From: Thermoplasmata archaeon
GTDB taxonomy: Archaea > Thermoplasmatota > Thermoplasmata > Thermoplasmatales > Thermoplasmataceae
Length of the DNA: 64,000 bases
Direction: 5' to 3'
Assembly (NCBI GenBank): GCA_021820525.1
Contig: JAKADM010000005.1
Coordinates: forward strand, 1-64,000
The notes beneath the pieces were generated by a model that had not been told where the DNA came from, ran no database searches, and was given only the letters and a program-made list of their open reading frames with translations. The translations under genes were made by a program, and so were the position numbers. Positions 1 to 64,000 of the stretch are shown here, in pieces. Numbering within the stretch: the first letter of the stretch is position 1; every line of letters starts with the position of its first letter.

Positions 1-1
1 T

Positions 2-427
2 CTCATAAGGCCTTCTGATATAAATCTGGCCACAAATTCAGTACGGATGAAGACTCTGAAGCAGGGGAAAGACAGGAAGACTGGAATGCAAAAGGAGAAG
101 TACAGAATAATACCTCTCCATCCTGCACTGAGGGATATTTATATGCAGTATCTCATTGAAATGAATCTTAACCAGAAGTCAGAAGATCTTTTGTTTCCGA
201 TGAAGAGGCAGGTTATAGATCTTTATTTCAAGAAGCTGCAGGACAAACTTGGCATTAAAATTCATGCACACAAGTTCAGGCACACATTTGCTGTCAAGGC
301 CATAATGGATCAGGTTCCATTGAATGTATTGCAGCAGTGGCTGGGCCATTCATCTGTGTTCACAACATCCATATATACACAGATTACGGGGATGGATACA
401 TCGGAATTCATGGGGAGGATAAGATGA
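2..427 (+). CDS. Tyrosine recombinase/integrase, C-terminal catalytic part (cut by window start)
   Basis: The reading frame is open from the first bases of the window, so the gene begins upstream; the ATG at 47 is internal. The visible 141 residues are the C-terminal catalytic domain of a phage-integrase/XerC-D-type recombinase. The box II signature HKFRH, the LGH motif and the tyrosine nucleophile in SIYTQI, nine residues after the LGH histidine, are all present. The first catalytic arginine would lie upstream, outside the window. The stop codon overlaps the next ATG by four bases (ATGA), so the following ORFan is probably translated with it. The gene most likely belongs to an integrated plasmid or provirus whose other end may be the nearby tRNA-Trp. 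Family assignment is firm; whether the enzyme is intact cannot be judged. Confidence 0.88.
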   Translation, partial: LIRPSDINLATNSVRMKTLKQGKDRKTGMQKEKYRIIPLHPALRDIYMQYLIEMNLNQKSEDLLFPMKRQVIDLYFKKLQDKLGIKIHAHKFRHTFAVKAIMDQVPLNVLQQWLGHSSVFTTSIYTQITGMDTSEFMGRIR

Positions 428-1494
428 CATGGAATATTTTAGATTCAGCGGAAATATCCACTGCAATAGGTACAATATTATTGTCAGTTGTAACAGTATG
501 GATTACTATACATCAAGACAGAAAGGCAAGAAAAGATAAAATAGACAATTGGAGAGATTCCCATTTAAATTCCCATTACAATGATGTTTTTAATAGGATA
601 ATGGATATCCAAAACAAAATACACCAAATTTTTGATCCACCAAACTGTTCAAGTTCAGAAAGTTATGGGTTTCAAAGTCTTGATACTCCGGGTAACCATT
701 GGCGGTTGCCCGATAAATCAATTAATATTTTTGACAATAATCGGGTGAAGGTAAAGTGCCTCTTTGATGATAAAAACATAGCATTGCAACACATTAAAGC
801 TGGATACCACTCCCTGAATAAGGAAATAGAAGAAATAAACGGCATGGAAGAAAGTTACAAAAAAAATATAAGTTGTAAACTACAATCTTTCATAGATTCA
901 CTATATGGGAAGTGCAAAAATGAGTTTAGGGACTGGGATATCCGGCCCGATGTTTATACACAGATAGAAAAAGCGATAAAATATGTACCTCATGAAGTTA
1001 CCGAAGGCGACACTGATGTTATAAAAAAAATAGATATCGCTTTATTGGCAGATTATCTTATATACTCTATTATAAATGGAGCAGTACGCATCGATGCAAA
1101 AAAGTATCCCTCTGGAAGTAAGGCAAGTGACTTCGCTATCTCACTAACCTACAAAATAAAAGAGTTTGCCGAATTTAGAAATTTACCTTCAGAGGTAGGA
1201 AGGACTAAAAATTATGACCCTACGGAAGATGAACTTTTAAAATTCCAAAAAATATGGAGTGATCTCAAAAAATCAGATGTAGAAGGGATAAAGGAAATTT
1301 ACGAAGAACATGAAAAAATTAGGAAAAAATATGAGGATTTGATAGAGGAACTCACCAGAGATATCTTAAATAACTACAGTGCAGGAATTAGGATGAATGG
1401 AGAATGTGACGTATGCAGGTCAACCCGTAATGCCAGTGATGATAAAATCAGGCCATATGTCTGCTGTAGCGAAAACAATCAGTTAATTCGATGA
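424..1494 (+). CDS. Membrane-anchored hypothetical protein next to integrase
   Basis: 356 residues, starting at ATG 424, which overlaps the recombinase stop; an in-frame ATG at 337 lies inside the recombinase gene and is unlikely. One transmembrane helix (about residues 8-29) is followed by a basic stretch and a long, charged, mostly helical cytoplasmic region rich in Lys, Asp and Glu. There is a coiled-coil-like part around residues 270-335. The C-terminus carries a CDVC pair and a CC pair that could bind metal. I do not recognise the family. The sequence is visibly more AT-rich than the core genes (many AAA and ATA codons), as expected for cargo of an integrated element. A defence or superinfection-exclusion role is possible from architecture and position only. 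Confidence 0.7.
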   Translation: MTWNILDSAEISTAIGTILLSVVTVWITIHQDRKARKDKIDNWRDSHLNSHYNDVFNRIMDIQNKIHQIFDPPNCSSSESYGFQSLDTPGNHWRLPDKSINIFDNNRVKVKCLFDDKNIALQHIKAGYHSLNKEIEEINGMEESYKKNISCKLQSFIDSLYGKCKNEFRDWDIRPDVYTQIEKAIKYVPHEVTEGDTDVIKKIDIALLADYLIYSIINGAVRIDAKKYPSGSKASDFAISLTYKIKEFAEFRNLPSEVGRTKNYDPTEDELLKFQKIWSDLKKSDVEGIKEIYEEHEKIRKKYEDLIEELTRDILNNYSAGIRMNGECDVCRSTRNASDDKIRPYVCCSENNQLIR

Positions 1495-1719
1495 AGCGAA
1501 ATAGCTTACAATAAAATTTGACTGAAAAATACTATGTTTAAGTTGAAAATCCCTAGTCGATCGAAAGTTTAAGTCTTCATTGTAAGGATGAAATTAGGTA
1601 ATGGTTAAATCTACTTTTCCTATTTTTCTTCCCCCGAGCCACATCCTTACAAAGGAACGGATGCAAAGCATAGTAAAGCACTGTGACCGGCAATAGAATA
1701 AGGAGATATGGTTCAGGAA

Positions 1720-2000
1720 TAAAGTAATAATTGAAATCTTAGCCTACAAGGAAATAAGTATTAGGAATGTAGAAAAGATAAATATTGAGGAACTGAAGGA
1801 TGGATACCGGTATGAGCATCCGAAAAATGTATAAGGACAGGCCTGTGCCCCTCCTCTCAGGCCTACAGGAAGACCTGAAGGAATGCCTTGAAAAGTACAG
1901 GATGAGGTCATATCCAAGGCCTTTATTTATCACGGAGAAAGGCAGTATTAGAAATGGTTACATTCGGTCTTTCACAAAGAAGTTGGGAGTCGAGCAAAAC
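1720..2000 (+). pseudogene. Decayed tyrosine recombinase fragment ending at tRNA-Trp
   Basis: Two frames together read as the middle of a tyrosine recombinase. One frame, from about 1720, gives a helix ending in KINIEELKDGYR, resembling the segment after the first catalytic arginine. After a frameshift near 1830, the frame of 1800 gives KDRPVPLLSGLQ...PLFITEKG...FTKKLGV. That aligns by eye with KYRIIPLHPALR...LLFPMKRQ...LQDKLGI in the recombinase at the window start. The fragment lacks the H-x-x-R and Tyr boxes, and its recognisable homology stops almost exactly at the 3' end of tRNA-Trp. This suggests an integrase gene split or truncated by site-specific integration and then decayed. Confidence 0.7.
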
Positions 2001-2003
2001 AAG

Positions 2004-2144
2004 TGGGAGCACTGGGATTTGAACCCAGATCTGCGGGTCTCTTCCCGGTTCATAGTTCCAGTCAATCATCACCTTTTCAGCTGACCCGATTCTAATCAAA
2101 ACCTGACTGGAGCCCGTTAGGATACCTGACTACCCCATGCTCCC
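2004..2144 (-). tRNA. tRNA-Trp (anticodon CCA) with a ~68-nt intron carrying C/D-box-like motifs
   Basis: On the minus strand the acceptor 5' half GGGAGCA (2144-2138) pairs with TGCTCCC (2011-2005), followed by discriminator A (2004). The T-arm is CTGGG-TTCAAAT-CCCAG. The anticodon loop is CTCCAG with anticodon CCA at 2110-2108. The 3' anticodon stem (CCCGC) appears only near 2037, so an intron of roughly 2106-2039 follows position 37. This is the normal place for archaeal tRNA-Trp introns. The intron contains GTGATGA (box C/C' type) and CTGA (box D type), and a TGACTGG stretch that can pair with the anticodon region CCAGTCA. Euryarchaeal pre-tRNA-Trp introns are known to act as box C/D methylation guides; that this one does so is inference. 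The exact splice sites are approximate. Confidence 0.88.
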
Positions 2145-2309
2145 GCACCACACATTTTTCAATTATGGTTGGAATTGGAATTGTAATTTCCTATAAATAT
2201 CTATTTTAAGGGTACATTTTTTTCCAAAAATTTTTATTATGCCTTGAAAAGTTTTGTATTATTAAAAAAAGATATGAAAGCATGGAGTGGTTGGAGAAAG
2301 ATGGCAAGA
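2145..2309. other. AT-rich intergenic region
   Basis: No open frame or RNA gene is evident. The minus-strand promoter of tRNA-Trp should lie here; AT-rich runs around 2175-2275 are consistent with this, but no single TATA box stands out. Confidence 0.4.
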
Positions 2310-2378
2310 TCAGCTCTTGCTGGCCTTTCTCTGTCTCTTTAATCTTCTAATTCTCTTTTTGCGCCATTTCCATCTCAT
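2310..2378 (-). CDS. rpl41e: Large ribosomal subunit protein L41e (eL41)
   Basis: A 22-codon gene on the minus strand, from ATG (2378-2376) to TGA (2312-2310). The product starts [15 protein letters not shown] and continues with a short basic tail. This is the highly basic Trp/Arg/Lys pattern of archaeal and eukaryotic ribosomal protein eL41, whose members are about 25 residues and form a single helix at the subunit interface. AAAGGT lies a few bases before the ATG and can serve as a ribosome binding site. It is commonly missed because of its size. The overlapping plus-strand frame 2287-2577 is low-complexity and hydrophobic only because it is the complement of this gene. Confidence 0.85.
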
Positions 2379-2583
2379 GTTACCTTTCTTTTTCCAATCT
2401 CTTGAACTTCTCTTCAATATTTCACCTCAATGTGAACATCATTCCCTGTTTTACCGATGTTCCATAGGATCACTGGCTCTCAACCTTACGGAATTGTGCC
2501 CTGCAACCTGTAAACGGTATATCGGCAGGTATTATAAATATTTATTTTGTGAACGTTTATTTACCCATTTAGATTAAACTGAT

Positions 2584-2925
2584 ATGGCAGAAGATCTGGA
2601 AAAGTCCATAAAGGAAATCATACGAAGTCTCCCCTCAGAAGAGATGTACCTAGAATCCGTGAGGGAAATCGTAAAGGATCTCATAAAGGAATATATAAGA
2701 AAAAGATTGAATGAAAATCCAGAGTTGAAAAAGGAACTGGCCTCTGTAATTGAAAACTACCTTGAAGCGAAGATAAGAGAGTACGATGCAATGGCAAGAA
2801 TGGCAAAGGTAACTGCAAAGATTGGTTTTCTAAGCGCACCAGAATCCATAAGGGAAGAGGCCACAAAGGATTTAATAGAATCTTTCAGAAAAGAGATAGA
2901 GGAAATAATACTTAGAACGCTGTGA
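2584..2925 (+). CDS. Small helical hypothetical protein
   Basis: 113 residues with no recognised domain. The composition is almost entirely charged (Glu, Lys, Arg) with heptad-like hydrophobic spacing and few helix breakers, so it is predicted to be all alpha-helical or coiled coil. The ATG at 2584 follows an AT-rich stretch (TATTTATTTTG, near 2540) at about leaderless distance. It is convergent with the PolD small-subunit gene, with only 2 bp between stop codons. Function unknown; the gene looks real from codon use and clean helical periodicity. Confidence 0.65.
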   Translation: MAEDLEKSIKEIIRSLPSEEMYLESVREIVKDLIKEYIRKRLNENPELKKELASVIENYLEAKIREYDAMARMAKVTAKIGFLSAPESIREEATKDLIESFRKEIEEIILRTL

Positions 2926-2927
2926 CA

Positions 2928-4355
2928 TTATTTTGAAAAATCTTTTTTAATCATACTCATGGAATTCAGGTCAAACATCGTAAGAATACCAGGTTCTGGG
3001 GAATAGTTCATCATTTTCTGGTATTCGGTCTGTGACTGCCATGTGGAAGAATTAACGTACCTTACTCCCTTATAATTTCCAACATAGTGACCGTGGATGT
3101 GACCTGTTATAAATATATCCGGGACATTTTCCATCACATGATAATCCTCTGATGAGGGTATTATGGGCGTCCTCCCGCCATAGGATGATCCCATATATCT
3201 TCTTTTGAGCATTAACTCTATGGCACTTCCAACACTGTCCATGCTTCCTCCGGGAATAAGCTCAATCAGATCATTGAGTGCCATGCCGTGGTATATGGTT
3301 ATATTTTTCTTATTCAGAACAAGATTGTATGGATTTGGAAGAAAACTCACATTTTTCATAAACATTTCCCTTATTTTTGGATTGAATGCCGGTTGGGGTT
3401 CAGCGAGCCTTACGGTGTCGTGGTTTCCCGGCATTATATAGACGCTTATATCTTCCGGTATATCATTTACGAATTCCGCAAGATATTCATACTGTTCATA
3501 GGGATTTATGATTTCAAGATCATTTTCCTGTCCCGGATAGACTCCAATTCCGTCAACCACATCTCCGCTGAGTATGAGATGCTTCATATTGGCGCTTTCA
3601 TCACTGGAGGATTTGATCCATCTAACCATTCTGGCATAATAATCCTTCAGAAAGGTTTTGCTTCCAACGTGGATATCAGAGATTGAACCAACGTATTCTG
3701 CCTCCCTTCCCGTATACTCAATGGTCCTTTCAGGTATATCCGGCCTTATTATTTCGTTCGCAAAGATCACAGGCTCACTCTTTCCCCTGTCGTTCCTTGC
3801 CTCAGGCTTGCTGCCGATCACACCTATGACCTCATCATTGAGGAGGAGTTCCTTTGAAAGGCTATTTTTATTCATTATTATGATATCAATGAAATCTTCT
3901 GTATCCTCAATTCTGAAACGTTTATGCCCATTTTTTGTTTCAGTAATATCGCTTATCATTCCGACAACTTTCACATATCCCTTAGGCATCCTTTTAACTG
4001 AGGATATGGATGAAACCTCTCTCAACTTCCCGGATGTAACGATTATTTTTCTTAGTTTTTCATATCTGCTTACAAAAACTCTTCTGAAATCATCAACAGA
4101 ACTGTTTGCCTTTATATCTGAATAATCGATCTCTTTAACAATTGAATCTTTTCTTTCAGGTTCAGTGATAAGTTTAAGGACATCCTTAACCTCAATGTAT
4201 CCTCTCTGGCTAATTTCATCATTATATAGTTTTACTATTAAGGAACCCAGTGATCTTTTCAACATTAGATCAAGTGCTTCGGGGGCAAGAAGTATACCCT
4301 TACTCTGAAAAAAAGTAATGATTTTTTCCCTGTCGTCGAACAAGGGTCCGGCCAT
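2928..4355 (-). CDS. polB: DNA polymerase II (PolD) small subunit DP1
   Basis: 475-residue small (exonuclease) subunit of the archaeal replicative polymerase PolD. An N-terminal helical region is followed by an OB-fold (about residues 115-210) and a calcineurin-like phosphoesterase domain. Its metal-binding motifs are all visible: SDIH (226-229), GDVVD (264-268), GNHD (310-313) and GHIHGH near 418. With these intact it should be a Mre11-like 3'-5' proofreading nuclease acting with the large subunit DP2, whose gene is not in this window. Length is within the family range, towards the short end, because the disordered linker seen in some euryarchaea is small. ATG 4355 is the only sensible start. 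Confidence 0.95.
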   Translation of the reverse strand: MAGPLFDDREKIITFFQSKGILLAPEALDLMLKRSLGSLIVKLYNDEISQRGYIEVKDVLKLITEPERKDSIVKEIDYSDIKANSSVDDFRRVFVSRYEKLRKIIVTSGKLREVSSISSVKRMPKGYVKVVGMISDITETKNGHKRFRIEDTEDFIDIIIMNKNSLSKELLLNDEVIGVIGSKPEARNDRGKSEPVIFANEIIRPDIPERTIEYTGREAEYVGSISDIHVGSKTFLKDYYARMVRWIKSSSDESANMKHLILSGDVVDGIGVYPGQENDLEIINPYEQYEYLAEFVNDIPEDISVYIMPGNHDTVRLAEPQPAFNPKIREMFMKNVSFLPNPYNLVLNKKNITIYHGMALNDLIELIPGGSMDSVGSAIELMLKRRYMGSSYGGRTPIIPSSEDYHVMENVPDIFITGHIHGHYVGNYKGVRYVNSSTWQSQTEYQKMMNYSPEPGILTMFDLNSMSMIKKDFSK

Positions 4356-4427
4356 ATCTTATAATATCAATAAGGTGTATAAGGTTGTCTGAAATAGATA
4401 TGTATAGCACTTAGAAATATCCACCAG

Positions 4428-5330
4428 ATGGAAAAGGAAAAGGATTTTCTGTTTTTCATTTTTATGTCATCTTTCTGGGCCTTCAATTATCCATTTGTAA
4501 AGATGGCTCTTGCCTTTGAGGACGCATCTGTTTTATTACTGTACAGAGTAATATTCGCCATCATTGGAATGCTTCTTTTATTCAACAGGAGGATAAAGTT
4601 AAGGCTCAGTCTTAAGTCTCACGGGAAAATGTTTATTCTGTCATTGTTAAATGTCACAATCTTCATGGAATTTTGGTTTTTGGGTGAAACTTCGGTTTCC
4701 TCCTCACTCAGTTCCATAATAATTTATACATACCCCATAATTTCGACTTTTCTTTCCATAATACTTCTGAAGGAAAAATACACTATGGAAGGGATAGGGG
4801 GAATTGCTTTGGGATTTACGGGCATAATAGTCATATTTTCCGATTCCATAAATGTCGCATCTGTTTATGGGATATTTCTAGAACTGTTAGCAGCAACTTC
4901 ATGGGCTCTTGGAACAATATTTTATAAAAAATACATAAGAGAAGAGGACAGGATAACCACAAATTTCTACCAGTTCGCCTATTCATTGATCCCGGTTATT
5001 TTCATCAGCTTTATTTCCACATCTCCCGGAAAAATACTGAATCCTGGAACAGAATTCCTTATGTTGTCCCTCGTAATTGGAATTCCCGGAACTGCCATTG
5101 CCTATTACTTTTTCCTTAAGCTAAATAGAGATTACAATGTGTCAACCATATCCTCATTTCTATTTATTGTCCCGGCCCTTTCAGTAATATTCAGTTATTT
5201 TATTCTCCATAATGTCCTGACATATATTCAAACTTCAGGATTCCTTCTTGTATCCATTGGAATATTGCTTTCAGCCAGGGGTGTAAGAAGGAAGAAATCT
5301 TTACTTAACTCAATGATAACTCTTGAATAA
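4428..5330 (+). CDS. EamA/DMT-family transporter
   Basis: 300 residues with ten predicted transmembrane helices arranged as two EamA repeats (about residues 8-140 and 150-285). Each repeat has the family's conserved short loops, e.g. ALAFEDASVLLLYRV in repeat 1 and the ILLKEKYT-type loop at its end. The drug/metabolite transporter superfamily exports amino acids, drugs or metabolites; the substrate cannot be deduced. It is divergent from polB with a 72-bp promoter region and monocistronic. A TATA-like GATATGTATAG lies around 4397, giving an almost leaderless transcript. Confidence 0.85.
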   Translation: MEKEKDFLFFIFMSSFWAFNYPFVKMALAFEDASVLLLYRVIFAIIGMLLLFNRRIKLRLSLKSHGKMFILSLLNVTIFMEFWFLGETSVSSSLSSIIIYTYPIISTFLSIILLKEKYTMEGIGGIALGFTGIIVIFSDSINVASVYGIFLELLAATSWALGTIFYKKYIREEDRITTNFYQFAYSLIPVIFISFISTSPGKILNPGTEFLMLSLVIGIPGTAIAYYFFLKLNRDYNVSTISSFLFIVPALSVIFSYFILHNVLTYIQTSGFLLVSIGILLSARGVRRKKSLLNSMITLE

Positions 5331-5659
5331 TTTATTTTGTTCTAAATTCTGAAATTTATCTATGTTTCGTAATTTTATTTATTATAATTTATTCACAAAT
5401 AGAGGTCTTTCCATATTACAATAAACCTTGAGAATTGATTTCAGTGGAACCTTTTGTGTTGTTTACCTTTAACCCTAACTTCAGTCAATGATATTTAAGG
5501 TACAATTTTTTGCGAAAAACAAAAAAGGTTGCTACGTTAATGTACAGGCGTCAGTATAAATATCAGATTTCAAATATTAATAAGGAAAAAAATTCTTGAT
5601 CTATAAAAATTAGTGATATCCAAGAAACCTTTTTATATTATCTAAATAATCCACCTACA
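5331..5659. promoter_or_regulatory. Upstream region and leaderless promoter of the surface protein gene
   Basis: A 329-bp non-coding stretch, very AT-rich. A TATA box TTTATATTA lies at 5632-5640, about 20-28 bases before the ATG at 5660. This implies a transcript beginning at or next to the start codon, as is common in Thermoplasmatales. The remaining ~290 bp show no ORF; the long AT-rich tract could act as an upstream element of a highly expressed surface-protein promoter. Confidence 0.55.
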
Positions 5660-8600
5660 ATGAATAGAAAAAAGGCATTTTTGACAGTATTTGTCGTAGC
5701 CATAATGGTGGCAGGTATGTTATTTATTGTACCGCTAACCTCGTCAACTGGCACCGCAAATCACCCATCTAATTTAGGTAAGACTGTAAGTAACTCTCTA
5801 TCATCCCATCCTGTTAATGCAAGTAACCTTAAGGGAAGTTCAAGCTTTAACAGACAAACGGAGGCTATGAAGCTGATTGGACTGGCAAAAAATGACAGTC
5901 TACCCATTAAGGATCTTTTCATCCCTAACTTTATGAGCCAATCAAAGATAGTCAATGGAGTTGTGACTCCAGGATATGGACAATCCCCCGCTCCTATGGG
6001 AATCGGTTTTTATGGTCTTTATAACCAGAGCGGCACAACCGTAGGCCAAAACTACACTTTCCCCTCAGTGGCAGCACACGTCAATCTTTCAAGCCTTCAG
6101 ACGATCAATATTGCAGATGATGCCCCTCAAACGGTAACATTCCAGCTCAATTCCATATTGAACAATGTTAATCTTTTTGGAAACGGAAATTATGTTTTCT
6201 GGACACAGAACGTCGTTGATTATTCTGCAAGGACCCATCAGCTATCCTTTGTCCTTAACATATGGAATTTCACCACCCCTGCTGCAACCAGCCAGCCAGT
6301 GTTAAATAATGTACTTTATAGTTCCTCAGCACCAAGGATATCCTACCCCAACGCCATAATCATCCTTGGTCCAAGTTTACAGCTTCCCAGCAGCCAGTTA
6401 AATCTATATCTGTATATGAACACATCAATTGTTGGCGGAAGGCAGGCTCTGTGGTTCAACTATTCCCTGCCTCAGTTAAAAATGAATGGAACCTATGAGG
6501 AGGCAGTATTCAATTCAACCATCAATGCCGCCCCACTTCATTATCTGGTGAGCGGAACGACCATGACTCCAACGGGCTACATCCCATATGACTCTGAGAT
6601 TATGATAGGTGGCCCTGGTGGAGGAAGCACAGCCACAGTCCAGAACATATCCGGTTCAATGAACCTTATGTACTATAATACAACAATGCACATGTTCATG
6701 AATGTTCCAAACGCATATGATATCGGATCAGAAACTGGGGAAACCTCAACTGGTGTGGATGTTCATTATTTGGGTTCCACTGCATATCTGACCTCCGGCC
6801 CATCAATGGTTTATGGTCTCTGGAATGAAACAAACAGTACGGTGAACCACTACACTGGAAAGTTATCCAATTCCAACGCTTTCCTGTTTGTGGCACAAAA
6901 CACCAAGGATGCAAACCTTGGCTTCTGGAACTGGGCACCCATAAATGGAAGTGGGACTTTCAGTTACTATCTGCCAAAGTCTGCCGGATATCCCTATGAA
7001 GCACTGATGAACTACCATAACATTAATGGTGGAAATAAAACCTACCTGAATGTGACCACATCAACAGTGATAAATCTCGAAAGCAATGTAAACATTGGTG
7101 TATACACTCCCATAATTATAAATGGAAATAAACAGCTTACAGAATCAGCAGTTAGCGGAGCAGGAAGTGCAGCTAACCCATATGTCATTGACGCATACAG
7201 TGCAAATGGAATTAATACAATATTTGCACAGTTGAACGACTATGCCTTCCCCGTATTTCCAGGAGTTTTCATCTATAACACAAATTACCATGTGAAGGTA
7301 TCTAACTTCCATATGAACGTAACATACTCCGGATTTGCAGGCCTCTTATCTAATTTCTATGGGCTGTTGAATTCTAATAACCTTCCTATGTGGGTCTATA
7401 ACTCCACAAACGTAACCATCAGTGGCGGAGTCTTTGAAACATGGTATTCCTCAAATCAGAATGGATATATTGAGGGTTCAATGGTTCTCTGGAACTCAAC
7501 CAATATTAACGTAACAGGAATTCAAATGATTCCATTTGGATACGGCGCTCTTATATATAACCCACAGTACCAGTACGGAAATATATCTTTCTACAGCGAT
7601 TTATTCGTCGGCGCCTCTTTACAGTATAAGTTGAATCTTACAAATCCATTCTGGTCAAATTATCTTGAGGGTTCATCCCAGATAGGAATGACTCTGTCTG
7701 GAACAGGCTATTTCGTTAACGGCAGTACCTTCGTAACTGAAACGCCTGTAATAAGCTATGACTGCAACATTTATACAGGAAACCATTCGGTTCCATACAA
7801 GGACTATTTCAACGGGAATGAATACTGGAATTACAACGGCACCGGGGCATACAACGATTACGGTATGATGCAGGTCGGAGTCGATATGCATCCAATGATT
7901 CCAACGCATTCCTCAAAGTTTACCGTATCTGTTCTTGACAACCCATCCGACAGCTATTATTTCGATGTTGGATATCTTGAAATTACACTCGGTCAGGCAA
8001 GCAATGTATATCAGTTCACAAGTGGCTCATTTTACATTTATAATCCCACAACATACAAGATGTATGCAGTGTCATCTGATAATTTCGTGTATGTAAAGAC
8101 AGGAATAATGCAGTTAAATTCCACAAAGCCTTTCTCAATTAACCCCTCCATATCAACACTGAATGTTATGGAATCGGGTCTGCCCTCAGGTATGGCCTGG
8201 ACTGCTAATATATATAACTACGAAAATATAACCTTACTGAAGGATGGATCTTCAATGATTCAGACCGAGAATGGAGTTCCACTTTACAGTATAACGTCTA
8301 AAATGGGCTCGATAAGCTTTACAAACATTGCACCTGGATATTACTATGTTACAGTAAACAGCACAGATTCATATGGCGTTGCAGGCAGTAGCATGGTAGG
8401 ATTTATGGCAATTGAAGGTACAACAAACGTATCTGTACAGTTTGTCCATGTAAATCTCTACAATGTTACCTTTAAGGAAAATGGTCTGATGTCAGGAACT
8501 GAATGGTCCGTGATATTCAACGGAATGAAGATGACAAGCACATCAGGTTCCATAACATTTACCGGACTTTATGCTGGCAATTATTCATACTACGTAAGTG

Positions 8601-9247
8601 TGCCTTCAGGATATTCACTTCCAAAAACATCAGGATATGTAAATGTAAACTCCAATGAAACGCTTTACGAAAACTACAGCATGACAAACATTTACAGCGT
8701 TACATTTAAGGAGTCTGGTCTTGCATCAGGCACAAGCTGGTATGTGATATTCAACGGAATGAAGATGACAAGCACATCAGGTTCCATAACGTTCAGCAAT
8801 CTAAGCGCAGGTTCATACTATTACTTTATAGGAGTACCCTCAGGCTATTCTCTCTCTACAAATTCAGGAACTGTGAATGTCAATTCAAGTATGACCATGA
8901 CAGAGAGTTTCAGCATGAACATGTATACCATAGAATTCCATGAAACTGGTCTGGTATCCGGAACAAACTGGACGGTAATGGTCAACGGAAAGGTTTACAA
9001 CAGCACAACACAGGACATCAACGTCACAGTTCCATACGGAATGGTCAGCTACGCTGTGGGAAATGTATCTGGTTACATAAGCACAGACAGTTCAGGAATG
9101 TTCAACGCCTCAGGCAATGCCGTTGTAAACGTTCTCTTTGGAGTCCAGTCGACATACTCTGACCTGACATATATCACAATTGGAATTGCGGCCTTAACAG
9201 GTTTGGTTGCAGGTGTAGTTATAATTACAATATTCAGAAAGAAGTAA
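5660..9247 (+). CDS. Thermopsin-like (peptidase A5) giant cell-surface protein
   Basis: 1195 residues. There is an N-terminal signal/anchor helix (about 7-27), then a thermopsin-family region containing the PAPMGIGFYG motif near 110 and the NLFGNGNYVFWTQNVVDYS-type block near 170-190. A Thr/Ser/Asn-rich beta-structured ectodomain follows. Four tandem beta-sandwich repeats occupy about 830-1165, each starting F-x-E-x-GL-x-SGT-x-W. A C-terminal transmembrane helix (about 1168-1190) precedes a short RKK cytoplasmic tail. Thermopsins are acid-active secreted endopeptidases; here the protein is anchored at both ends and much longer than the ~340-residue Sulfolobus enzyme. Many N-x-S/T sequons suggest heavy glycosylation. 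It may be a surface protease, adhesin or structural layer protein of this wall-less acidophile. Catalytic residues of the family are poorly defined, so activity is uncertain. Confidence 0.82.
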   Translation: MNRKKAFLTVFVVAIMVAGMLFIVPLTSSTGTANHPSNLGKTVSNSLSSHPVNASNLKGSSSFNRQTEAMKLIGLAKNDSLPIKDLFIPNFMSQSKIVNGVVTPGYGQSPAPMGIGFYGLYNQSGTTVGQNYTFPSVAAHVNLSSLQTINIADDAPQTVTFQLNSILNNVNLFGNGNYVFWTQNVVDYSARTHQLSFVLNIWNFTTPAATSQPVLNNVLYSSSAPRISYPNAIIILGPSLQLPSSQLNLYLYMNTSIVGGRQALWFNYSLPQLKMNGTYEEAVFNSTINAAPLHYLVSGTTMTPTGYIPYDSEIMIGGPGGGSTATVQNISGSMNLMYYNTTMHMFMNVPNAYDIGSETGETSTGVDVHYLGSTAYLTSGPSMVYGLWNETNSTVNHYTGKLSNSNAFLFVAQNTKDANLGFWNWAPINGSGTFSYYLPKSAGYPYEALMNYHNINGGNKTYLNVTTSTVINLESNVNIGVYTPIIINGNKQLTESAVSGAGSAANPYVIDAYSANGINTIFAQLNDYAFPVFPGVFIYNTNYHVKVSNFHMNVTYSGFAGLLSNFYGLLNSNNLPMWVYNSTNVTISGGVFETWYSSNQNGYIEGSMVLWNSTNINVTGIQMIPFGYGALIYNPQYQYGNISFYSDLFVGASLQYKLNLTNPFWSNYLEGSSQIGMTLSGTGYFVNGSTFVTETPVISYDCNIYTGNHSVPYKDYFNGNEYWNYNGTGAYNDYGMMQVGVDMHPMIPTHSSKFTVSVLDNPSDSYYFDVGYLEITLGQASNVYQFTSGSFYIYNPTTYKMYAVSSDNFVYVKTGIMQLNSTKPFSINPSISTLNVMESGLPSGMAWTANIYNYENITLLKDGSSMIQTENGVPLYSITSKMGSISFTNIAPGYYYVTVNSTDSYGVAGSSMVGFMAIEGTTNVSVQFVHVNLYNVTFKENGLMSGTEWSVIFNGMKMTSTSGSITFTGLYAGNYSYYVSVPSGYSLPKTSGYVNVNSNETLYENYSMTNIYSVTFKESGLASGTSWYVIFNGMKMTSTSGSITFSNLSAGSYYYFIGVPSGYSLSTNSGTVNVNSSMTMTESFSMNMYTIEFHETGLVSGTNWTVMVNGKVYNSTTQDINVTVPYGMVSYAVGNVSGYISTDSSGMFNASGNAVVNVLFGVQSTYSDLTYITIGIAALTGLVAGVVIITIFRKK
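8510..8790 (+). repeat. 47-bp exact direct repeat inside two beta-repeat modules
   Basis: The bases 8510-8556 recur exactly at 8744-8790, 234 bp (78 codons) apart. They encode the same VIFNGMKMTSTSGSI segment in consecutive surface-protein repeats. Flanking parts of the two modules have diverged, so the identity looks like recent duplication or gene conversion and marks a site of possible repeat-number change. Confidence 0.9.
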
Positions 9248-9308
9248 ATCTTCTTTCTAAGAAATATTTTAACAAAACAATTAATCCTATTTCAGTATTA
9301 CTTTTTTT

Positions 9309-10748
9309 ATGACATATGAAGACTTACCAGATTTTATTTCAGATAGAAAAAAGAAAGGAGATTTTATTCAGATAGATGATGAAGTTGATCCCTATCTTGA
9401 GTTAACATGGATTCTGAATGAAGAGGAGAGGGCAGGTAAGGGAAGGACCATACTGTTTAAGAATCCAAAGGGATATGATATCCCTGTTGTGGGAAACATT
9501 TTTTCCACAGAAAATAAGATGAATGACATTTTAGGAGATACTCCATTCAATATTGGCCAGAGTCTAAGGAATTTGATAAGGCCTCCAAAGGAAAATGAAT
9601 CTATGATAGGGAGAGGTCTGGAAATGCTCCGGGAACTCGGAGGTTTAAGGCCAAAAATTCATGATAAGCTCCCTGGCGATCACATGGTAATGGACAGGGT
9701 AGATCTTGAAAGGATACCCATATGCACCACATGGCCTGATGACGCTGCCCCATTTGTGACCCTTCCAGTTGTCATAACAAGGGATCCTGCAACGGGAATA
9801 AAAAATGCAGGAATGTACAGAATGCAGATGTACGATTCTGAAACAATGGGGATGCACTGGCAGATTCACAAGGATGGGTCAAGGCACTTTCAGGACAACA
9901 GGGAAAGGGGAAAAATTATGGACGTATCCGTCACTCTCGGCACAGATCCATTAACTATTTTTTCCGCCGTGGCACCACTGCCTGAACCTCTTGATGAGTT
10001 TTCATTCTGGGGGCTCATAAGCAAGAAAAGGATGGATCTTGTAAAGGGGCAGAGTGTTGACATACAATATCCAATGAACTCTGAAATTGTTCTGGAAGGG
10101 TATATTGACACGTCAGAAACTAGGATGGAGGGTCCCTTTGGTGATCATACGGGATATTACTCACTTGCAGAGGAGTTTCCTGTGTTTCACGTTAAAAAAA
10201 TAGTTCAGAAGAAGAATCCTGTATATCCAGCAACCATAGTGGGAAAACTGTGGCATGAGGATGTTATAATGGGAAAGGCCATAGAAAGACTATTTCTTTC
10301 TCTCATAACACTTCAAATACCAGAAATAGTTGATATGAACACAATGGAGGAAGCCGTATTCCACAATATGGTTGTCGTATCCATAAAGAAAAGATATCCG
10401 GGGCATGCCAAGAAGGTCATGTTTTCCATATGGGGTACCGGTCAGTTGATGTTTTCAAAGATCGTTCTGGTTGTAGATCCTGATATCAATGTACATGACA
10501 GAAAGCAGGTTATCTGGGCAATGACCACAAGAATTGACCCGTCAAGGGATGTTGTTATTATACCGGGAACACATACAGACAGCCTTGATCATGCATCTGC
10601 CCTGTTCAATTATGGTTCAAAAATGGGTATTGACGCAACTAAAAAGTGGAAATCAGAGGGGTACGAAAGAGAATGGCCGGAAACGCTGGAAATGAAGAAA
10701 GATATAGACGAGAGAGTACAGGAATTAAGAAAGAAACTGAGTCTTTAG
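9309..10748 (+). CDS. UbiD-family decarboxylase
   Basis: 479 residues, full length for UbiD-type prenylated-FMN-dependent (de)carboxylases. Visible family blocks include the mid-protein MGMHWQIHKDGSRHF segment and the EGPFGDHTGYYS segment carrying catalytic acidic residues. The following gene is a UbiA-type prenyltransferase overlapping its 3' end, a pairing typical of quinone biosynthesis. In archaea making menaquinone by the futalosine route the corresponding proteins are MqnL and MqnP; assignment to that pathway is inference from this pair and the quinone-using complexes elsewhere in the window. The prenyl-FMN maker UbiX is not encoded here. Confidence 0.88.
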   Translation: MTYEDLPDFISDRKKKGDFIQIDDEVDPYLELTWILNEEERAGKGRTILFKNPKGYDIPVVGNIFSTENKMNDILGDTPFNIGQSLRNLIRPPKENESMIGRGLEMLRELGGLRPKIHDKLPGDHMVMDRVDLERIPICTTWPDDAAPFVTLPVVITRDPATGIKNAGMYRMQMYDSETMGMHWQIHKDGSRHFQDNRERGKIMDVSVTLGTDPLTIFSAVAPLPEPLDEFSFWGLISKKRMDLVKGQSVDIQYPMNSEIVLEGYIDTSETRMEGPFGDHTGYYSLAEEFPVFHVKKIVQKKNPVYPATIVGKLWHEDVIMGKAIERLFLSLITLQIPEIVDMNTMEEAVFHNMVVVSIKKRYPGHAKKVMFSIWGTGQLMFSKIVLVVDPDINVHDRKQVIWAMTTRIDPSRDVVIIPGTHTDSLDHASALFNYGSKMGIDATKKWKSEGYEREWPETLEMKKDIDERVQELRKKLSL

Positions 10749-11596
10749 GCCTGCACGACATTGCCGATTTCATAAAGATCGAACATACCGTATTCGATCT
10801 TCCCTTTATACTTGCAGGGAGTTTTATTGCAGCCGGCGGATATCCCGGAATAAGAATAATCATACTTGTACTTCTTGCAGGCACACTGGCAAGAGCAACG
10901 GGCATGGCCATAAACAGAGTCATAGGAAGAAAATATGATCTCATTAACCCAAGAAAGAAAAACTGGAGTCTGGTCAACGGGAAGATGTCCCTGAAACAGG
11001 CATACATGTTTGTATTTATAACTGCGGCACTGTTTGAATTAACTACCTTTTTGATAAACAGTTTTGTCTTCGTTCTTTCACCCATAGTTCTTTTCTTATT
11101 CATCCTTGATCCCATGCTTAAGAAGGTTACAAGGTGGAGACACCTGTTCATGGGCTTTACAATAGGCGTTGGAGTTATGGCAGGATATCTTGCTGTCAAT
11201 CCATCATTCCCTGCATTACCTGAGATTTATTTTCTCGTGATGGCAACGGGAACATGGATAGGTGGATTCGATATGATTTATACCATTCCCGACAGGGAAT
11301 ATGACATTGAAAATGGCCTGAAAACCGTCATGACTGCCTATGGAATTAAGAATGGAATGATAATATCTGCAATAACCCATGCAGTAACCATATTTTTCTT
11401 TGCATCACTAATATTCTATATTAGATCATATTTTTACGTTGCAGGTTTTTTAATCATTTCCATACTCATAATTTACCAGCATCTCATTGTGAATCCATCG
11501 GATCCAAAATCAATCAGGGTGTCATTCCTGAACTCAAATTCCTTTATTGGAATAATATTTCTTACAGCCCTCATTCTTACCCAATATTTACATTAG
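10673..11596 (+). CDS. UbiA-family aromatic prenyltransferase
   Basis: About 307 residues with eight or nine transmembrane helices. Both aspartate-rich motifs of the UbiA family are present: NRVIGRKYD, binding the Mg-diphosphate of the prenyl donor, and IPDREYD in the second half. A GTG at 10646 opens the frame further upstream, but ATG 10673 is preferred: it follows GAGGGG by about a dozen bases and shortens the overlap with the UbiD gene to 76 bp. The conserved part starts even later (FIKIEHTVFDLP), so the true start remains uncertain. It probably attaches the isoprenoid tail to the naphthoate precursor of menaquinone. The last 20 bp overlap the 3' end of the convergent MFS gene. Confidence 0.85.
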   Translation: MAGNAGNEERYRRESTGIKKETESLGLHDIADFIKIEHTVFDLPFILAGSFIAAGGYPGIRIIILVLLAGTLARATGMAINRVIGRKYDLINPRKKNWSLVNGKMSLKQAYMFVFITAALFELTTFLINSFVFVLSPIVLFLFILDPMLKKVTRWRHLFMGFTIGVGVMAGYLAVNPSFPALPEIYFLVMATGTWIGGFDMIYTIPDREYDIENGLKTVMTAYGIKNGMIISAITHAVTIFFFASLIFYIRSYFYVAGFLIISILIIYQHLIVNPSDPKSIRVSFLNSNSFIGIIFLTALILTQYLH

Positions 11597-12757
11597 CATT
11601 CCTGTTTACATTCCTTTGAAGTGCCATAAACATCATTATGGCCAGGACTGCAAATAGATCAAGGGATGCCCAGGTCTTTATGCCATTATAGGCATATACA
11701 TAAAGGAAGAATGAGCCTATGGAAGGGCCAAGTCCACGGGCTGTGGAATTCATCATCGAGTTAAATCCATTGTACCTTCCTATCCTGTCGGGAGGGGCAA
11801 TCTTTGTAACTATGCTGCTGATGCCAGGGGATGAAAAGTTTTCGCCTATGGTGATCAGAATCATTATGGACATGAAATCCAGGAGGCCATGGGAAAAGGC
11901 TGACATGAAATAGCCTGTGGCATAAAAAGAAGACCCGAGCTGCATTGCCCTCAGGTCGCTTATCTTCCTGAATATTATGTTCATGGGCAACTGGCCTAAA
12001 ACTACAACTGTGCCGTTTACGGCATAAATATATCCAATGTAGGCAGCTGGAACTCCACCCTGAATGTTCGCATAGGTTGGGAACGTGACGTTGAACTGTG
12101 ATGTAAGGATTGTTAGAAAGAGTGTTCCTGTTGAAAAAATAAGGAGGTTCCTGTCAAAACTTATGAATCCAGTGCCTCTGTTCCTGTCGGAAAATCTCAT
12201 CTTCATATCATGCATAAAAAAGAGCACAGTCGCAAATTGTAAAATGGAAGATATGGAAGAAAAGAGGAATATGTACTGGACACCTGTGCCATAAACCACG
12301 GAACCGATTATTGGTCCCACAGCCCAGCCTATATTTGTAAATATTCTGTATATTCCGAATGCACTTCTCCTCATTTCGGCTGTGGTTGTGTCAGCAACAA
12401 CCGCTGAACTTGCCGGAAATACAAGGGCTCCTGAAACAGAAGAGAGCAGGAACATGGCAGATATGTCAATGACTGAATATTTAAAAATAAAGAATACAAA
12501 GACCATGAAGTAACTTATTGCCCCAATGATGGAGCCTGTGAGGATTGTAAACTTTCGTCCCCATATATCTCCAATGTATCCTCCAACTATGGAGAATATA
12601 ATGGACATCAGGGCCATGCCTCCAAAAATCAGGCCAACGTATATGATTGGTACACTTAAAACAACGGTTAAGAATATAGCCAGAAAGGGCCAGGTTGCAC
12701 CTATTCCAAAGGATCTTATGGATGAGGCAATGGATGCGACCCAGAAATTCTTCTCAT
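11577..12757 (-). CDS. MFS transporter with displaced or non-canonical start
   Basis: Major facilitator superfamily permease. From the first in-frame ATG (12617) only 346 residues and about ten helices would be made, starting just before the diagnostic loop GGYIGDIWGRK. The frame is open upstream to a TGA near 12786 and encodes an obvious missing N-terminal helix (NFWVASIASSIRSFGIG and onward). No ATG, GTG or TTG occurs in that extension. An ATG at 12757 sits exactly where a start is expected but is out of frame by one base: reading ATG AGA AGA then one extra A would give M-R-R-N-F-W. Either the gene carries a one-base deletion in the AGAAGAATTT run (mutation or sequencing error) or it starts at a rare codon such as ATT (12767). 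Substrate unknown. Confidence 0.75.
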
Positions 12758-12817
12758 AACCCTGAATCTGTTTGAAATTCGTTTTTCAGTATGTTTTTCC
12801 CATATAAAATAATGTTT

Positions 12818-13363
12818 TTAGAACTCAGGGTCAAACTTCTCGTTATAGAGTTCTATAGAATCCATTATCTCCTTCTTTGCCTCTTCTGCATTTCCATAGC
12901 CCTCAACCTTTGTTTTCTTGCCCTCCAGAACCTTGTAGGTTTCGAAGAAATTCTGAATCTCCTTGAGAAGGTGAGGATTTACATCATCTATGGTTTTCAG
13001 AACCTTGTTTGCCGGATCCTTTACTGCCGCAGCAATTATTTTGTTATCTCTGTCTTCACCGTCAATCATTTTCATAACCCCAAGAGGCCTTGAGAGAACA
13101 ATTGTTCCCGGTGGAAGAGGATAGGTTGTGAGCACAAGGACATCCAGGGGATCTCCATCAGCATAGTATGTTCTTGGTATAAAACCATAGTTGGCAGGGT
13201 ACATCACTGATGAATATAGAACTCTGTCAAGAATTATTCCAGGGCCACCCTTGTTGGCTTCAAATTTGTTCCTTGAACCCATGGGCGTTTCAATCACAGC
13301 ATAAAATTCCTCAGGTGCATTTTCACCGAAGGATACATCTGTCCATAGACTTCCTTTTGGCAT
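12818..13363 (-). CDS. ppa: Inorganic pyrophosphatase (family I)
   Basis: 181 residues, the normal length of archaeal soluble PPases, which form hexamers and hydrolyse pyrophosphate from biosynthetic reactions. The signature ADGDPLDVLVL (D-x-D-P-x-D-x-x) is present, as are the metal- and phosphate-binding blocks YPANYGFIPRTYY and the ME-type loop around EDRDNK. It is monocistronic, with ATG 13363 facing the TYW1 gene across an 88-bp divergent promoter region. Confidence 0.96.
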   Translation of the reverse strand: MPKGSLWTDVSFGENAPEEFYAVIETPMGSRNKFEANKGGPGIILDRVLYSSVMYPANYGFIPRTYYADGDPLDVLVLTTYPLPPGTIVLSRPLGVMKMIDGEDRDNKIIAAAVKDPANKVLKTIDDVNPHLLKEIQNFFETYKVLEGKKTKVEGYGNAEEAKKEIMDSIELYNEKFDPEF

Positions 13364-13451
13364 AAATCATCATATTGTCTACTTTAAAAAACATTATGAT
13401 TTTTCATTTGGAATTGCTCAATGCTTAAATAAGGGTTTTGCCTTTTAGAAC

Positions 13452-14390
13452 GTGGTCGAAAATAAGTATCAGGAAGTATATAAAAAGCAGCATTATGGTC
13501 TGGTCGGGAAACATTCAGCGGTAAAGGTTTGCCACTGGACAAAGAGTGAACTTACTGGTGGAAAATCATGTTATAAGGGAACCTTTTACGGAATAAATTC
13601 ACACCAGTGCATTCAGATGACTCCGGCATTAAATTCATGCACTGAGAACTGTGCATTTTGCTGGAGATTCAATGGATTTGACAGCATGAGGATAAGCGAT
13701 GAGGATGATCCTGAGTTTATTCTGAATGAAAGTATAAAGGCCCATATGAAACTCATATCTGGCTTCAAGGGAAATCCAAAGGTAACTGAAGAGAAATGGA
13801 AGGAGGCAGAGAACCCAAAGCATATAGCCATATCTCTTACGGGAGAGCCCACACTTTACACAAGGCTTGGAGAATTTATTGAGCTCGCCCATAAGAGAGG
13901 CTTTTCCACATTTCTTGTGACCAATGGCACATTGCCAATGGTTCTTGAAAAGCTTGATCCCCTCCCAACACAGCTCTATGTTACAACCGCAGGCCCAACA
14001 AAGGAAATATTCAATACGCTTTTGAATCCATCCATAGGCAATGCATGGGAGAACTTTACAAAAACAATGGAACTTTTGCCATCCCTTGACACAAGGAAGG
14101 TAATAAGGCATACACTTGTAAAGGGAATAAACATGCCATTTATTGATGAATATGCCCGCTGGGATTCCATTGCCCAACCCCATTTTATCGAATCCAAGGG
14201 ATATGTTCATGTAGGACAGTCCATAGCAAGGCTAAGCGAGGACAACATGCCATCCCACGACGAAATAATGGAGTTCACAATTTCTCTCAGCGAAAAGCTT
14301 GGATATGAAATTGCGGCCGAAAGAAGGGATAGCAGAGTATCCCTGATGGCTAAGGATCCATCTATGGCAAAAATTAATTTCAGCAGATAA
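13452..14390 (+). CDS. twy1: 4-demethylwyosine synthase TYW1 (radical SAM)
   Basis: 312 residues from GTG 13452, which follows a TATA-like TTAAATA at leaderless distance. A radical-SAM C-x3-C-x2-C motif (CTENCAFCW) is present and three further cysteines lie in the N-terminal part (residues ~27, 40 and 53), as in archaeal TYW1, which carries a second Fe-S cluster. The enzyme condenses N1-methylguanosine-37 of tRNA-Phe with pyruvate to form the wyosine tricycle. Archaeal TYW1 lacks the flavodoxin domain of the yeast protein, matching this length. Downstream ALSLTGEPT-like and HGQSIAR-like blocks fit the family. Confidence 0.93.
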   Translation: MVENKYQEVYKKQHYGLVGKHSAVKVCHWTKSELTGGKSCYKGTFYGINSHQCIQMTPALNSCTENCAFCWRFNGFDSMRISDEDDPEFILNESIKAHMKLISGFKGNPKVTEEKWKEAENPKHIAISLTGEPTLYTRLGEFIELAHKRGFSTFLVTNGTLPMVLEKLDPLPTQLYVTTAGPTKEIFNTLLNPSIGNAWENFTKTMELLPSLDTRKVIRHTLVKGINMPFIDEYARWDSIAQPHFIESKGYVHVGQSIARLSEDNMPSHDEIMEFTISLSEKLGYEIAAERRDSRVSLMAKDPSMAKINFSR

Positions 14391-14485
14391 CTTTATTCTT
14401 AAAACAGATAAATTTTTCCAATATATCCTGTTGCGTGAGTATTAATAAACCTTCAATTTAAAATAAACATTGTGCATCAGGAGTC

Positions 14486-15679
14486 ATGCTCGATTATACT
14501 TTTACTGAGGAGCAAAATCTTTTGAGGCAGACTGTAAGGGAGTTTGCAAATCGTGAAATAAAGCCCAAGATTAAGGAAATGATAAAAAACAGGAAGATTC
14601 CAGATTCCATTTTAAAGGGTATGGCTGACCAGGGATTATTTGGAATGGCTGTTCCTGAAAAATATGGTGGTCCGGAATATGATCCCGTTACCATAGGTAT
14701 AGTAGCGGAGGAAATAGGAAGGGCTGACCCCACAGTGTCCATACCAGTCTTTTTCCTTGTGGATAATGCATGGTCATACCTCCTTGCCAAATATGGTACA
14801 GAATCTGTAAAGGAGAAGGTTCTTGGAGATGTTGTGAAGGGAAGGAAGTTTATTGGAATTGCATCGACCGAGCCGAATTTTGGTTCAGACGTGGCATCAA
14901 TGACAACAACTGCAAGGCACGAAAAGGGGAAATTTAAAGTCAACGGAGAAAAAGCCTATATAAGCATGGTACGGGAAATAAAGGAAATTGGGGGTGGATT
15001 CATAACAGTTGCCAAGACAGCGCCGGAAAAGAAAGGCACATCGGGCACATCACTTATATACCTTCCCTATTCAGATCAGCATTTTGATCTGACATATCTT
15101 GAAGAGATGGGAAGGGAGGGCTCAAGCTGGGGAGCCTTCAAAATAACGGACTATGAAGTGGATGAAGAAAATCTACTCTGGAGAGAAAATGATGGTTTCA
15201 GGATAGTTCATGAAGGCTTCGAGTTCGCAAGGGCCATGATTGCAGTCATAAGCGCAGGGGCAGCTCTGGAATCCATTGGAAGAGGCGTTGATTATATGAA
15301 GCAGAGAATAGCCTTTGGAAAATCTCTCACCAAATTCCAGGGGCTACAGTTCCAGGTTGCTGACAACACTGCAAAAATGGAAACCGCACTCGATCTTGGA
15401 TATAAGGCCTTATGGACATACTGGCAGGAACAGAAATATGGAAAGTTCACAAGGTTTCAGGTTTCCAAGGAAGTGGCAAAGGCAAAACTTCTATCAACAA
15501 CATGGGCATTCGATGCAATAAATGATGCCCTGCAGTGGCAGGGTGCCTATGGATATAGCAAGGACTGCCCTGAGGAATGGGCCCTTAGAGGCATCAGATC
15601 TTTCCAGCTGGCTGAAGGCTCAAGGGAGATAATGAGGCAGATTGTGGCCAGAGAAACAATAGGTAAGGAGTTTATATGA
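14486..15679 (+). CDS. Acyl-CoA dehydrogenase
   Basis: 397 residues with the three-part acyl-CoA dehydrogenase fold: N-terminal helical (FTEEQNLLRQTVREF), middle beta (ASTEPNFGSDVA) and C-terminal helical. The C-terminal AEGSREIMRQIVARE is the EG-T/S FAD-binding signature. It oxidises acyl-CoA at the alpha-beta bond, passing electrons to an electron-transfer flavoprotein not in this window. AGGAG lies seven bases before ATG 14486, a good ribosome binding site. Chain-length preference cannot be read from sequence; no beta-oxidation partners are adjacent. Confidence 0.93.
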   Translation: MLDYTFTEEQNLLRQTVREFANREIKPKIKEMIKNRKIPDSILKGMADQGLFGMAVPEKYGGPEYDPVTIGIVAEEIGRADPTVSIPVFFLVDNAWSYLLAKYGTESVKEKVLGDVVKGRKFIGIASTEPNFGSDVASMTTTARHEKGKFKVNGEKAYISMVREIKEIGGGFITVAKTAPEKKGTSGTSLIYLPYSDQHFDLTYLEEMGREGSSWGAFKITDYEVDEENLLWRENDGFRIVHEGFEFARAMIAVISAGAALESIGRGVDYMKQRIAFGKSLTKFQGLQFQVADNTAKMETALDLGYKALWTYWQEQKYGKFTRFQVSKEVAKAKLLSTTWAFDAINDALQWQGAYGYSKDCPEEWALRGIRSFQLAEGSREIMRQIVARETIGKEFI

Positions 15680-15793
15680 GCCTTTTTGGCATTTAATTAT
15701 CCCTATTTCCTTTTTTATTTCTACCCTATTGAATTTAAAGGAATATGGGGTTGCATAAAATTAATATACAATCTAATCTAACTAAATCTGTAA

Positions 15794-16711
15794 ATGTTAT
15801 TTCGTGAAGTTGATAGGAAGCTGGATATGTCTCTGACCATATCCACAAAGATACAGAGTTCACTCATATCAGTTGTGGAAAGGGATTATGGTAAACTGCC
15901 CGTATATATTCATATAGCGGATGGGAAGGCCTTAATGGACATATTTCTGACAATAGATAAAACCGAAAAGTTTGGGTTGAGGAGCAATGCTTACGAATCC
16001 ATAATAAGGGAACCCTATCAGATTTTGCGCATAAAAATGAACGATATTCCTGGAAATGAACTCCTGAGGGACGACATAATGAGCATCCCGTCCCTGATCA
16101 TAAGCTATCTGTATATTGAAAGAGGAAGAATTTACGGAAGAATGAGATTTCATCACTCCGATCTTCCATCTGTAAACAAACTCATAGAGAAGGTTGTCTC
16201 CAGCGATGCAACAACTCTGGTTGATATGGGCCCAGGTTCTGGAGGAATCTGGGAAATTAACGAGTTGAACAGGTTTCTTCCCCTCTCTGTCATAACCTAC
16301 GATCAGGATCTTCCAGAAGAATGGAAATTTACAGTTGCTCTTGATATATTTACCGAGCTCAAATCACAGAGGTCAACCAAGGGTTCCTATAATCTCATTT
16401 TTTATGGAAGCAATGGAATGGAACAAATTCCCGGAAAGATAATTTCAAAGGAGAGCAATATATCAGAAATTTCTGGGACAAGTGAGATTGCAAATGAATT
16501 GTGGCATGAATCCTCATCAAGATTTGTAAGCCGCATAGCGGTTTTCGGAAAACAGGCTGAAGGAAAGGCCAGAACAACCATAATTCTTCCGAGAATACTT
16601 GCACAGGATCAGCTGGTAATTCTTTCAAATATAGGCAGGAAATACTATGATAAGGGTTTTAAAATTACCGCCTTCCGTGATTATTCATATGACATATGGC
16701 AGTGGGTTTGA
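15794..16711 (+). CDS. Hypothetical protein, 305 aa
   Basis: Not recognised. The protein is soluble-looking with no transmembrane segment, an N-terminal mixed alpha/beta region, a glycine-rich DMGPGSGGIWEINE stretch near 150 that could be a turn-rich linker, and a C-terminal half with amphipathic helices ending in YDIWQWV. A leaderless promoter is likely (TTAATATACA about 25 bases before ATG 15794). It sits 22 bp before the zinc-ribbon membrane gene, probably in the same transcript. The GPGSGG run is not in a Rossmann context, so I do not call a methyltransferase. Confidence 0.6.
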   Translation: MLFREVDRKLDMSLTISTKIQSSLISVVERDYGKLPVYIHIADGKALMDIFLTIDKTEKFGLRSNAYESIIREPYQILRIKMNDIPGNELLRDDIMSIPSLIISYLYIERGRIYGRMRFHHSDLPSVNKLIEKVVSSDATTLVDMGPGSGGIWEINELNRFLPLSVITYDQDLPEEWKFTVALDIFTELKSQRSTKGSYNLIFYGSNGMEQIPGKIISKESNISEISGTSEIANELWHESSSRFVSRIAVFGKQAEGKARTTIILPRILAQDQLVILSNIGRKYYDKGFKITAFRDYSYDIWQWV

Positions 16712-16733
16712 AAATTAAAGCAGAGGGAGGGCA

Positions 16734-17480
16734 ATGGAAACATTCCATATGAGATGCCCAAAATGTGGTACGGAATTAAGGGGGAACCCTGATCATTGCC
16801 CCATATGCCATTATGTGTTCTCAGAAAATTATGCATTTTTTCCAATATATCTCGAACTATTTTTAATTTCCATTGTGGTTTACAGTTTAATCCACAGGTT
16901 CGGGAATAATTCTTTACTGGGATTCCACAGTATAATTTTTCATTTTTTACCTGATATAATTTCCCTTCTGATCTTATTTTCAGGGACATTTTTATTAAGG
17001 AAATTCTATGTTAAAGGTACAGGAATGCCTGACATTGAATTTTCCTCTGAATCTCTGGCAGCCCTTCTGTCAATGATATTTGTCTCTGTTAACTTAATAC
17101 TGGTCTTGCTCTTATACCATATTTTATATGTGGGTCGTTCTGCATTGATCAATAATACGCTGGATATATCCATACTTTCAGAGTCAATTTCCTATACATC
17201 ATACATCTTTTCCCTGCTGATGCTTGTTTCACTTTATGGTATTGTAAAATTAAGCACAATGAGAGGGAACAGGATTTCCTATTTCTCCGGCATATTCCTC
17301 TTTTTGGGATGGTTTTTGTTCAGGCTCCCTGTAGTGGTAAGCAGCCCAGGTTTCTCAACAGATCTTTTCCTTAATTACAGGTCTTTATATCTCCTTATGA
17401 ATGACAGTTCTCTGGCAGGTCTCATACTAATTATGATATTCTCAATAATTCTTATTATTTTTACGAGAAATATGTCGTGA
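16734..17480 (+). CDS. Zinc-ribbon membrane protein
   Basis: 248 residues. An N-terminal zinc ribbon (C8-x2-C11 ... C22-x2-C25; CPKCG and CPICH) is followed by about six hydrophobic helices. GGAGGG six bases before ATG is a strong Shine-Dalgarno, fitting a second gene in an operon with the upstream hypothetical protein. Zinc-ribbon plus membrane-helix proteins are frequent and uncharacterised in Thermoplasmatales; a sensory or assembly role is conceivable but not supported. Confidence 0.65.
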   Translation: METFHMRCPKCGTELRGNPDHCPICHYVFSENYAFFPIYLELFLISIVVYSLIHRFGNNSLLGFHSIIFHFLPDIISLLILFSGTFLLRKFYVKGTGMPDIEFSSESLAALLSMIFVSVNLILVLLLYHILYVGRSALINNTLDISILSESISYTSYIFSLLMLVSLYGIVKLSTMRGNRISYFSGIFLFLGWFLFRLPVVVSSPGFSTDLFLNYRSLYLLMNDSSLAGLILIMIFSIILIIFTRNMS

Positions 17481-17497
17481 AAAAATATATTAAAATG

Positions 17498-18985
17498 TCA
17501 TATAACATTTCTAATTATGAGCTTAATCTGTTCCCAGGTAATTTCCTTAATTGCCAGGGCGAGAAAGGTGTATACTGCAAGGGCCACCACAATGATGGGA
17601 AACAGGACTATGAAAGGATAGGGCCTGAATAAAATGTCTGATGCAATTAAAATGAGGGATACGGGTATGAAAAGAATGAGGTGTCTGTGAAGAACAGAGC
17701 CATTCCACTGCATGTTGTGTTTTCTATAGGTCGATTTATAAAGAAAGTATGTGAGGAGCGTTGAAAGCGTATATCCAATTGAAGCGCCAAGATCGCTGAG
17801 CCCAAAAAGGTGAATTCCCATAATATTATTTGGTATGAGAATAACATTCAAAATAATATTGGATAAGATCCCAACGGTAGATATTTTTGCAATCTTTCTC
17901 TGGCCATCCTTTGAAATGAGGGCCTGATAAAAGGGAAACTGTATGGATCCCAGGTATGTCCCGATTGCAAGAACACTCAGGGCTGCATAATATTTAAGAT
18001 ATGCCTGACTGTATATGTTAAGAATATATGGGGATAGCCAGAAGAATATCAGAACAAAGGGAAGCGTAATTAGAGATACAATCCTTTCAATTTCAATAAC
18101 ACTTGAATCAAACTCAAGATTTGTTTTAGTAATCTTTGACGACAGAATTGGAAGTATAAACATGCTTACTGATCCGGTGAGTGAAACTATTATGAGGAGC
18201 AATCTCTGATCTGTGTAGAACGCTCCCGTTGCAATGGCCCCATAATAAAACTGTATTATGATCTTATCAATGTTTTCATTGATTACGGCAATACTTGATG
18301 AAAATGCAAGGGGTGCAGCAAAGAGGGCATATTTCTTAATCGTGGAGATATCCGGCCTTTGAAAGTGCCATGGCCTTCCATAGTTAAATGAAAGGGCTAT
18401 GTATATGGAATAGGATAGGCCATAGACCAGAGCAAGTATGACAGATATTCCAACTCCTATATTCCCTTCCAGATTGAGGTAATATACTATACCTATGAAT
18501 ATAAAAATTCCATTTCTCACAAAGGATTCAATCATTCTGGGTATGGCTATGTGTTTTGAATCAAGATTGGCCTGATAATAGGAGTTTGGGACGGAAATCA
18601 GCGTATATATGGCATAATAGGGAAGGATTGCCATAATGGTCCAGAATTCAATGGGATTTTCAAAACCCCTGTGGAGAACCATAACCCAAATCAAAAGAGA
18701 ACCAATAGTAATGCCAATGAAAACCATTGAAAGCATTATTTTTAAAAAAAGGAAGGTGGAAAGGTTTTTTGACCTCTCATCCTCCTGAGTAATAAATTTT
18801 ATATTGGCACTGGAAAGCCCAAGATCGGTAACTATGGTGAATAGGCCTCCGAAAGCAATGGCATAACTCAGAAATCCCCAATATTCAGGTCCAATAAAAC
18901 GATTTATGAAAAACAGAGCTACATAACCCATGAAGGAAGAAATCACTGTTTGAAGAACGATAATTGGAGATCTCTCTGAAAACAC
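17498..18985 (-). CDS. Polysaccharide/lipid-linked oligosaccharide flippase (MATE/Wzx-like)
   Basis: 495 residues with about 14 transmembrane helices. The opening RSPIIVLQTVISSFMGY and RFIGPEYWGFLSYA segments follow the Wzx/RfbX (oligosaccharidyl-lipid flippase) pattern, with a conserved polar position in the first helices. It probably flips lipid-linked glycans used for surface glycoproteins such as the heavily sequon-bearing thermopsin-like protein. It is convergent with the zinc-ribbon gene, and its upstream side meets the 3' end of thsB on the same strand with a 41-bp gap, so read-through from the thermosome promoter is possible. Confidence 0.82.
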   Translation of the reverse strand: MFSERSPIIVLQTVISSFMGYVALFFINRFIGPEYWGFLSYAIAFGGLFTIVTDLGLSSANIKFITQEDERSKNLSTFLFLKIMLSMVFIGITIGSLLIWVMVLHRGFENPIEFWTIMAILPYYAIYTLISVPNSYYQANLDSKHIAIPRMIESFVRNGIFIFIGIVYYLNLEGNIGVGISVILALVYGLSYSIYIALSFNYGRPWHFQRPDISTIKKYALFAAPLAFSSSIAVINENIDKIIIQFYYGAIATGAFYTDQRLLLIIVSLTGSVSMFILPILSSKITKTNLEFDSSVIEIERIVSLITLPFVLIFFWLSPYILNIYSQAYLKYYAALSVLAIGTYLGSIQFPFYQALISKDGQRKIAKISTVGILSNIILNVILIPNNIMGIHLFGLSDLGASIGYTLSTLLTYFLYKSTYRKHNMQWNGSVLHRHLILFIPVSLILIASDILFRPYPFIVLFPIIVVALAVYTFLALAIKEITWEQIKLIIRNVI

Positions 18986-19026
18986 TTAAAATCCAAATAA
19001 AAGAGATATTAATAAAGTTTTAAGGA

Positions 19027-20649
19027 TCAGTCTTCACCGGCTGATCCGCCTGGTGGAGATGAGGATCCTCCCTTTGAGCCCTTTGTTGCGATGACATCAT
19101 CAATCCTCAATATCATCACGGCAGCTTCGGTTGCAGCGTCTATTGCCTGCTTTCCAACCCTTATGGGCTCAATAACTCCAGCCTTCTCCATATCCTCGAT
19201 TTCTCCTGTAAAGAGGTTAATTCCATATTTCTTCTTTCCAGAAGCGTGGGCATTTCTCAGGTTTATGAGTATATCAATGGCATTTATTCCTGCATTCTCT
19301 GAGAGTGCTCTTGGGATCTCCTCAAGGGCATTTGCAAACTTTTCTATGGCGAGCTGCTGCCTTCCGCCAACCTTGTTAGCATATTCCCTCATTCTGACGG
19401 CAATTTCAACTGCAGAGGAACCTCCACCGGTAACGTACTTGCCATCCTCGATTGCCGCTGCAACAACATGTATGGAATCAACAATTGATCTCTCAATTTC
19501 GTCCACGACATGTTCCGTTCCTCCCCTCACCAGAAGGGACACAGCCTTGGGGTTTTTGCATCCTGTGACAAAGGTCATGTAATCGTCCCCAATCTTTATC
19601 TGTTCAACTCTCTCAGCATTTCCAAGGTCTGATGCTGTCAGTTCATCTATGGATGAGGCAATTGATGCACCGGTTGCCTTTGAAAGTTTCTCGATATCGC
19701 TCTTCTTTACCCTCCTCACTGCATATATGCCCTCCTTGGAGAGGTAGTGCTGGGCAAGGTCATCAATACCCTTCTGGGTTATGAGCACTGTTGCCCCTGT
19801 TTCCTTTACCTTCTTGACCATCTCCTTCAGGAGGTTCTCCTCCTCAGACAGGAATTTTTGTATCATTGCGGGGTCATCAATTCTTATGTTTGTGTCAAAT
19901 TCAGGTTTCTTAATTTCAAGGGCTGCGTTGAGAACGGCAATTTTTGCATTCTTAACAACGTCAGGCATTCCGGGGTGAACCTTTTCTTTGTCCACAATTA
20001 TACCGTATATCAGCGTGGTGTCGTCAATTTCTCCGCCCTGCTTTTTCACAATCTGGACATTATCAAGATCTACCTTGTATCCTTTGTCTGTCTTTTCAGC
20101 AACAGCCTTGATGGTTTCATAGGATATTTCTGCCAGTTTGTCTTTGCTGGAAGATGCAGATTTGCTGCTCAGGGATGTTGCGGCCATCTTCATAATGGTT
20201 TCCTTATCATCAATCGAAACCTTAATTCCTGCCTCGTCAAGTATCTCCTTTGCTTTTTGCGCAGCCATTCTGTAACCGTCAGCAATTACAGTTGGATGGA
20301 CATTCTGGTTAATCAGTCCTTCTGCCTCCTGGAGAAGGGCACCGGCTATTACCACTGCTGTTGTTGTTCCGTCTCCAACCATGGAGTCCTGTGTTTTTGA
20401 AACTTCAACCATCATTTTTGCAGCAGGGTGTTCAACATCCATCTCTTTGAGAATGGTTACGCCATCATTTGTTATGACAATGTCTCCAAGTGAATCTACG
20501 AGCATCTTATCCATTCCCCTTGGTCCAAGACTTGTCCTTACCGCTGCAGCGATTCCCTTAGCTGCTTCAATATTTGACCTCATTGCATCTTTTCCGGTTT
20601 CTCTCTTTGAACCTTCCTTTAATATGAATACTGGTTGTCCTCCCATCAT
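19027..20649 (-). CDS. thsB: Thermosome beta subunit (group II chaperonin)
   Basis: 540 residues of a Cpn60/TCP-1 family chaperonin that folds proteins in a double-ring complex. ATP-binding motifs include [16 protein letters not shown] (41-56), [10 protein letters not shown] and GDGTTT (92-97); the C-terminus is a Gly/Ser/Pro-rich tail ending GED. The N-terminal [15 protein letters not shown] and the [16 protein letters not shown] region resemble the beta rather than the alpha subunit of Thermoplasma acidophilum. A TATA element (TTTATATAG on the minus strand, 20677-20685) lies about 30 bases before ATG 20649, giving a very short leader. The alpha subunit is not in this window. Confidence 0.96.
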
Positions 20650-20676
20650 AGTTATCAGCTAGTAAAAATAAACTTC

Positions 20677-20685
20677 TATATAAAC
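20677..20685 (-). promoter_or_regulatory. TATA box of thsB
   Basis: Minus-strand TTTATATAG about 28-36 bases before the thermosome ATG, in the position of an archaeal TATA box for a short-leader transcript. Confidence 0.55.
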
Positions 20686-20714
20686 ATTGCTAAAGAATAC
20701 ACTTTGGGACAAAA

Positions 20715-21017
20715 TTAATCTTGAAACTGTCTTATCTTCTTTTCGTCTTCAGAAGTTAATTTCACTTCCCTCACGTGGCATGTGAGTGAATAACCACCAA
20801 GGAAATCCAGAACTTTATCCCGGTCCTCTTTCCTGAGTATTATGACACCCCTCAGCAGTTTCCTGTGTGGAATATCCTCCATAAAGCCATGCCTGTGGTA
20901 CTTGTATCTACCATTCCATGATGATGAATCCTGACCTTAGAATTTCTGCATAAATTTGTTTATTGTGCCATGATCGGTCTTTTCAGGAAACTGAAACAGT
21001 ATTATGATCCCATTCAT
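20715..21017 (-). pseudogene. Small hypothetical gene interrupted by one in-frame stop
   Basis: The minus strand from ATG 21017 to TAA 20717-20715 reads as a 100-codon alpha/beta protein starting MNGIIILFQFPEKTDHG. Codon 27 is TAA (20939-20937). The frame then continues cleanly with WNGRYKYHRHGFM, IPHRKLLRGVIILRKEDRD and a charged C-terminus. The unbroken protein-like quality on both sides of the stop points to a recently inactivated gene. The family is not recognised; GVIILRKED followed by a helix and a strand suggests a ferredoxin-like fold. It lies at the island border directly upstream of thsB. Confidence 0.6.
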
Positions 21018-21067
21018 TGCGTAAAATAGTCCACATAACTATTTAAACATGTTAATTGTATACAATC

Positions 21068-22181
21068 AATGCCAGAAAGACTTCCTCTGATCTAAGGAAT
21101 ATCGTGAAATCTATAGGAGAAAAATCTTTCCTATATGAGAGGCGCGATTAGAAGGACAGGAACTGGCATGAGTACGATAAGGCACAGGTGAACGAGATCG
21201 TCGATATCCTTGATGCAATAAGGGATTTGGTCATCATTGCTGCTTCCAGTATACCAGAGAAGAAGAGAGGACCGGTAAGACCCCATGTACCATATCAGGA
21301 TACAGTAAAGGTCATGCTAATGCATGCATAGTTCGAAACGCCCAACAGAACCGCGCAAGGATTCCTGAGATTATTCGGGGAAAGCTTGGCATATCATCAG
21401 AATTCTCTTACAAGACAATAGGGGGCTATGATCCTGTAAGGACCGAGAAGATACTAGACGAAGTTTTGAGGATAATGAACCAATCAGGCAATCCCCTTGA
21501 GAAGATATTCTCCACCGACGGCAGAGTAGATCCGAGTTCAATGAAGAGGAACTATGAATCCAGGGGAGCCAGCAGAGGATCGATAAGGAGAAGAATAAGG
21601 ACATGAAATCCGACTCTTTCCCGCACACTGAGGGAAAGCATGACTTCCAGTATTCTTCATTCTCGGCGGGAGTGCACACAAAGATCATCTCCGGATATTT
21701 CACCAAGGATTATCATTCCATTTGGGATCTGTCCATGTTTCCGAACATAATGGCAAAGACAGTGAATATGTGCCCGCAGATCGAAACAATACCTGGGGAT
21801 ACATTATATTCCAATATAAGGATCTTCTCCATCACTGAATAGTATGGTATAACACCCTATTTCTTTCCAAATGCAAATGCAAAGTTACGTGCCAAAGCAG
21901 CCCAGTCATGGAAGACCATGCTCTAAAGTTTCATGGACGATACGCAGAATTGGCTCGAGGAATACCATCTGCGATCAATATCTGAATCTGTCGATTCGAT
22001 GATGAAGAGCAAGATATTTGTCAGGATAAGAAAGAAACTACTTTTGAGGAAGAACACAGAAGAGATACTGAAGATCAACATGCACAATCTCAGGCAGTAC
22101 AGCTATCTGATGCATACAGACCCGGAGATGATAAAAGATTACAGGGAACCGTATCTGAAATACTATTGTCCCAACGCCTGA
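21068..22181 (+). mobile_element. Decayed DDE-type transposase (IS4/IS5-like)
   Basis: Fragments in changing frames read as one transposase, with several stops and frameshifts: KDWNWHEYDKAQVNEIVDIL and onward to DTVKVMLMHA, then GISSEFSYKTIGGYDPVRTEK, then FSTDGR, then HTEGKHDFQYSSFSAGVHTKIISGYF, then a C-terminal helical piece around 21933-22181. The D-G and H-D-F-Q-Y blocks resemble the DDE catalytic region of IS4/IS5-superfamily enzymes. No terminal inverted repeats could be recognised, so element limits are unknown. It is inactive. Confidence 0.65.
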
Positions 22182-22362
22182 AGGTGTAAACAATTATATA
22201 ATAATAAAAGGAGGAAAGTGACATCGATAGTGGACATGATTTGCTGTAATTTCGAAAAGATCCTGTACAGCCTTAATCGGCCTCCATGTTCATATACTCC
22301 GGTGTCACGAATTTTGTGTAAACCCCTGAAACAAGGGAAGTAAATCTTTCGCACCAGGAGAC

Positions 22363-23725
22363 ATGTCTCTGCTGAACAGTACAACAACGGAGGTACGTGT
22401 AATGGTGGAAGACGGGGATAAGAATCTGATGGAAGTAGTAAGGAAGACAGTGAAGGAGTATCTGGAGAGTTTAATGGGAACTGAGAGGGATGTTTTCATT
22501 GAAGAACATGGTTGTCTTAAGAACGGATTCCGTGAAAGATTGATAAAAACGAAGTACGGGGAGATGGAATAGTTCTCATTATCGAGGGACAGGGATGGGA
22601 ATTTTAGGACTGGAATATTCGATCCCTACAGCAGGCCTATTGGAATAGATGAGCACATCTTACCCCTCTATTCCAGTGGAATATGCACTAGAAAGGCCTC
22701 AGGGATTCTGGAAGCCATTTTCCAGAATCGTTACTCAAGGCCATCAATATCAAGGATCACAGATGCTACCATGGAGAAAGTGAGGAGATTCCAGGCACAG
22801 CATATTGATTCAAGGTACATAGCCATATTCCTTGATGCACTGTTCTTCTTCCTCAGGAAGGATACAGTTGAGAAGGAGCCAATTTTCTTTGCCATGGGCA
22901 TGGACATCAAGGAATCTGGGGGATATGAGGTACTTGGCTTCTACACAGATGTAAAGAAATCCCATATGTCTTATGTGGAGGTTGTAGAGAATCTATACAG
23001 CAGGGGAGTGAGGGAAGCGTTACTTTTCATGGCTGATGGTATACCCAAATTGGATGAGGAGATAGGGAAAGCGTTCCCGGGGGCAGATTTTCAATTACGC
23101 ACAATTCATGCATAAAGGAACTTCGCATCGGAGATGAGGGAATTAGATAAGTCAACAATAGACAGGCAGCTGAAGAGAGTATTCCTTTCTGAAACAAGAG
23201 AAGATGCACCTGTGAAATTCGATGAATTCAAATCCCTGTGTAAAAGCAAGCACCCGAGGCAGATATACAATTTGGGAAGGAACTTGAACATGCTAAGAAG
23301 CCTGTGAAATACATGTTCTTCCAGAACGAGACCATTCCGGGAAAGTCTGGAGAAAATAGGGATGCATTCCTGAAGCTTACATAGGGTAAGAACGAATCAG
23401 AGAAGGTTTATCCTATACTGAAAAAGATCGAAAGAATGTATGGTGAATATAAAGAAATAAGGAAGTTTAGGGGGGTCATCAGGAAGTACAGGAACGAGGC
23501 GTTCTACTCCGGCGCACTCCTGCTCACTCAGCCGTTTGAGTTCATCAGGAAGTACAGGAACGAGGCGTTCCTGTACCTGAATAATTCTGAGGTTGAAAAG
23601 ACCTCAGACAAGGTTGAACAGCATTTCTTAATACAGTCATAGCTGTTCAAGCACAGATTCAAGACAGAGGATGGACTCCTGAGCATATCCAACTTGCATC
23701 ATCCCTATCTATCAACCGTGGATGT
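22363..23725 (+). mobile_element. Decayed IS256-family (Mutator-type) transposase
   Basis: Reading across stops gives an IS256-type transposase. The N-terminal part is EVVRKTVKEYLESLMGTERD (22363-22572). A middle part follows: PIGIDEHILPLYSSGICTRK, then YIAIFLDALFFFLRK carrying the first catalytic Asp. Next come GFYTDVKKSHMSYVEVVENLYSRGVREALLFMADGI (second Asp, D-G) and FPGADFQLRTIHA (Q-x3-H motif). The C-terminal part is broken by stops after 23115 and contains an internal duplication. It is a clear family match and clearly dead. Boundaries by inverted repeats were not found. Confidence 0.78.
23476..23570 (+). repeat. 29-bp exact direct repeat within the dead IS256 transposase
   Basis: Bases 23476-23504 and 23542-23570 are identical (TCATCAGGAAGTACAGGAAC and onward), with a period of 66 bp. 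In the second copy the sequence closes into a perfect hairpin, CAGGAACG-AGG-CGTTCCTG. The duplication is in frame (22 codons) and probably arose by slippage or duplication in a gene already out of use. Two copies only, so it is not a CRISPR. Confidence 0.85.
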
Positions 23726-24124
23726 AACAGAGTTTAGAATAGATATATCCTCATTACGGAATCATATGTGTATACATGAAAGGTCATACAAAATACTTCG
23801 ATCATTGAAATAAAATTGTCTCTTTAACGTTCTCAAAATAAGAGCAGGGTTACAATCCCATCCAGATAAAGCAATATAACTGTTCAAGAACCAGATTGAC
23901 TGATGATTGGACCAATACAGTGGGAATTAAGAGTTTTATGTGTAAATAATGACTCTGCTGAGAAGAGAAATGGGTTTCACTTACTCCAACTACACAAAGG
24001 AGATCCATACAAAATATCTGAATATGAAATGGTAAGCGCTGTATACTCAATATTTGTAGTGCTGAATCTTAGTTTGGATAAAGTTAACGCAGTAATACTG
24101 ACATGACGTCCATAATCCATAAAG
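23726..24124. other. Non-coding stretch after the IS remnant
   Basis: About 400 bp with only short shadow frames (for example 23903-24106), no family resemblance and mixed stops on both strands. Probably residual mobile-element sequence. Confidence 0.4.
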
Positions 24125-24133
24125 TATTTATTA
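24125..24133 (+). promoter_or_regulatory. TATA box of the DUF427-egtB-egtD cluster
   Basis: TATTTATTA, centred about 25 bases before the GTG start at 24154. This is the spacing for a leaderless archaeal transcript and would drive all three genes, which are head-to-tail with short gaps. Confidence 0.55.
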
Positions 24134-24153
24134 GACAGATGGCTAATTGATTC

Positions 24154-24543
24154 GTGGAATCAACAAGCAGGACAGATATTGTTATAGATTACAAGCAACG
24201 CAATCATCCCATAAGGGTTGTGAAGGTGAACAAAACACTAACTGTTAAGGCAAAGGGCCAGGAAATACTGAACACAAGGAATGCTTATCTTATCCATGAG
24301 GATGGTCATAAACCCGTTTACTATTTTCCTATCAGTGATGCCAGGCCAGGGGTCATTAAGGAAACCTCCGCCGAGTCCATTTGTCCATACAAGGGCAGGG
24401 CCCATTACTATTCGCTGTTGGTTGGAGACACCGAGCTCAAGGATTCTGTCTGGCGCTATTCGGAACCTTCCAGGGAATTTGAAGCCATAAAGGATTATAT
24501 TGCATTTTATGAAAGCGCCATAGATGGTATTGAGGAATCATGA
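24154..24543 (+). CDS. DUF427 family protein
   Basis: 129 residues from GTG 24154. The family pattern is clear: ...RVVKVNKTLTVKAKG..., HKPVYYFPISDA and SICPYKGRAHYYSL (the ICPYKG-A-x-YY core). The predicted fold is a small beta-rich domain. The biochemical role of DUF427 is not established to my knowledge. It is first in an apparent operon with egtB (46-bp gap) and egtD. Its position suggests a connection to ergothioneine metabolism or to a reactive-sulfur/oxidative response, but this is inference from context. Confidence 0.88.
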   Translation: MESTSRTDIVIDYKQRNHPIRVVKVNKTLTVKAKGQEILNTRNAYLIHEDGHKPVYYFPISDARPGVIKETSAESICPYKGRAHYYSLLVGDTELKDSVWRYSEPSREFEAIKDYIAFYESAIDGIEES

Positions 24544-24589
24544 TGGGACAGGCAAAACATATTAGCAGATTTGAATATGGTGGTGTATA

Positions 24590-25867
24590 ATGAAGTCAGA
24601 TAAATACAATGATCAAAGTTCCGGTAAAGGAATCGTGGAATCATTCAAGGAGACCAGATCAGTGACCCTCGATCTTTGCAGGCCACTTAATAGGGATGAT
24701 TACATGGTGCAGGCCACTCCTGAGGTGAGCCCTCCAAAATGGCATCTAGGCCACACCTCATGGTTCTTTGAGAATTTTATACTGAAGCCTTTCTCTGAGG
24801 GATACAAACCCTTTGATCAGCAATACATGTACCTGTTCAATTCGTATTACGAGACAGTTGGGGAGTATCTGCCCAAACCCAAGAGATCAACAATCTCCCG
24901 CCCAGATCTTGACGATGTACTAAATTACAGGTCCCATGTGGACGAAGCCATAGCGGATCTCATGGCAAATCTCAAGGAAAAGGATCTTCAAGAAGTGAAG
25001 GCGCTCATGGCCCTTGGAATAAACCACGAACAGCAGCACCAGGAATTGCTCATGATGGACATAAAGATGAATTATTCGGTATCGCCATATCTTCCTTCAT
25101 ATGTCAACTCGCATAAAGGAAGCAACACTCCGGTGAATGAACAGGGATGGAAATCATTCGATGAGGCCATAGGGTCAATTGGTTACGATGGGCAGGACTT
25201 CTGCTTCGACAACGAATTGCCCAGACACCGTGAACTGATTCCAAAGTTCAGGATTAGCAACAGGCTCGTTACAAACGGTGAGTACATAGAGTTCATAAGG
25301 GATGGTGGTTACAACAGACCTGAACTCTGGCTCTCAGATGGCTGGATCGCAAGGCGCAGAAACAACTGGACCGCACCTCTCTACTGGGACAATGATGACG
25401 GCGAATTTTATTATTTCACCCTCTCCGGCAGGAAAGAGGTAGATCCTGATGAACCTATTATTCATGTGTCATACTATGAGGCAGATGCGTATGCCAGATG
25501 GGCACACTCAAGGCTACCTACTGAATTCCAGTGGGAATATGCAATGAGGAATTCAGAACTGATCCATCAGGGAAACACCTTGGGCAGCGGCCTGTACCAC
25601 CCAGATGTGCAGGCAGTTAATGATACAGAAATGGCCGGTCCGGGCGGTGCATGGGAGTGGACCTCAAGTGCCTATTCCCCATATCCCGGATTCAGACCAC
25701 TTTCTGGGTCCATAGGAGAATACAACGGAAAATTCATGTCAAACCAAATGGTGCTCAGGGGAACCAGCTGTGTGACTCCAGATGGGCACTCCAGACTTTC
25801 TTACCGTAATTTTTATCATCCAGAGGATCGCTGGCAATTTGCCGGATTTAGATTAAGCGGGGACTGA
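24590..25867 (+). CDS. egtB: EgtB-type sulfoxide synthase (ergothioneine biosynthesis)
   Basis: 425 residues, normal EgtB length. An N-terminal DinB_2-type helical domain carries the putative iron ligands: a histidine in KWHLGHTSWFFE (His 52/55) and the pair in NHEQQHQE (His 146, His 150). A C-terminal formylglycine-generating-enzyme-like domain spans about 195-425 and ends with LRGTSCVTPDGHSR, SYRNFYHPEDRWQFAG and RLSGD. EgtB is a non-haem iron enzyme forming the C-S bond between hercynine and a thiol donor (gamma-glutamylcysteine or cysteine) with O2. No egtA or egtC genes are adjacent, so a cysteine-using variant is possible. GGTGGT before ATG 24590 can serve as ribosome binding site. GC content seems higher than in flanking genes, consistent with acquisition. 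Confidence 0.9.
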   Translation: MKSDKYNDQSSGKGIVESFKETRSVTLDLCRPLNRDDYMVQATPEVSPPKWHLGHTSWFFENFILKPFSEGYKPFDQQYMYLFNSYYETVGEYLPKPKRSTISRPDLDDVLNYRSHVDEAIADLMANLKEKDLQEVKALMALGINHEQQHQELLMMDIKMNYSVSPYLPSYVNSHKGSNTPVNEQGWKSFDEAIGSIGYDGQDFCFDNELPRHRELIPKFRISNRLVTNGEYIEFIRDGGYNRPELWLSDGWIARRRNNWTAPLYWDNDDGEFYYFTLSGRKEVDPDEPIIHVSYYEADAYARWAHSRLPTEFQWEYAMRNSELIHQGNTLGSGLYHPDVQAVNDTEMAGPGGAWEWTSSAYSPYPGFRPLSGSIGEYNGKFMSNQMVLRGTSCVTPDGHSRLSYRNFYHPEDRWQFAGFRLSGD

Positions 25868-25873
25868 TGCCAT

Positions 25874-26830
25874 TTGCAGGAAAGAAATCAGATAATAGAT
25901 ATGAAGCCAAAACTTTCAGACTTCAGGGAGGAGGTTATGAAAGGTCTCCTCTCCACACCAAAAAGAATCAGCCCGAAATTCTTTTACGATGAGGTAGGTT
26001 CCCAGATATTCGAAGAGATAACGCAGTTGTCTGAATACTACCCTACCAGGGCCGAACTTGAGATACTGGAAACCTGTCGCGACGATATAGGTAAAGTTAT
26101 TGGTGAGCGTGCAACTGTAGTTGAACTCGGTAGCGGCAGCGGTAGAAAAGGACTCATACTCCTGGGAGGTCTGATAAAGCCGGCTGAATTTGTATTTGTG
26201 GACATCTCCGCCGAAGCGCTCAAGAGCGCCATCAACCTGGTTCAAAGCCAGTTTCCGCACATACAGGTCAAGGCCATATGTGCCGATTACACCAGGACAG
26301 ACGTTTTGGAACAGATGAACATCTTTGGAAGAAAGGGTATTGTATTTTTGGGATCAACCATTGGCAATATGGAGCCAGATGAAGCAAGGGACTTCATTTC
26401 GGGTTGCCGGAGACTTCTTTCCATTGGTGAAACCCTCACCATTGGTGTGGACCTCAAGAAAGACAGGAATGTCCTTGAGAGAGCTTACAATGACAGTAAA
26501 GGAGTGACTGCTCGGTTCAACCTGAATTTGATATCAAGGATCAACAGGGAACTGGGTGCTGGAATTCCAGAAGGTGCATTTATACACAGGGCATTTTACA
26601 ACGAGAATGAGGGAAGGATCGAGATGCATTTAGAAAGCACAAGAAAACAGACATTCGTCATAGGGGGCAAAGAAGTAAAGTTCGAGAAAGGTGAAAGTAT
26701 ACATACAGAGAACTCCTACAAATACTCAATTGACGAATTTTCTGCAATGCTGAAAGAGGCAGGATTCAACCAGATAAAATTCTGGCAGGATTCCGGAAAG
26801 AGATATGCCCTCTTTTCATCCACTGTCTGA
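25874..26830 (+). CDS. egtD: EgtD, L-histidine N-alpha-methyltransferase
   Basis: 318 residues from TTG 25874; ATG 25901 is an alternative start (309 residues). Trimethylates histidine to hercynine using SAM, the first step of ergothioneine synthesis. Visible family blocks are ISPKFFYDEVGSQIFEEIT, EYYPTRAE (substrate-side tyrosine), VELGSGSGRKG (SAM loop, ~83-93), GSTIGNMEP, GVTARFNLNLISRINRELGA and TENSYKYS. The last includes the Glu-x-Ser pair known to hold the histidine imidazole in the mycobacterial enzyme. It lies 6 bp after egtB, so the two are surely co-transcribed. All diagnostic regions are intact. Confidence 0.92.
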   Translation: MQERNQIIDMKPKLSDFREEVMKGLLSTPKRISPKFFYDEVGSQIFEEITQLSEYYPTRAELEILETCRDDIGKVIGERATVVELGSGSGRKGLILLGGLIKPAEFVFVDISAEALKSAINLVQSQFPHIQVKAICADYTRTDVLEQMNIFGRKGIVFLGSTIGNMEPDEARDFISGCRRLLSIGETLTIGVDLKKDRNVLERAYNDSKGVTARFNLNLISRINRELGAGIPEGAFIHRAFYNENEGRIEMHLESTRKQTFVIGGKEVKFEKGESIHTENSYKYSIDEFSAMLKEAGFNQIKFWQDSGKRYALFSSTV

Positions 26831-27249
26831 TGAATGTTGCCTCAAGATTCCTTCCACTCATCCATGAAATTCAAGATTCATCGGTAAATTTGGTTACAGG
26901 CCATGCTCAAATTCAATGTCAGTTTCCTCGCGAAACGTGCAATTATGGCAGATATTACCACAGGTTATGTAGATCATGGAATCTTGATTGTTGGCTCTGT
27001 TAATTACCAAGGAATTTGCAGATAAATCCCATTCCGTAAATGATCATACAAATCGTTTTTGAATAAAACTATAAGAATTTGTCTCATCCTATCAAAACCA
27101 TTACCGATCTGATATTCCTGTGAAAGGGATGACCAGATGCCTCAACCTCCTCGAACAGTTCGGATAATCCGGTGTGATAATGGTTCATGGATATTGCTCA
27201 TGAGGCCGTGAAAAAGGGTTTAGGTGAGGCTTGGTGGAAAACCTCGGAA
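26831..27249. other. Gene-free gap after egtD with a possible transposase scrap
   Basis: A 419-bp region with no open frame of note. Around 27133-27200 a short frame reads PPRTVRIIRCDNGSWI, faintly like the second-Asp (DNG) region of an integrase-core transposase, but it is too short to call. It separates convergent egtD and the disulfide reductase gene. Confidence 0.35.
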
Positions 27250-28620
27250 TTAACCAATCATATACTTGATATCATTCGTATCTGATGGATAGGTGAACGG
27301 CGTAGACATCAGTGTTTCCGCGTCAATGTTAAGCCTTATGGCCAGAGAGAATATATTTATGACCTCCTCTGAGTTTGCTCCAAGAATATGTGCCCCCAGG
27401 ATCCTCTTTGATTCACTGTCTATTATAACTTTGTAGAAAGATTTTTGTACTCTTCTTCTTATGGAATTGTACCATGAGGTCATTTCTCCCTTTTTGACCG
27501 CGACCTTGATATTCTTTTTTACAGCCTCATCTTCAGTCATCCCAACCATTGCCAGGGGTGGCGAGGAGAATACAGTGGTTGGAATCCCGATGTATTCAGC
27601 CTTGACAGAGTTGCCGTAAAGCAGGTTTTTGGCTGCTATATTGCCTTCCATGACTGCAATTGGTGTCAATTTTGGCCCAGGGGTGTCGGCGGCATCGCCT
27701 GCGGCATATACCCTTGGATTTGATATACTCTGCAGAAAGTCATTTACAGCCACCCCATTTTTGGACCATTTCACCTGACCCTCCTCAAGCCCCATATCTG
27801 AATCTAATTCCCTCCCTGCACCGTGAACTACCAGATCAGTGGAAATTGAGCTCTGCTCACCGTTTCCGGTAAAATATATTTGATATTTGCCACCAGATTT
27901 TTTGATTTCCTTCACAGAGGTGCCTGTAATTATTTTTATTCCAGATTCCCTGAGGTGATCCGTGAGTATTCCAGCGATTTCCCTGTCAAAATTAACAAGC
28001 AACCTTTCAGGATGCTGTATAATGGTAACGTCAGACCCTGCTTTTTTTGCGATGCTGGCAAATTCCACGGATATATATCCTCCACCAATAAAAACTATAT
28101 TTTCAGGAAGGTGTGGAAGGCTGAGGAAACCTTCATTGTCTATGAGGTATTCTGAACCCGGGAAATTCAAAGTTGCTGCTTTAACACCCGACGCAATCAG
28201 AAATTTCTCTGATTCCAGTGTCTCCCCCTGAACATCGACCAGGTTGGGTCCCAGGAATCTGGCTTTTCCGTGAAATACTCTAATACCGCCCTGGATAAGG
28301 CTATCCTCAATTCTTTTTGACATTGGTTCTGTGAATGATCGTTTAAACTCCATGAGTTCACTCCAGTCTATTACTCCGCTGAGATTTGATATGCCGTGTC
28401 CTTGAAGTCTTCTTGCAGATTCCAGTGTTTCTGTGACGCCAACCAGGATCTTCTTAGGATCACATCCTCGCAATGCACATGTTCCTCCGATGGGTTTTTG
28501 ATCGATTACTGCCACCTTTTTTCCTTCCTTCAAAAAACGGAATGCAACCGTAGTGGAAGCTGAACCAGAACCGATGATTACTAAATCAAACTTTGATGCC
28601 ATTTTCTTCATCTTCCTCAT
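27250..28620 (-). CDS. FAD-dependent pyridine nucleotide-disulfide oxidoreductase
   Basis: 456 residues of the glutathione reductase/mercuric reductase/lipoamide dehydrogenase family. The FAD loop GSGSASTT (17-24), redox-active Cys48-x4-Cys53 (GTCALRGCDPKK), NAD(P) loop GGGYISVEFAS and second FAD motif YAAGDAAD are all present. The C-terminal dimer motif normally holding the catalytic His-x-x-x-x-Glu reads TPFTYPSDTND, without the usual histidine, so the classical acid-base pair is altered. MASKF (residue 7) is an alternative start. It is convergent with the ergothioneine genes. Possible substrates are a low-molecular-weight disulfide or metal ion; a link to ergothioneine is speculative. Confidence 0.88.
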   Translation of the reverse strand: MRKMKKMASKFDLVIIGSGSASTTVAFRFLKEGKKVAVIDQKPIGGTCALRGCDPKKILVGVTETLESARRLQGHGISNLSGVIDWSELMEFKRSFTEPMSKRIEDSLIQGGIRVFHGKARFLGPNLVDVQGETLESEKFLIASGVKAATLNFPGSEYLIDNEGFLSLPHLPENIVFIGGGYISVEFASIAKKAGSDVTIIQHPERLLVNFDREIAGILTDHLRESGIKIITGTSVKEIKKSGGKYQIYFTGNGEQSSISTDLVVHGAGRELDSDMGLEEGQVKWSKNGVAVNDFLQSISNPRVYAAGDAADTPGPKLTPIAVMEGNIAAKNLLYGNSVKAEYIGIPTTVFSSPPLAMVGMTEDEAVKKNIKVAVKKGEMTSWYNSIRRRVQKSFYKVIIDSESKRILGAHILGANSEEVINIFSLAIRLNIDAETLMSTPFTYPSDTNDIKYMIG

Positions 28621-28648
28621 ACTTGTTTAAAATATTTAAGTTGTGTGG

Positions 28649-29230
28649 TTATAGTATTTTACCCACATAAAGGGTTATGGCCCCGAGAGTAAGCCCATAG
28701 ACAATGTGACCTATTAGGCCTATTACAAGAACGTCTGGGAGCATCATTGCCGCCTTTGCACCCATCAGTTTCATCATTACTGAAGCAAATACAGTCATAG
28801 CCATGGGCAGGAAAAACACCAGGTATATCACTATGCCGTATATCAGGCCAAGAGCAAGTGATCTGGGTGCTTTTCCCAGCCTAAGTGGTTTCACATACGA
28901 TACCAGTGCGCCAAATATTGCTCCTGCAACTATGCTTACTATGAAATGTCCCAGCACACCCACCATCTCAGCCGAGCCCATTGTAGCACCTAAACCCATT
29001 CCCATTATGAGTGCAAATGTTGTTGAAGGCAGTCCCATCCCAGCAGCACCAGCCATCAGCACTATGAGCATCAGGATTCCTCCAACTATGCCTCCTATTA
29101 TGGATGATATCACCACCTTGCCTGTCCTGAGGTTGTTCTTCATAACGCCAATATGCACTTTCGCATGTTTCATCAGTTCCGCCTTTGTGTCAAACACATT
29201 ACCGCACACTTCACATTTATTCTCTTCCAT
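28649..29230 (-). CDS. C2H2 zinc-finger membrane protein
   Basis: 193 residues. A single classical zinc finger at the N-terminus (C6-x2-C9-x12-H22-x3-H26) is followed by about four Gly/Ala/Met-rich transmembrane helices. This finger-plus-membrane layout recurs in Thermoplasmatales hypothetical proteins. Function unknown; the methionine-rich helices might suggest metal handling, which is speculation. It lies 28 bp upstream of the disulfide reductase on the same strand, probably one operon. Confidence 0.65.
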   Translation of the reverse strand: MEENKCEVCGNVFDTKAELMKHAKVHIGVMKNNLRTGKVVISSIIGGIVGGILMLIVLMAGAAGMGLPSTTFALIMGMGLGATMGSAEMVGVLGHFIVSIVAGAIFGALVSYVKPLRLGKAPRSLALGLIYGIVIYLVFFLPMAMTVFASVMMKLMGAKAAMMLPDVLVIGLIGHIVYGLTLGAITLYVGKIL

Positions 29231-29598
29231 ATTTATCGAATGTTATGATTCAGATTTTGTATTAAAGCGTGCTCCGTCAACGGTTGCAGAAATGTCACTT
29301 CAGAATGAATAGGATATATCCCATGAAAGAGACTATCAAGCAAGTTATAACAAAAGGGGATAACCTCAGGTATATTCTGCAAATATGGGTGAAATGATGT
29401 TGATCAGCTATTTCTCGATATTGATTCATTATGACTTGAAATTAATGGGCTTTTTTAACGCTAACAGACATATGCTTGTATGAAATGGATGGTCCACATT
29501 TCCAATAAATATGGCGCCATATTTGTTTCGATTGCTTTGACCTCAACAGTCAACCCTTGACAGGAAAAATTAGTAGACAGGAAAGTACTTCATACAGC
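29231..29598. promoter_or_regulatory. Intergenic control region between zinc-finger and CARF-like genes
   Basis: 368 bp between divergent genes. No gene is seen. It holds the 18-bp palindrome described separately. A TTG at 29557 opens the downstream frame early, but the ATG at 29599 is preferred. Confidence 0.5.
29507..29524. promoter_or_regulatory. 18-bp perfect palindrome, candidate operator
   Basis: AAATATGGCGCCATATTT is perfectly self-complementary over 18 bases and lies about 75 bp before the ATG of the CARF-like/wHTH gene. A dimeric winged-helix regulator binding its own promoter would fit, but no footprint evidence exists. Confidence 0.5.
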
Positions 29599-30318
29599 AT
29601 GTCTAATAACACTGAATGTATTATAAGAACAATGAATGAGATCATACCAGAACAGAAGAGGACGTTACAGATTGCAATCTTCACAGACGGCCAGTCATAT
29701 AAGGGTATTCGGGATGGGATAAGACTTTTACCCATGGACAAGCTTGTAATAATCCATGAGGAGGTTCACGATAGAATTACAAGACAGACCGAAATACCCT
29801 TCAACGTTTTTGTGAAACAGGTAGCAAGTGCACTGATGACACAAGTTGAAGAGGTGAAGGTTAAATCCGGTGATCTTAATGAGGTACTGGAAGCAGTTAA
29901 ATCAGTATATAAGAATCACTGTAAGGACTATAATGAATTTCTTATGAATGTTACAGAGGGTGGAAAGCTCATGTCCTGCACAGCCATCTCATCAGCTTTC
30001 ATTTTAGGCATAAGGACTTTCTGGATAGATATCAAGGGTGTTCACATGCTACCTATCCTGAAGCTTGGATACCAGAGGATTCTTTCTGAAACCAAGCTTT
30101 CTATTCTTGGTGCCCTGGTAAGGAAGAATGGAAAAGTCGAAAGTCTTGAGCAACTTTCAGAAATTACTGGTCTTGAGAAATCCCTTATCAGCAGGCACTT
30201 AAACGGCACAGAGGATTCAGAGGGGCTGGTCAGTCTTGGCCTTGTTAATGTTAACAAGGGGCCTCGAGGAAGAACCGAAGTGGAAATCACAACCCTCGGG
30301 AAAATTGTTACAGTCTGA
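29599..30318 (+). CDS. CARF-like domain + winged-helix transcriptional regulator (Csa3/DUF6293-like)
   Basis: 239 residues from ATG 29599. The N-terminal part is a Rossmann-like domain with the features of CARF proteins: a first strand LQIAIFTDGQSYKG, then DKLVIIHE, and a later NVTEGGKLMSCTAISSAF block like the NVTGGTK motif of CARF/DUF6293 proteins. The C-terminal part (about 165-239) is a wHTH: LSILGALVRKNGKVESLEQL, TGLEKSLISRHLNG, then a wing, GPRGRTEVEIT. CARF domains sense cyclic oligonucleotides or related nucleotides and often regulate CRISPR loci. No CRISPR array or cas gene is present here, so this would be an orphan sensor. Domain call is by eye. Confidence 0.65.
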   Translation: MSNNTECIIRTMNEIIPEQKRTLQIAIFTDGQSYKGIRDGIRLLPMDKLVIIHEEVHDRITRQTEIPFNVFVKQVASALMTQVEEVKVKSGDLNEVLEAVKSVYKNHCKDYNEFLMNVTEGGKLMSCTAISSAFILGIRTFWIDIKGVHMLPILKLGYQRILSETKLSILGALVRKNGKVESLEQLSEITGLEKSLISRHLNGTEDSEGLVSLGLVNVNKGPRGRTEVEITTLGKIVTV

Positions 30319-32005
30319 TTTTTCCAGCCGTCGGATTGTTTCACTGTACATCCATCTCTCCTTCTTTATACCAAAGTTTGTTGCTCTGATTGAATTTTGG
30401 CAGATATAATATCCTTATTCCACCCATGGATCTTTTGAATTTATGGCAGAAACGCTTTAACTCTCAAGGTTAATTATTCTTAGCTTCCTGGTGCCATTTT
30501 TTCAACACTGTCACAGAGTTGGCCTTGTCTGTAAAGTTTTATTTCACCGGCTGAGCTGTGTCTGGTTCATTCTCAGAAATTAATCGTTCAATAAAATGGT
30601 TTGAAAGGTACCCTGAAGCTGATCACATGGTTTTATACATAGCGCAATAACTCTTGCCGCATGTCATTAAATATTGAAACATCTGATGCAAAAATGGTGT
30701 CCATAACAATACGGAATTAAATAGCACGTTCGTAACAATCGAGATGCGAGCAATGACTGCAATTTCTACTTCTCGCAAGTAGGGGAATGAGCTTGTTAAA
30801 TGCAGGAAACATACTTCAAAAGATCCGAGAACAGCAGGGAGAAGGGCCAAGAGGTTAAGAATATAATGTTTCAAAGTACTCAAAGAATGAAAATAATCGA
30901 GGAGACCTTCAAAACTCAAACTTCAGCAAATGTTTAAATTGACAGTGATCTGAGAAAGAATCCAATGGAGTTCAGATATGATCGGAATCTGTTGGATGGA
31001 GGATTCTCTTGCACCACATCTCCAGGTAATTCCATGCGAAGGACGGCGTACTCAGATGCCAAGATATATTTCTTATATGGGATCTGAGTGAGGTGATACT
31101 GATATATTATCACTAAAAGAATATAGTTTCCACCAGCACGGAACCATCGTTGCCAGGTATATACCGTCAAAGATGAGAGCCTACGGCACTCACTGTCCCT
31201 AAATGAAAAATATACGCGTTTTCGAAGCTGTGAACCAAATAACAGGATAATTCACTGACATGATATCTGATGCATTAACGCCATAAAATTCCGCAAATAT
31301 CTCGAGGTTCTCTGTAACCTCTCCCAGCTTTCGCAGGGAGTTTATCGCTTCAAAGGTTGCTGACCCAATCTCCGTGGCATTGAATTGCCTTCTGCCAGAA
31401 GGTACTCTTTCTTTCAAGCCCAGCCATTTGACCTTACGGATGCAGGCACGCATGAAGCAATATGCCATCCGACCTTTCTCACTTCTGTCTGTCAGCGGGC
31501 GATACAATATGTTGGGAGAAATTATAAAGTTTCGCTCGCTTTAATCCCCTCTCTTGAGACAGTGGGAATTTCCGGCTCACGTAGGTTAAACGTCAAAAAA
31601 TGAAAAGAGAAGTCGATCATTACTGACAGTTCGAGATACTCTTTAGCAAACTTGATTATACTAAGGCTGGATGAACATAAGGATCAGTTGTTTTTCGATC
31701 ATCTTTATTCGTACTCTCCGGAATCCAATCCTCTTGAGTGGCCGTGGAAACTCCTGATTAACCGGAGATTGCTAAACAGGTATTTTCCATGCCTGAAGGG
31801 GAATGATATGAGGGGTTGTCCAATAATTCACGGCATGGATCGAAGAAAATGAAATTCTCAATCCCCAATGTTACCTGGAATTCGGATCACATAGGACAAT
31901 ACTAACCGTCTTGTATATACCCTAGCGAAGGAAGTTCCATATACCTGTAATCCACCTGCAACCGTTGACTGAATAATATTAAGAAAGTTATTCTCATTAA
32001 GATCT
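30319..32005. other. 1.7-kb degenerate region with transposase scraps
   Basis: No intact gene. Short frames in several phases suggest multiple decayed mobile elements. A 102-codon minus-strand frame (31199-31507) contains GLKERVPSGRRQFNATEIG and looks protein-like but unassigned. The IS630 C-terminal remnant at 31652-31852 is listed separately. The rest shows frequent stops on both strands. Confidence 0.5.
31652..31852 (+). mobile_element. IS630-family transposase, C-terminal remnant
   Basis: The frame gives LYSYSPESNPLEWPWKLL, the hallmark C-terminus of IS630/Tc1-like transposases (typically Y-SPELNPIE-x-W-x-x-L). The catalytic Glu corresponds to the E in NPLE. The remainder of the enzyme upstream is unreadable, so this is a relic. 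Confidence 0.68.
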
Positions 32006-32506
32006 ATGGTTAATTTCGACAATGATTTCAAAAACAGAATGCAGGAGAGGATGGAAAGGTTCTCAAAATTTGATGAAAGAGGCAATGTGTCATCTAAAAT
32101 CGTCGTCATAGTTAGAAAGGGCGATAATCTAACTTCAGAAGCAAGTCAGGAGGGTCTGGATTTTTCATGGGTTTCTCACGAATCTGGCCCAAGCCCATTA
32201 GCTTACTTTCTTTCAAGCCTGGGTATGTGCCAAATGGTACATTATGCTGAACACGCTGCTTCACAGGAAATTAAAATAGATGATCTCAAAATAACCGTTG
32301 AGGGCAAATTCAGTATAAGCAGGCCAAGACACTTCTCCGAGATCAGATATCACGTTGACTTGAGGTCGCATGAAGACACTGAGAGATTAATAATGCTGGC
32401 TTCTTCAGCTGCCTCGGACTGTTATATCACAAACACTTTGTCAAAAGCCTGTGTCGTTGAAGGAACACTTACAATAAATGGTAAAGATCTGGAAAAGGTT
32501 AAGTAA
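32006..32506 (+). CDS. OsmC-family protein (peroxide reductase-like)
   Basis: 166 residues. Both family cysteines are present: Cys75 in GPSPLAYFLSSLGMCQMVHY and Cys139 in ASSAASDCYITN. These are the pair used by OsmC/Ohr proteins to reduce organic hydroperoxides. An unusually long charged N-terminal helix (FDNDFKNRMQERMERFSKF) precedes the core, as in the YhfA/OsmC-like subgroup. It is the first intact gene after the degenerate region and probably part of the island's oxidative-stress cargo. Confidence 0.85.
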   Translation: MVNFDNDFKNRMQERMERFSKFDERGNVSSKIVVIVRKGDNLTSEASQEGLDFSWVSHESGPSPLAYFLSSLGMCQMVHYAEHAASQEIKIDDLKITVEGKFSISRPRHFSEIRYHVDLRSHEDTERLIMLASSAASDCYITNTLSKACVVEGTLTINGKDLEKVK

Positions 32507-32563
32507 ATCCTGCAAATCATTCTAGTAAAATGATAATCAATCAAATGGATAACCGGTGGAACG

Positions 32564-33022
32564 ATGGAATTATTTAAAAATTCTTCTTTACAAATGAAGA
32601 TCAGAGACTATTTTCTCTTCCTGGCAATTCTTGGTGTAATTTTTTCTCTTGTGGAGTTAAGAGGTGACTATATTCTAGCTCCACCTTATGCAGTATCCGC
32701 TTATATCATTGTTTTTCAAAGAAACACGAAGTATTCCAGCAGGAGTGCATTGGCCGTAACATATTTCCTGGTTATAGTCTCATCAGATTTTTTACATGTT
32801 ATTTTAGGTAATAACCTTCTTGGAATGATACTAGATGTTCTGGTTGTTTCTGGTTTCATAACGTTTACCAACTATTCACATCCACCCGCCATCGCCTTAA
32901 CAATTTTTTCCTATTTGATTGCAAGTCCCCTGGATTTCACTATTTCATCCGTTTTATCGCTTATAGCATTGATCTCTTCCTCAATTCTCTTAGAAAAATA
33001 TATTCTTAGAGACTTAACATAG
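32564..33022 (+). CDS. HPP-family integral membrane protein
   Basis: 152 residues with four or five transmembrane helices. APPYAVSAYIIVFQ and the SHPPAIALT block contain the His-Pro-Pro that names the family. Some HPP proteins have been linked to nitrite transport in chloroplasts and cyanobacteria; the archaeal role is not known. It follows the OsmC gene by 57 bp on the same strand and may be co-transcribed. Confidence 0.78.
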   Translation: MELFKNSSLQMKIRDYFLFLAILGVIFSLVELRGDYILAPPYAVSAYIIVFQRNTKYSSRSALAVTYFLVIVSSDFLHVILGNNLLGMILDVLVVSGFITFTNYSHPPAIALTIFSYLIASPLDFTISSVLSLIALISSSILLEKYILRDLT

Positions 33023-33411
33023 CTATATTTAGAAAATGTGTATTATGTCAGATCTCAGTTTTGCACGCATCAGAATAAGGATATTGGATACGTTGAGTGG
33101 CCTGTCTCTCCTTCAGTTGTTAACCTTCCCAAAAAGTACATTCCAGTTCCTAATGGAATCAGGATTTATAAGATCTTATGGGATATGGACTAAAGATCTG
33201 TTGTATCTATCTCAACGGCTTTCTCTTTTAACAAAATACCTTCTTATGCCTCTATTCCATGACATATGGGCTGGTATGCTGCACATGAGATTCACCAGCC
33301 AATACATCATAATCTGCTATCTTAATGTCTGACAATTAGGAAACACACTTCACTTTCAATAAAAGATAATATGATCGCTAATGAATTAGCGCATTGCTTC
33401 AAAAAGAATTA
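33023..33411. other. Gap between HPP gene and tRNA-Leu with possible gene scrap
   Basis: 389 bp. One frame near 33090-33190 reads EWPVSPSVVNLPKKYIPVP, protein-like but short and followed by a stop, possibly the relic of a larger gene. The overlapping 98-codon frame from 33036 has no such quality. Nothing else is seen. Confidence 0.35.
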
Positions 33412-33496
33412 TGCGGAGGGCCGGATTCGAACCGGCGAACCCCTACGGGAATGGACCCTAAATCCATCGCCTTTAACCTAGCTCGACAACCTCCGC
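33412..33496 (-). tRNA. tRNA-Leu (anticodon TAG)
   Basis: Minus strand. Acceptor GCGGAGG (33496-33490) pairs with CCTCCGC at the 3' end, discriminator A at 33412. The anticodon loop ATTTAGG has anticodon TAG on a GATGG/CCATT stem. A long class II variable arm (TCCCGTAGGGGTTCG region) precedes the T-arm CCGG-TTCGAAT-CCGG. No intron. It marks the right border of the accessory island. Confidence 0.95.
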
Positions 33497-33732
33497 TCTT
33501 ACCCCACATTTTGATTGGGCACATTAAACTAACTCATATTTTTTCATGTATAAAAAATATATCTAACTGTGCGGAATATTTATGGAAAATCCCATTATAT
33601 CTTAATAAATGAAGTCTTTCTGTCAATTATTTCAAATTTTATGGATATTTTAAGATCGTTTTTCATATTTTAAAGAGAGAATATTATGAACTATATTGCA
33701 ATCTTATTTAACTTTGAAAATATACCAAAGGG

Positions 33733-34341
33733 ATGATGCTTTTAGATTCCATAAAAGAAATTTTACTCTCGGGAGATTTCGTCCATATAAGTTTGAACAA
33801 TGATGAAAAACATTTCACGTCATGTTTTTCAAAAATGGAATTTATGACGGCATATGCATACCTTAACAATTTACTGCAGAAAAATAAGATACAATCAATA
33901 TATGTTTCCACACCCCCCTCTATTTACAGGGGCCAAGATGGGGAGTTCAGGGAGTATGTGGAAATGAAGAATACAATGTTCAGAACTCACTCAATAAATG
34001 AAATAGAAGCATCTCTTCTGAGAGAATATAAGGGGTTGAAAAAGGCCGACGGAAAATGGATCAAAAGCATGAGCATATCCATATTTGATCCCACAAATCT
34101 TGAGGAGATGGAGGATTTTTACGGTAAAAAATACTTTGTGTTTACAGGCTTCAATACAGATTCTGAAATTTTATTAAACTCAATGCTCTCATCGGACAAT
34201 GGGTTCGTTCCAATCGTCATATCTGACTGCGTTTCCAGTCCATCTGAAAGGACCCATTTTGGTACACTTGAATGCATTTCAAAATTTGCATATGTTATTG
34301 ATTCAAGGGATATTGAATCTATGACAGGGGTGGGTATATGA
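33733..34341 (+). CDS. Isochorismatase-fold protein lacking the catalytic cysteine
   Basis: 202 residues. The C-terminal half has the cysteine-hydrolase/isochorismatase pattern: YFVFTGFNTDSEILLNSM (normally G-V-x-T-x-x-C-V), followed by GFVPIVISDCVSSPSERTHFGTLE (normally D-A-x-S...H). The nucleophilic Cys after the GFNTD loop is replaced, and the early catalytic Asp is not evident, so hydrolytic activity is doubtful. ATG 33736 is an alternative start; AAAGGG lies directly upstream. It overlaps the kinase gene by four bases (ATGA), implying translational coupling and perhaps a shared process. Fold assignment is by eye. Confidence 0.55.
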   Translation: MMLLDSIKEILLSGDFVHISLNNDEKHFTSCFSKMEFMTAYAYLNNLLQKNKIQSIYVSTPPSIYRGQDGEFREYVEMKNTMFRTHSINEIEASLLREYKGLKKADGKWIKSMSISIFDPTNLEEMEDFYGKKYFVFTGFNTDSEILLNSMLSSDNGFVPIVISDCVSSPSERTHFGTLECISKFAYVIDSRDIESMTGVGI

Positions 34342-34943
34342 GAAATTTTCCTGTAATTTTGATTGGTGGTGTGCCAGGAGTTGGTAAAACAAGCATTTCT
34401 GGATATGTCGCAAGAAATCTTGGAATCAATCTTGTGTTTTCAGGGGACTATATCAGGGAAACAATCCGTGCCTTTGTGGATGAAAAAAATATATTGAACA
34501 AAAGCGTTTACGACAGCTGGCAGGCTTTCGGCGAAAACAATGAGGAAAATCTGCTGAAGGGTTTTAATGCACAGGGAGAAATGGTAAACCGAGCCACAAA
34601 GAAGATTCTGGAAAGGGCAATAGACAACGGAGAACCTGTAATCATAGAAACACTTTATTTCATTCCTGAACAGCTGGGTGATCTGATCGAGAATATAACT
34701 TCCATTTACCTTTACATAGAAGATGAAAAACTTCACATAGAAAGGCTCAATGAACGGCAGAATTATACCCATTTTGGATCTTCAGGCCAGCGGCTTTCAT
34801 CCAATATTAAAAACTACAGGGTAATCATGAAGAAATCTCTGGAATATGCAAGAAAATGGTCAATTCCAGTTGTTAACAACAAAATATATGAGGAAACAAG
34901 AGAGCAGATTCTTGAAATTTGCAGAAAAGATCTTAATCACTAA
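34338..34943 (+). CDS. P-loop kinase, 2-phosphoglycerate kinase-like
   Basis: 201 residues with Walker A GGVPGVGKTS (10-19), a conserved SGDYIRETIRAF segment typical of archaeal 2-phosphoglycerate kinases and related small-molecule kinases, and a mid-protein PVIIETLYF strand acting as Walker B equivalent. Archaeal 2-phosphoglycerate kinases take part in cyclic 2,3-diphosphoglycerate synthesis and are longer; this shorter protein may phosphorylate another small molecule. Its coupling to a pseudo-isochorismatase is unusual and gives no clear substrate. Confidence 0.7.
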   Translation: MRNFPVILIGGVPGVGKTSISGYVARNLGINLVFSGDYIRETIRAFVDEKNILNKSVYDSWQAFGENNEENLLKGFNAQGEMVNRATKKILERAIDNGEPVIIETLYFIPEQLGDLIENITSIYLYIEDEKLHIERLNERQNYTHFGSSGQRLSSNIKNYRVIMKKSLEYARKWSIPVVNNKIYEETREQILEICRKDLNH

Positions 34944-35008
34944 AAATATTCAAAACTTGTATGAATATAAATAACAAATTGTTTTAAACCGTATTGACAT
35001 GTTAAATT

Positions 35009-36334
35009 ATGGATATTGAAACCTTCAACCCGTTTAACATGGAAAGGATAGGAAAATATAGGGAAGATTCCGAGGATGAGATTAAGAAAATTTTCGAAGA
35101 TGTAAGAAAGAATCAGGAGCAATGGGGGAAAAGCATTGACACCAGGGTTGATTACCTTAGAAATCAATTGATTCCATCCCTGAGGAGAGAGAAGGAAGAT
35201 CTGTCCAGGTTGATGTCATCGGAAATGGGAAAGCCCATTACGCAGAGCAGGGCAGAAGTTGATAAATGCATATCAATGATTCAATATTTCATAGATAACG
35301 GAAAGAAATTTCTTTCGGATGACATAGTTCAAACAGAGGCAGACAAAAGTTATGTTAAGTTTGAACCCATAGGCGTTGTATTTCTCATAATGCCATGGAA
35401 TTTTCCCCTATGGCAGGCTATGAGAGGGGCCATACCTGCAATGCTGTCCGGCAACGGAATAGTGCTGAAGCACGCATCTATTGTTACAGGAACAGCCCTT
35501 AAGATGGAGCAGATTTTCGACACTCCTTTATTCCGGGTAATTAAGGCATCAGGTTCAAGAGCCCTATCCGCAATCAAATATTCTGACGGTGTTTCCTTTA
35601 CAGGTTCAACCAACGCTGGTGCACAGATTGCATCGGAGGCGGGCAGGAATATAAAGAAGACCGTTCTGGAGCTTGGAGGGTCGGATCCATTCATAGTGCT
35701 GGAGGATGCCGATCTTGAAAAAACCGCAAAGAATGCAAAATTTGGGAGGCTCCAGAACAACGGCCAGAGTTGTATTGCATCCAAGAGGTTTCTTGTGGAT
35801 CAAAAGATATATGAGCAGTTTCAGGAAGAATTGAGAAAACAGTTTGAAAGCGTGGAAAGGGGCGATCAGATGGAGGATAAAACCTATCTGGGTCCCCTCT
35901 CCTCCAAGTCACAGGCTGAAACGGTAAAAAAACAGATAAGGGAGCTTGGGAAGATAGGAAAACTGGAGATGTATGGAGAGGAATCTGGGAATATTGTACC
36001 TCCGACAATTGTGAGGACAGATGAGAATTATGATCAGGAGGTTTTTGGGCCCGTGGCAATCGTGAAAACATTCAAAGATCTGAAGGAAGCCGCAGCACTT
36101 GCCAATGAAACACCCTTTGGCCTGGGAGCTTCCATATGGGGTTCACCAGAACTCGCAAATCAGTTAATACCTGGTGTAAAATCAGGTATGGTTTTCGTCA
36201 ATAAGATCGTGGCATCTGATGCGAGGCTCCCCTTTGGCGGTGTGAAAAAGAGTGGTTACGGGAGAGAACTTTCAAGATATGGCCTTCTGGAGTTCACAAA
36301 TATAAGAACAGTTTGGATTCAGGGAAAGCCATAA
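35009..36334 (+). CDS. NAD(P)-dependent aldehyde dehydrogenase (succinate-semialdehyde type)
   Basis: 441 residues, slightly short for the family (usually 450-490). Signatures present are MPWNFPLWQAM (cofactor-side), the nucleotide turn FTGSTNAGAQIA, the general-base motif LELGGSDPFIV and the nucleophile NNGQSCIASKRF. The C-terminal LPFGGVKKSGYGREL is the conserved end block. Sequence style is closest to succinate-semialdehyde or similar dehydrogenases. Thermoplasmatales also use ALDH-family enzymes in the non-phosphorylative Entner-Doudoroff pathway, so glyceraldehyde is an alternative substrate. Confidence 0.9.
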   Translation: MDIETFNPFNMERIGKYREDSEDEIKKIFEDVRKNQEQWGKSIDTRVDYLRNQLIPSLRREKEDLSRLMSSEMGKPITQSRAEVDKCISMIQYFIDNGKKFLSDDIVQTEADKSYVKFEPIGVVFLIMPWNFPLWQAMRGAIPAMLSGNGIVLKHASIVTGTALKMEQIFDTPLFRVIKASGSRALSAIKYSDGVSFTGSTNAGAQIASEAGRNIKKTVLELGGSDPFIVLEDADLEKTAKNAKFGRLQNNGQSCIASKRFLVDQKIYEQFQEELRKQFESVERGDQMEDKTYLGPLSSKSQAETVKKQIRELGKIGKLEMYGEESGNIVPPTIVRTDENYDQEVFGPVAIVKTFKDLKEAAALANETPFGLGASIWGSPELANQLIPGVKSGMVFVNKIVASDARLPFGGVKKSGYGRELSRYGLLEFTNIRTVWIQGKP

Positions 36335-36385
36335 TGTTAATATGGAAAAGCATAATTTTTAATTGTTTAAAAATATAAACATGCC

Positions 36386-37960
36386 ATGAAGGCAAGCGAC
36401 CTCTTCGCAAAGGCACTTCAGAATGAGGGTGTTTCTCATATTTTTGGCATTCCGGGTGAGGAAACAATCGATCTTCTGGATTCCATTAGCAGGACAGAGA
36501 TCCAGTTTATTGTGACACGACATGAACAGGGTGCAGCCTTTATGGCAGATGCCTATGGAAGAGTTTCCAGAAGGCCTGGTGTATGCCTTTCAACATTGGG
36601 TCCGGGAGCAACTAACCTTGTTACAGGCGTGGCCAATGCCCAGCTGGATCATTCACCAGTTGTGGCCATAACAGGACAGGCCTCACGAGACAGGCTGCAT
36701 AAGGAATCACACCAGAATGTGGATACAATATCACTTTTCTCTGGAATCACTAAATATAACAGATCCGTAATTGTGCCAGAAAGCATACCAGAAATAGTCA
36801 GAAAGGCCTTTTTTTCATCAACATGGCCTCAACCGGGGGCATCACACATACAGCTTCCTGAAGATGTGGCAAGGATGGAATGTGACGAAATTCCAATGCT
36901 TCCCGTATCAGATCTGACAATCTACGAGGCCAATGGAAATCTGGTAAGGCAGGCTGCAAAGTTAATCAATATGTCTAAAAATCCAGTGATCATAGGTGGT
37001 AATGGGATCATAAGAAATGAAGCATGGCTTGCAGTAAGGGATTTCGTGGAAGCCTCAAGGATTCCATTTGTAAGCACCTTTATGGCAAAGGGCATTCTGC
37101 CATATGATCACGACAGGAACCTTTTTGTTGTTGGAGGCAGGCCCTTTGAAAAAAGTTTGCGTCCTCTCATAGCATCGGATCTTGTTATTGCAATAGGCTT
37201 TGATATGGTGGAATATGACCCTGCCATATGGAACAAAGATTCAACAAGGAAAATAGTGAACATTGACATAACCCACAGTGAACTGGATGAGCATTTTCCT
37301 GTTGAATATGATCTTGTTGGAAACATGGCTATTACCCTGAATATACTCAAGAAACACGTGGAGAGAAGGAAGGACACATCTATTCACGACGAAATAAGAA
37401 AGAGGAGAAAGGAGATGTTCGATAAACCTGGGGATGGAATTGAGAAAATACCAAAGCAGATAATGAAAACATTGACCGATCTCAGCGATCAAAAAACCAT
37501 GGTGATTTCCGACGTTGGGTTGCATAAGGTTTGGGTGAGCAGGTATTACCAGCCAGCCTTTGCAGACAGAACCATTATTTACAACGGTTTTGCCTCAATG
37601 GGGGCTTCTCTGCCTGCAAGCATTGCCGTGGATATGGCCAGGCCAGGGATGGATATAGTCGCTGTAAGCGGCGATGGCGGTTTTCTTATGAATGTCCAGG
37701 AGCTTGAAACGGCCCACAGGCTAAATTCAAATTTTACGGTTATAGTCTTTAATGATGGAAGGTACAGTTTGATTGAAAAAAAGGAAATTGAATCGGGTAT
37801 GATTCCACATTACATTGAATTTACCAATCCGGATTTTGAATTGTTGGCACGTAGCTTCCACTGCACCCATTATTATGTTGAAAGGGGCGAAGATTTCAAA
37901 GAACAATTCATGGCCGCAAGGAAGGAAAATGGCGTAAAAATTATCGAAGTCAAAATATGA
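36386..37960 (+). CDS. Acetolactate synthase-like ThDP-dependent enzyme
   Basis: 524 residues with the three-domain acetolactate synthase fold. The PYR domain has catalytic Glu47 in RHEQGAAFMADAYGR, a central domain follows, and the PP domain has the ThDP motif GDGGFLMNVQEL...FNDGRYSL. QLDHSPVVAITGQ is also characteristic. It resembles catabolic, FAD-independent enzymes (AlsS-like). It lies 52 bp after the aldehyde dehydrogenase on the same strand, so pyruvate or aldehyde metabolism may be shared. No regulatory (small) subunit gene is near, which favours a catabolic role over branched-chain amino acid synthesis. Confidence 0.88.
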   Translation: MKASDLFAKALQNEGVSHIFGIPGEETIDLLDSISRTEIQFIVTRHEQGAAFMADAYGRVSRRPGVCLSTLGPGATNLVTGVANAQLDHSPVVAITGQASRDRLHKESHQNVDTISLFSGITKYNRSVIVPESIPEIVRKAFFSSTWPQPGASHIQLPEDVARMECDEIPMLPVSDLTIYEANGNLVRQAAKLINMSKNPVIIGGNGIIRNEAWLAVRDFVEASRIPFVSTFMAKGILPYDHDRNLFVVGGRPFEKSLRPLIASDLVIAIGFDMVEYDPAIWNKDSTRKIVNIDITHSELDEHFPVEYDLVGNMAITLNILKKHVERRKDTSIHDEIRKRRKEMFDKPGDGIEKIPKQIMKTLTDLSDQKTMVISDVGLHKVWVSRYYQPAFADRTIIYNGFASMGASLPASIAVDMARPGMDIVAVSGDGGFLMNVQELETAHRLNSNFTVIVFNDGRYSLIEKKEIESGMIPHYIEFTNPDFELLARSFHCTHYYVERGEDFKEQFMAARKENGVKIIEVKI

Positions 37961-38036
37961 ATGGAACTTTGAGATTATTTTTAAATTTTTTGCCCTCAGG
38001 ATCAAGGATATCTATTTTCTTATAATATCCTAATAC

Positions 38037-39347
38037 TTGGAAAGCATAAGTTTTGACAGCATAGGAAAGACAAGGCGCCTGGATATAATAACAGTACTGT
38101 CATCTATGGGAGTTTTTATGGATGGTTATGTTCTTTCCATATTTTCAACAGCGGAAATATTTTTAAAATCTGGATTTCTAGATAAGACCATATTGCTTTC
38201 CATTGGGGCATCATCCATATTCATAGGAATGTTTGCGGGAAGCGTGTTCTTCGGAAATCTGTCTGATTCCGATGGAAGAAAGAAAGTTTTCACCTATGAT
38301 CTTGCGTTCAGCGCCATATTCCTTATTCTAACAGGTCTATCCACAAATTTCCTGAGCTTTGTGTTGTTTCAGATTCTGGCCGGGATAGGCATAGGAGCAG
38401 ATTATCCCATCAGTTCATCCATACAGGCTGAATTTACACCAAAGAAAATAAGGGGAAAATATCTTGTCTTTAACATATTTTCATGGTCACTGGGTTCAAT
38501 TTTCTTTTACATCTTATCCATACCAATTTACCTTTACACCGGCCCAGATGCATGGAGATACATGTATATCTCCGCTGCATTTATCCCAGTCCTGGCTCTG
38601 GTTTTAAGGAAAAGAATGCCTGAGTCACCATATTACTTAATGTCCAGCGGCCATTATGGGGAGGCACAGGATGTAGTAAGGCAGTTTGGTGAGGAGGCAG
38701 GAATAAAAAATATAAGGGCACCATCGGTTTCAAAGGAAAGGAAATCTTTGGCTGAATTGAGAAAATATTTTCCTCTCATATTTTTCACTTCAGTTGCTTG
38801 GTTCTCATACGATGTTTCCAGCTACGGCATCTGGAACTACACACCATCCATTTTCATAGGGTCCTCCAATTCATATCTTGCGGGTGTTATTGGAACTCTC
38901 CTTGAAGAGGTTCCAGTAATAGCCGGTACAATCCTGTGTTTATTGTTGATCGACAGCGTTGGGAGAAGAAAACTGGAGTATACAGGTTTCGCGCTTGCAG
39001 GCATTTCTCTCTTTTTATATTCTATCTATTCAATGCATTTTATGTCCAGCTTTGCCCTTCTTTTTGCCGCATTTGCAATGATGCATTTCTTCCACAACAT
39101 TGGTCCAACTAACATAACCTATCTATATCCGTCAGAGGTCTTTCCCACAAATATGCGTGGCACAGGTACTGGAATAGCTACGGCCAGTTCAAGGGTAGGC
39201 GCAATAATGGGTGTATTTCTATTTCCCATTATAGTCAGCAGTTTGAGCCTTTCCTATGGGCTTTTATTCTTTGCAATATTTGAATTCATGGGCTTTGCAG
39301 TAACACTAAAGTACGCCCCTGAGACTAAGGGCGTCTCTTTAAAATAA
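38037..39347 (+). CDS. MFS transporter (metabolite:H+ symporter type)
   Basis: 436 residues from TTG 38037 with twelve predicted helices. The signature loop GNLSDSDGRKKVF follows helix 2, its counterpart DSVGRRKLEY lies in the second half, and the PESPYYL motif follows helix 6, as in the sugar/aromatic-acid transporter group. VFPTNMRGTGTG matches the helix 10-11 loop of that group. A TTATAATA box occurs about 15 bases upstream. Substrate unknown; acidophile relatives use such permeases for organic acids and sugars. Confidence 0.87.
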   Translation: MESISFDSIGKTRRLDIITVLSSMGVFMDGYVLSIFSTAEIFLKSGFLDKTILLSIGASSIFIGMFAGSVFFGNLSDSDGRKKVFTYDLAFSAIFLILTGLSTNFLSFVLFQILAGIGIGADYPISSSIQAEFTPKKIRGKYLVFNIFSWSLGSIFFYILSIPIYLYTGPDAWRYMYISAAFIPVLALVLRKRMPESPYYLMSSGHYGEAQDVVRQFGEEAGIKNIRAPSVSKERKSLAELRKYFPLIFFTSVAWFSYDVSSYGIWNYTPSIFIGSSNSYLAGVIGTLLEEVPVIAGTILCLLLIDSVGRRKLEYTGFALAGISLFLYSIYSMHFMSSFALLFAAFAMMHFFHNIGPTNITYLYPSEVFPTNMRGTGTGIATASSRVGAIMGVFLFPIIVSSLSLSYGLLFFAIFEFMGFAVTLKYAPETKGVSLK

Positions 39348-39446
39348 TAACAATATATATTGACACTACTCCCGAAATTCCTATTTGAATAAAAAAAATA
39401 TATACTTTAGGAAAAATCTTTATTCCTGTCCTATCTACGTCCGTAA

Positions 39447-40412
39447 ATGAGATGGAGCACAGAGATACTGGATCATTGTGTACTTCTAAAAATTGAAGGC
39501 CTTTTTCCAAAAGTAATCCATGTATGGGATAAAGTATACGGCTTTGACAATATATTTGTGCCTATCATTAAGGACGAGGGAAAATATTTTCTTTACAAGG
39601 ACGTGGGATACGAAATGTCTCCTATTGAGATGGAAAATTTCCAGAATAGCCTGAACAGATGGGACAGGAATGCAATATCATTCATCAATAAGTCCACATT
39701 CAGAATAATTTTGCCAGAGCAATTCCAGAAATTTTTCAGTGCAGTTGAAAGTATAATCGGTGCCAGGGTAACTCCGGATATGTTGATTGCCCAGGGAGAT
39801 GTTTTTTTACAGATCGAATTCGATTCATCTCAGAATCATTCCATTTCCAGATTGGTTTTGAACATATACAGGATTCTTGAGGGCTTTAATATTGAGGTTA
39901 TATATTATGGTAAACAACCGGAATCTAAAACTCCACTCTTCATTAAATATCTTAATGAAAATAGGATGATCAAAGGTCTTGTTTTATTAGAGACAAAATG
40001 GTATATAACGCAGGAGCAGAGGGAAAATGAAAATGATGGCATATTTTCCAATTACGGAATTGCAATTCCAGCCTACATATCGCCAAATTACCCGTCACAG
40101 TTGATTTTCAGGACTGAGGAAATGGGTTTTAATGGAAATGCAATGGCAACCCCTGCCGGAAATTCAGGCAAACTGTTCCAGATTTCATTGAGTTCTGAAT
40201 TTTTCAAAGACATGTTCAATGAAATTATAATGGGCTACTATGGCGCACTCTTTTTCTTGATTGAAGTTGACGAGAGCAGTGTGACCAGTCAATACTTAGT
40301 GGAGAAACGTCTTTTACAAAAATTTCTGTACGGTTTGCAAAACCACTGGAACAAAAACATAAGAAAAAATCATAAAAACACTATATTCAGCATCAGTGAT
40401 TTTGTTGAATAA
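39447..40412 (+). CDS. Hypothetical protein, 321 aa
   Basis: Not recognised. Soluble-looking alpha/beta protein with a conserved-seeming glycine-rich turn, NGNAMATPAGNSGK, near 235 and a basic C-terminus (NKNIRKNHKN). ATATATACTTT about 45 bases before ATG 39447 may be its TATA box. It precedes the Ehr-like operon by 118 bp on the same strand but has its own AT-rich gap, so co-transcription is uncertain. The general size and style resemble the hypothetical gene at 15794, but I see no convincing alignment. Confidence 0.6.
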   Translation: MRWSTEILDHCVLLKIEGLFPKVIHVWDKVYGFDNIFVPIIKDEGKYFLYKDVGYEMSPIEMENFQNSLNRWDRNAISFINKSTFRIILPEQFQKFFSAVESIIGARVTPDMLIAQGDVFLQIEFDSSQNHSISRLVLNIYRILEGFNIEVIYYGKQPESKTPLFIKYLNENRMIKGLVLLETKWYITQEQRENENDGIFSNYGIAIPAYISPNYPSQLIFRTEEMGFNGNAMATPAGNSGKLFQISLSSEFFKDMFNEIIMGYYGALFFLIEVDESSVTSQYLVEKRLLQKFLYGLQNHWNKNIRKNHKNTIFSISDFVE

Positions 40413-40529
40413 GACCGAGTTGTTTGATAAAAAAATAGTGCTAGAGAATTTCAAGCATATTTAGCAATTTTTTAATATTCAATAAAAATGTCTGTATAAT
40501 TTTTATCAAAAACAAATGAAGGATGGTAA

Positions 40530-41474
40530 ATGTCTGGAATTTTTATTGAAACAGCAATACAGGTTGCAGGAATATTGCTTGTATCGCCTTTAATAGCTGG
40601 TATTTATCAGAATATTAAGGCAAAAACAGAATTCAGAAAGGGTTTTCCTATTCTGCAGCCCTACTATGATCTTTTGAAGTTTGTACGCAAGGAATCAATA
40701 ATAAGCGAAGGCTCAGGCTCCATTCATATGTATGGTCCAATGCTTGTCCTTTGTCTAATGATTCTTCTTGCATTTCTAATCCCTGTACAGCCAAATATAA
40801 CTATTTTTGGCCCTCTCGCAGATTTTCTTGGAGGGGCAATGCTATTCACACTTGCATCTGTACTGACAATCCTTGCAGCAATGGATAGCAGGAGCAATTT
40901 CTCTGCAATGAGCGCTGGCAGATCTGCCCTTTTTTCCGCCCTGGCAGAACCGACACTCATAGTTGTATTCTTTGCAATCGCCATTGAGACAGGCACAAAC
41001 AATCCTTATATAGCAATTTCACTCATAACATCTCATTCCAGTCTTTATCTATCCCTTACTCATATTTTCGCAACTCTCGCCTTCTTTATGTTTTTTATAT
41101 TCGAAACAGGGAAGTTACCTGTAGAGGGGGAAAGCCTGGCAGAACTTGGGATGATAGACGAAGGCAGGACATTTGAATATGGGGGAAAACAGCTATTTTA
41201 CATAAGGTATGCATCCATAATAAAACAGTATTTGCTTGGGTCCCTTTTTCTCAATGTATTTATATTTCCATGGTTTCTTCAATCTGGAATCATTGGATCC
41301 CTTGAAGATATACCCATAATGATAGGAAAATGGATCATATTCCTTGTTTTCCTTGTTTTGCTGGAACAGAGCATTGCAAAGATCAGAATATTCAAGATAA
41401 CCGACTATCTTTCTCTATCCTTTATTCTTTCAATTCTTTCTATAATACTCTTTGTGGTGGGTGGCTTTTCATGA
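40530..41474 (+). CDS. Ehr/hydrogenase-4-like complex, HyfC/NuoH-type membrane subunit
   Basis: 314 residues, about eight transmembrane helices. The NuoH/HyfC/EchB pattern is visible: QPYYDLLKFVRKE, AMSAGRSALFSALAEP and FFIFETGKLPVEGESLAELGMIDEG, the acidic loop that meets the quinone or substrate site in complex I. GGATGG before ATG 40530 is a likely ribosome binding site. It is the first of six genes, each overlapping the next by a few bases, so the operon is translationally coupled. This subunit connects the peripheral redox arm to the ion-pumping subunits. Confidence 0.88.
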   Translation: MSGIFIETAIQVAGILLVSPLIAGIYQNIKAKTEFRKGFPILQPYYDLLKFVRKESIISEGSGSIHMYGPMLVLCLMILLAFLIPVQPNITIFGPLADFLGGAMLFTLASVLTILAAMDSRSNFSAMSAGRSALFSALAEPTLIVVFFAIAIETGTNNPYIAISLITSHSSLYLSLTHIFATLAFFMFFIFETGKLPVEGESLAELGMIDEGRTFEYGGKQLFYIRYASIIKQYLLGSLFLNVFIFPWFLQSGIIGSLEDIPIMIGKWIIFLVFLVLLEQSIAKIRIFKITDYLSLSFILSILSIILFVVGGFS

Positions 41475-42091
41475 TCAGCAACGAAATTCTTGACATTGTT
41501 GTGGCAGGAATAATACTAACCGCCATTTGGGCCCAGATAGGGACATTCATTAAGCAAAAAATAAGGATCGTTTCGCTCCAGGCCTTACTCCTGGCGCTTT
41601 ATGTCATATTGCTTGGCTATGATCTTTCCAATATGGATCTGATCATACTGGGCATACTCATATCTGCACTGAGAGGTTTCTCTGTGCCTCTTGTGTTGAC
41701 CAGGAAGATCAAAACATCCTCATATAAAGTAAGAGAAAGAATAAGCGACACATCATGGATAACTGTCGCAAGCATATTCATTCTTATATTTTCATTTACA
41801 ATCTATCGTGTTACCTTTGCTCCTGTTGGTTATGAAACGGTAGGTGATGCAGGATTATCCCTCTTGCTTCAGGGCATGTTTCTTATGGTTTCAAGGAGAA
41901 ACAAGTTCTCTCAATTTATGGGGTATATGGAGGAAGAAAATGCCATAATTATGCTGGGAATTGGCATAATATCTCTTCCCTTAATAATAGAGGCGAGCAT
42001 TCTTCTGGACGTCTTTGCTCTTTTAATCGTTTCTTCTGTGTTGATAGCAGGAAGGTTTGAAAGCCTGAAATATGAGGAGTTGATGGGCTGA
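41471..42091 (+). CDS. Ehr-like complex, HyfE-type small membrane subunit
   Basis: 206 residues from ATG 41471, which overlaps the stop of the preceding gene (ATGA); an earlier in-frame ATG at 41330 lies within that gene and is not used. Six or so transmembrane helices. The arrangement matches hydrogenase-4 component E (HyfE), which combines NuoK-like features. Conserved-looking acidic residues occur within helices (EEENAIIMLG, IEASILLDVF). Such subunits form part of the ion channel. Confidence 0.82.
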   Translation: MISNEILDIVVAGIILTAIWAQIGTFIKQKIRIVSLQALLLALYVILLGYDLSNMDLIILGILISALRGFSVPLVLTRKIKTSSYKVRERISDTSWITVASIFILIFSFTIYRVTFAPVGYETVGDAGLSLLLQGMFLMVSRRNKFSQFMGYMEEENAIIMLGIGIISLPLIIEASILLDVFALLIVSSVLIAGRFESLKYEELMG

Positions 42092-43455
42092 TGAATACAG
42101 CATATATTTCAATGATTTTAATAATGCTCCTTCCGGCAGCAGGAATTCTGGTATATTTTCTTAAAATGTTTAAGGAGATATCAACGGGAATATCCATTAT
42201 AACTTTGATATTGGCTCTGTATGTTTTTACTGTACATAATTATACATATTCATACTTTTATCTAAACAATATTAACCGTTATCTTTTAATTTCCATTGCA
42301 AGCATATATTTTCTAGCTACCGTTTATGGCACTGGATATCACAGGAAAATGGGCGGATCAAGAAACCTGAAGCTGCACACATCTCTCATAAATTTCTTTG
42401 CCTCCACGATGTTTTTCTCTGTGATCATAAATAATCTTGCGCTCATGTGGATTGGCATAGAAGGTACAACTGCTGCCAGTGCACTGCTAATTGTAATAGA
42501 GGGTGAAGGCGCAGACATTGAGGCTGCATGGAGATATGTGATTGTCGTTTCCTCGGGGCTCTCAATTGCCCTGATCTCCATTATAATAATTTACAGGTTC
42601 TATGGAACTCTTGAAATAACATCTCTGCTGAGTAACCAATTTCCATCTTCACCAGTGAATTCACCGGTAATTCCGATGGCTGCCCTGCTTGGCATAGTTG
42701 GATTTGGCACAAAGGCCGGGCTATTTCCAATGCACTCATGGCTCCCCGATGCCCATGGCAGGGCACCCTCCGAGGTCAGTGCCATATTTTCTTCTGCCCT
42801 CCTTCCGGTGGCAGTTTACGCCATATATATCGTTCTTCAACCAACAATGAGTGGGGTAGTAAGAGAACTCACAGTTTATTTTGCCATTGTCACAATATTG
42901 TTTGTTGCTTTGGTAATGGCTTCACAGAGAGACATCAAGAGAATGTATGCCTATTCAACAATGGAAAATATGTCTTTGATACTTCTTGGCCTTGTTTTGG
43001 GTGGCCCTGCTTTCATTGGTGCCATTCTGATAATCCTGACCCATGCCTTTGGCAAGGCGGGGGCATTCTTCTCATCGGGTAATATTTTGGAGATGTACGG
43101 CACAAGAAACATCAAAAGCATCCATGATTTGCACAGCAGATCAAAGTTAACTTTCTATACCCTTTCCCTTTCATCCTTTTCCGTTACAGGGGCCCCTCCC
43201 TTTGGAACATTCATTGGTGAACTATTGATTTTATCTGCAATGTTTTCACAGGGCTTTTATGTTGCAGCTATCATTCTGATTGCTCTTCTTGCCATAATAT
43301 TCCTTTCACTGAATTATAAGGTTTTTCTCATGGCCTATTCCTCTGGCAACAGCGAAAGAGTCGAACCAATCTCTCTCCAGCAGATCGGGGTTACTGTATT
43401 CAGTGTTTTTATGGCATTCCTTTTTGGTTTTCTTTATCTTGGTGGTGTCCTGTGA
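42091..43455 (+). CDS. Ehr-like complex, HyfF/NuoN-type antiporter subunit
   Basis: 454 residues, about 13-14 helices of the Mrp/NuoLMN proton-translocating family. GIEGTTAASALLI carries the TM5 glutamate region. GFGTKAGLFPMHSWLPDAHGRAPSEVSAIFS contains the TM7 lysine and the conserved HSWLPDAH-x-x-AP motif. THAFGKAGAFFSSG is the TM12-type block. Key ion-path residues are therefore present and pumping is plausible. Start overlaps the previous stop (TGATG). Confidence 0.93.
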   Translation: MNTAYISMILIMLLPAAGILVYFLKMFKEISTGISIITLILALYVFTVHNYTYSYFYLNNINRYLLISIASIYFLATVYGTGYHRKMGGSRNLKLHTSLINFFASTMFFSVIINNLALMWIGIEGTTAASALLIVIEGEGADIEAAWRYVIVVSSGLSIALISIIIIYRFYGTLEITSLLSNQFPSSPVNSPVIPMAALLGIVGFGTKAGLFPMHSWLPDAHGRAPSEVSAIFSSALLPVAVYAIYIVLQPTMSGVVRELTVYFAIVTILFVALVMASQRDIKRMYAYSTMENMSLILLGLVLGGPAFIGAILIILTHAFGKAGAFFSSGNILEMYGTRNIKSIHDLHSRSKLTFYTLSLSSFSVTGAPPFGTFIGELLILSAMFSQGFYVAAIILIALLAIIFLSLNYKVFLMAYSSGNSERVEPISLQQIGVTVFSVFMAFLFGFLYLGGVL

Positions 43456-44639
43456 TCTCTCCTGTAAGAATTGTGTTTGAAGAAGACGGTAAAATGTTTG
43501 CTCTGAGAAGATACTCAGAAGCTCTGGAAGATTTTTCAGGCGATTTATTGAAAAAGAGAAGCGTGGATCTTAAACCAACTGAGAAATTATCCCTATTTCC
43601 CTATGGTCCCTCGGCAGGAGGGCTTACTGAAAGTATTTACTTCTCTCTCCTAACCTCTGGAGAAAGGATTGAGGCAATGAACTATGATACATCATTCAAG
43701 GACAGGAAAATATCGGTGTCTGGAAATGATATACCGAAAGCAGTCCTTCTGATGGAAAGAATTAACGGCATACATTCTGCTTCCTACTCTTCCCTGTTCT
43801 GTGATCTTATAGAAAGGTCCTCCGGCATAGAAGTATCACAGGAAATTATGGATCTGAGAATACTTATGATGGAGATGGAACGCATATCTCACCACCTTTT
43901 TGTTGCAGGTAGGCTTTCGGGAGGGGCTTCTCAAAACATAGGGTCCATGAATATATATTTGCTTCGCGAGGAATTATTAAGGATTATAGGAAAAACCTTT
44001 GGTCACAGATATTTCTTCGGCATCAATAAACCTGGAGGCACAGGAAGGGAAATTGACGTTTCAAATATATATGAAAAACTTGAATCCATTGTTAAGGAAT
44101 ATACGGAGATCTACAGAACCCTAATGGATTCAAGAATTTTTATAGACAGGACAGACAGCACTGCCATAATAAGGGATGAAATATCCGCAGGCCCAGTTTT
44201 GCGTGGTTTTGGGAAAAATATGGATGGAAGGTCACAGCACAGGTATTACAATAAATTGAATGTCCGCATAAGCACGGTAGATTCAGGGGATTCACTGGCA
44301 AGATATGTTGTAAGATCGGAAGAAATATTCTCTTCCTGGGAAATCATTAAAAAAATACTGGAAAGGAACAGCAGATTTAAAATAATGGAAGAGGTAAAAA
44401 TGGATAAAATTCAGGGAACGGGGGAAAAAATTTCAGGTTATATGGAGACACCATCAGGGGATTTATCAATGATTGTTTCAGTAAGATCAGGAAAAATATC
44501 ATTTTTCAAATATTCTTCTCCCAGCCTCTGGAATTTAAGAGTATTTGCAGATGCAATGAAGGGAAATAACTTTGCAGATTTTTATTTTGGTCTGGAAAGC
44601 CTTGGTTTATGTGTATCCGAAACTGGTGATATAAGATGA
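43452..44639 (+). CDS. Ehr-like complex, NuoD/HyfG-type large subunit without NiFe ligands
   Basis: 395 residues from GTG 43452, overlapping the previous stop by four bases. The [NiFe]-hydrogenase/NuoCD large-subunit fold is indicated by the PYGPSAGGL block near 50, LMERINGIHSASYSSL around 100-115 (the place of R-x-C-x-x-C) and EMERISHHLFVAGRL near 141. The N-terminal nickel cysteines are absent, and the C-terminal DPCxxC is replaced by DFYFGLESLGLCVSET. The protein thus cannot hold a NiFe centre, as in complex I and in energy-converting-hydrogenase-related (Ehr) complexes. The true substrate of the site is unknown. Confidence 0.85.
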   Translation: MISPVRIVFEEDGKMFALRRYSEALEDFSGDLLKKRSVDLKPTEKLSLFPYGPSAGGLTESIYFSLLTSGERIEAMNYDTSFKDRKISVSGNDIPKAVLLMERINGIHSASYSSLFCDLIERSSGIEVSQEIMDLRILMMEMERISHHLFVAGRLSGGASQNIGSMNIYLLREELLRIIGKTFGHRYFFGINKPGGTGREIDVSNIYEKLESIVKEYTEIYRTLMDSRIFIDRTDSTAIIRDEISAGPVLRGFGKNMDGRSQHRYYNKLNVRISTVDSGDSLARYVVRSEEIFSSWEIIKKILERNSRFKIMEEVKMDKIQGTGEKISGYMETPSGDLSMIVSVRSGKISFFKYSSPSLWNLRVFADAMKGNNFADFYFGLESLGLCVSETGDIR

Positions 44640-45265
44640 AAGCATGGTTCTTGCGTTCTCTTAAGAAAGGCATAGTAACATCATCATTCCCATCAGGAAA
44701 GAATGAAGCCCTATCTCCGTGGGCAACCTTGCCCATGAGGGATATGAGCGGGGAAGTTGACTGTCCCGTGGATGCCATACAAGATGATAGGGTGGATTCA
44801 GGGAAATGCATATCCTGTGGAATCTGTTTTCCTCAATTCAAGCCATCAATGCAGATCCCTCAGATAAATATGGTAAGGGTTGAAAAATCTCTTTCAAAAT
44901 CCATGAAATTATATCTGTTTGATTCGGGAACATGCGGTGCATGCAATCTTGAAATCATGGCCCTGAATTCACCCCAATATGATATGAACCGCCTCGGGCT
45001 TAGTTTTACCAACACACCAAGACAGGCAGACGCCATTATGATAACGGGTGTTCTCACAGAGGGTATGATTGCTCCTCTCAAAGCTGCCATTGATTCAATG
45101 GCTTCTCCTAAAATTGTCTTTGCAGTGGGGGCATGTGCCATCTCAGGGGGATTAATGGGAAAATCCATATCTGAAATTACCGGTTTGGATGTTCAGGTTC
45201 CAGGCTGCCCACCCGATCCTTTTGTTATAGTGGCAGCCATAGAAAAGGCGAGGGGAAGGATATGA
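44636..45265 (+). CDS. Ehr-like complex, ferredoxin-like + NuoB/HyfI small subunit fusion
   Basis: 209 residues. Residues 1-80 are a reduced ferredoxin domain: Cys43-Pro plus Cys58-x2-Cys61-x2-Cys64, enough for one [4Fe-4S] cluster but not two. Residues 90-209 are a NuoB/[NiFe] small-subunit module with Cys100-x2-Cys103 (GTCGACNLE), Cys167 (GACAISGG) and Cys191 (PGCPPDP), which ligate the N2-type proximal cluster. The ferredoxin part corresponds to the separate HyfH/NuoI subunit, missing as its own gene. Electrons thus probably enter through a single fused protein. Starts overlap at both ends (ATGA). Confidence 0.87.
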   Translation: MKAWFLRSLKKGIVTSSFPSGKNEALSPWATLPMRDMSGEVDCPVDAIQDDRVDSGKCISCGICFPQFKPSMQIPQINMVRVEKSLSKSMKLYLFDSGTCGACNLEIMALNSPQYDMNRLGLSFTNTPRQADAIMITGVLTEGMIAPLKAAIDSMASPKIVFAVGACAISGGLMGKSISEITGLDVQVPGCPPDPFVIVAAIEKARGRI

Positions 45266-47100
45266 ATTTGCTTATCCTATTTCTCATATTTGTGCCTGGT
45301 CTCTTTACAGCCATAATATCAAACAGGGCAGGGAGGATTACAAATCTTTTCTATTCTATTTTATTGATCTTAATTTCCATTCTCCTTCTTCTGAACAGTA
45401 TTAAAATAGGGGATTTCTCCTCAGGATATTTCGATCTAAAATTCACCAACACAGGGGCAGCCTTTGGCGTAGGGATTGGAGTCATATGGTTCATAATGTC
45501 CACCAATAAAATTCTTGCAAGGTGGATGAGGGAAAGAGAATTCCTATCTTACTTAGTAGTTTTGGGCATAGTTGGAGTTCTATTTTCTGGTAATTCAATC
45601 ACATTTATCCTTTTCTGGGAAATATTCACACTGGCAGCATCCTACTCCCTTGGCCTTTATGATAAAAAATACCTTCTATCCTCCTACGTCTTTCTGTCTA
45701 TCGGTGAGGTGAGCACAGTTCTTCTCATTCTCGCTGCTGCAATTGCATATTCATCCTATGGAAATTTTTCATTCTATGGCATATTGCATAGCCAGATATC
45801 TGAGGCGCTCTGGGTATCAGGTTTTGTGGTGAAGGCAGGCATTATACCCATGCAGATGTCTGAATGGTACAGTTTAAGCAGAAGTGGAATCGATTCATCC
45901 CGGGCAATACTGATAGGTGTCATGATCCCATCCGTTTCCCTTTATGGAATTGAGTTTTCGGTGATAAGTTACCATCTGTATTACTTAATCCCTATTGCCC
46001 TTATTGTGATTGGATCCATTTCAATGCTTTTTGGCTCCATATTCTCAAGCACATCTGAAAGCCCCAGGGTTCTTGCGGGATACAGTACAATTGAAAACGT
46101 TGGTGCAATGATCATTCTTTCTGGTATATCCTCAGTTTCTGCCTATTCAGCGAACTATGCCCTTTCACAATTTTCAACAACCGCACTTCTCATATATGTA
46201 ATCATGCACGGCGCTGGCAAATCTGTTATTTTATCATCAACATCATTTTATGCTGATTCCTTTAATAGCAAGGAGTGGAAGAGCATTGGAAAGGGCGGTC
46301 TTATCGTTGCAGCTATTTCAATGATGGGTCTTATTCCTCTGGGTGGAGGTATAGGGGAATGGATGCTTCTTGAAAGCCTTTTTATCATTTCTCTTTCCGG
46401 ACTCTCCTACCTGTCAGTTATCGCAGTGTTTGCAGGCTCAATGGCAGCACTATCTGCAGGTATTTCAGTGATTTCATTTACAAAATTTGTATCGTTCCTG
46501 GGTGTTTCCATAGAGGATCATCCCGAGGGGTCAGGGGTTGTGAAATCCTACCGTACCGGTTTTATTCTTATTGTTCTTTCCATACTATTTCCACTTTTAT
46601 TCATTCTCTTATCCATAAAGGTTCCAGGAAGCTCTGTTTTCTATTCATTTCTCACAGGAGGAACAATTTTTCCAGGATGGTCAGTAATTCAGTCACCAGG
46701 TTATGGAAACACATTTGGGGTTGTGTCGCCAATGTTAATACTTGTAATGGCTGGCATTATTCTGATTCCTCTTTACTTAACCAGGCCAAGGCATTTCAGG
46801 AAAGTCAAGCCATGGCACGGAGGACTTGATATTGACAGGACATATAATTCCTTCAACTATTCAAATCCATCAAGGATAACATTCTCCAAAATATTCCCAA
46901 AAATAGAGGAAAGGAAGGGAGAAAAATATGAAGATAGAAATTTCGATTTCATTTTCGCTCTCATGTCAGCCTTATATGTAAAATATGAGAATATGTCAAG
47001 AAAAATGGCATTAAAAATAATGAATGGAGATACCAGAAGATATGTTCTTTACATTATGTTGACGCTCATGTTCGCCCTTGCAGTGGGCGAACTTTTATAG
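45262..47100 (+). CDS. Ehr-like complex, HyfB/NuoL-type antiporter subunit
   Basis: 612 residues, about 15-16 helices, second Mrp/NuoLMN-type subunit. FILFWEIFTLAASYSLGLY supplies the TM5 glutamate, and GFVVKAGIIPMQMSEWYSLSRSGIDSS the TM7 lysine region in a divergent form. MHGAGKSVILSS is the TM12 counterpart. The soluble C-terminal part (HGGLDIDRTYNSF) matches the conserved end of HyfB-type proteins. It closes the six-gene operon; about 166 bp of AT-rich sequence follows before the convergent SH3 gene. Confidence 0.88.
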   Translation: MNLLILFLIFVPGLFTAIISNRAGRITNLFYSILLILISILLLLNSIKIGDFSSGYFDLKFTNTGAAFGVGIGVIWFIMSTNKILARWMREREFLSYLVVLGIVGVLFSGNSITFILFWEIFTLAASYSLGLYDKKYLLSSYVFLSIGEVSTVLLILAAAIAYSSYGNFSFYGILHSQISEALWVSGFVVKAGIIPMQMSEWYSLSRSGIDSSRAILIGVMIPSVSLYGIEFSVISYHLYYLIPIALIVIGSISMLFGSIFSSTSESPRVLAGYSTIENVGAMIILSGISSVSAYSANYALSQFSTTALLIYVIMHGAGKSVILSSTSFYADSFNSKEWKSIGKGGLIVAAISMMGLIPLGGGIGEWMLLESLFIISLSGLSYLSVIAVFAGSMAALSAGISVISFTKFVSFLGVSIEDHPEGSGVVKSYRTGFILIVLSILFPLLFILLSIKVPGSSVFYSFLTGGTIFPGWSVIQSPGYGNTFGVVSPMLILVMAGIILIPLYLTRPRHFRKVKPWHGGLDIDRTYNSFNYSNPSRITFSKIFPKIEERKGEKYEDRNFDFIFALMSALYVKYENMSRKMALKIMNGDTRRYVLYIMLTLMFALAVGELL

Positions 47101-47266
47101 GTCAGAAAATACTCAAACCAATTTAAAATAATTTCCCACAAATTTTTTATGAGCCATTTAGAAATGTGAATGATAACAATCTTATTCCATTCAAAACCAA
47201 TAATTTCATGAAAACATATGTAATCCGATCTTAAAGATCAGATGATATCATTTCATTAAGTTTCAA

Positions 47267-47617
47267 TCATAGCCTGTTTAGAATTGATTCAGGCAACCAT
47301 CCCTCATCTTTGTTATCTTTCCTGCAAAAAAACCATCCAGAATTTTCATACAGAACCTTAACTGTCTCACCCTTCCTGACTGTAAGTTCAGTGGAATCAT
47401 AATCGCTATTAACCGAAAATTTTCCATTTTTCTGGACTATTATGGTCTCTGGAACCCAAGCTTCAGTACCATCCATGCTTCTGCACCATATCCATCCCTT
47501 AACGGATTCCTTCCCCTCCGTGGGAATCACCCTGTCGCCATGTTTCAGTTTAACAGAATATTCATAAGAACGTTTGAAATCTTCTTTCACAATATAAATA
47601 GCATTTTCATCCGTCAT
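47267..47617 (-). CDS. Two-SH3-domain protein
   Basis: 116 residues made of two tandem SH3-like barrels. The repeat units are GWIWCRSMDGTEAWVPETII (about 41-60) and GWFFCRKDNKDEGWLPESIL (about 94-113), each with the W-x-x-x-R ... G/A-W-L/V-P-E pattern of variant SH3 domains. No signal peptide or other domain is present. Bacterial-type and variant SH3 domains mediate peptide or ligand binding; an intracellular two-SH3 protein in an archaeon is uncommon. It is monocistronic, with ATG 47617. Confidence 0.78.
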   Translation of the reverse strand: MTDENAIYIVKEDFKRSYEYSVKLKHGDRVIPTEGKESVKGWIWCRSMDGTEAWVPETIIVQKNGKFSVNSDYDSTELTVRKGETVKVLYENSGWFFCRKDNKDEGWLPESILNRL

Positions 47618-48039
47618 ATGTAACGGGCAGATTGATTACGTATGGTTATTTAGAATTTTATATGGTGTTGGAAAACGTTCTAAAATATCCATATGACTTA
47701 AATTCTATAAGGCTTTTTTTAACTGCCATATACATCATGCAGAGGAATGATCTCTGTACCATTACTGCCTAATTGAGACAGAAAACTTTTGAATGATCAT
47801 ACAGAATAGGAAAGATTGAGAAATATGAAAAGAACCGGGAAGAGATACTTGCAATAATTTGTAAATCTACATTTCTCGAAATATCAAATTTCCAGATTGA
47901 GGTTAAGGTATTTGATTTTCTTAAAGGTCAGAATGGTCAGCAAGTGATGGTAAATTCTTCTAAAAAATTTTAAATTCATGGATTTTACAGGAAGGAATAT
48001 GAGTTTCAACACCAATCTTTTTAAAGCACAGGCAACCTA
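47618..48039. other. Intergenic region with a start-less 58-codon frame
   Basis: About 420 bp. A plus-strand frame near 47795-47973 reads EKYEKNREEILAIICKSTF and on to a TAA, looks protein-like, and has a stop but no ATG, GTG or TTG start. It is probably the tail of a dead gene. The rest is AT-rich, containing the SH3-gene promoter. Confidence 0.4.
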
Positions 48040-48636
48040 TTAACCAGTTGTCTTGTAGTGACTCTGTAAGAGGGAAAACATCCCCTCTCTGAATAATTCA
48101 ACGGCTGTGCTTTCCGGTAGACCCTGCATAACGCTCATTAACATTCCATTGTGAAAAGCTATGAGAATGCGGGCGAGATTAATAGAATCAGTGTTCTCAG
48201 ATATTTTTTTTCCAAGTTTAAGCTGGTCTATCTTTTCCTTTAGAAGTATAACATAATCGTTGTAACTTTTCGATAAAATATTTTTGATTTCAGGATTACT
48301 TTCCATCTCTCCCATGGCAAAAATCCAGTGAAATTTGACATGGTCTGGCATTTTCATTTCTGTTTCGAAAAACCTGTTCCCCATATCAAGAAAATCCTCA
48401 GGGTTTACATTCTTAAGAGCCTCCTGTAGCATTTTCATATTTCTGTTGCACACACTGTACAGAACATCCTCTTTGCTCTTGAAATAGATATATATAGTGC
48501 CCTTTGTAACACCTATCCTTCTGGCAATATCATCCATGCTGGTGGTTGAGTAGCCACCTCTGAAGAATAGTTCTGACGCTGAATCCAGAATTGTATCTTT
48601 GGCCTGCTTTTTATAATCTGGAACGACCCTCGGCAT
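48040..48636 (-). CDS. TetR-family transcriptional repressor
   Basis: 198 residues. The N-terminal TetR HTH is typical: ILDSASELFFRGGYSTTSMDDIA, GVTKGTIYIYFKSKEDVLY. A C-terminal ligand-binding/dimerisation domain follows. It is divergent from the epimerase gene with 77 bp between starts containing a palindromic operator, so it most likely represses itself and the epimerase gene. Inducer unknown. Confidence 0.9.
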   Translation of the reverse strand: MPRVVPDYKKQAKDTILDSASELFFRGGYSTTSMDDIARRIGVTKGTIYIYFKSKEDVLYSVCNRNMKMLQEALKNVNPEDFLDMGNRFFETEMKMPDHVKFHWIFAMGEMESNPEIKNILSKSYNDYVILLKEKIDQLKLGKKISENTDSINLARILIAFHNGMLMSVMQGLPESTAVELFREGMFSLLQSHYKTTG

Positions 48637-48694
48637 GGTTGAAGATATGGCATCCTATAATTAAAGTATTCTCACCAGAATGTTTATCTACTAA

Positions 48695-48710
48695 TTAGTT
48701 ATTAAACTAA
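48695..48710. promoter_or_regulatory. Palindromic TetR-type operator
   Basis: TTAGTT-ATTA-AACTAA is a perfect inverted repeat with a four-base centre, three bases before the ATG of the epimerase gene. It sits in the short region divergent from tetR. In a leaderless transcript, repressor binding here would cover the transcription start. Partial further repeats (CTAAT) flank it. Confidence 0.68.
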
Positions 48711-48713
48711 CTA

Positions 48714-49691
48714 ATGAGTATTTATACAGACCTTGGAGACAGATCTGAAGGTAAGAACTTGGTTTTTGGCTCAACGGGTGCCTACGGTTATGCCATAGTG
48801 AGAGAATTAGAGAAGCAAGGAAAGGAGGTTCTGGCAGTTTGCAGAGATTTGGAAAAGGGGAGGAGAATGTTTTCAAAAAGTACGGAAACCATTCAGGTCG
48901 ATATAATGTCAGAGGAACAGGTTTTGAGAGCCTGTCAGGGTGCTTCTGTTGTTTACGCTGGACATAATTTTCCATACTCTGATTGGAAATTGAATTATGT
49001 AAGGAGTATGGAGAATATTATGAAGGGATGTGCAAAAAATCATTCCCTCCTTGTATTTCCAGGGAATGTTTACGGTTATGGAAGATTTAAATATTTACCT
49101 GTAGATGAGAATCATCCTCACGATGCAATTTCGAGAAAGGGTATTATAAGAAATAAAATCGAATCAGAATTGATGGAAGGGCACAAAAGAGGGAAATTCA
49201 ACCTCATAATCCCTAGATTTGCAGATTTTTATGGTCCAAACGTAACAAACGATCTATATGGAGCCATGTTTCGCAATGCCATAAACGGAAAAACCTCCAT
49301 ATGGCCAGGCAATGCCGATATGGATCACCAGTTCACATTCATAGGAGATGCAGCCAGAGCGACCATGGAACTTGTGGATAATGCCACAAGCCATGGCCAG
49401 GTCTTCCATGTTTGTGGTAAAACTATTTCAGCCCGTGAGTTCATTTCAAAGATATATTTGAACGTGGGAAGTAAACCAAGGGTAAGGGTAGTCCCAAAGT
49501 CTCTCATAGCGATTTCTGGCATACTAAATTCCCAGGCAATGGAGCTATTGGAATTAATGTATGAATATACTGAACCATATGTGATTGATGATTCAAAGTT
49601 CAAGGGGTTATTTCCATCATTTAATTATACAGACTATGATGATGGAATAAGGCAAACTCTTCAGTGGTACAGAATGAACAAATCATGGTGA
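48714..49691 (+). CDS. NAD(P)-dependent epimerase/dehydratase (extended SDR)
   Basis: 325 residues. An N-terminal Rossmann glycine motif GSTGAYGYAIVRELEKQGKEV and the extended-SDR blocks VFPGNVYGYGR (site tyrosine region), RFADFYGPNV and DHQFTFIGDAARA are present. Such enzymes act on nucleotide sugars or other metabolites; no glycosyltransferase lies nearby. Its expression is likely set by the divergent TetR regulator, which argues for an inducible detoxifying or catabolic reductase rather than a constitutive sugar epimerase. Confidence 0.85.
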   Translation: MSIYTDLGDRSEGKNLVFGSTGAYGYAIVRELEKQGKEVLAVCRDLEKGRRMFSKSTETIQVDIMSEEQVLRACQGASVVYAGHNFPYSDWKLNYVRSMENIMKGCAKNHSLLVFPGNVYGYGRFKYLPVDENHPHDAISRKGIIRNKIESELMEGHKRGKFNLIIPRFADFYGPNVTNDLYGAMFRNAINGKTSIWPGNADMDHQFTFIGDAARATMELVDNATSHGQVFHVCGKTISAREFISKIYLNVGSKPRVRVVPKSLIAISGILNSQAMELLELMYEYTEPYVIDDSKFKGLFPSFNYTDYDDGIRQTLQWYRMNKSW

Positions 49692-49943
49692 AAATGAAAT
49701 AGAAAAAGCAGCAATTGAATTAATATCGTTCCAGTCTTGGATAGATCCATTTTTTGGAGACCATCCTGTGCCATAAAAACTTAACATGTTTTAAGTCCAA
49801 ATATATTTGTGTCTCATGTTCAAATAAGCACTGAAAAGGAAAAACAGTTTGCAATGAATTTTCAATAAAACTTAACTCATATAGGGTTCAAAATCTCAAC
49901 GATTTTATTTAGAAGTAAAACACAATTTCAAAACAATACATGA

Positions 49944-50025
49944 CGCCGCGGGAGAGATTCGAACTCCCGATCCACAAAGGGAACCAGATCTCAAGTCTGG
50001 CGCCGTACCACTGGGCCACCGCGGC
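49944..50025 (-). tRNA. tRNA-Ser (anticodon TGA)
   Basis: Minus strand. Acceptor GCCGCGG (50025-50019) pairs with CCGCGGC, discriminator G at 49944. Anticodon loop CTTGAGA has TGA on a CCAGA/TCTGG stem. A long variable arm of class II type (about TTCCCTTTGTGGATC) precedes the T-arm GGGAG-TTCGAAT-CTCCC. It starts only 9 bp beyond the stop of rpl15e on the same strand, so it may be processed from the ribosomal protein transcript. Confidence 0.95.
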
Positions 50026-50034
50026 AAAAAAGGA

Positions 50035-50631
50035 TTATCTCCTTAATCTTCCGTTGGCTCTGATGGAAGGTCTGCTTTTTGCAGAATTCTTTCTGCCTGT
50101 CCTGAGACCTCTTCCCTTATAGCCTGCGGATGTAAGTCCTCTGTAAACCCTACCGGTGTTCTGGGGTTCGGAAATCCAGGAAATTCTGGGATCATTGTAT
50201 ATCTCAGGTTTGCTCTTATCTACCAGTATGACTTCGTAATACTTGTAAAATCCATCTTCTCCCACATAGTATGAGTTCAGCACTTCCATATTGGGGTACC
50301 TGTCTGCAACTCTCTCTTCAGCAATCCACTGTATGCTTTTCTTTCTTGTAAGTTTACTGTATGCCATCCTTCTAGGCCTTCTTCCTCCCATAATTTTTGG
50401 CCTGTTAGATCCACCTCTCCTTACTCTGGCCCTGACAACAACATAACCATCCTTTGCCCTGTAACCCAGAGCCCTGGCCCTGTCCAGCCTTGTAGGGTGC
50501 TCCACTCTTTCTATTGCACCTCCCCTTCTCCAGTCGACCATTCTCTGCCTTTGAAATATCAGTATTTCTGATTTTTTCAGTGAATTCCAGCTTTCGGATA
50601 TCCTTCCGTAAAGATTTGAGTGATTTACCAT
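50035..50631 (-). CDS. rpl15e: Large ribosomal subunit protein L15e (eL15)
   Basis: 198 residues, the usual eL15 length. It is strongly basic, with conserved blocks [53 protein letters not shown] and a C-terminal GKGRGLR-like tail ([12 protein letters not shown]). It binds 23S rRNA. It is divergent from the Pop5 gene across 169 bp, with the tRNA-Ser gene directly downstream. Confidence 0.97.
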
Positions 50632-50800
50632 TTTATTCTACCTTTAACTAATGTAAGGGGGAGATACTATGCTACAATAAATAATTTTATGATTTGCACA
50701 ATTGTGATGGGAAAATTGAAACATGTACAGTTCAATTTCTATGGGTTACTGAATAGGGGCATGGATCAAATCTTTAAACCCTCAGGAAATCCCATGCGAT

Positions 50801-51064
50801 ATGAAATGTTCACCCTACAGGAAGAGGTATATTCTCATTAAAGGGGCAAGAAATGATCTGAATATGGCTGTAAGGGATATTTACAGGGAATTTGGTGCCA
50901 AAGAAAAATACAGAGATGAAAACTATTCCATAGTGCTTGGAAACCAATTTTCAAAGGAATATATTTTATCCTATGCCCGAAGGAAACTGAAATCCGTATC
51001 TGTGCTCAGGGTAAGCGGAACAATTAAAAAATGTAAGGACATCATTAAGAATCAGGAAAGATAG
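50801..51064 (+). CDS. rnp2: Ribonuclease P protein component 2 (Pop5/Rnp2)
   Basis: 87 residues, shorter than many archaeal Pop5 proteins (about 100-120). RKRYILIKG at the N-terminus, VRDIYREFG in the first helix and VLRVSGTIKKCKD at the C-terminus follow the family pattern. Pop5 pairs with Rpp30 to activate the catalytic domain of RNase P RNA in tRNA 5' maturation. Its neighbours L15e and tRNA-Ser are translation genes, which supports the call. The 3' end overlaps the convergent rfcL gene by 13 bp. Confidence 0.78.
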   Translation: MKCSPYRKRYILIKGARNDLNMAVRDIYREFGAKEKYRDENYSIVLGNQFSKEYILSYARRKLKSVSVLRVSGTIKKCKDIIKNQER

Positions 51065-52407
51065 AGGCTCATATCTTCCGGAGTAACAGGTTCATATTTC
51101 TTTTTCTTTTCCGAAAGCATGGAATCTTTTAAACTTTCCTCTGCTTTCTCATTGAGATACTGGGATATCTGGGTTTCTGGATTCTTAAGGCCTCTGGAAA
51201 GTTCCCTGAAATATGGCCTCATTTCAATGGCATCCCCATAGGAAAGGTGGAAGGCCAGTTCCATGGCTCTGCAAACCCTGTCTATGGAATTTCTGCTCTT
51301 TTTTGATTTGCTCATGGCAGTTATATAGTTTGGAAATTCATATTTTGTATATCCCCCCTTCTTATCAACAGCCGTGAAGGATGATGCCACAATGTCATCC
51401 ACATATATCCATAATCTGTAGTAGTTCATTCTTGAGGCCTTTCTAGAAAGCAAATCTGCTCTTGAAACTAGGTCCTCTATGTTTACCACAGCATCCATGG
51501 TATGGCATTCCTTTACACCATTGGTGCTTACCCACTGTATCAATGTATCCTTGTCTACATCCACATCTCTTATAAGCCTCAGGTTGGCAGAAATGTCATT
51601 TCCCTTTAAAAGTGACCGCACCACGTCAAAAATCTGGCCATGAACATCCCTGAGGCTCCCAACTGGTTCAGCTCCTGAACCAGAAAGAACGTATCTTTCA
51701 ACATCATTTATGGCACTTCTCATATCCGGGAGATCTTCCCTTATTATCCCCTCTATGGCATTTCTATCTGCCTTGAAATTATATTTTGTGCACAGATCCA
51801 TCAGGTCGTCAGCAAGCTTTTTTAAGGCTGCCTTATAATCCAGATCGTTTTTTCTTTTATATACTGAAACCTGTACTACTTCACATTTTGAAATTATTTC
51901 CTTGCCGGTTGATTTTCTTCTGAAATCCCAGAAATCGTTCATTGTTATTATTATGGGGCTTCTGGTGGTTTTTAAAATATCTATGATCGCCCTGTATCCT
52001 CCAATTTCATTTCCATCACCCTTTGATTTTCCCGATGAGGCTCTCTCAAATATATTATCCGCCTCATCGATAAGTATTAGTTTGAGTTGATCAGCATTTT
52101 GATTCTTTTCATTAAACAGTGTTATATCTGAATAAAGGGAGTACATCCCTGCCGTTTCCTTTAGAAAAGTCTCATTTCTATAATCGGAGGAGTTTATTTC
52201 AAGAATGTTCCAGTTTTTTTCACCTGCAATTGCATATGCAGTGGAAGTCTTCCCGCAACCTGGTTCACCCCAGAGGATCAATCCTTTTTTTACTGGAACA
52301 CCATCCTCCCACGACTTGACCCAGTTCAAAATCTGCTCTCTCGTTTCTCTTGAAACAAGTAGTTCTGATAAATTTTTTGGCCTCAGGATTTCTGTCCAGA
52401 TATACAC
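51052..52407 (-). CDS. rfcL: Replication factor C large subunit
   Basis: 451 residues, AAA+ clamp-loader large subunit. The RFC box II-like opening W-x-x-x-LRPKNLSELLV, Walker A GEPGCGKTS (46-54), Walker B LILIDEAD, and the sensor 1 region PIIITMND are present. The large subunit loads the PCNA clamp together with RFC small subunits, not encoded here. A C-terminal collar domain is visible (helices after 230), while a clear C-terminal PIP-box-like Q-x-x-L-x-x-FF tail is not seen. Confidence 0.94.
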   Translation of the reverse strand: MYIWTEILRPKNLSELLVSRETREQILNWVKSWEDGVPVKKGLILWGEPGCGKTSTAYAIAGEKNWNILEINSSDYRNETFLKETAGMYSLYSDITLFNEKNQNADQLKLILIDEADNIFERASSGKSKGDGNEIGGYRAIIDILKTTRSPIIITMNDFWDFRRKSTGKEIISKCEVVQVSVYKRKNDLDYKAALKKLADDLMDLCTKYNFKADRNAIEGIIREDLPDMRSAINDVERYVLSGSGAEPVGSLRDVHGQIFDVVRSLLKGNDISANLRLIRDVDVDKDTLIQWVSTNGVKECHTMDAVVNIEDLVSRADLLSRKASRMNYYRLWIYVDDIVASSFTAVDKKGGYTKYEFPNYITAMSKSKKSRNSIDRVCRAMELAFHLSYGDAIEMRPYFRELSRGLKNPETQISQYLNEKAEESLKDSMLSEKKKKYEPVTPEDMSLYLS

Positions 52408-52490
52408 ATATACTAAAAGATGAATTCAATTAATAGCCTTTCGCATTTCGATCAAAACAGTATTAAAAGCAATCTGTATTAAGAGATTTA

Positions 52491-53480
52491 ATGATGAGGA
52501 TTAGCGCGTACAGCCCTTTAAGGGTATCCTTCGCAGGTGGTGGCACGGACATATCTCCTTTTTTGGAAGAATACGGAACGGATGTAATCAATACAACAAT
52601 TGATAGAGGGGTGTATGTGAGCTATGTGGAAGACAGTTCTCCATTGGAGATAACCTCAAGGGATTTTCTAAAAACAGTGGTTTTTGGAGGAAATAAGGAA
52701 AGCAATTTCCAGGAAAAGATAATGGAACTTTTCATGGAAAATGGTATTTTGAAGGGAAGGCTCTATATCAATGGGGAGGTCCCTCCAGGTTCAGGTCTGG
52801 GGTCATCCAGCGCAATGGTGAATTCCATACTCAGAATAATACAGGAATTGAAGGGCGATTTTAAAGGAAATATGGAACTGGCAAGGCATTCCTATGAGAT
52901 CGAGAAGAATTTCTTTGGAATTACCCTTGGTATACAGGACCCATACGCAATAGCAGAAGGCGGTTTCAAGCATATGAGTTCAAGGGGGAAAGATGTGGTT
53001 TTCCAGCATCTTGAGAACAGCGGCATAATGAAGAAACTCGATGAAGGTATGATTATAGCATATACGGGAAGCACCAGGGAAAGTTCAGAAGTATTGAGGG
53101 AACAGGTTGAGAGATCAGAAAAAGGGGAAAGGGAGGTAATTAAAAAGCTCACAGACCTTAAAAGGATTGCTGTTGATATGGCAAGAAACAGTGTTGACGG
53201 AGACTGGTTAAATTTCTGTAAAAATATCAACTACGGATGGGAAATAAAGAAATCTCTTGGAAGCAAGGTTTCCGGGGATAAGGTTGATAAAATAATCGAT
53301 CTTTCAATGAAGAGTGGAGCAAAAGCATCCAGACTTCTTGGGGGAGGCATGCAGGGATTTGTCCTTGTGCTTGCAGAAAGAGAGGATGTCTGGAAGATCC
53401 AGAGTCAGCTCAGGATGGTATCTGATTTTGTTATGAGGGTTTCTCCTTCAACAGAGGGCACCAGGCTATTCAGTTTTTAA
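52491..53480 (+). CDS. GHMP-family kinase (heptose kinase-like; possible mevalonate 3-phosphate 5-kinase)
   Basis: 329 residues. Motif 1 is SPLRVSFAGGGTDI, the ATP loop is PPGSGLGSSSAM (about 97-108), and the C-terminal motif is GAKASRLLGGGMQGFVLVL. The pattern matches the group containing D-glycero-D-manno-heptose 7-phosphate kinases. Thermoplasma makes isoprenoids by a modified mevalonate route using mevalonate 3-kinase and a mevalonate 3-phosphate 5-kinase related to GHMP kinases of this kind. A heptose pathway is not expected here, so the latter role is a reasonable but unproven alternative. Confidence 0.78.
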   Translation: MMRISAYSPLRVSFAGGGTDISPFLEEYGTDVINTTIDRGVYVSYVEDSSPLEITSRDFLKTVVFGGNKESNFQEKIMELFMENGILKGRLYINGEVPPGSGLGSSSAMVNSILRIIQELKGDFKGNMELARHSYEIEKNFFGITLGIQDPYAIAEGGFKHMSSRGKDVVFQHLENSGIMKKLDEGMIIAYTGSTRESSEVLREQVERSEKGEREVIKKLTDLKRIAVDMARNSVDGDWLNFCKNINYGWEIKKSLGSKVSGDKVDKIIDLSMKSGAKASRLLGGGMQGFVLVLAEREDVWKIQSQLRMVSDFVMRVSPSTEGTRLFSF

Positions 53481-53933
53481 TATTCCTTCATCTTTTCTGC
53501 AAATTTCTGAGAGAATGCGGTAAGTCAGACCCCATACAATATCACCCTCTATTTCAATGTAATTTCCAAAAATTTCGTTGCTTTTTTCAATCGCCCTCGA
53601 TAAGATGTACCATTTTCCGTATTCCATCTCATCCCCTGGTGTTATTGCGTATTCCTGGTCTGTTCTGAAAAGAAAGGGCTTAACATTTATGTCACCGAAT
53701 CTCACTGGGTGAAAAACATCGTATTCCTTATAGAAAATAAGTTTGCCTCTATCAATCCCGGTCTCCTCTTCAAACTCCCTCATTGCCCCTTCAATTGGTG
53801 TTTCCCCTTCTCTTACAAATCCTCCCGGGAAGCTCATGTCCCCCGACCATGGGTCATCTGTTCTGCGTTTTCTTCTCATAAGGATAACTTTCCTCTTGAA
53901 GAAAACAGCCGCAACAGCTGCATTTTTCTTCAT
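53466..53933 (-). CDS. Nudix hydrolase
   Basis: 155 residues with a complete Nudix box, GGFVREGETPIEGAMREFEE followed by ETGI (G-x5-E-x7-R-E-x-x-E-E-x-G). The RRTDDPWSGDMSFPGG opening is typical of CoA-pyrophosphatase (NudL/PCD1) relatives; the UPF0035-like arrangement would favour CoA diphosphate bonds. It overlaps the convergent GHMP kinase by 15 bp and the upstream DUF1805 gene by four bases, so those two are co-translated. Confidence 0.9.
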   Translation of the reverse strand: MKKNAAVAAVFFKRKVILMRRKRRTDDPWSGDMSFPGGFVREGETPIEGAMREFEEETGIDRGKLIFYKEYDVFHPVRFGDINVKPFLFRTDQEYAITPGDEMEYGKWYILSRAIEKSNEIFGNYIEIEGDIVWGLTYRILSEICRKDEGILKTE

Positions 53934-54217
53934 AAAAGATGCAGCACGTCCCTGACCCTGGTTCCTGGAAGCAGGCCCAGATCCTTTCCCCTTGAGGTGG
54001 AATCTTCAATTTTGGCATCAAGCAGTGTATCCAGATCTTTTACTCCTCTCACCATGGCACCTGCATCCCCGAGTTTTTCTGCCGTTCCAAGGTTTAAATA
54101 ACCGCACATAACATAACCGTTCTTTCCTTTAACCATTACAACCGGTGCGCTGTACATATCTATCTTGATGTACTCAATCTCTTTTTCTCCTGCCTTTATG
54201 GTTTTTTGTTCAATCAT
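53930..54217 (-). CDS. DUF1805 family protein
   Basis: 95 residues from ATG 54217. A further ATG at 54256 is in frame, but the chosen start has TTTATATAC at about 54238-54246, 20-29 bases upstream, giving a leaderless transcript, and matches the family's N-terminus. The pattern is PVVMVKGKNGYVMCGYLNL...DAGAMVRGVKDLDTLL, characteristic of DUF1805 (YunC-like) small alpha/beta proteins. Function unknown. It forms a two-gene operon with the Nudix hydrolase (4-bp overlap). Confidence 0.85.
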   Translation of the reverse strand: MIEQKTIKAGEKEIEYIKIDMYSAPVVMVKGKNGYVMCGYLNLGTAEKLGDAGAMVRGVKDLDTLLDAKIEDSTSRGKDLGLLPGTRVRDVLHLL

Positions 54218-54237
54218 GGATATATCATAACTGAAAA

Positions 54238-54246
54238 GTATATAAA
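54238..54246 (-). promoter_or_regulatory. TATA box of the DUF1805-Nudix operon
   Basis: Minus-strand TTTATATAC placed about 20-29 bases before ATG 54217. It decides between the two in-frame ATGs. Confidence 0.55.
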
Positions 54247-54341
54247 ATACTGGCATGCTTATTTAAGTCTGGAGGAATCCCCGGCTGAGGGTACGTTTCA
54301 AGTCTAAAAATTTTTAAGCACTTACAATTAAGGGTTATAAA

Positions 54342-55388
54342 TTGACAGACCATGATTATGATGTAATAATAATAGGAGCAGGAACTGCAGGTCTATCTGC
54401 CGGAGCGGAGCTTGAAAAAAATGGCATCTCTTACATAATACTTGACAAAAAGCAGGAGGTAGGCCTCCCCGTAAGATCGACCGGTGCAGTTTCTCTTGAA
54501 TGGGTTAAAAAGATAGGCATGCCCACTTCTGGAAAGATCGTATCAGCTGAAATTAAAAACATGAGTTTCAGGACAGAATCCGGGAAAAGGATTGACCTTA
54601 ACTTTGAAAAAACTGTTGGGCTTGTTTATGATTTCACTCTTTATGAGAAGTTCCTTGCACAGGAGTTTGCAGGAAAGCCACTGAACATACAGATGAACAC
54701 AAGAGTCAACTCGGTGGATGGAAATACTGTGGAGACCGATAAGGGATCATACAAAGGAAAATTCATAATATTTGCTGCAGGTCCCCAATCCAGTTTTGGC
54801 CCAAAACTATCGAAGAATGAAGTTTTGGTTGCCTATGAGGAGATAAGAAATGTGCCGGCAAGGAAGGATTTCCAGATGATCCTCTGGTTCAGTGATCGTG
54901 TTCCGGGCGGTTATTTGTGGGATTTTGCGGAATCAGATCATTCCAGGAAAATAGGTGTATGCTTTTATCCTGGGACAGGAAAACAGCCTAAAAATGTTCT
55001 TTATGAATTTGATAGTATATATCCCGAACTTAAGGGTGATATTATATCCACAATGGCTCACCAGATACCACTTTCCAGACCAGTTGATACAGTGGTTAAG
55101 GGAAATTACCTTTACACAGGAGATATGGTAAATGCAGTTTTGAACACAACTGCAGGTGGCCTTCAGGGAGCATTCTGGACAGGCAAATCTGCGGCAGAAA
55201 GCATTATAAAGGATAATCCTTCCCTTTATCAGCAAAAATGGGATGAGGAGATCAAGCCATGGCTCCTGAAGCATCACAATATGCATAGAAAAATGAACAG
55301 AAGGGGTGAAAAATCCATTGGAAGGCTTATAACTCTTGCAAAAATGATGCCAAAATCTGTCCAAAAGAGGGTTTTTGCAGGATTATAA
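54342..55388 (+). CDS. Geranylgeranyl reductase-family flavoprotein
   Basis: 348 residues from TTG 54342. The FAD-binding GAGTAGLSAGAELEKNG motif is at the N-terminus, a mid-protein GGYLWDFAESDHSRKIGV block matches the Y-x-W-x-F ... VG motif of archaeal digeranylgeranylglycerophospholipid reductases, and YTGDMVNAVLNTTAGGLQGA is the second FAD contact. It could saturate archaeal lipid chains or a quinone side chain. It is about 40-50 residues shorter than Thermoplasma GGR, so it may be a paralogue with another substrate. Confidence 0.8.
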   Translation: MTDHDYDVIIIGAGTAGLSAGAELEKNGISYIILDKKQEVGLPVRSTGAVSLEWVKKIGMPTSGKIVSAEIKNMSFRTESGKRIDLNFEKTVGLVYDFTLYEKFLAQEFAGKPLNIQMNTRVNSVDGNTVETDKGSYKGKFIIFAAGPQSSFGPKLSKNEVLVAYEEIRNVPARKDFQMILWFSDRVPGGYLWDFAESDHSRKIGVCFYPGTGKQPKNVLYEFDSIYPELKGDIISTMAHQIPLSRPVDTVVKGNYLYTGDMVNAVLNTTAGGLQGAFWTGKSAAESIIKDNPSLYQQKWDEEIKPWLLKHHNMHRKMNRRGEKSIGRLITLAKMMPKSVQKRVFAGL

Positions 55389-55541
55389 ACACCATTCATT
55401 GCAAACATGAAACTAATTATAAAAATATTTTAATAATGTGGTGTAGGGTGTTTAATTAATAATATACATGTTTTTTCACATATGTGATAAATAATCATGA
55501 TTGTTTTATACCTAAAAACGATTGTGTAAGAACGGTGAATT

Positions 55542-56750
55542 ATGTCAAAGAAATTGGTGATTATAGGGGGAGGTTTTGCAGGTCTCAGATTTCTGTATAA
55601 TGTAAGAAAATACATGAAGGATGAGCTTGAGGTAACCCTTATAGATATGAGGAAAACAAGCCTTGAAAAGCCATCTCTTCCAGAAGTGGCCCTTGAGGGC
55701 AAGGAGGTTTCAAAGGTTCAGATTCCCTTTGAAAAGATTGTTAAGAAGGGGGACGTGGATTTTATAAATAGCACAGTGGAGAAGATTGACCCTGAAAAAC
55801 AGACAGTGCAGCTGAGCAGTGGAAAGGAGGTTAAATACGATTATCTCCTCATTGCGGCAGGAGCTGTAAAGGATTACGATGCCATGCCGGGGTTCAATGA
55901 AAACGCCTATTCCGTATGCGATGATACTCAGGCTCCAAAATTATGGAAGAAATTAAACTCTTTTAATGGCGGAAAAATAGTAATTGGCTCGGCAAAGACG
56001 CCATGGTCAGAAGAAACAAAGATACCTCTGGCTGCACCTTGCGAGGGCCCCATTGGAGAAATCATGTTTATGGTTGATCATTTTCTCAGGGAGAATAATC
56101 TGAGGGAAAAATCGACCATAACCGTTTTCACTCCCGGTGAAATATTTTTCGAGGATGTTGGGGAAAAAGTCCACAATGATCTGAAGCCCTTCATAGAAAA
56201 GAGTGGAATCGAGGTAAAAAATAACAAGGTGATCAAAAGCATTGAGCCGGATTCTGTTAAATATGAGGATGGAACTGAGGATAAGAGCGATTTTACAATT
56301 GTCATACCCCCATACAGAGGTCCTGATTTTGTTAAGGAATCGGGAATAGGAGATGCCTATGGTTTCATTTCAACAGACAGTGAGATGAGGCACAATAAAT
56401 ACAGGAATATCTTTGTGGCGGGGGACATAAACAATCTTTCAATGCCCAAGCTTGGACATATAGCCATCCTTCAAGCAGATGTTGCCTTTTCTTCCCTCAG
56501 CAAAGAATTAAAGGGAAAGGGAGAAATCGAGGAGTTCAAGCCTGAAATTTTCTGTATCATGAACAGGGGAGGCTCAGACGCAACCCTCATACTTTCAGAC
56601 TATCTGTTTGGAGGAAAAACAGACAAAACAATAAAGGGCCAGATCGCCCATCTGATGAAATGGGGCTTTGATTCCTATTATTATTACACAAGAGGCCATA
56701 TGCCTCCGGAAGCTGTCCAGAAGAGAATGGAGAGTTTGATCAGAGCATAG
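55542..56750 (+). CDS. Sulfide:quinone oxidoreductase-like flavoprotein
   Basis: 402 residues. FAD loop GGGFAGLRFL, second dinucleotide site KIVIGSAKT and C-terminal FVAGDINNL. Three cysteines, Cys126, Cys167 and Cys338, match in spacing the three redox-active cysteines of sulfide:quinone oxidoreductases (128/160/356 in the Acidithiobacillus enzyme). A C-terminal amphipathic region (WGFDSYYYYTRGHMP) could associate with the membrane. SQR would feed electrons from sulfide to the quinone pool served by the cytochrome b complex encoded just downstream. A type II NADH dehydrogenase is the alternative; the cysteine pattern favours SQR. Confidence 0.8.
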   Translation: MSKKLVIIGGGFAGLRFLYNVRKYMKDELEVTLIDMRKTSLEKPSLPEVALEGKEVSKVQIPFEKIVKKGDVDFINSTVEKIDPEKQTVQLSSGKEVKYDYLLIAAGAVKDYDAMPGFNENAYSVCDDTQAPKLWKKLNSFNGGKIVIGSAKTPWSEETKIPLAAPCEGPIGEIMFMVDHFLRENNLREKSTITVFTPGEIFFEDVGEKVHNDLKPFIEKSGIEVKNNKVIKSIEPDSVKYEDGTEDKSDFTIVIPPYRGPDFVKESGIGDAYGFISTDSEMRHNKYRNIFVAGDINNLSMPKLGHIAILQADVAFSSLSKELKGKGEIEEFKPEIFCIMNRGGSDATLILSDYLFGGKTDKTIKGQIAHLMKWGFDSYYYYTRGHMPPEAVQKRMESLIRA

Positions 56751-56945
56751 TTCCCTATTTTTAAGAGGGCCTGGGAATTAACAAATAAAATTTTCTTTAA
56801 AATTATGTTTTCAGTTTTTTATTGAAACTTATTAAGTAGGAACCTTCAGAATAAGACATATAGATTATATGACAAATTTTTTTCACCTTTAATTAACTGA
56901 ACATGTAAGGCTCACTGATTAAATTCTCAGGCTAAATTTCCCCTT

Positions 56946-57710
56946 ATGGCATCTGAAAAAGCATTTTACGCCATAATGACTGTGATTGTAGTGATCGCAG
57001 GAATTGGTATAGGAGCAGCTTATTATGAATCTGTTAGCAATGTCAGCACAACGGCACCATCTGCGGCGCAAACATCCTTAACACTGATAATTACGCCAAA
57101 CAACTGGTTCCACAACTCCACAATTAACCACAGGCAACCAGCTTACTTTGTTTTGGAGCCCAATGGAACGCTGGGATCCGCAGCAAATCTTTACCTGCCC
57201 TCCCATCAGCTCATATCTCTAACCATAATCGATTATGACAGCGGTACGAGCCCGGCATTGGGCAACGCAACTGCAAATGGAACTCAGAATAACAGCTTCT
57301 TTGCAAAGGTAGTTGGAACTGTTGGTGGAAAGGAATACATATATAATGGAACCAAAATGGCAGAGAACGCCACACTCTCTGGCAACGCCTCTAATAACAT
57401 CAGCATAATGCAGGGGGCTGGATGGGGAGTCTCAAGCCTTCCATGGGTTGGAAACGCAACAACTGGTGGATATTATGTAACGCACACCTTCAGTATAATC
57501 AGTGGTGGAAAGGTTATAGTAAACATACCCTCCTGGGCAGGAAACAATCCAAATGGAGGAACAGTTACCCACGCTCAGTTCTATCTTAACCAGACCTCAG
57601 GTTCAATCCTTTCATGGCAGTGTTATGCACCCTGTGGAACTGGAGTATCAGGCTGGGGCGGAGCAATGGCTACAATTGGATGGATGATGGGGAACATCCA
57701 CGTAATGTAA
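56946..57710 (+). CDS. Sulfocyanin/CoxII-like cupredoxin with atypical ligands
   Basis: 254 residues. N-terminal anchor helix (about 6-25), then a Ser/Thr/Asn-rich, sequon-rich linker and a cupredoxin domain. Potential copper ligands near the C-terminus are His180 (VTHTF), His209 (VTHAQF), Cys226, Cys230 (WQCYAPCGTG) and Met241. Sulfocyanins and CoxII use Cys...His...Met; here the usual histidine after the cysteine(s) is missing. First gene of the cupredoxin-Rieske-cytochrome b cluster (gaps of about 10 bp), so it probably carries electrons from cytochrome b to the terminal oxidase outside the membrane. Confidence 0.72.
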   Translation: MASEKAFYAIMTVIVVIAGIGIGAAYYESVSNVSTTAPSAAQTSLTLIITPNNWFHNSTINHRQPAYFVLEPNGTLGSAANLYLPSHQLISLTIIDYDSGTSPALGNATANGTQNNSFFAKVVGTVGGKEYIYNGTKMAENATLSGNASNNISIMQGAGWGVSSLPWVGNATTGGYYVTHTFSIISGGKVIVNIPSWAGNNPNGGTVTHAQFYLNQTSGSILSWQCYAPCGTGVSGWGGAMATIGWMMGNIHVM

Positions 57711-57720
57711 AGTGGTAAAA

Positions 57721-58449
57721 ATGTCAGAAAAAGACAGGGAGGAGACAACTCCTCCTGACAGTTCAAGGAGAAACTTCATAAAAATGATGGGTGTACTGGC
57801 CATAGGCGCAGCATCCATAGGATTTTTGAGAGGCGGAATTCAAAATATTATACCAAGCAGTGCACCTGTCCTCACAGGTTTTCCATCCCTGAAACTTGTC
57901 GATACCACTGGAAAGCCCATAAGTACAAACTCTTTAGTAGTAAACAATCCAGAAATTGTAACATTCGACTATCCTCTGGTGGATGAACCAAACTTTCTAT
58001 TGAGGCTTGGGGATTCAAACAACAAGGATGTGGAAATTAAACCTGTTACTGTAACAATACCTCTGACAGGGGCAAAGTTCCAGTCGCCAGGCGGTGTTGG
58101 GCCATACAAGTCTGTGGTGGCTTCAAGTGCCATATGTCAGCATCTGGGATGTGTTCCACCCGAGATAAGGTACCACACATTCACATCCTCATCATTCGAT
58201 GGAAAAATCCACTGCGACTGCCATGGAAGCACCTATGATCCCTTTGAAGGTTTCAAGGTAGTTAACGGTCCAACCCAAAGGCCACTGCCAAATGTAATAA
58301 TGTCCCACGAAGGAAGCGATCCTGATACGGATTCATATTATGTCAAGAGTCTTGTTGGCCCTGTAATATATGCGCACACAAGTGACCTGTCTGGGGGCAA
58401 TCCCCTACCATCAACTACTCAGACAACAGTCACAGTTACAAAAGGATGA
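57721..58449 (+). CDS. Rieske iron-sulfur protein
   Basis: 242 residues from ATG 57721 (GTG 57712 is possible). Twin-arginine-type N-terminus SSRRNFIKMMG with a hydrophobic anchor at 22-36. Rieske box I Cys139-x-His141-x2-Cys144 (CQHLGC) and box II Cys165-x-Cys167-His168-Gly (CDCHGS) are complete: C139, H141, C165 and H168 bind the 2Fe-2S cluster and C144/C167 form the disulfide. The Gly/Pro-rich C-terminal part faces outside the cell. It transfers electrons from quinol at cytochrome b to the cupredoxin encoded upstream. Confidence 0.95.
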   Translation: MSEKDREETTPPDSSRRNFIKMMGVLAIGAASIGFLRGGIQNIIPSSAPVLTGFPSLKLVDTTGKPISTNSLVVNNPEIVTFDYPLVDEPNFLLRLGDSNNKDVEIKPVTVTIPLTGAKFQSPGGVGPYKSVVASSAICQHLGCVPPEIRYHTFTSSSFDGKIHCDCHGSTYDPFEGFKVVNGPTQRPLPNVIMSHEGSDPDTDSYYVKSLVGPVIYAHTSDLSGGNPLPSTTQTTVTVTKG

Positions 58450-58458
58450 GTTGATAAT

Positions 58459-60069
58459 ATGGCAAATGAAAATTTAATTGAAAAAATAATGAATGACCCT
58501 CAGCCCATTCCCCGAAAGGTTCCGGATTACATGAGAAAGTCCGGAGGGTTTATGTTCTGGACAGGGGCTATGGTATCGGCCGTTTTCCTCTATGAGGTAG
58601 TGACAGGCCTGATACTTTTATTTTACTACCAGCCCTCCAATGCATATAATAGCACAGAGGCATTCCTTAACACCGTACCCTTTGGCTCAATCATACTGAC
58701 AACGCACCTTTACGGAGCCTACGCCATGATAGTGTTAGTTTATATTCACCTGCTGAGAAATCTTTTCGTGGGTGCTTACAAGAAGCCAAGGCAGATGCAG
58801 TGGCTTTCTGGAATCCTTCTGTTACTGATGACCATAGGTGTTGGGTTCTTCGGATATTCCATGAGCGGTGATGTTCTCTCAGCAGATGCAACAGATGTGG
58901 GAAGAGGAATATCTGGTGCAGTTCCAGTCATTGGACAGTATTTGACTTCTCTCTTTTTTGGAAGTGGAACACAATTATCACTGTTCCATCGTCTCCTTGC
59001 ATGGCACATCGTTCTGGCGGCACTCATTGGCATATTCTTCCTTGCCCACTTCTTCCTTGCAGAGTACAATACCATAATGCCTTCAGGGAAGGATTCAGGG
59101 GACAGGGCACCGGCCATTGACAGGGATGATGGAAGCTACAAGCCATGGTATCCGTACAATCTTATGTACATGATGCAGATTGTTCTTCTCACACTGGGCA
59201 TTGTTGTGATAATCCCATCCATACTTGCAGTTATGCCAAATGTACCCGCACTGTTTTCCCCATTTCCTCAGGTTGCACCAAACAGCCCTCTGGCAATGAA
59301 CGTTCCTGCCTACCCACCATGGTTCCTTCTATTCATATACAAGGAGCTTGATTTCCAGTTTGCTCAGGGACTCGGACCATTCTATGCAACAGTAATATTT
59401 GCCGGGCTCCCCCTTGCCTATCTCGTATTGCTCCCCTATCTGGACACGAAAGCATCTTTGAAACTTGTGGACAGGCCCATAACTGTGTCACTTACCATAG
59501 TCGGAGTTGTATACCTCGCCATACTTTCAGCATGGGGTGCACTGGAGCCTGGTGTGCCAATAAATAACGGGATTGTTGCCCTATTCTACATTGTGCCTCT
59601 TGTTGTCATAACCGGATTTGTCATGTTCCTGACAAAGATGATAAAACAGGGAAAGATCACAAATCCTTACATAGGTGGCATAGTACTGTCAGCAACCTTT
59701 GCAGGTCTGAGTGCCTTTGGAATTGGAGCAATTCTGGTGTATTCAAGAATGAATTTCACACCTTCAGTGTTAGCGGGACTAAGCATACTTGGGCTTTTCC
59801 TTGGTATATCCCTGCTGTTTGCTTTTGCACTGATCTTTGGAATATTTCCACCAAAGGCAAGAAAGCAGGAGGGGAATATTTCAAAGAATACCTATGTGGC
59901 ATACAGTTCCATCATGGGGATTCTTTCCATCGTAATACTCATTGAAATACTTTCCATGCCCTTTGGAAACATTTACAATCAGTCCCTTTATGGTGTTGGC
60001 CTTGGTGTACTCCTCCTGATAGGTGGAGTGATGATAAGGTTATACAGAGGACAGTACTACGGAGAGTAA
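58459..60069 (+). CDS. Cytochrome b (SoxN/CbsA-partner type)
   Basis: 536 residues, about 12 helices. The N-terminal cytochrome b core has two haem-ligand pairs: LTTHLYGAYAMIVLVYIHLL (His ... His, 14 apart) and LAWHIVLAALIGIFFLAHFF. HRLLAW and EYNTIMPSGKDSGDRAP connect to the Qo side. The C-terminal part extends well past the usual b6/subunit IV length with four or five extra helices, as in the Thermoplasmatales and Sulfolobales cytochrome b. Together with the Rieske protein it forms a quinol-oxidising bc1 analogue. Confidence 0.93.
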   Translation: MANENLIEKIMNDPQPIPRKVPDYMRKSGGFMFWTGAMVSAVFLYEVVTGLILLFYYQPSNAYNSTEAFLNTVPFGSIILTTHLYGAYAMIVLVYIHLLRNLFVGAYKKPRQMQWLSGILLLLMTIGVGFFGYSMSGDVLSADATDVGRGISGAVPVIGQYLTSLFFGSGTQLSLFHRLLAWHIVLAALIGIFFLAHFFLAEYNTIMPSGKDSGDRAPAIDRDDGSYKPWYPYNLMYMMQIVLLTLGIVVIIPSILAVMPNVPALFSPFPQVAPNSPLAMNVPAYPPWFLLFIYKELDFQFAQGLGPFYATVIFAGLPLAYLVLLPYLDTKASLKLVDRPITVSLTIVGVVYLAILSAWGALEPGVPINNGIVALFYIVPLVVITGFVMFLTKMIKQGKITNPYIGGIVLSATFAGLSAFGIGAILVYSRMNFTPSVLAGLSILGLFLGISLLFAFALIFGIFPPKARKQEGNISKNTYVAYSSIMGILSIVILIEILSMPFGNIYNQSLYGVGLGVLLLIGGVMIRLYRGQYYGE

Positions 60070-60073
60070 GCCC

Positions 60074-61579
60074 ATGGAAAAAAAGGCGGGCATATCAATC
60101 CTTTTATTTTTTATCTCATTTTTTCTATTCACAGAAGTAGCTTTAACCGGTTTTTTCCTGCATGTTTTCATAATACACACATTTGCAGCAGGATATCTTG
60201 AGATATTTCTGCCTGTCCTGATTTCATTTATGTTGTTATCATTTTTTTTAATTTTCAGTTCAAGGGTAATCTTCTTTTACATTTCACTTTATGTTGCGCT
60301 TTCAATGTTCTTAATGGAAATTTTTTCCCTGCATGAATCCTCTGCAGGAATAGTTCTTGTTGGTTTTCTTCTATATGCTGCATTCATATACCTTAACAGC
60401 GGTAAAATACAGGGCAAGAAAATCAGGGTTACAACGTTCTTTGCAACCCTAACTCTCATAGCCTTTCTTGGAGGAATAATATCCCTATTCCAGCAGCCAT
60501 ATGTAATTCCCATCACTATTGAAACAGCAAACACCCTTTTCATTGGGGTAGGCCATTCCCTTCCCATTCTGGAAAAATATGGTATTTTCATCATAAGCCC
60601 GGATATGATGATGACTGTAAGTCCCATAGAGTTCCTGATTTTCTTTGGCATATCCTCACTGGTTTCAGAAAACTATTTTCTCATTATAAGGTACATTGAA
60701 AATAAGAGATCAGCAATGGGCAGGGTTGGGGCTGCAATATATGGTATTACAGGGGCTCTGAGCTGCCAGTGTGAAAGTTATATTGCTCTTCTCCCCGCCA
60801 TAAGTGCGTTCCTTCTTGATGAAATTCTCCTTCCAACGGTATTCTCCAGTTTGATTCTTCTGTTCCTCACATATATATTCGTTTCAAAATTCTATATGAA
60901 GGGAAGGCACATATTCTATTTTGAACCGGAAAGATGGAACAGAAACAGCAGGCTGCAGCTACTCTTTTTAAGTTCATCTGTTATTCTGCCTCCAATCATT
61001 GTAACAATTGGAGTGTATTTCGGCTTGCAGTTGAATCCAATCTTCTTCTTTTTATCTGCAATGTATATGGTTCTTGAAGGCTACATATTTTCCTATTCCA
61101 TATTCCGTTTCATAAGGCCAGTTTTAAGGACAAGGCTTGCAAACACCATCATAAGCACAGCTGGGGTTGTCATATCCCTCATATGGTATTTTCCCTATCT
61201 TACAGGTCTAGCATATCACAACGGCCTCATATTTGATGTCATGACGCTCAGTGGTTTTCTTGGTGGTATAATGATGGCATATTCCTATTCCCATTCACCA
61301 AGGGTTCAGGCCTATGCCATAAACGAATACATAACCGTAATATTTAGCATATTTCCACTGGCCATTTTCTATCTGGGAAATGTTCTGGAGATAAGAATAT
61401 GGCCTTTCTTTACACTGGAAGGCCAGATCATATATTCACTCATAAACTGGCTTATAATGCTTCCCGTTATGTGGCTGACTACCCATATTTCCCTTCAGAA
61501 TCTTGTATCGGAAAACACATGTGAAAATGTTAAGGTTTCAGATCAGAAAGTTCCTGAAACACTTACAAACCTATCCTAA
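60074..61579 (+). CDS. Polytopic membrane protein of the cytochrome b cluster
   Basis: 501 residues with about 14 predicted helices and very little soluble domain. Starts 4 bp after the cytochrome b stop, so it is in the same operon. A CQCES patch (AGALSCQCESYIALLPAI) sits in one helix/loop; otherwise no known family is evident. The position last in the cupredoxin-Rieske-cytochrome b operon suggests a structural or assembly subunit of that respiratory complex, as with the CbsB/SoxL-type membrane proteins of other archaea, but sequence support is weak. Confidence 0.68.
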   Translation: MEKKAGISILLFFISFFLFTEVALTGFFLHVFIIHTFAAGYLEIFLPVLISFMLLSFFLIFSSRVIFFYISLYVALSMFLMEIFSLHESSAGIVLVGFLLYAAFIYLNSGKIQGKKIRVTTFFATLTLIAFLGGIISLFQQPYVIPITIETANTLFIGVGHSLPILEKYGIFIISPDMMMTVSPIEFLIFFGISSLVSENYFLIIRYIENKRSAMGRVGAAIYGITGALSCQCESYIALLPAISAFLLDEILLPTVFSSLILLFLTYIFVSKFYMKGRHIFYFEPERWNRNSRLQLLFLSSSVILPPIIVTIGVYFGLQLNPIFFFLSAMYMVLEGYIFSYSIFRFIRPVLRTRLANTIISTAGVVISLIWYFPYLTGLAYHNGLIFDVMTLSGFLGGIMMAYSYSHSPRVQAYAINEYITVIFSIFPLAIFYLGNVLEIRIWPFFTLEGQIIYSLINWLIMLPVMWLTTHISLQNLVSENTCENVKVSDQKVPETLTNLS

Positions 61580-63928
61580 CCTTTTTTTAACTTCTGAATA
61601 TATTTCAAGGAGTTCCATCCCTGATTTCACACCAAGAGTACTGTCCTTTGATCCATATTTTTCAATCTTTTTCTCAATGCCCTGTCTATCAACAAGGCCC
61701 AGATAGGGGATTGCATACTCAAACAGGAGGGATGCGGCGCCTGTATCTCCAAACTTATTTCTTATGGCCTTTGAGATCATCCCAAACATCAGCAACATAA
61801 GTTTTCTCGATCTGTGGTTTGTTATGAGGCCATAGAGCACCACAGGAGCCTCCTGAGACTTTATCCTGCCGTCAGATAGCATGGAAAGAATCTTTATCTG
61901 CCTGCTCTTGGAATTTGTGTATGCAATGCCATAACATATCTTTGAATAGAGTTCTGGATTTTTTACGGTCTTCAGATATCCTGAAAGTTTATAGAAATTA
62001 ATGCTGCTCCTTGCAGCACCTATGGCAGCTGCCCCCTGTTCATATCCAGGGATATTCTCAAGTTTTGATATTTTCCCTCCCATAAGTTCGGAATATGTCC
62101 AGTCCACAATGGCAAGGGTATTGTTAAGATCCTCCCTTACATAGAAAGAAATTGCATCATCCCTCACAGTGAATGAGGTTTGAAGCATCTTCCTCAACAG
62201 GTTTGATAGTTTTGATGAAATCTGGAATCCTCCATCACTGATAAAAAAGAGGGTCCTTATGTGGGTTGAGGCCGCCATGAACATGGGATAGAAAAACTCC
62301 TTTGAATTGTCGTCAAGAAATGAAATGTAATCCTTAAGCTCAATTTGCCCACTCATCAGCATCATAAATCGGCTCATTTCTTCAAGGGCAAGGGTCCATT
62401 TATCATTACGGTTTGGGAAGTTCAAATTAAGAGGCTCGGCCAGGTAATAGCCATACATATTTCTATTCAGGCACTCCACAGTCTGTGCCTCTATTTCAAT
62501 GTCCTTCCCATTCATTATTATATTTTTCTCCTTTCCATCTACAACCAGAAATAGGGGGAGAATCCAGTAGCTCTGATCCTTGCCATTCAGAAGAAACCTT
62601 CTCTGCCTTATGCTAAAAATGTTATCGCTTTTCCTTTCCAGGTTTATGATGGGGAAGCCCGGCTTGCTTATCCAGCTTTGGGCCATCTCTGGAATATTTA
62701 TGTCTCCAGAACACGTGTTTAGAAAGTACCATAAGTCTGTGGCTGTCCCGTTTTCAAACTGCTTTTTCTTCAGGTATTTTGATATTCCCTCTTTAAAATT
62801 TTCCTCTCCCATTGCGTGTTCTATCATCCTCAAAACAGAGGCGCCTTTACCATAACTTATTTCGTCAAAGATCTGCTCAAATTCATTTTCAGAAACTTCC
62901 GGTCCAACAGGATGGGTGCACTTTAGAGAATCCTTAAACATGGAAGAAAACATATCGCTGAACACGAAATATTCTTCCATTCCCAGTTCCGGGTAGATCG
63001 CAGCGGCGCACTTTTCAGCCATAAGGGTCGCAAAGCTTTCGTTTAACCAAAGATCAGACCAGCTGCTCAGGGTTACCAGATTTCCAAACCACTGATGGGC
63101 AATCTCATGGGCGATGGTGTCCACGATCTCCCTTTTCTGATCCATATCTTTATCACTGTACAGCAGTAATTTGCTCTCCCGAAATGTAATGGCTCCCCAG
63201 TTTTCCATGGCTCCAGGAGCAAAATCAGGAATGGCAATGAGATGAAGTTTATTGAGTGAATATTCCTGACCAAAATAGTTTTCATAGAATAGAAGGCAAT
63301 CGGCCGCAACTTTGAGGGCAAAATTTGCATCACCTCTTATCTGTCCCGGGGCAGAAAGGATAATCTCCTTGCCCTTATAGCCAAGCTTTACTTCCTCCAT
63401 TTTCCCTATGCCCAGGTAAAAAAGGTATGTTGCCATTTTAGGTGTGGAATGGAATTTAATTTCCCTGAGGCCATTCACAATAATTTCCGTATCCACAGAT
63501 GTATTTGATATTACGTCATATCCTGGAGGCACAACAACTGTTAGTGTGAATCTTGCCTTTTTTCCGGGATCATCAAAGCAAGGAAAGACAGATCTTGCAT
63601 TCTTTGGTTCAAGATCAGTTGTAATCATTCTATTGTCTTCATTGCCAGAGAAATATATTCCATTAAGTTTGTTTCCTATCCTGTTTTTAAATCTCACATA
63701 AAGGTTTATGTCGGAGTCAAAGACATTGTTCACCTTTATCTTCTTACTTTCAGGGATTATTTTAAAATTAACTTCGTGACCGTTGATGAGAACATCTTCA
63801 ACCTCGCTCACATCAGAATCAAGTTCCAGTATCTTATCAGGACTGGAAATGCTTATGGTAACTTCACCAGAATATTCACCGGATATCTCCGGAAACTGCA
63901 TTTTTATTGAATATGATATAATATCCAC
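61571..63928 (-). CDS. M1 aminopeptidase, tricorn-interacting factor F2/F3-like
   Basis: 785 residues. GAMENWG (239-245) binds the substrate amino terminus, HEIAHQWFG (274-282) is the HExxH zinc motif, and WLNESFA supplies the third ligand (Glu297). The remaining C-terminal helical ERAP-like superhelix is complete. Factors F2 and F3 of Thermoplasma trim peptides released by the tricorn protease, downstream of the proteasome; length and N-terminal pattern (ITTDLEPKNARSVFPCFDDP) are close to F3. It is convergent with the membrane protein gene (9 bp overlap). Which of F2 or F3 it is cannot be told here. Confidence 0.93.
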   Translation of the reverse strand: MDIISYSIKMQFPEISGEYSGEVTISISSPDKILELDSDVSEVEDVLINGHEVNFKIIPESKKIKVNNVFDSDINLYVRFKNRIGNKLNGIYFSGNEDNRMITTDLEPKNARSVFPCFDDPGKKARFTLTVVVPPGYDVISNTSVDTEIIVNGLREIKFHSTPKMATYLFYLGIGKMEEVKLGYKGKEIILSAPGQIRGDANFALKVAADCLLFYENYFGQEYSLNKLHLIAIPDFAPGAMENWGAITFRESKLLLYSDKDMDQKREIVDTIAHEIAHQWFGNLVTLSSWSDLWLNESFATLMAEKCAAAIYPELGMEEYFVFSDMFSSMFKDSLKCTHPVGPEVSENEFEQIFDEISYGKGASVLRMIEHAMGEENFKEGISKYLKKKQFENGTATDLWYFLNTCSGDINIPEMAQSWISKPGFPIINLERKSDNIFSIRQRRFLLNGKDQSYWILPLFLVVDGKEKNIIMNGKDIEIEAQTVECLNRNMYGYYLAEPLNLNFPNRNDKWTLALEEMSRFMMLMSGQIELKDYISFLDDNSKEFFYPMFMAASTHIRTLFFISDGGFQISSKLSNLLRKMLQTSFTVRDDAISFYVREDLNNTLAIVDWTYSELMGGKISKLENIPGYEQGAAAIGAARSSINFYKLSGYLKTVKNPELYSKICYGIAYTNSKSRQIKILSMLSDGRIKSQEAPVVLYGLITNHRSRKLMLLMFGMISKAIRNKFGDTGAASLLFEYAIPYLGLVDRQGIEKKIEKYGSKDSTLGVKSGMELLEIYSEVKKRLG

Positions 63929-64000
63929 GTTATGATAATGAAAGATTAATATTAATAATTAACAGTCGCCAGCTGGAACCTTACCTTCTGTTCCGCACAA
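63929..64000. other. Aminopeptidase upstream region, window end
   Basis: 72 bp. AT-rich at 63935-63960 (AATATTAATAATTAA), the likely promoter of the aminopeptidase on the minus strand; the last ~40 bases are mixed sequence with no readable feature. Confidence 0.4.

Follow-up and report, generated by a model that had tools for sequence, protein, structure and literature searches.

Ergothioneine genes in archaea are known from surveys. In Thermoplasmatales, one survey (PMC7554672) already reports egtB and egtD, and a second paper (PMC11349054) reports the egtB-egtD pair OXIME_001566/001567 of Oxyplasma meridianum; this is the same gene pair, in the same archaeal order, as the one described here. 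As consulted here, the two papers mention neither DUF427 nor transfer between genera. The closest enzyme among known structures is the type-II EgtB of Chloracidobacterium thermophilum (PDB 6o6l, 6qki, 8qf6), which prefers cysteine and has Tyr93-Tyr94 where Mth has Tyr377 (PMC10903977; PMC11993508). The mycobacterial egtABCDE system has EgtD and the sulfoxide-synthase step in common with the operon described here, but the EgtB types differ, and neither EgtA (GCS2) nor an EgtE equivalog was found in the family genomes that we searched. The enzymes are thus of a known kind, and what is new is the recurrent pairing of DUF427 with egtBD. The locus bears on how archaeal ergothioneine genes spread and on what else the pathway needs: it is an ergothioneine operon that, along with other redox genes, has passed from one archaeal genus to another, and its site is empty in a sister species.

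The window, which is the whole 64,000-nucleotide stretch of DNA from an acid-loving Thermoplasmata archaeon that was analysed, contains the operon with the following features:

24125..24131, plus strand: TATTTAT box, a predicted promoter element about 26 nt 5′ of the DUF427 GTG
24154..24543, plus strand: DUF427 (PF04248) protein, 129 aa, beta-tent fold, GTG start
24590..25867, plus strand: EgtB, type-II-like sulfoxide synthase, 425 aa (TIGR03440, 543 bits)
25874..26830, plus strand: EgtD, L-histidine N-alpha-methyltransferase, 318 aa, TTG start (TIGR03438, 364 bits)

An ORF check finds all three genes intact and co-directional, where the first-pass annotation had placed them. We consider it very probable that they form a working type-II ergothioneine operon, and that a lineage close to genus g14 was the source of both the operon and the 12.7-kb redox island that carries it. 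The products are predicted to be active enzymes. EgtD would trimethylate histidine to hercynine; EgtB, using non-haem iron and O2, would combine free cysteine with hercynine to give the sulfoxide; and ergothioneine would be released either by a PLP enzyme, for which SufS or some other cellular lyase is a candidate, or in a spontaneous step. The DUF427 protein would be a co-transcribed putative accessory. The operon is real and probably functional, and its association with DUF427 is what deserves testing.

The identity of the two enzymes is clear from equivalog models. EgtB scores 543.2 bits on TIGR03440 (cut-off 360) and stays under the cut-offs of the selenoneine model SenA (351 versus 420) and the ovothiol model OvoA (115 versus 400), and EgtD scores 364 bits on TIGR03438 (cut-off 290.9). 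The best PDB match of EgtB is the C. thermophilum enzyme (1e-129), with which it can be aligned over its full length at 49% identity, whereas the EgtB entry 4x8b matches at only 1e-38. EgtB residues H55, H146 and H150 align with C. thermophilum H62, H153 and H157, which serve as the iron ligands in the structures; within the WHLGHT motif the ligand is presumably the second histidine. The catalytic tyrosine pair also lines up, Y86-Y87 corresponding to Tyr93-Tyr94 and being invariant. By this relationship the window EgtB belongs to the cysteine-using type II, although it differs from its C. thermophilum relative in lying on its own archaeal-clade branch and in an operon that has DUF427 and no egtE. 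In EgtD, residues Y38, Y55, N165, E279 and S281 correspond to Y39, Y56, N166, E282 and S284 of the M. smegmatis enzyme, presumably its histidine-binding set. The first-pass annotation had described the diagnostic parts of both enzymes as intact, with active-site loss in a proper alignment as the observation that would count against function; every active-site residue tested is retained in both.

Several features suggest that the three genes are expressed and maintained together. DUF427 and egtB are separated by 46 nt, and egtB and egtD by 6 nt. The TATTTAT box and the position of the DUF427 start are kept in three relatives (G210, G261 and G246), the GTG aligning with an ATG in G210 and G261, and this conservation fits the reading of a leaderless promoter; the proposal that DUF427 shares one transcript with egtB and egtD, and that this transcript is leaderless, is therefore probably correct as judged from the DNA. 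The dN/dS values of DUF427, EgtB and EgtD are 0.08–0.15 in comparisons with G210 and G261, which indicates purifying selection on all three. The operon had also been described as more GC-rich than its neighbours, and this is borne out by egtB (GC 47.2%, GC3 51.5%), which in both measures lies above every one of the 29 other window CDSs measured (GC average 40.8%, maximum 46.1%).

A shortened route that uses cysteine directly had been suggested from the lack of adjacent gamma-glutamylcysteine genes, and a wider search points the same way. A search that gave scores in five control genomes detected no gamma-glutamylcysteine ligase (GCS2) gene in 14 genomes of the family, of which 10 are at least 90% complete. 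Together with the type-II EgtB this supports direct use of cysteine, which would be the sulfur donor. The preference of this EgtB is judged from its type-II relationship and from gene absence, and it might instead use gamma-glutamylcysteine obtained from outside or made by an unrecognised ligase; against this stand those same two observations, and we regard it as quite improbable. For the last step, no dedicated C-S lyase EgtE scored above cut-off in the 14 genomes, the best candidate in the window's own genome (G000) being a SufS-type desulfurase (471 bits versus a cut-off of 475, on a fragment). A dedicated EgtE is not always needed for ergothioneine synthesis (PMC11993508).

Besides the window's own genome, 25 of 400 class genomes encode an EgtB above the cut-off; all belong to the window's family, and egtB adjoins egtD in 26 of the 26 family loci read. 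In trees that included 81 (EgtB) and 70 (EgtD) bacterial rows, and that were built without ammonia-oxidising and methanogen EgtB, the Thermoplasmata sequences of each protein occupy one side of a branch, apart from the bacteria (SH-aLRT 97). A stray import from bacteria into a single archaeon is contradicted by this distribution and by the grouping of the sampled copies in one Thermoplasmata clade; a bacterial origin of the archaeal egt genes, if any, is older than the inter-genus transfer. Two candidates were set aside: a sister position of Fictibacillus to the archaeal EgtB clade (support of 88 in one tree, and absent from the EgtD tree) and the M1 peptidase as a species marker (too many paralogues).

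The operon has been transferred between archaeal genera. The window EgtB and EgtD group with those of G210 (genus g14) and of one of two operons in G261 (genus g10), with support of 100/100 and 100/98, and an AU test rejects a single clade for the window's genus g1 (EgtB, p 1e-133; EgtD, p 8e-75). In the RpoB tree, genera g1, g14, g10, g13 and g16 are each recovered, and their support is full or nearly so. No rpoB was found in the draft genome G000 (86% complete), so its genus placement rests on its genus label and on 90–92% synteny with the sister genome G276. G261 carries two different egt operons (L054 and L077): a window-type operon that includes DUF427 and another that corresponds to its own genus. 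Because the window copy and the extra G261 copy lie inside a group otherwise composed of g14 and g13, the donor was likely near g14, within the same family, which would set the direction of transfer.

The operon would have entered the species as part of a larger segment, whose features are:

20692..33410, no strand: genomic island, 12.7 kb, absent at the same site in sister genome G276
22360..23650, plus strand: decayed Mutator/IS256-type transposase (PF00872, 1.3e-42 when read through stops)
27250..28620, minus strand: FAD-dependent disulfide reductase of the GR/MerA/LPD superfamily, redox motif GGTCALRGC (CxxxxC)
28649..29230, minus strand: membrane protein with an N-terminal C2H2 zinc finger, DUF6789-like (below cut-off)
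29557..30318, plus strand: HFX_2341_N-like/HTH regulator (weak matches), 87% identical in G210
32006..32506, plus strand: OsmC-family protein (PF02566, 2.7e-17)
32564..33022, plus strand: small HPP-like membrane protein (weak match), 83% identical in G210
33412..33496, minus strand: tRNA-Leu(TAG) (ARAGORN), its 3′ end abutting the right edge of the island

One contig of G276 matches positions 17491–20691 and 33411–38346 at 92% and 91%, with 903 bp between the two matches, and the island block is missing from G237 as well. The empty site in a close relative, the odd composition and the discordant trees identify a genomic island. The tRNA-Leu(TAG) is present in G276 and G237 too, but on inspection the left border has no att direct repeat copying the tRNA end, and no integrase was found among the island proteins searched; we therefore do not class it as an integrative element. 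The island proteins are 81–88% identical to those of G210, compared with 76% for RpoB between genera. The disulfide reductase, 88% identical in G210, reached no equivalog cut-off among the 25 matches listed, and the DUF6789-like protein is linked to it in G210, G246 and G327. In G210 the downstream block is kept together but inverted with respect to the operon, and in G246 an OsmC homologue lies directly 5′ of DUF427-egtB-egtD on the same strand. We also note that the block of reductase, DUF6789-like, regulator, OsmC and HPP genes (27250–33022), a possible thiol-stress module, accompanies the operon in G210 and, in part, in G246 and G327. The operon had been thought to sit between dead insertion sequences, and this holds for the upstream side, where the transposase is broken, but not downstream, where the genes are intact, conserved and not of insertion-sequence type. 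The only other insertion-sequence trace is a weak DDE_3 scrap near 31.6 kb (E 0.003), and the segment at 21.08–22.2 kb, considered as a further candidate, has no Pfam match and is not counted as an insertion sequence.

Loss of the island from G276 and G237, rather than its gain in G000, is the formal alternative, against which the trees and the identities speak. In its full form, this alternative holds that genus g1 inherited the operon by vertical descent and that the sister species lost it, with no transfer between genera; it would agree with the position of the genes within an archaeal clade, and the draft genomes G276 and G237 are 87–89% complete. However, the AU tests reject the genus g1 clade for both genes, one of the two G261 operons groups with its own genus and the other with the window's, the island proteins are more identical between genera than RpoB, and a DNA search gives no match to the 27.2–30.4 kb block in any of the eight congeners, which include two genomes of 97% completeness or more. 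Vertical inheritance is strongly disfavoured, and we give it very little probability. The first-pass annotation had proposed acquisition, with vertical placement as the contrary outcome; instead the genes nest in an archaeal clade in conflict with the RpoB genera, and horizontal transfer is supported, although the genes came most recently from another Thermoplasmatales genus and not from a bacterium.

The DUF427 protein matches PF04248 well above its gathering score (2.1e-29; 101.6 bits versus 22.1). Its AlphaFold2 model (pLDDT 94) has the same fold as 3djm, the Rhodobacter sphaeroides DUF427 protein and the nearest structure (TM 0.80–0.93, 30% identity), and also matches yippee domains weakly; the model agrees with the assignment of DUF427 to the beta-tent fold (PMC4287342). 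All 22 sequences compared have Y57, C77, K80, G81, Y85, W100 and Y102 in common. In the class genomes searched DUF427 was found in 20, all within the window's family, and it lies directly 5′ of egtBD in five archaeal operons (G000, G210, G261, G246 and G270), four of which are close kin in the EgtB tree. Among the 80 bacterial egtB loci listed, four have DUF427 within about 6 kb, in each case directly adjacent and co-directional; the titles of their records name Deltaproteobacteria, Gemmataceae, Saprospiraceae and Acidobacteria. A limited literature search found no paper that has both DUF427 and ergothioneine. The earlier suggestion of DUF427 as a candidate accessory factor thus gains independent genomic support from archaeal and bacterial adjacency, and a link to the ergothioneine pathway is plausible on this pattern.

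The reading that DUF427 has no functional tie to ergothioneine, its adjacency reflecting chance or hitch-hiking in a redox island, must be given considerable weight, a little short of an even chance. Nine of the 26 EgtB-bearing family genomes have no detected DUF427, in five others (G067, G190, G116, G194 and G267) it lies far off or on another contig, the nearest homologue of the window's DUF427 in G327 is near the reductase without egtBD, and adjacency occurs in only four of 50 bacterial genomes. On the other hand, these 50 genomes have 27 DUF427 genes, of which about 0.08 would be expected beside egtB by chance (P ~1e-6), and the four co-directional cases are assigned to different groups. 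The adjacency is retained in five archaeal operons, and DUF427 is present in 17 of 26 EgtB-positive compared to 3 of 21 listed EgtB-negative family genomes (p 0.0009, uncorrected for relatedness). The locus makes DUF427 a testable candidate, adjoining egtBD in archaea and in bacterial genomes assigned to several phyla, in a family with no detected EgtE. We speculate further, while thinking it unlikely, that DUF427 performs an unrecognised step of type-II ergothioneine metabolism through the invariant Cys77 and Lys80 and aromatic residues. It might, for example, act on hercynylcysteine sulfoxide, recycle ergothioneine that has been oxidised or stand in for the missing EgtE; if so, the bacterial egtBD-DUF427 link would be functional.

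Some minor observations were made on other loci. The egtB of G294 (L076, 6992–8265) is split into two overlapping ORFs by a frameshift or an assembly error, and single ORFs of about 765 aa at L179 5887–8187 and L221 5908–8202 match both EgtB and EgtD, and appear to be bacterial fusions. The window's own genome has a 42-aa relic of an egtD C-terminus on another contig (G000:C10, about 2191–2340; L090, 1489–1614), 60% identical to the window EgtD and, by eye, in frame with an apparent transposase fragment; it is a second, dead egt remnant. Elsewhere in the window, positions 5660–9247 encode a 1195-aa thermopsin-family protein with C-terminal matches to prealbumin-like (SpaA) domains.
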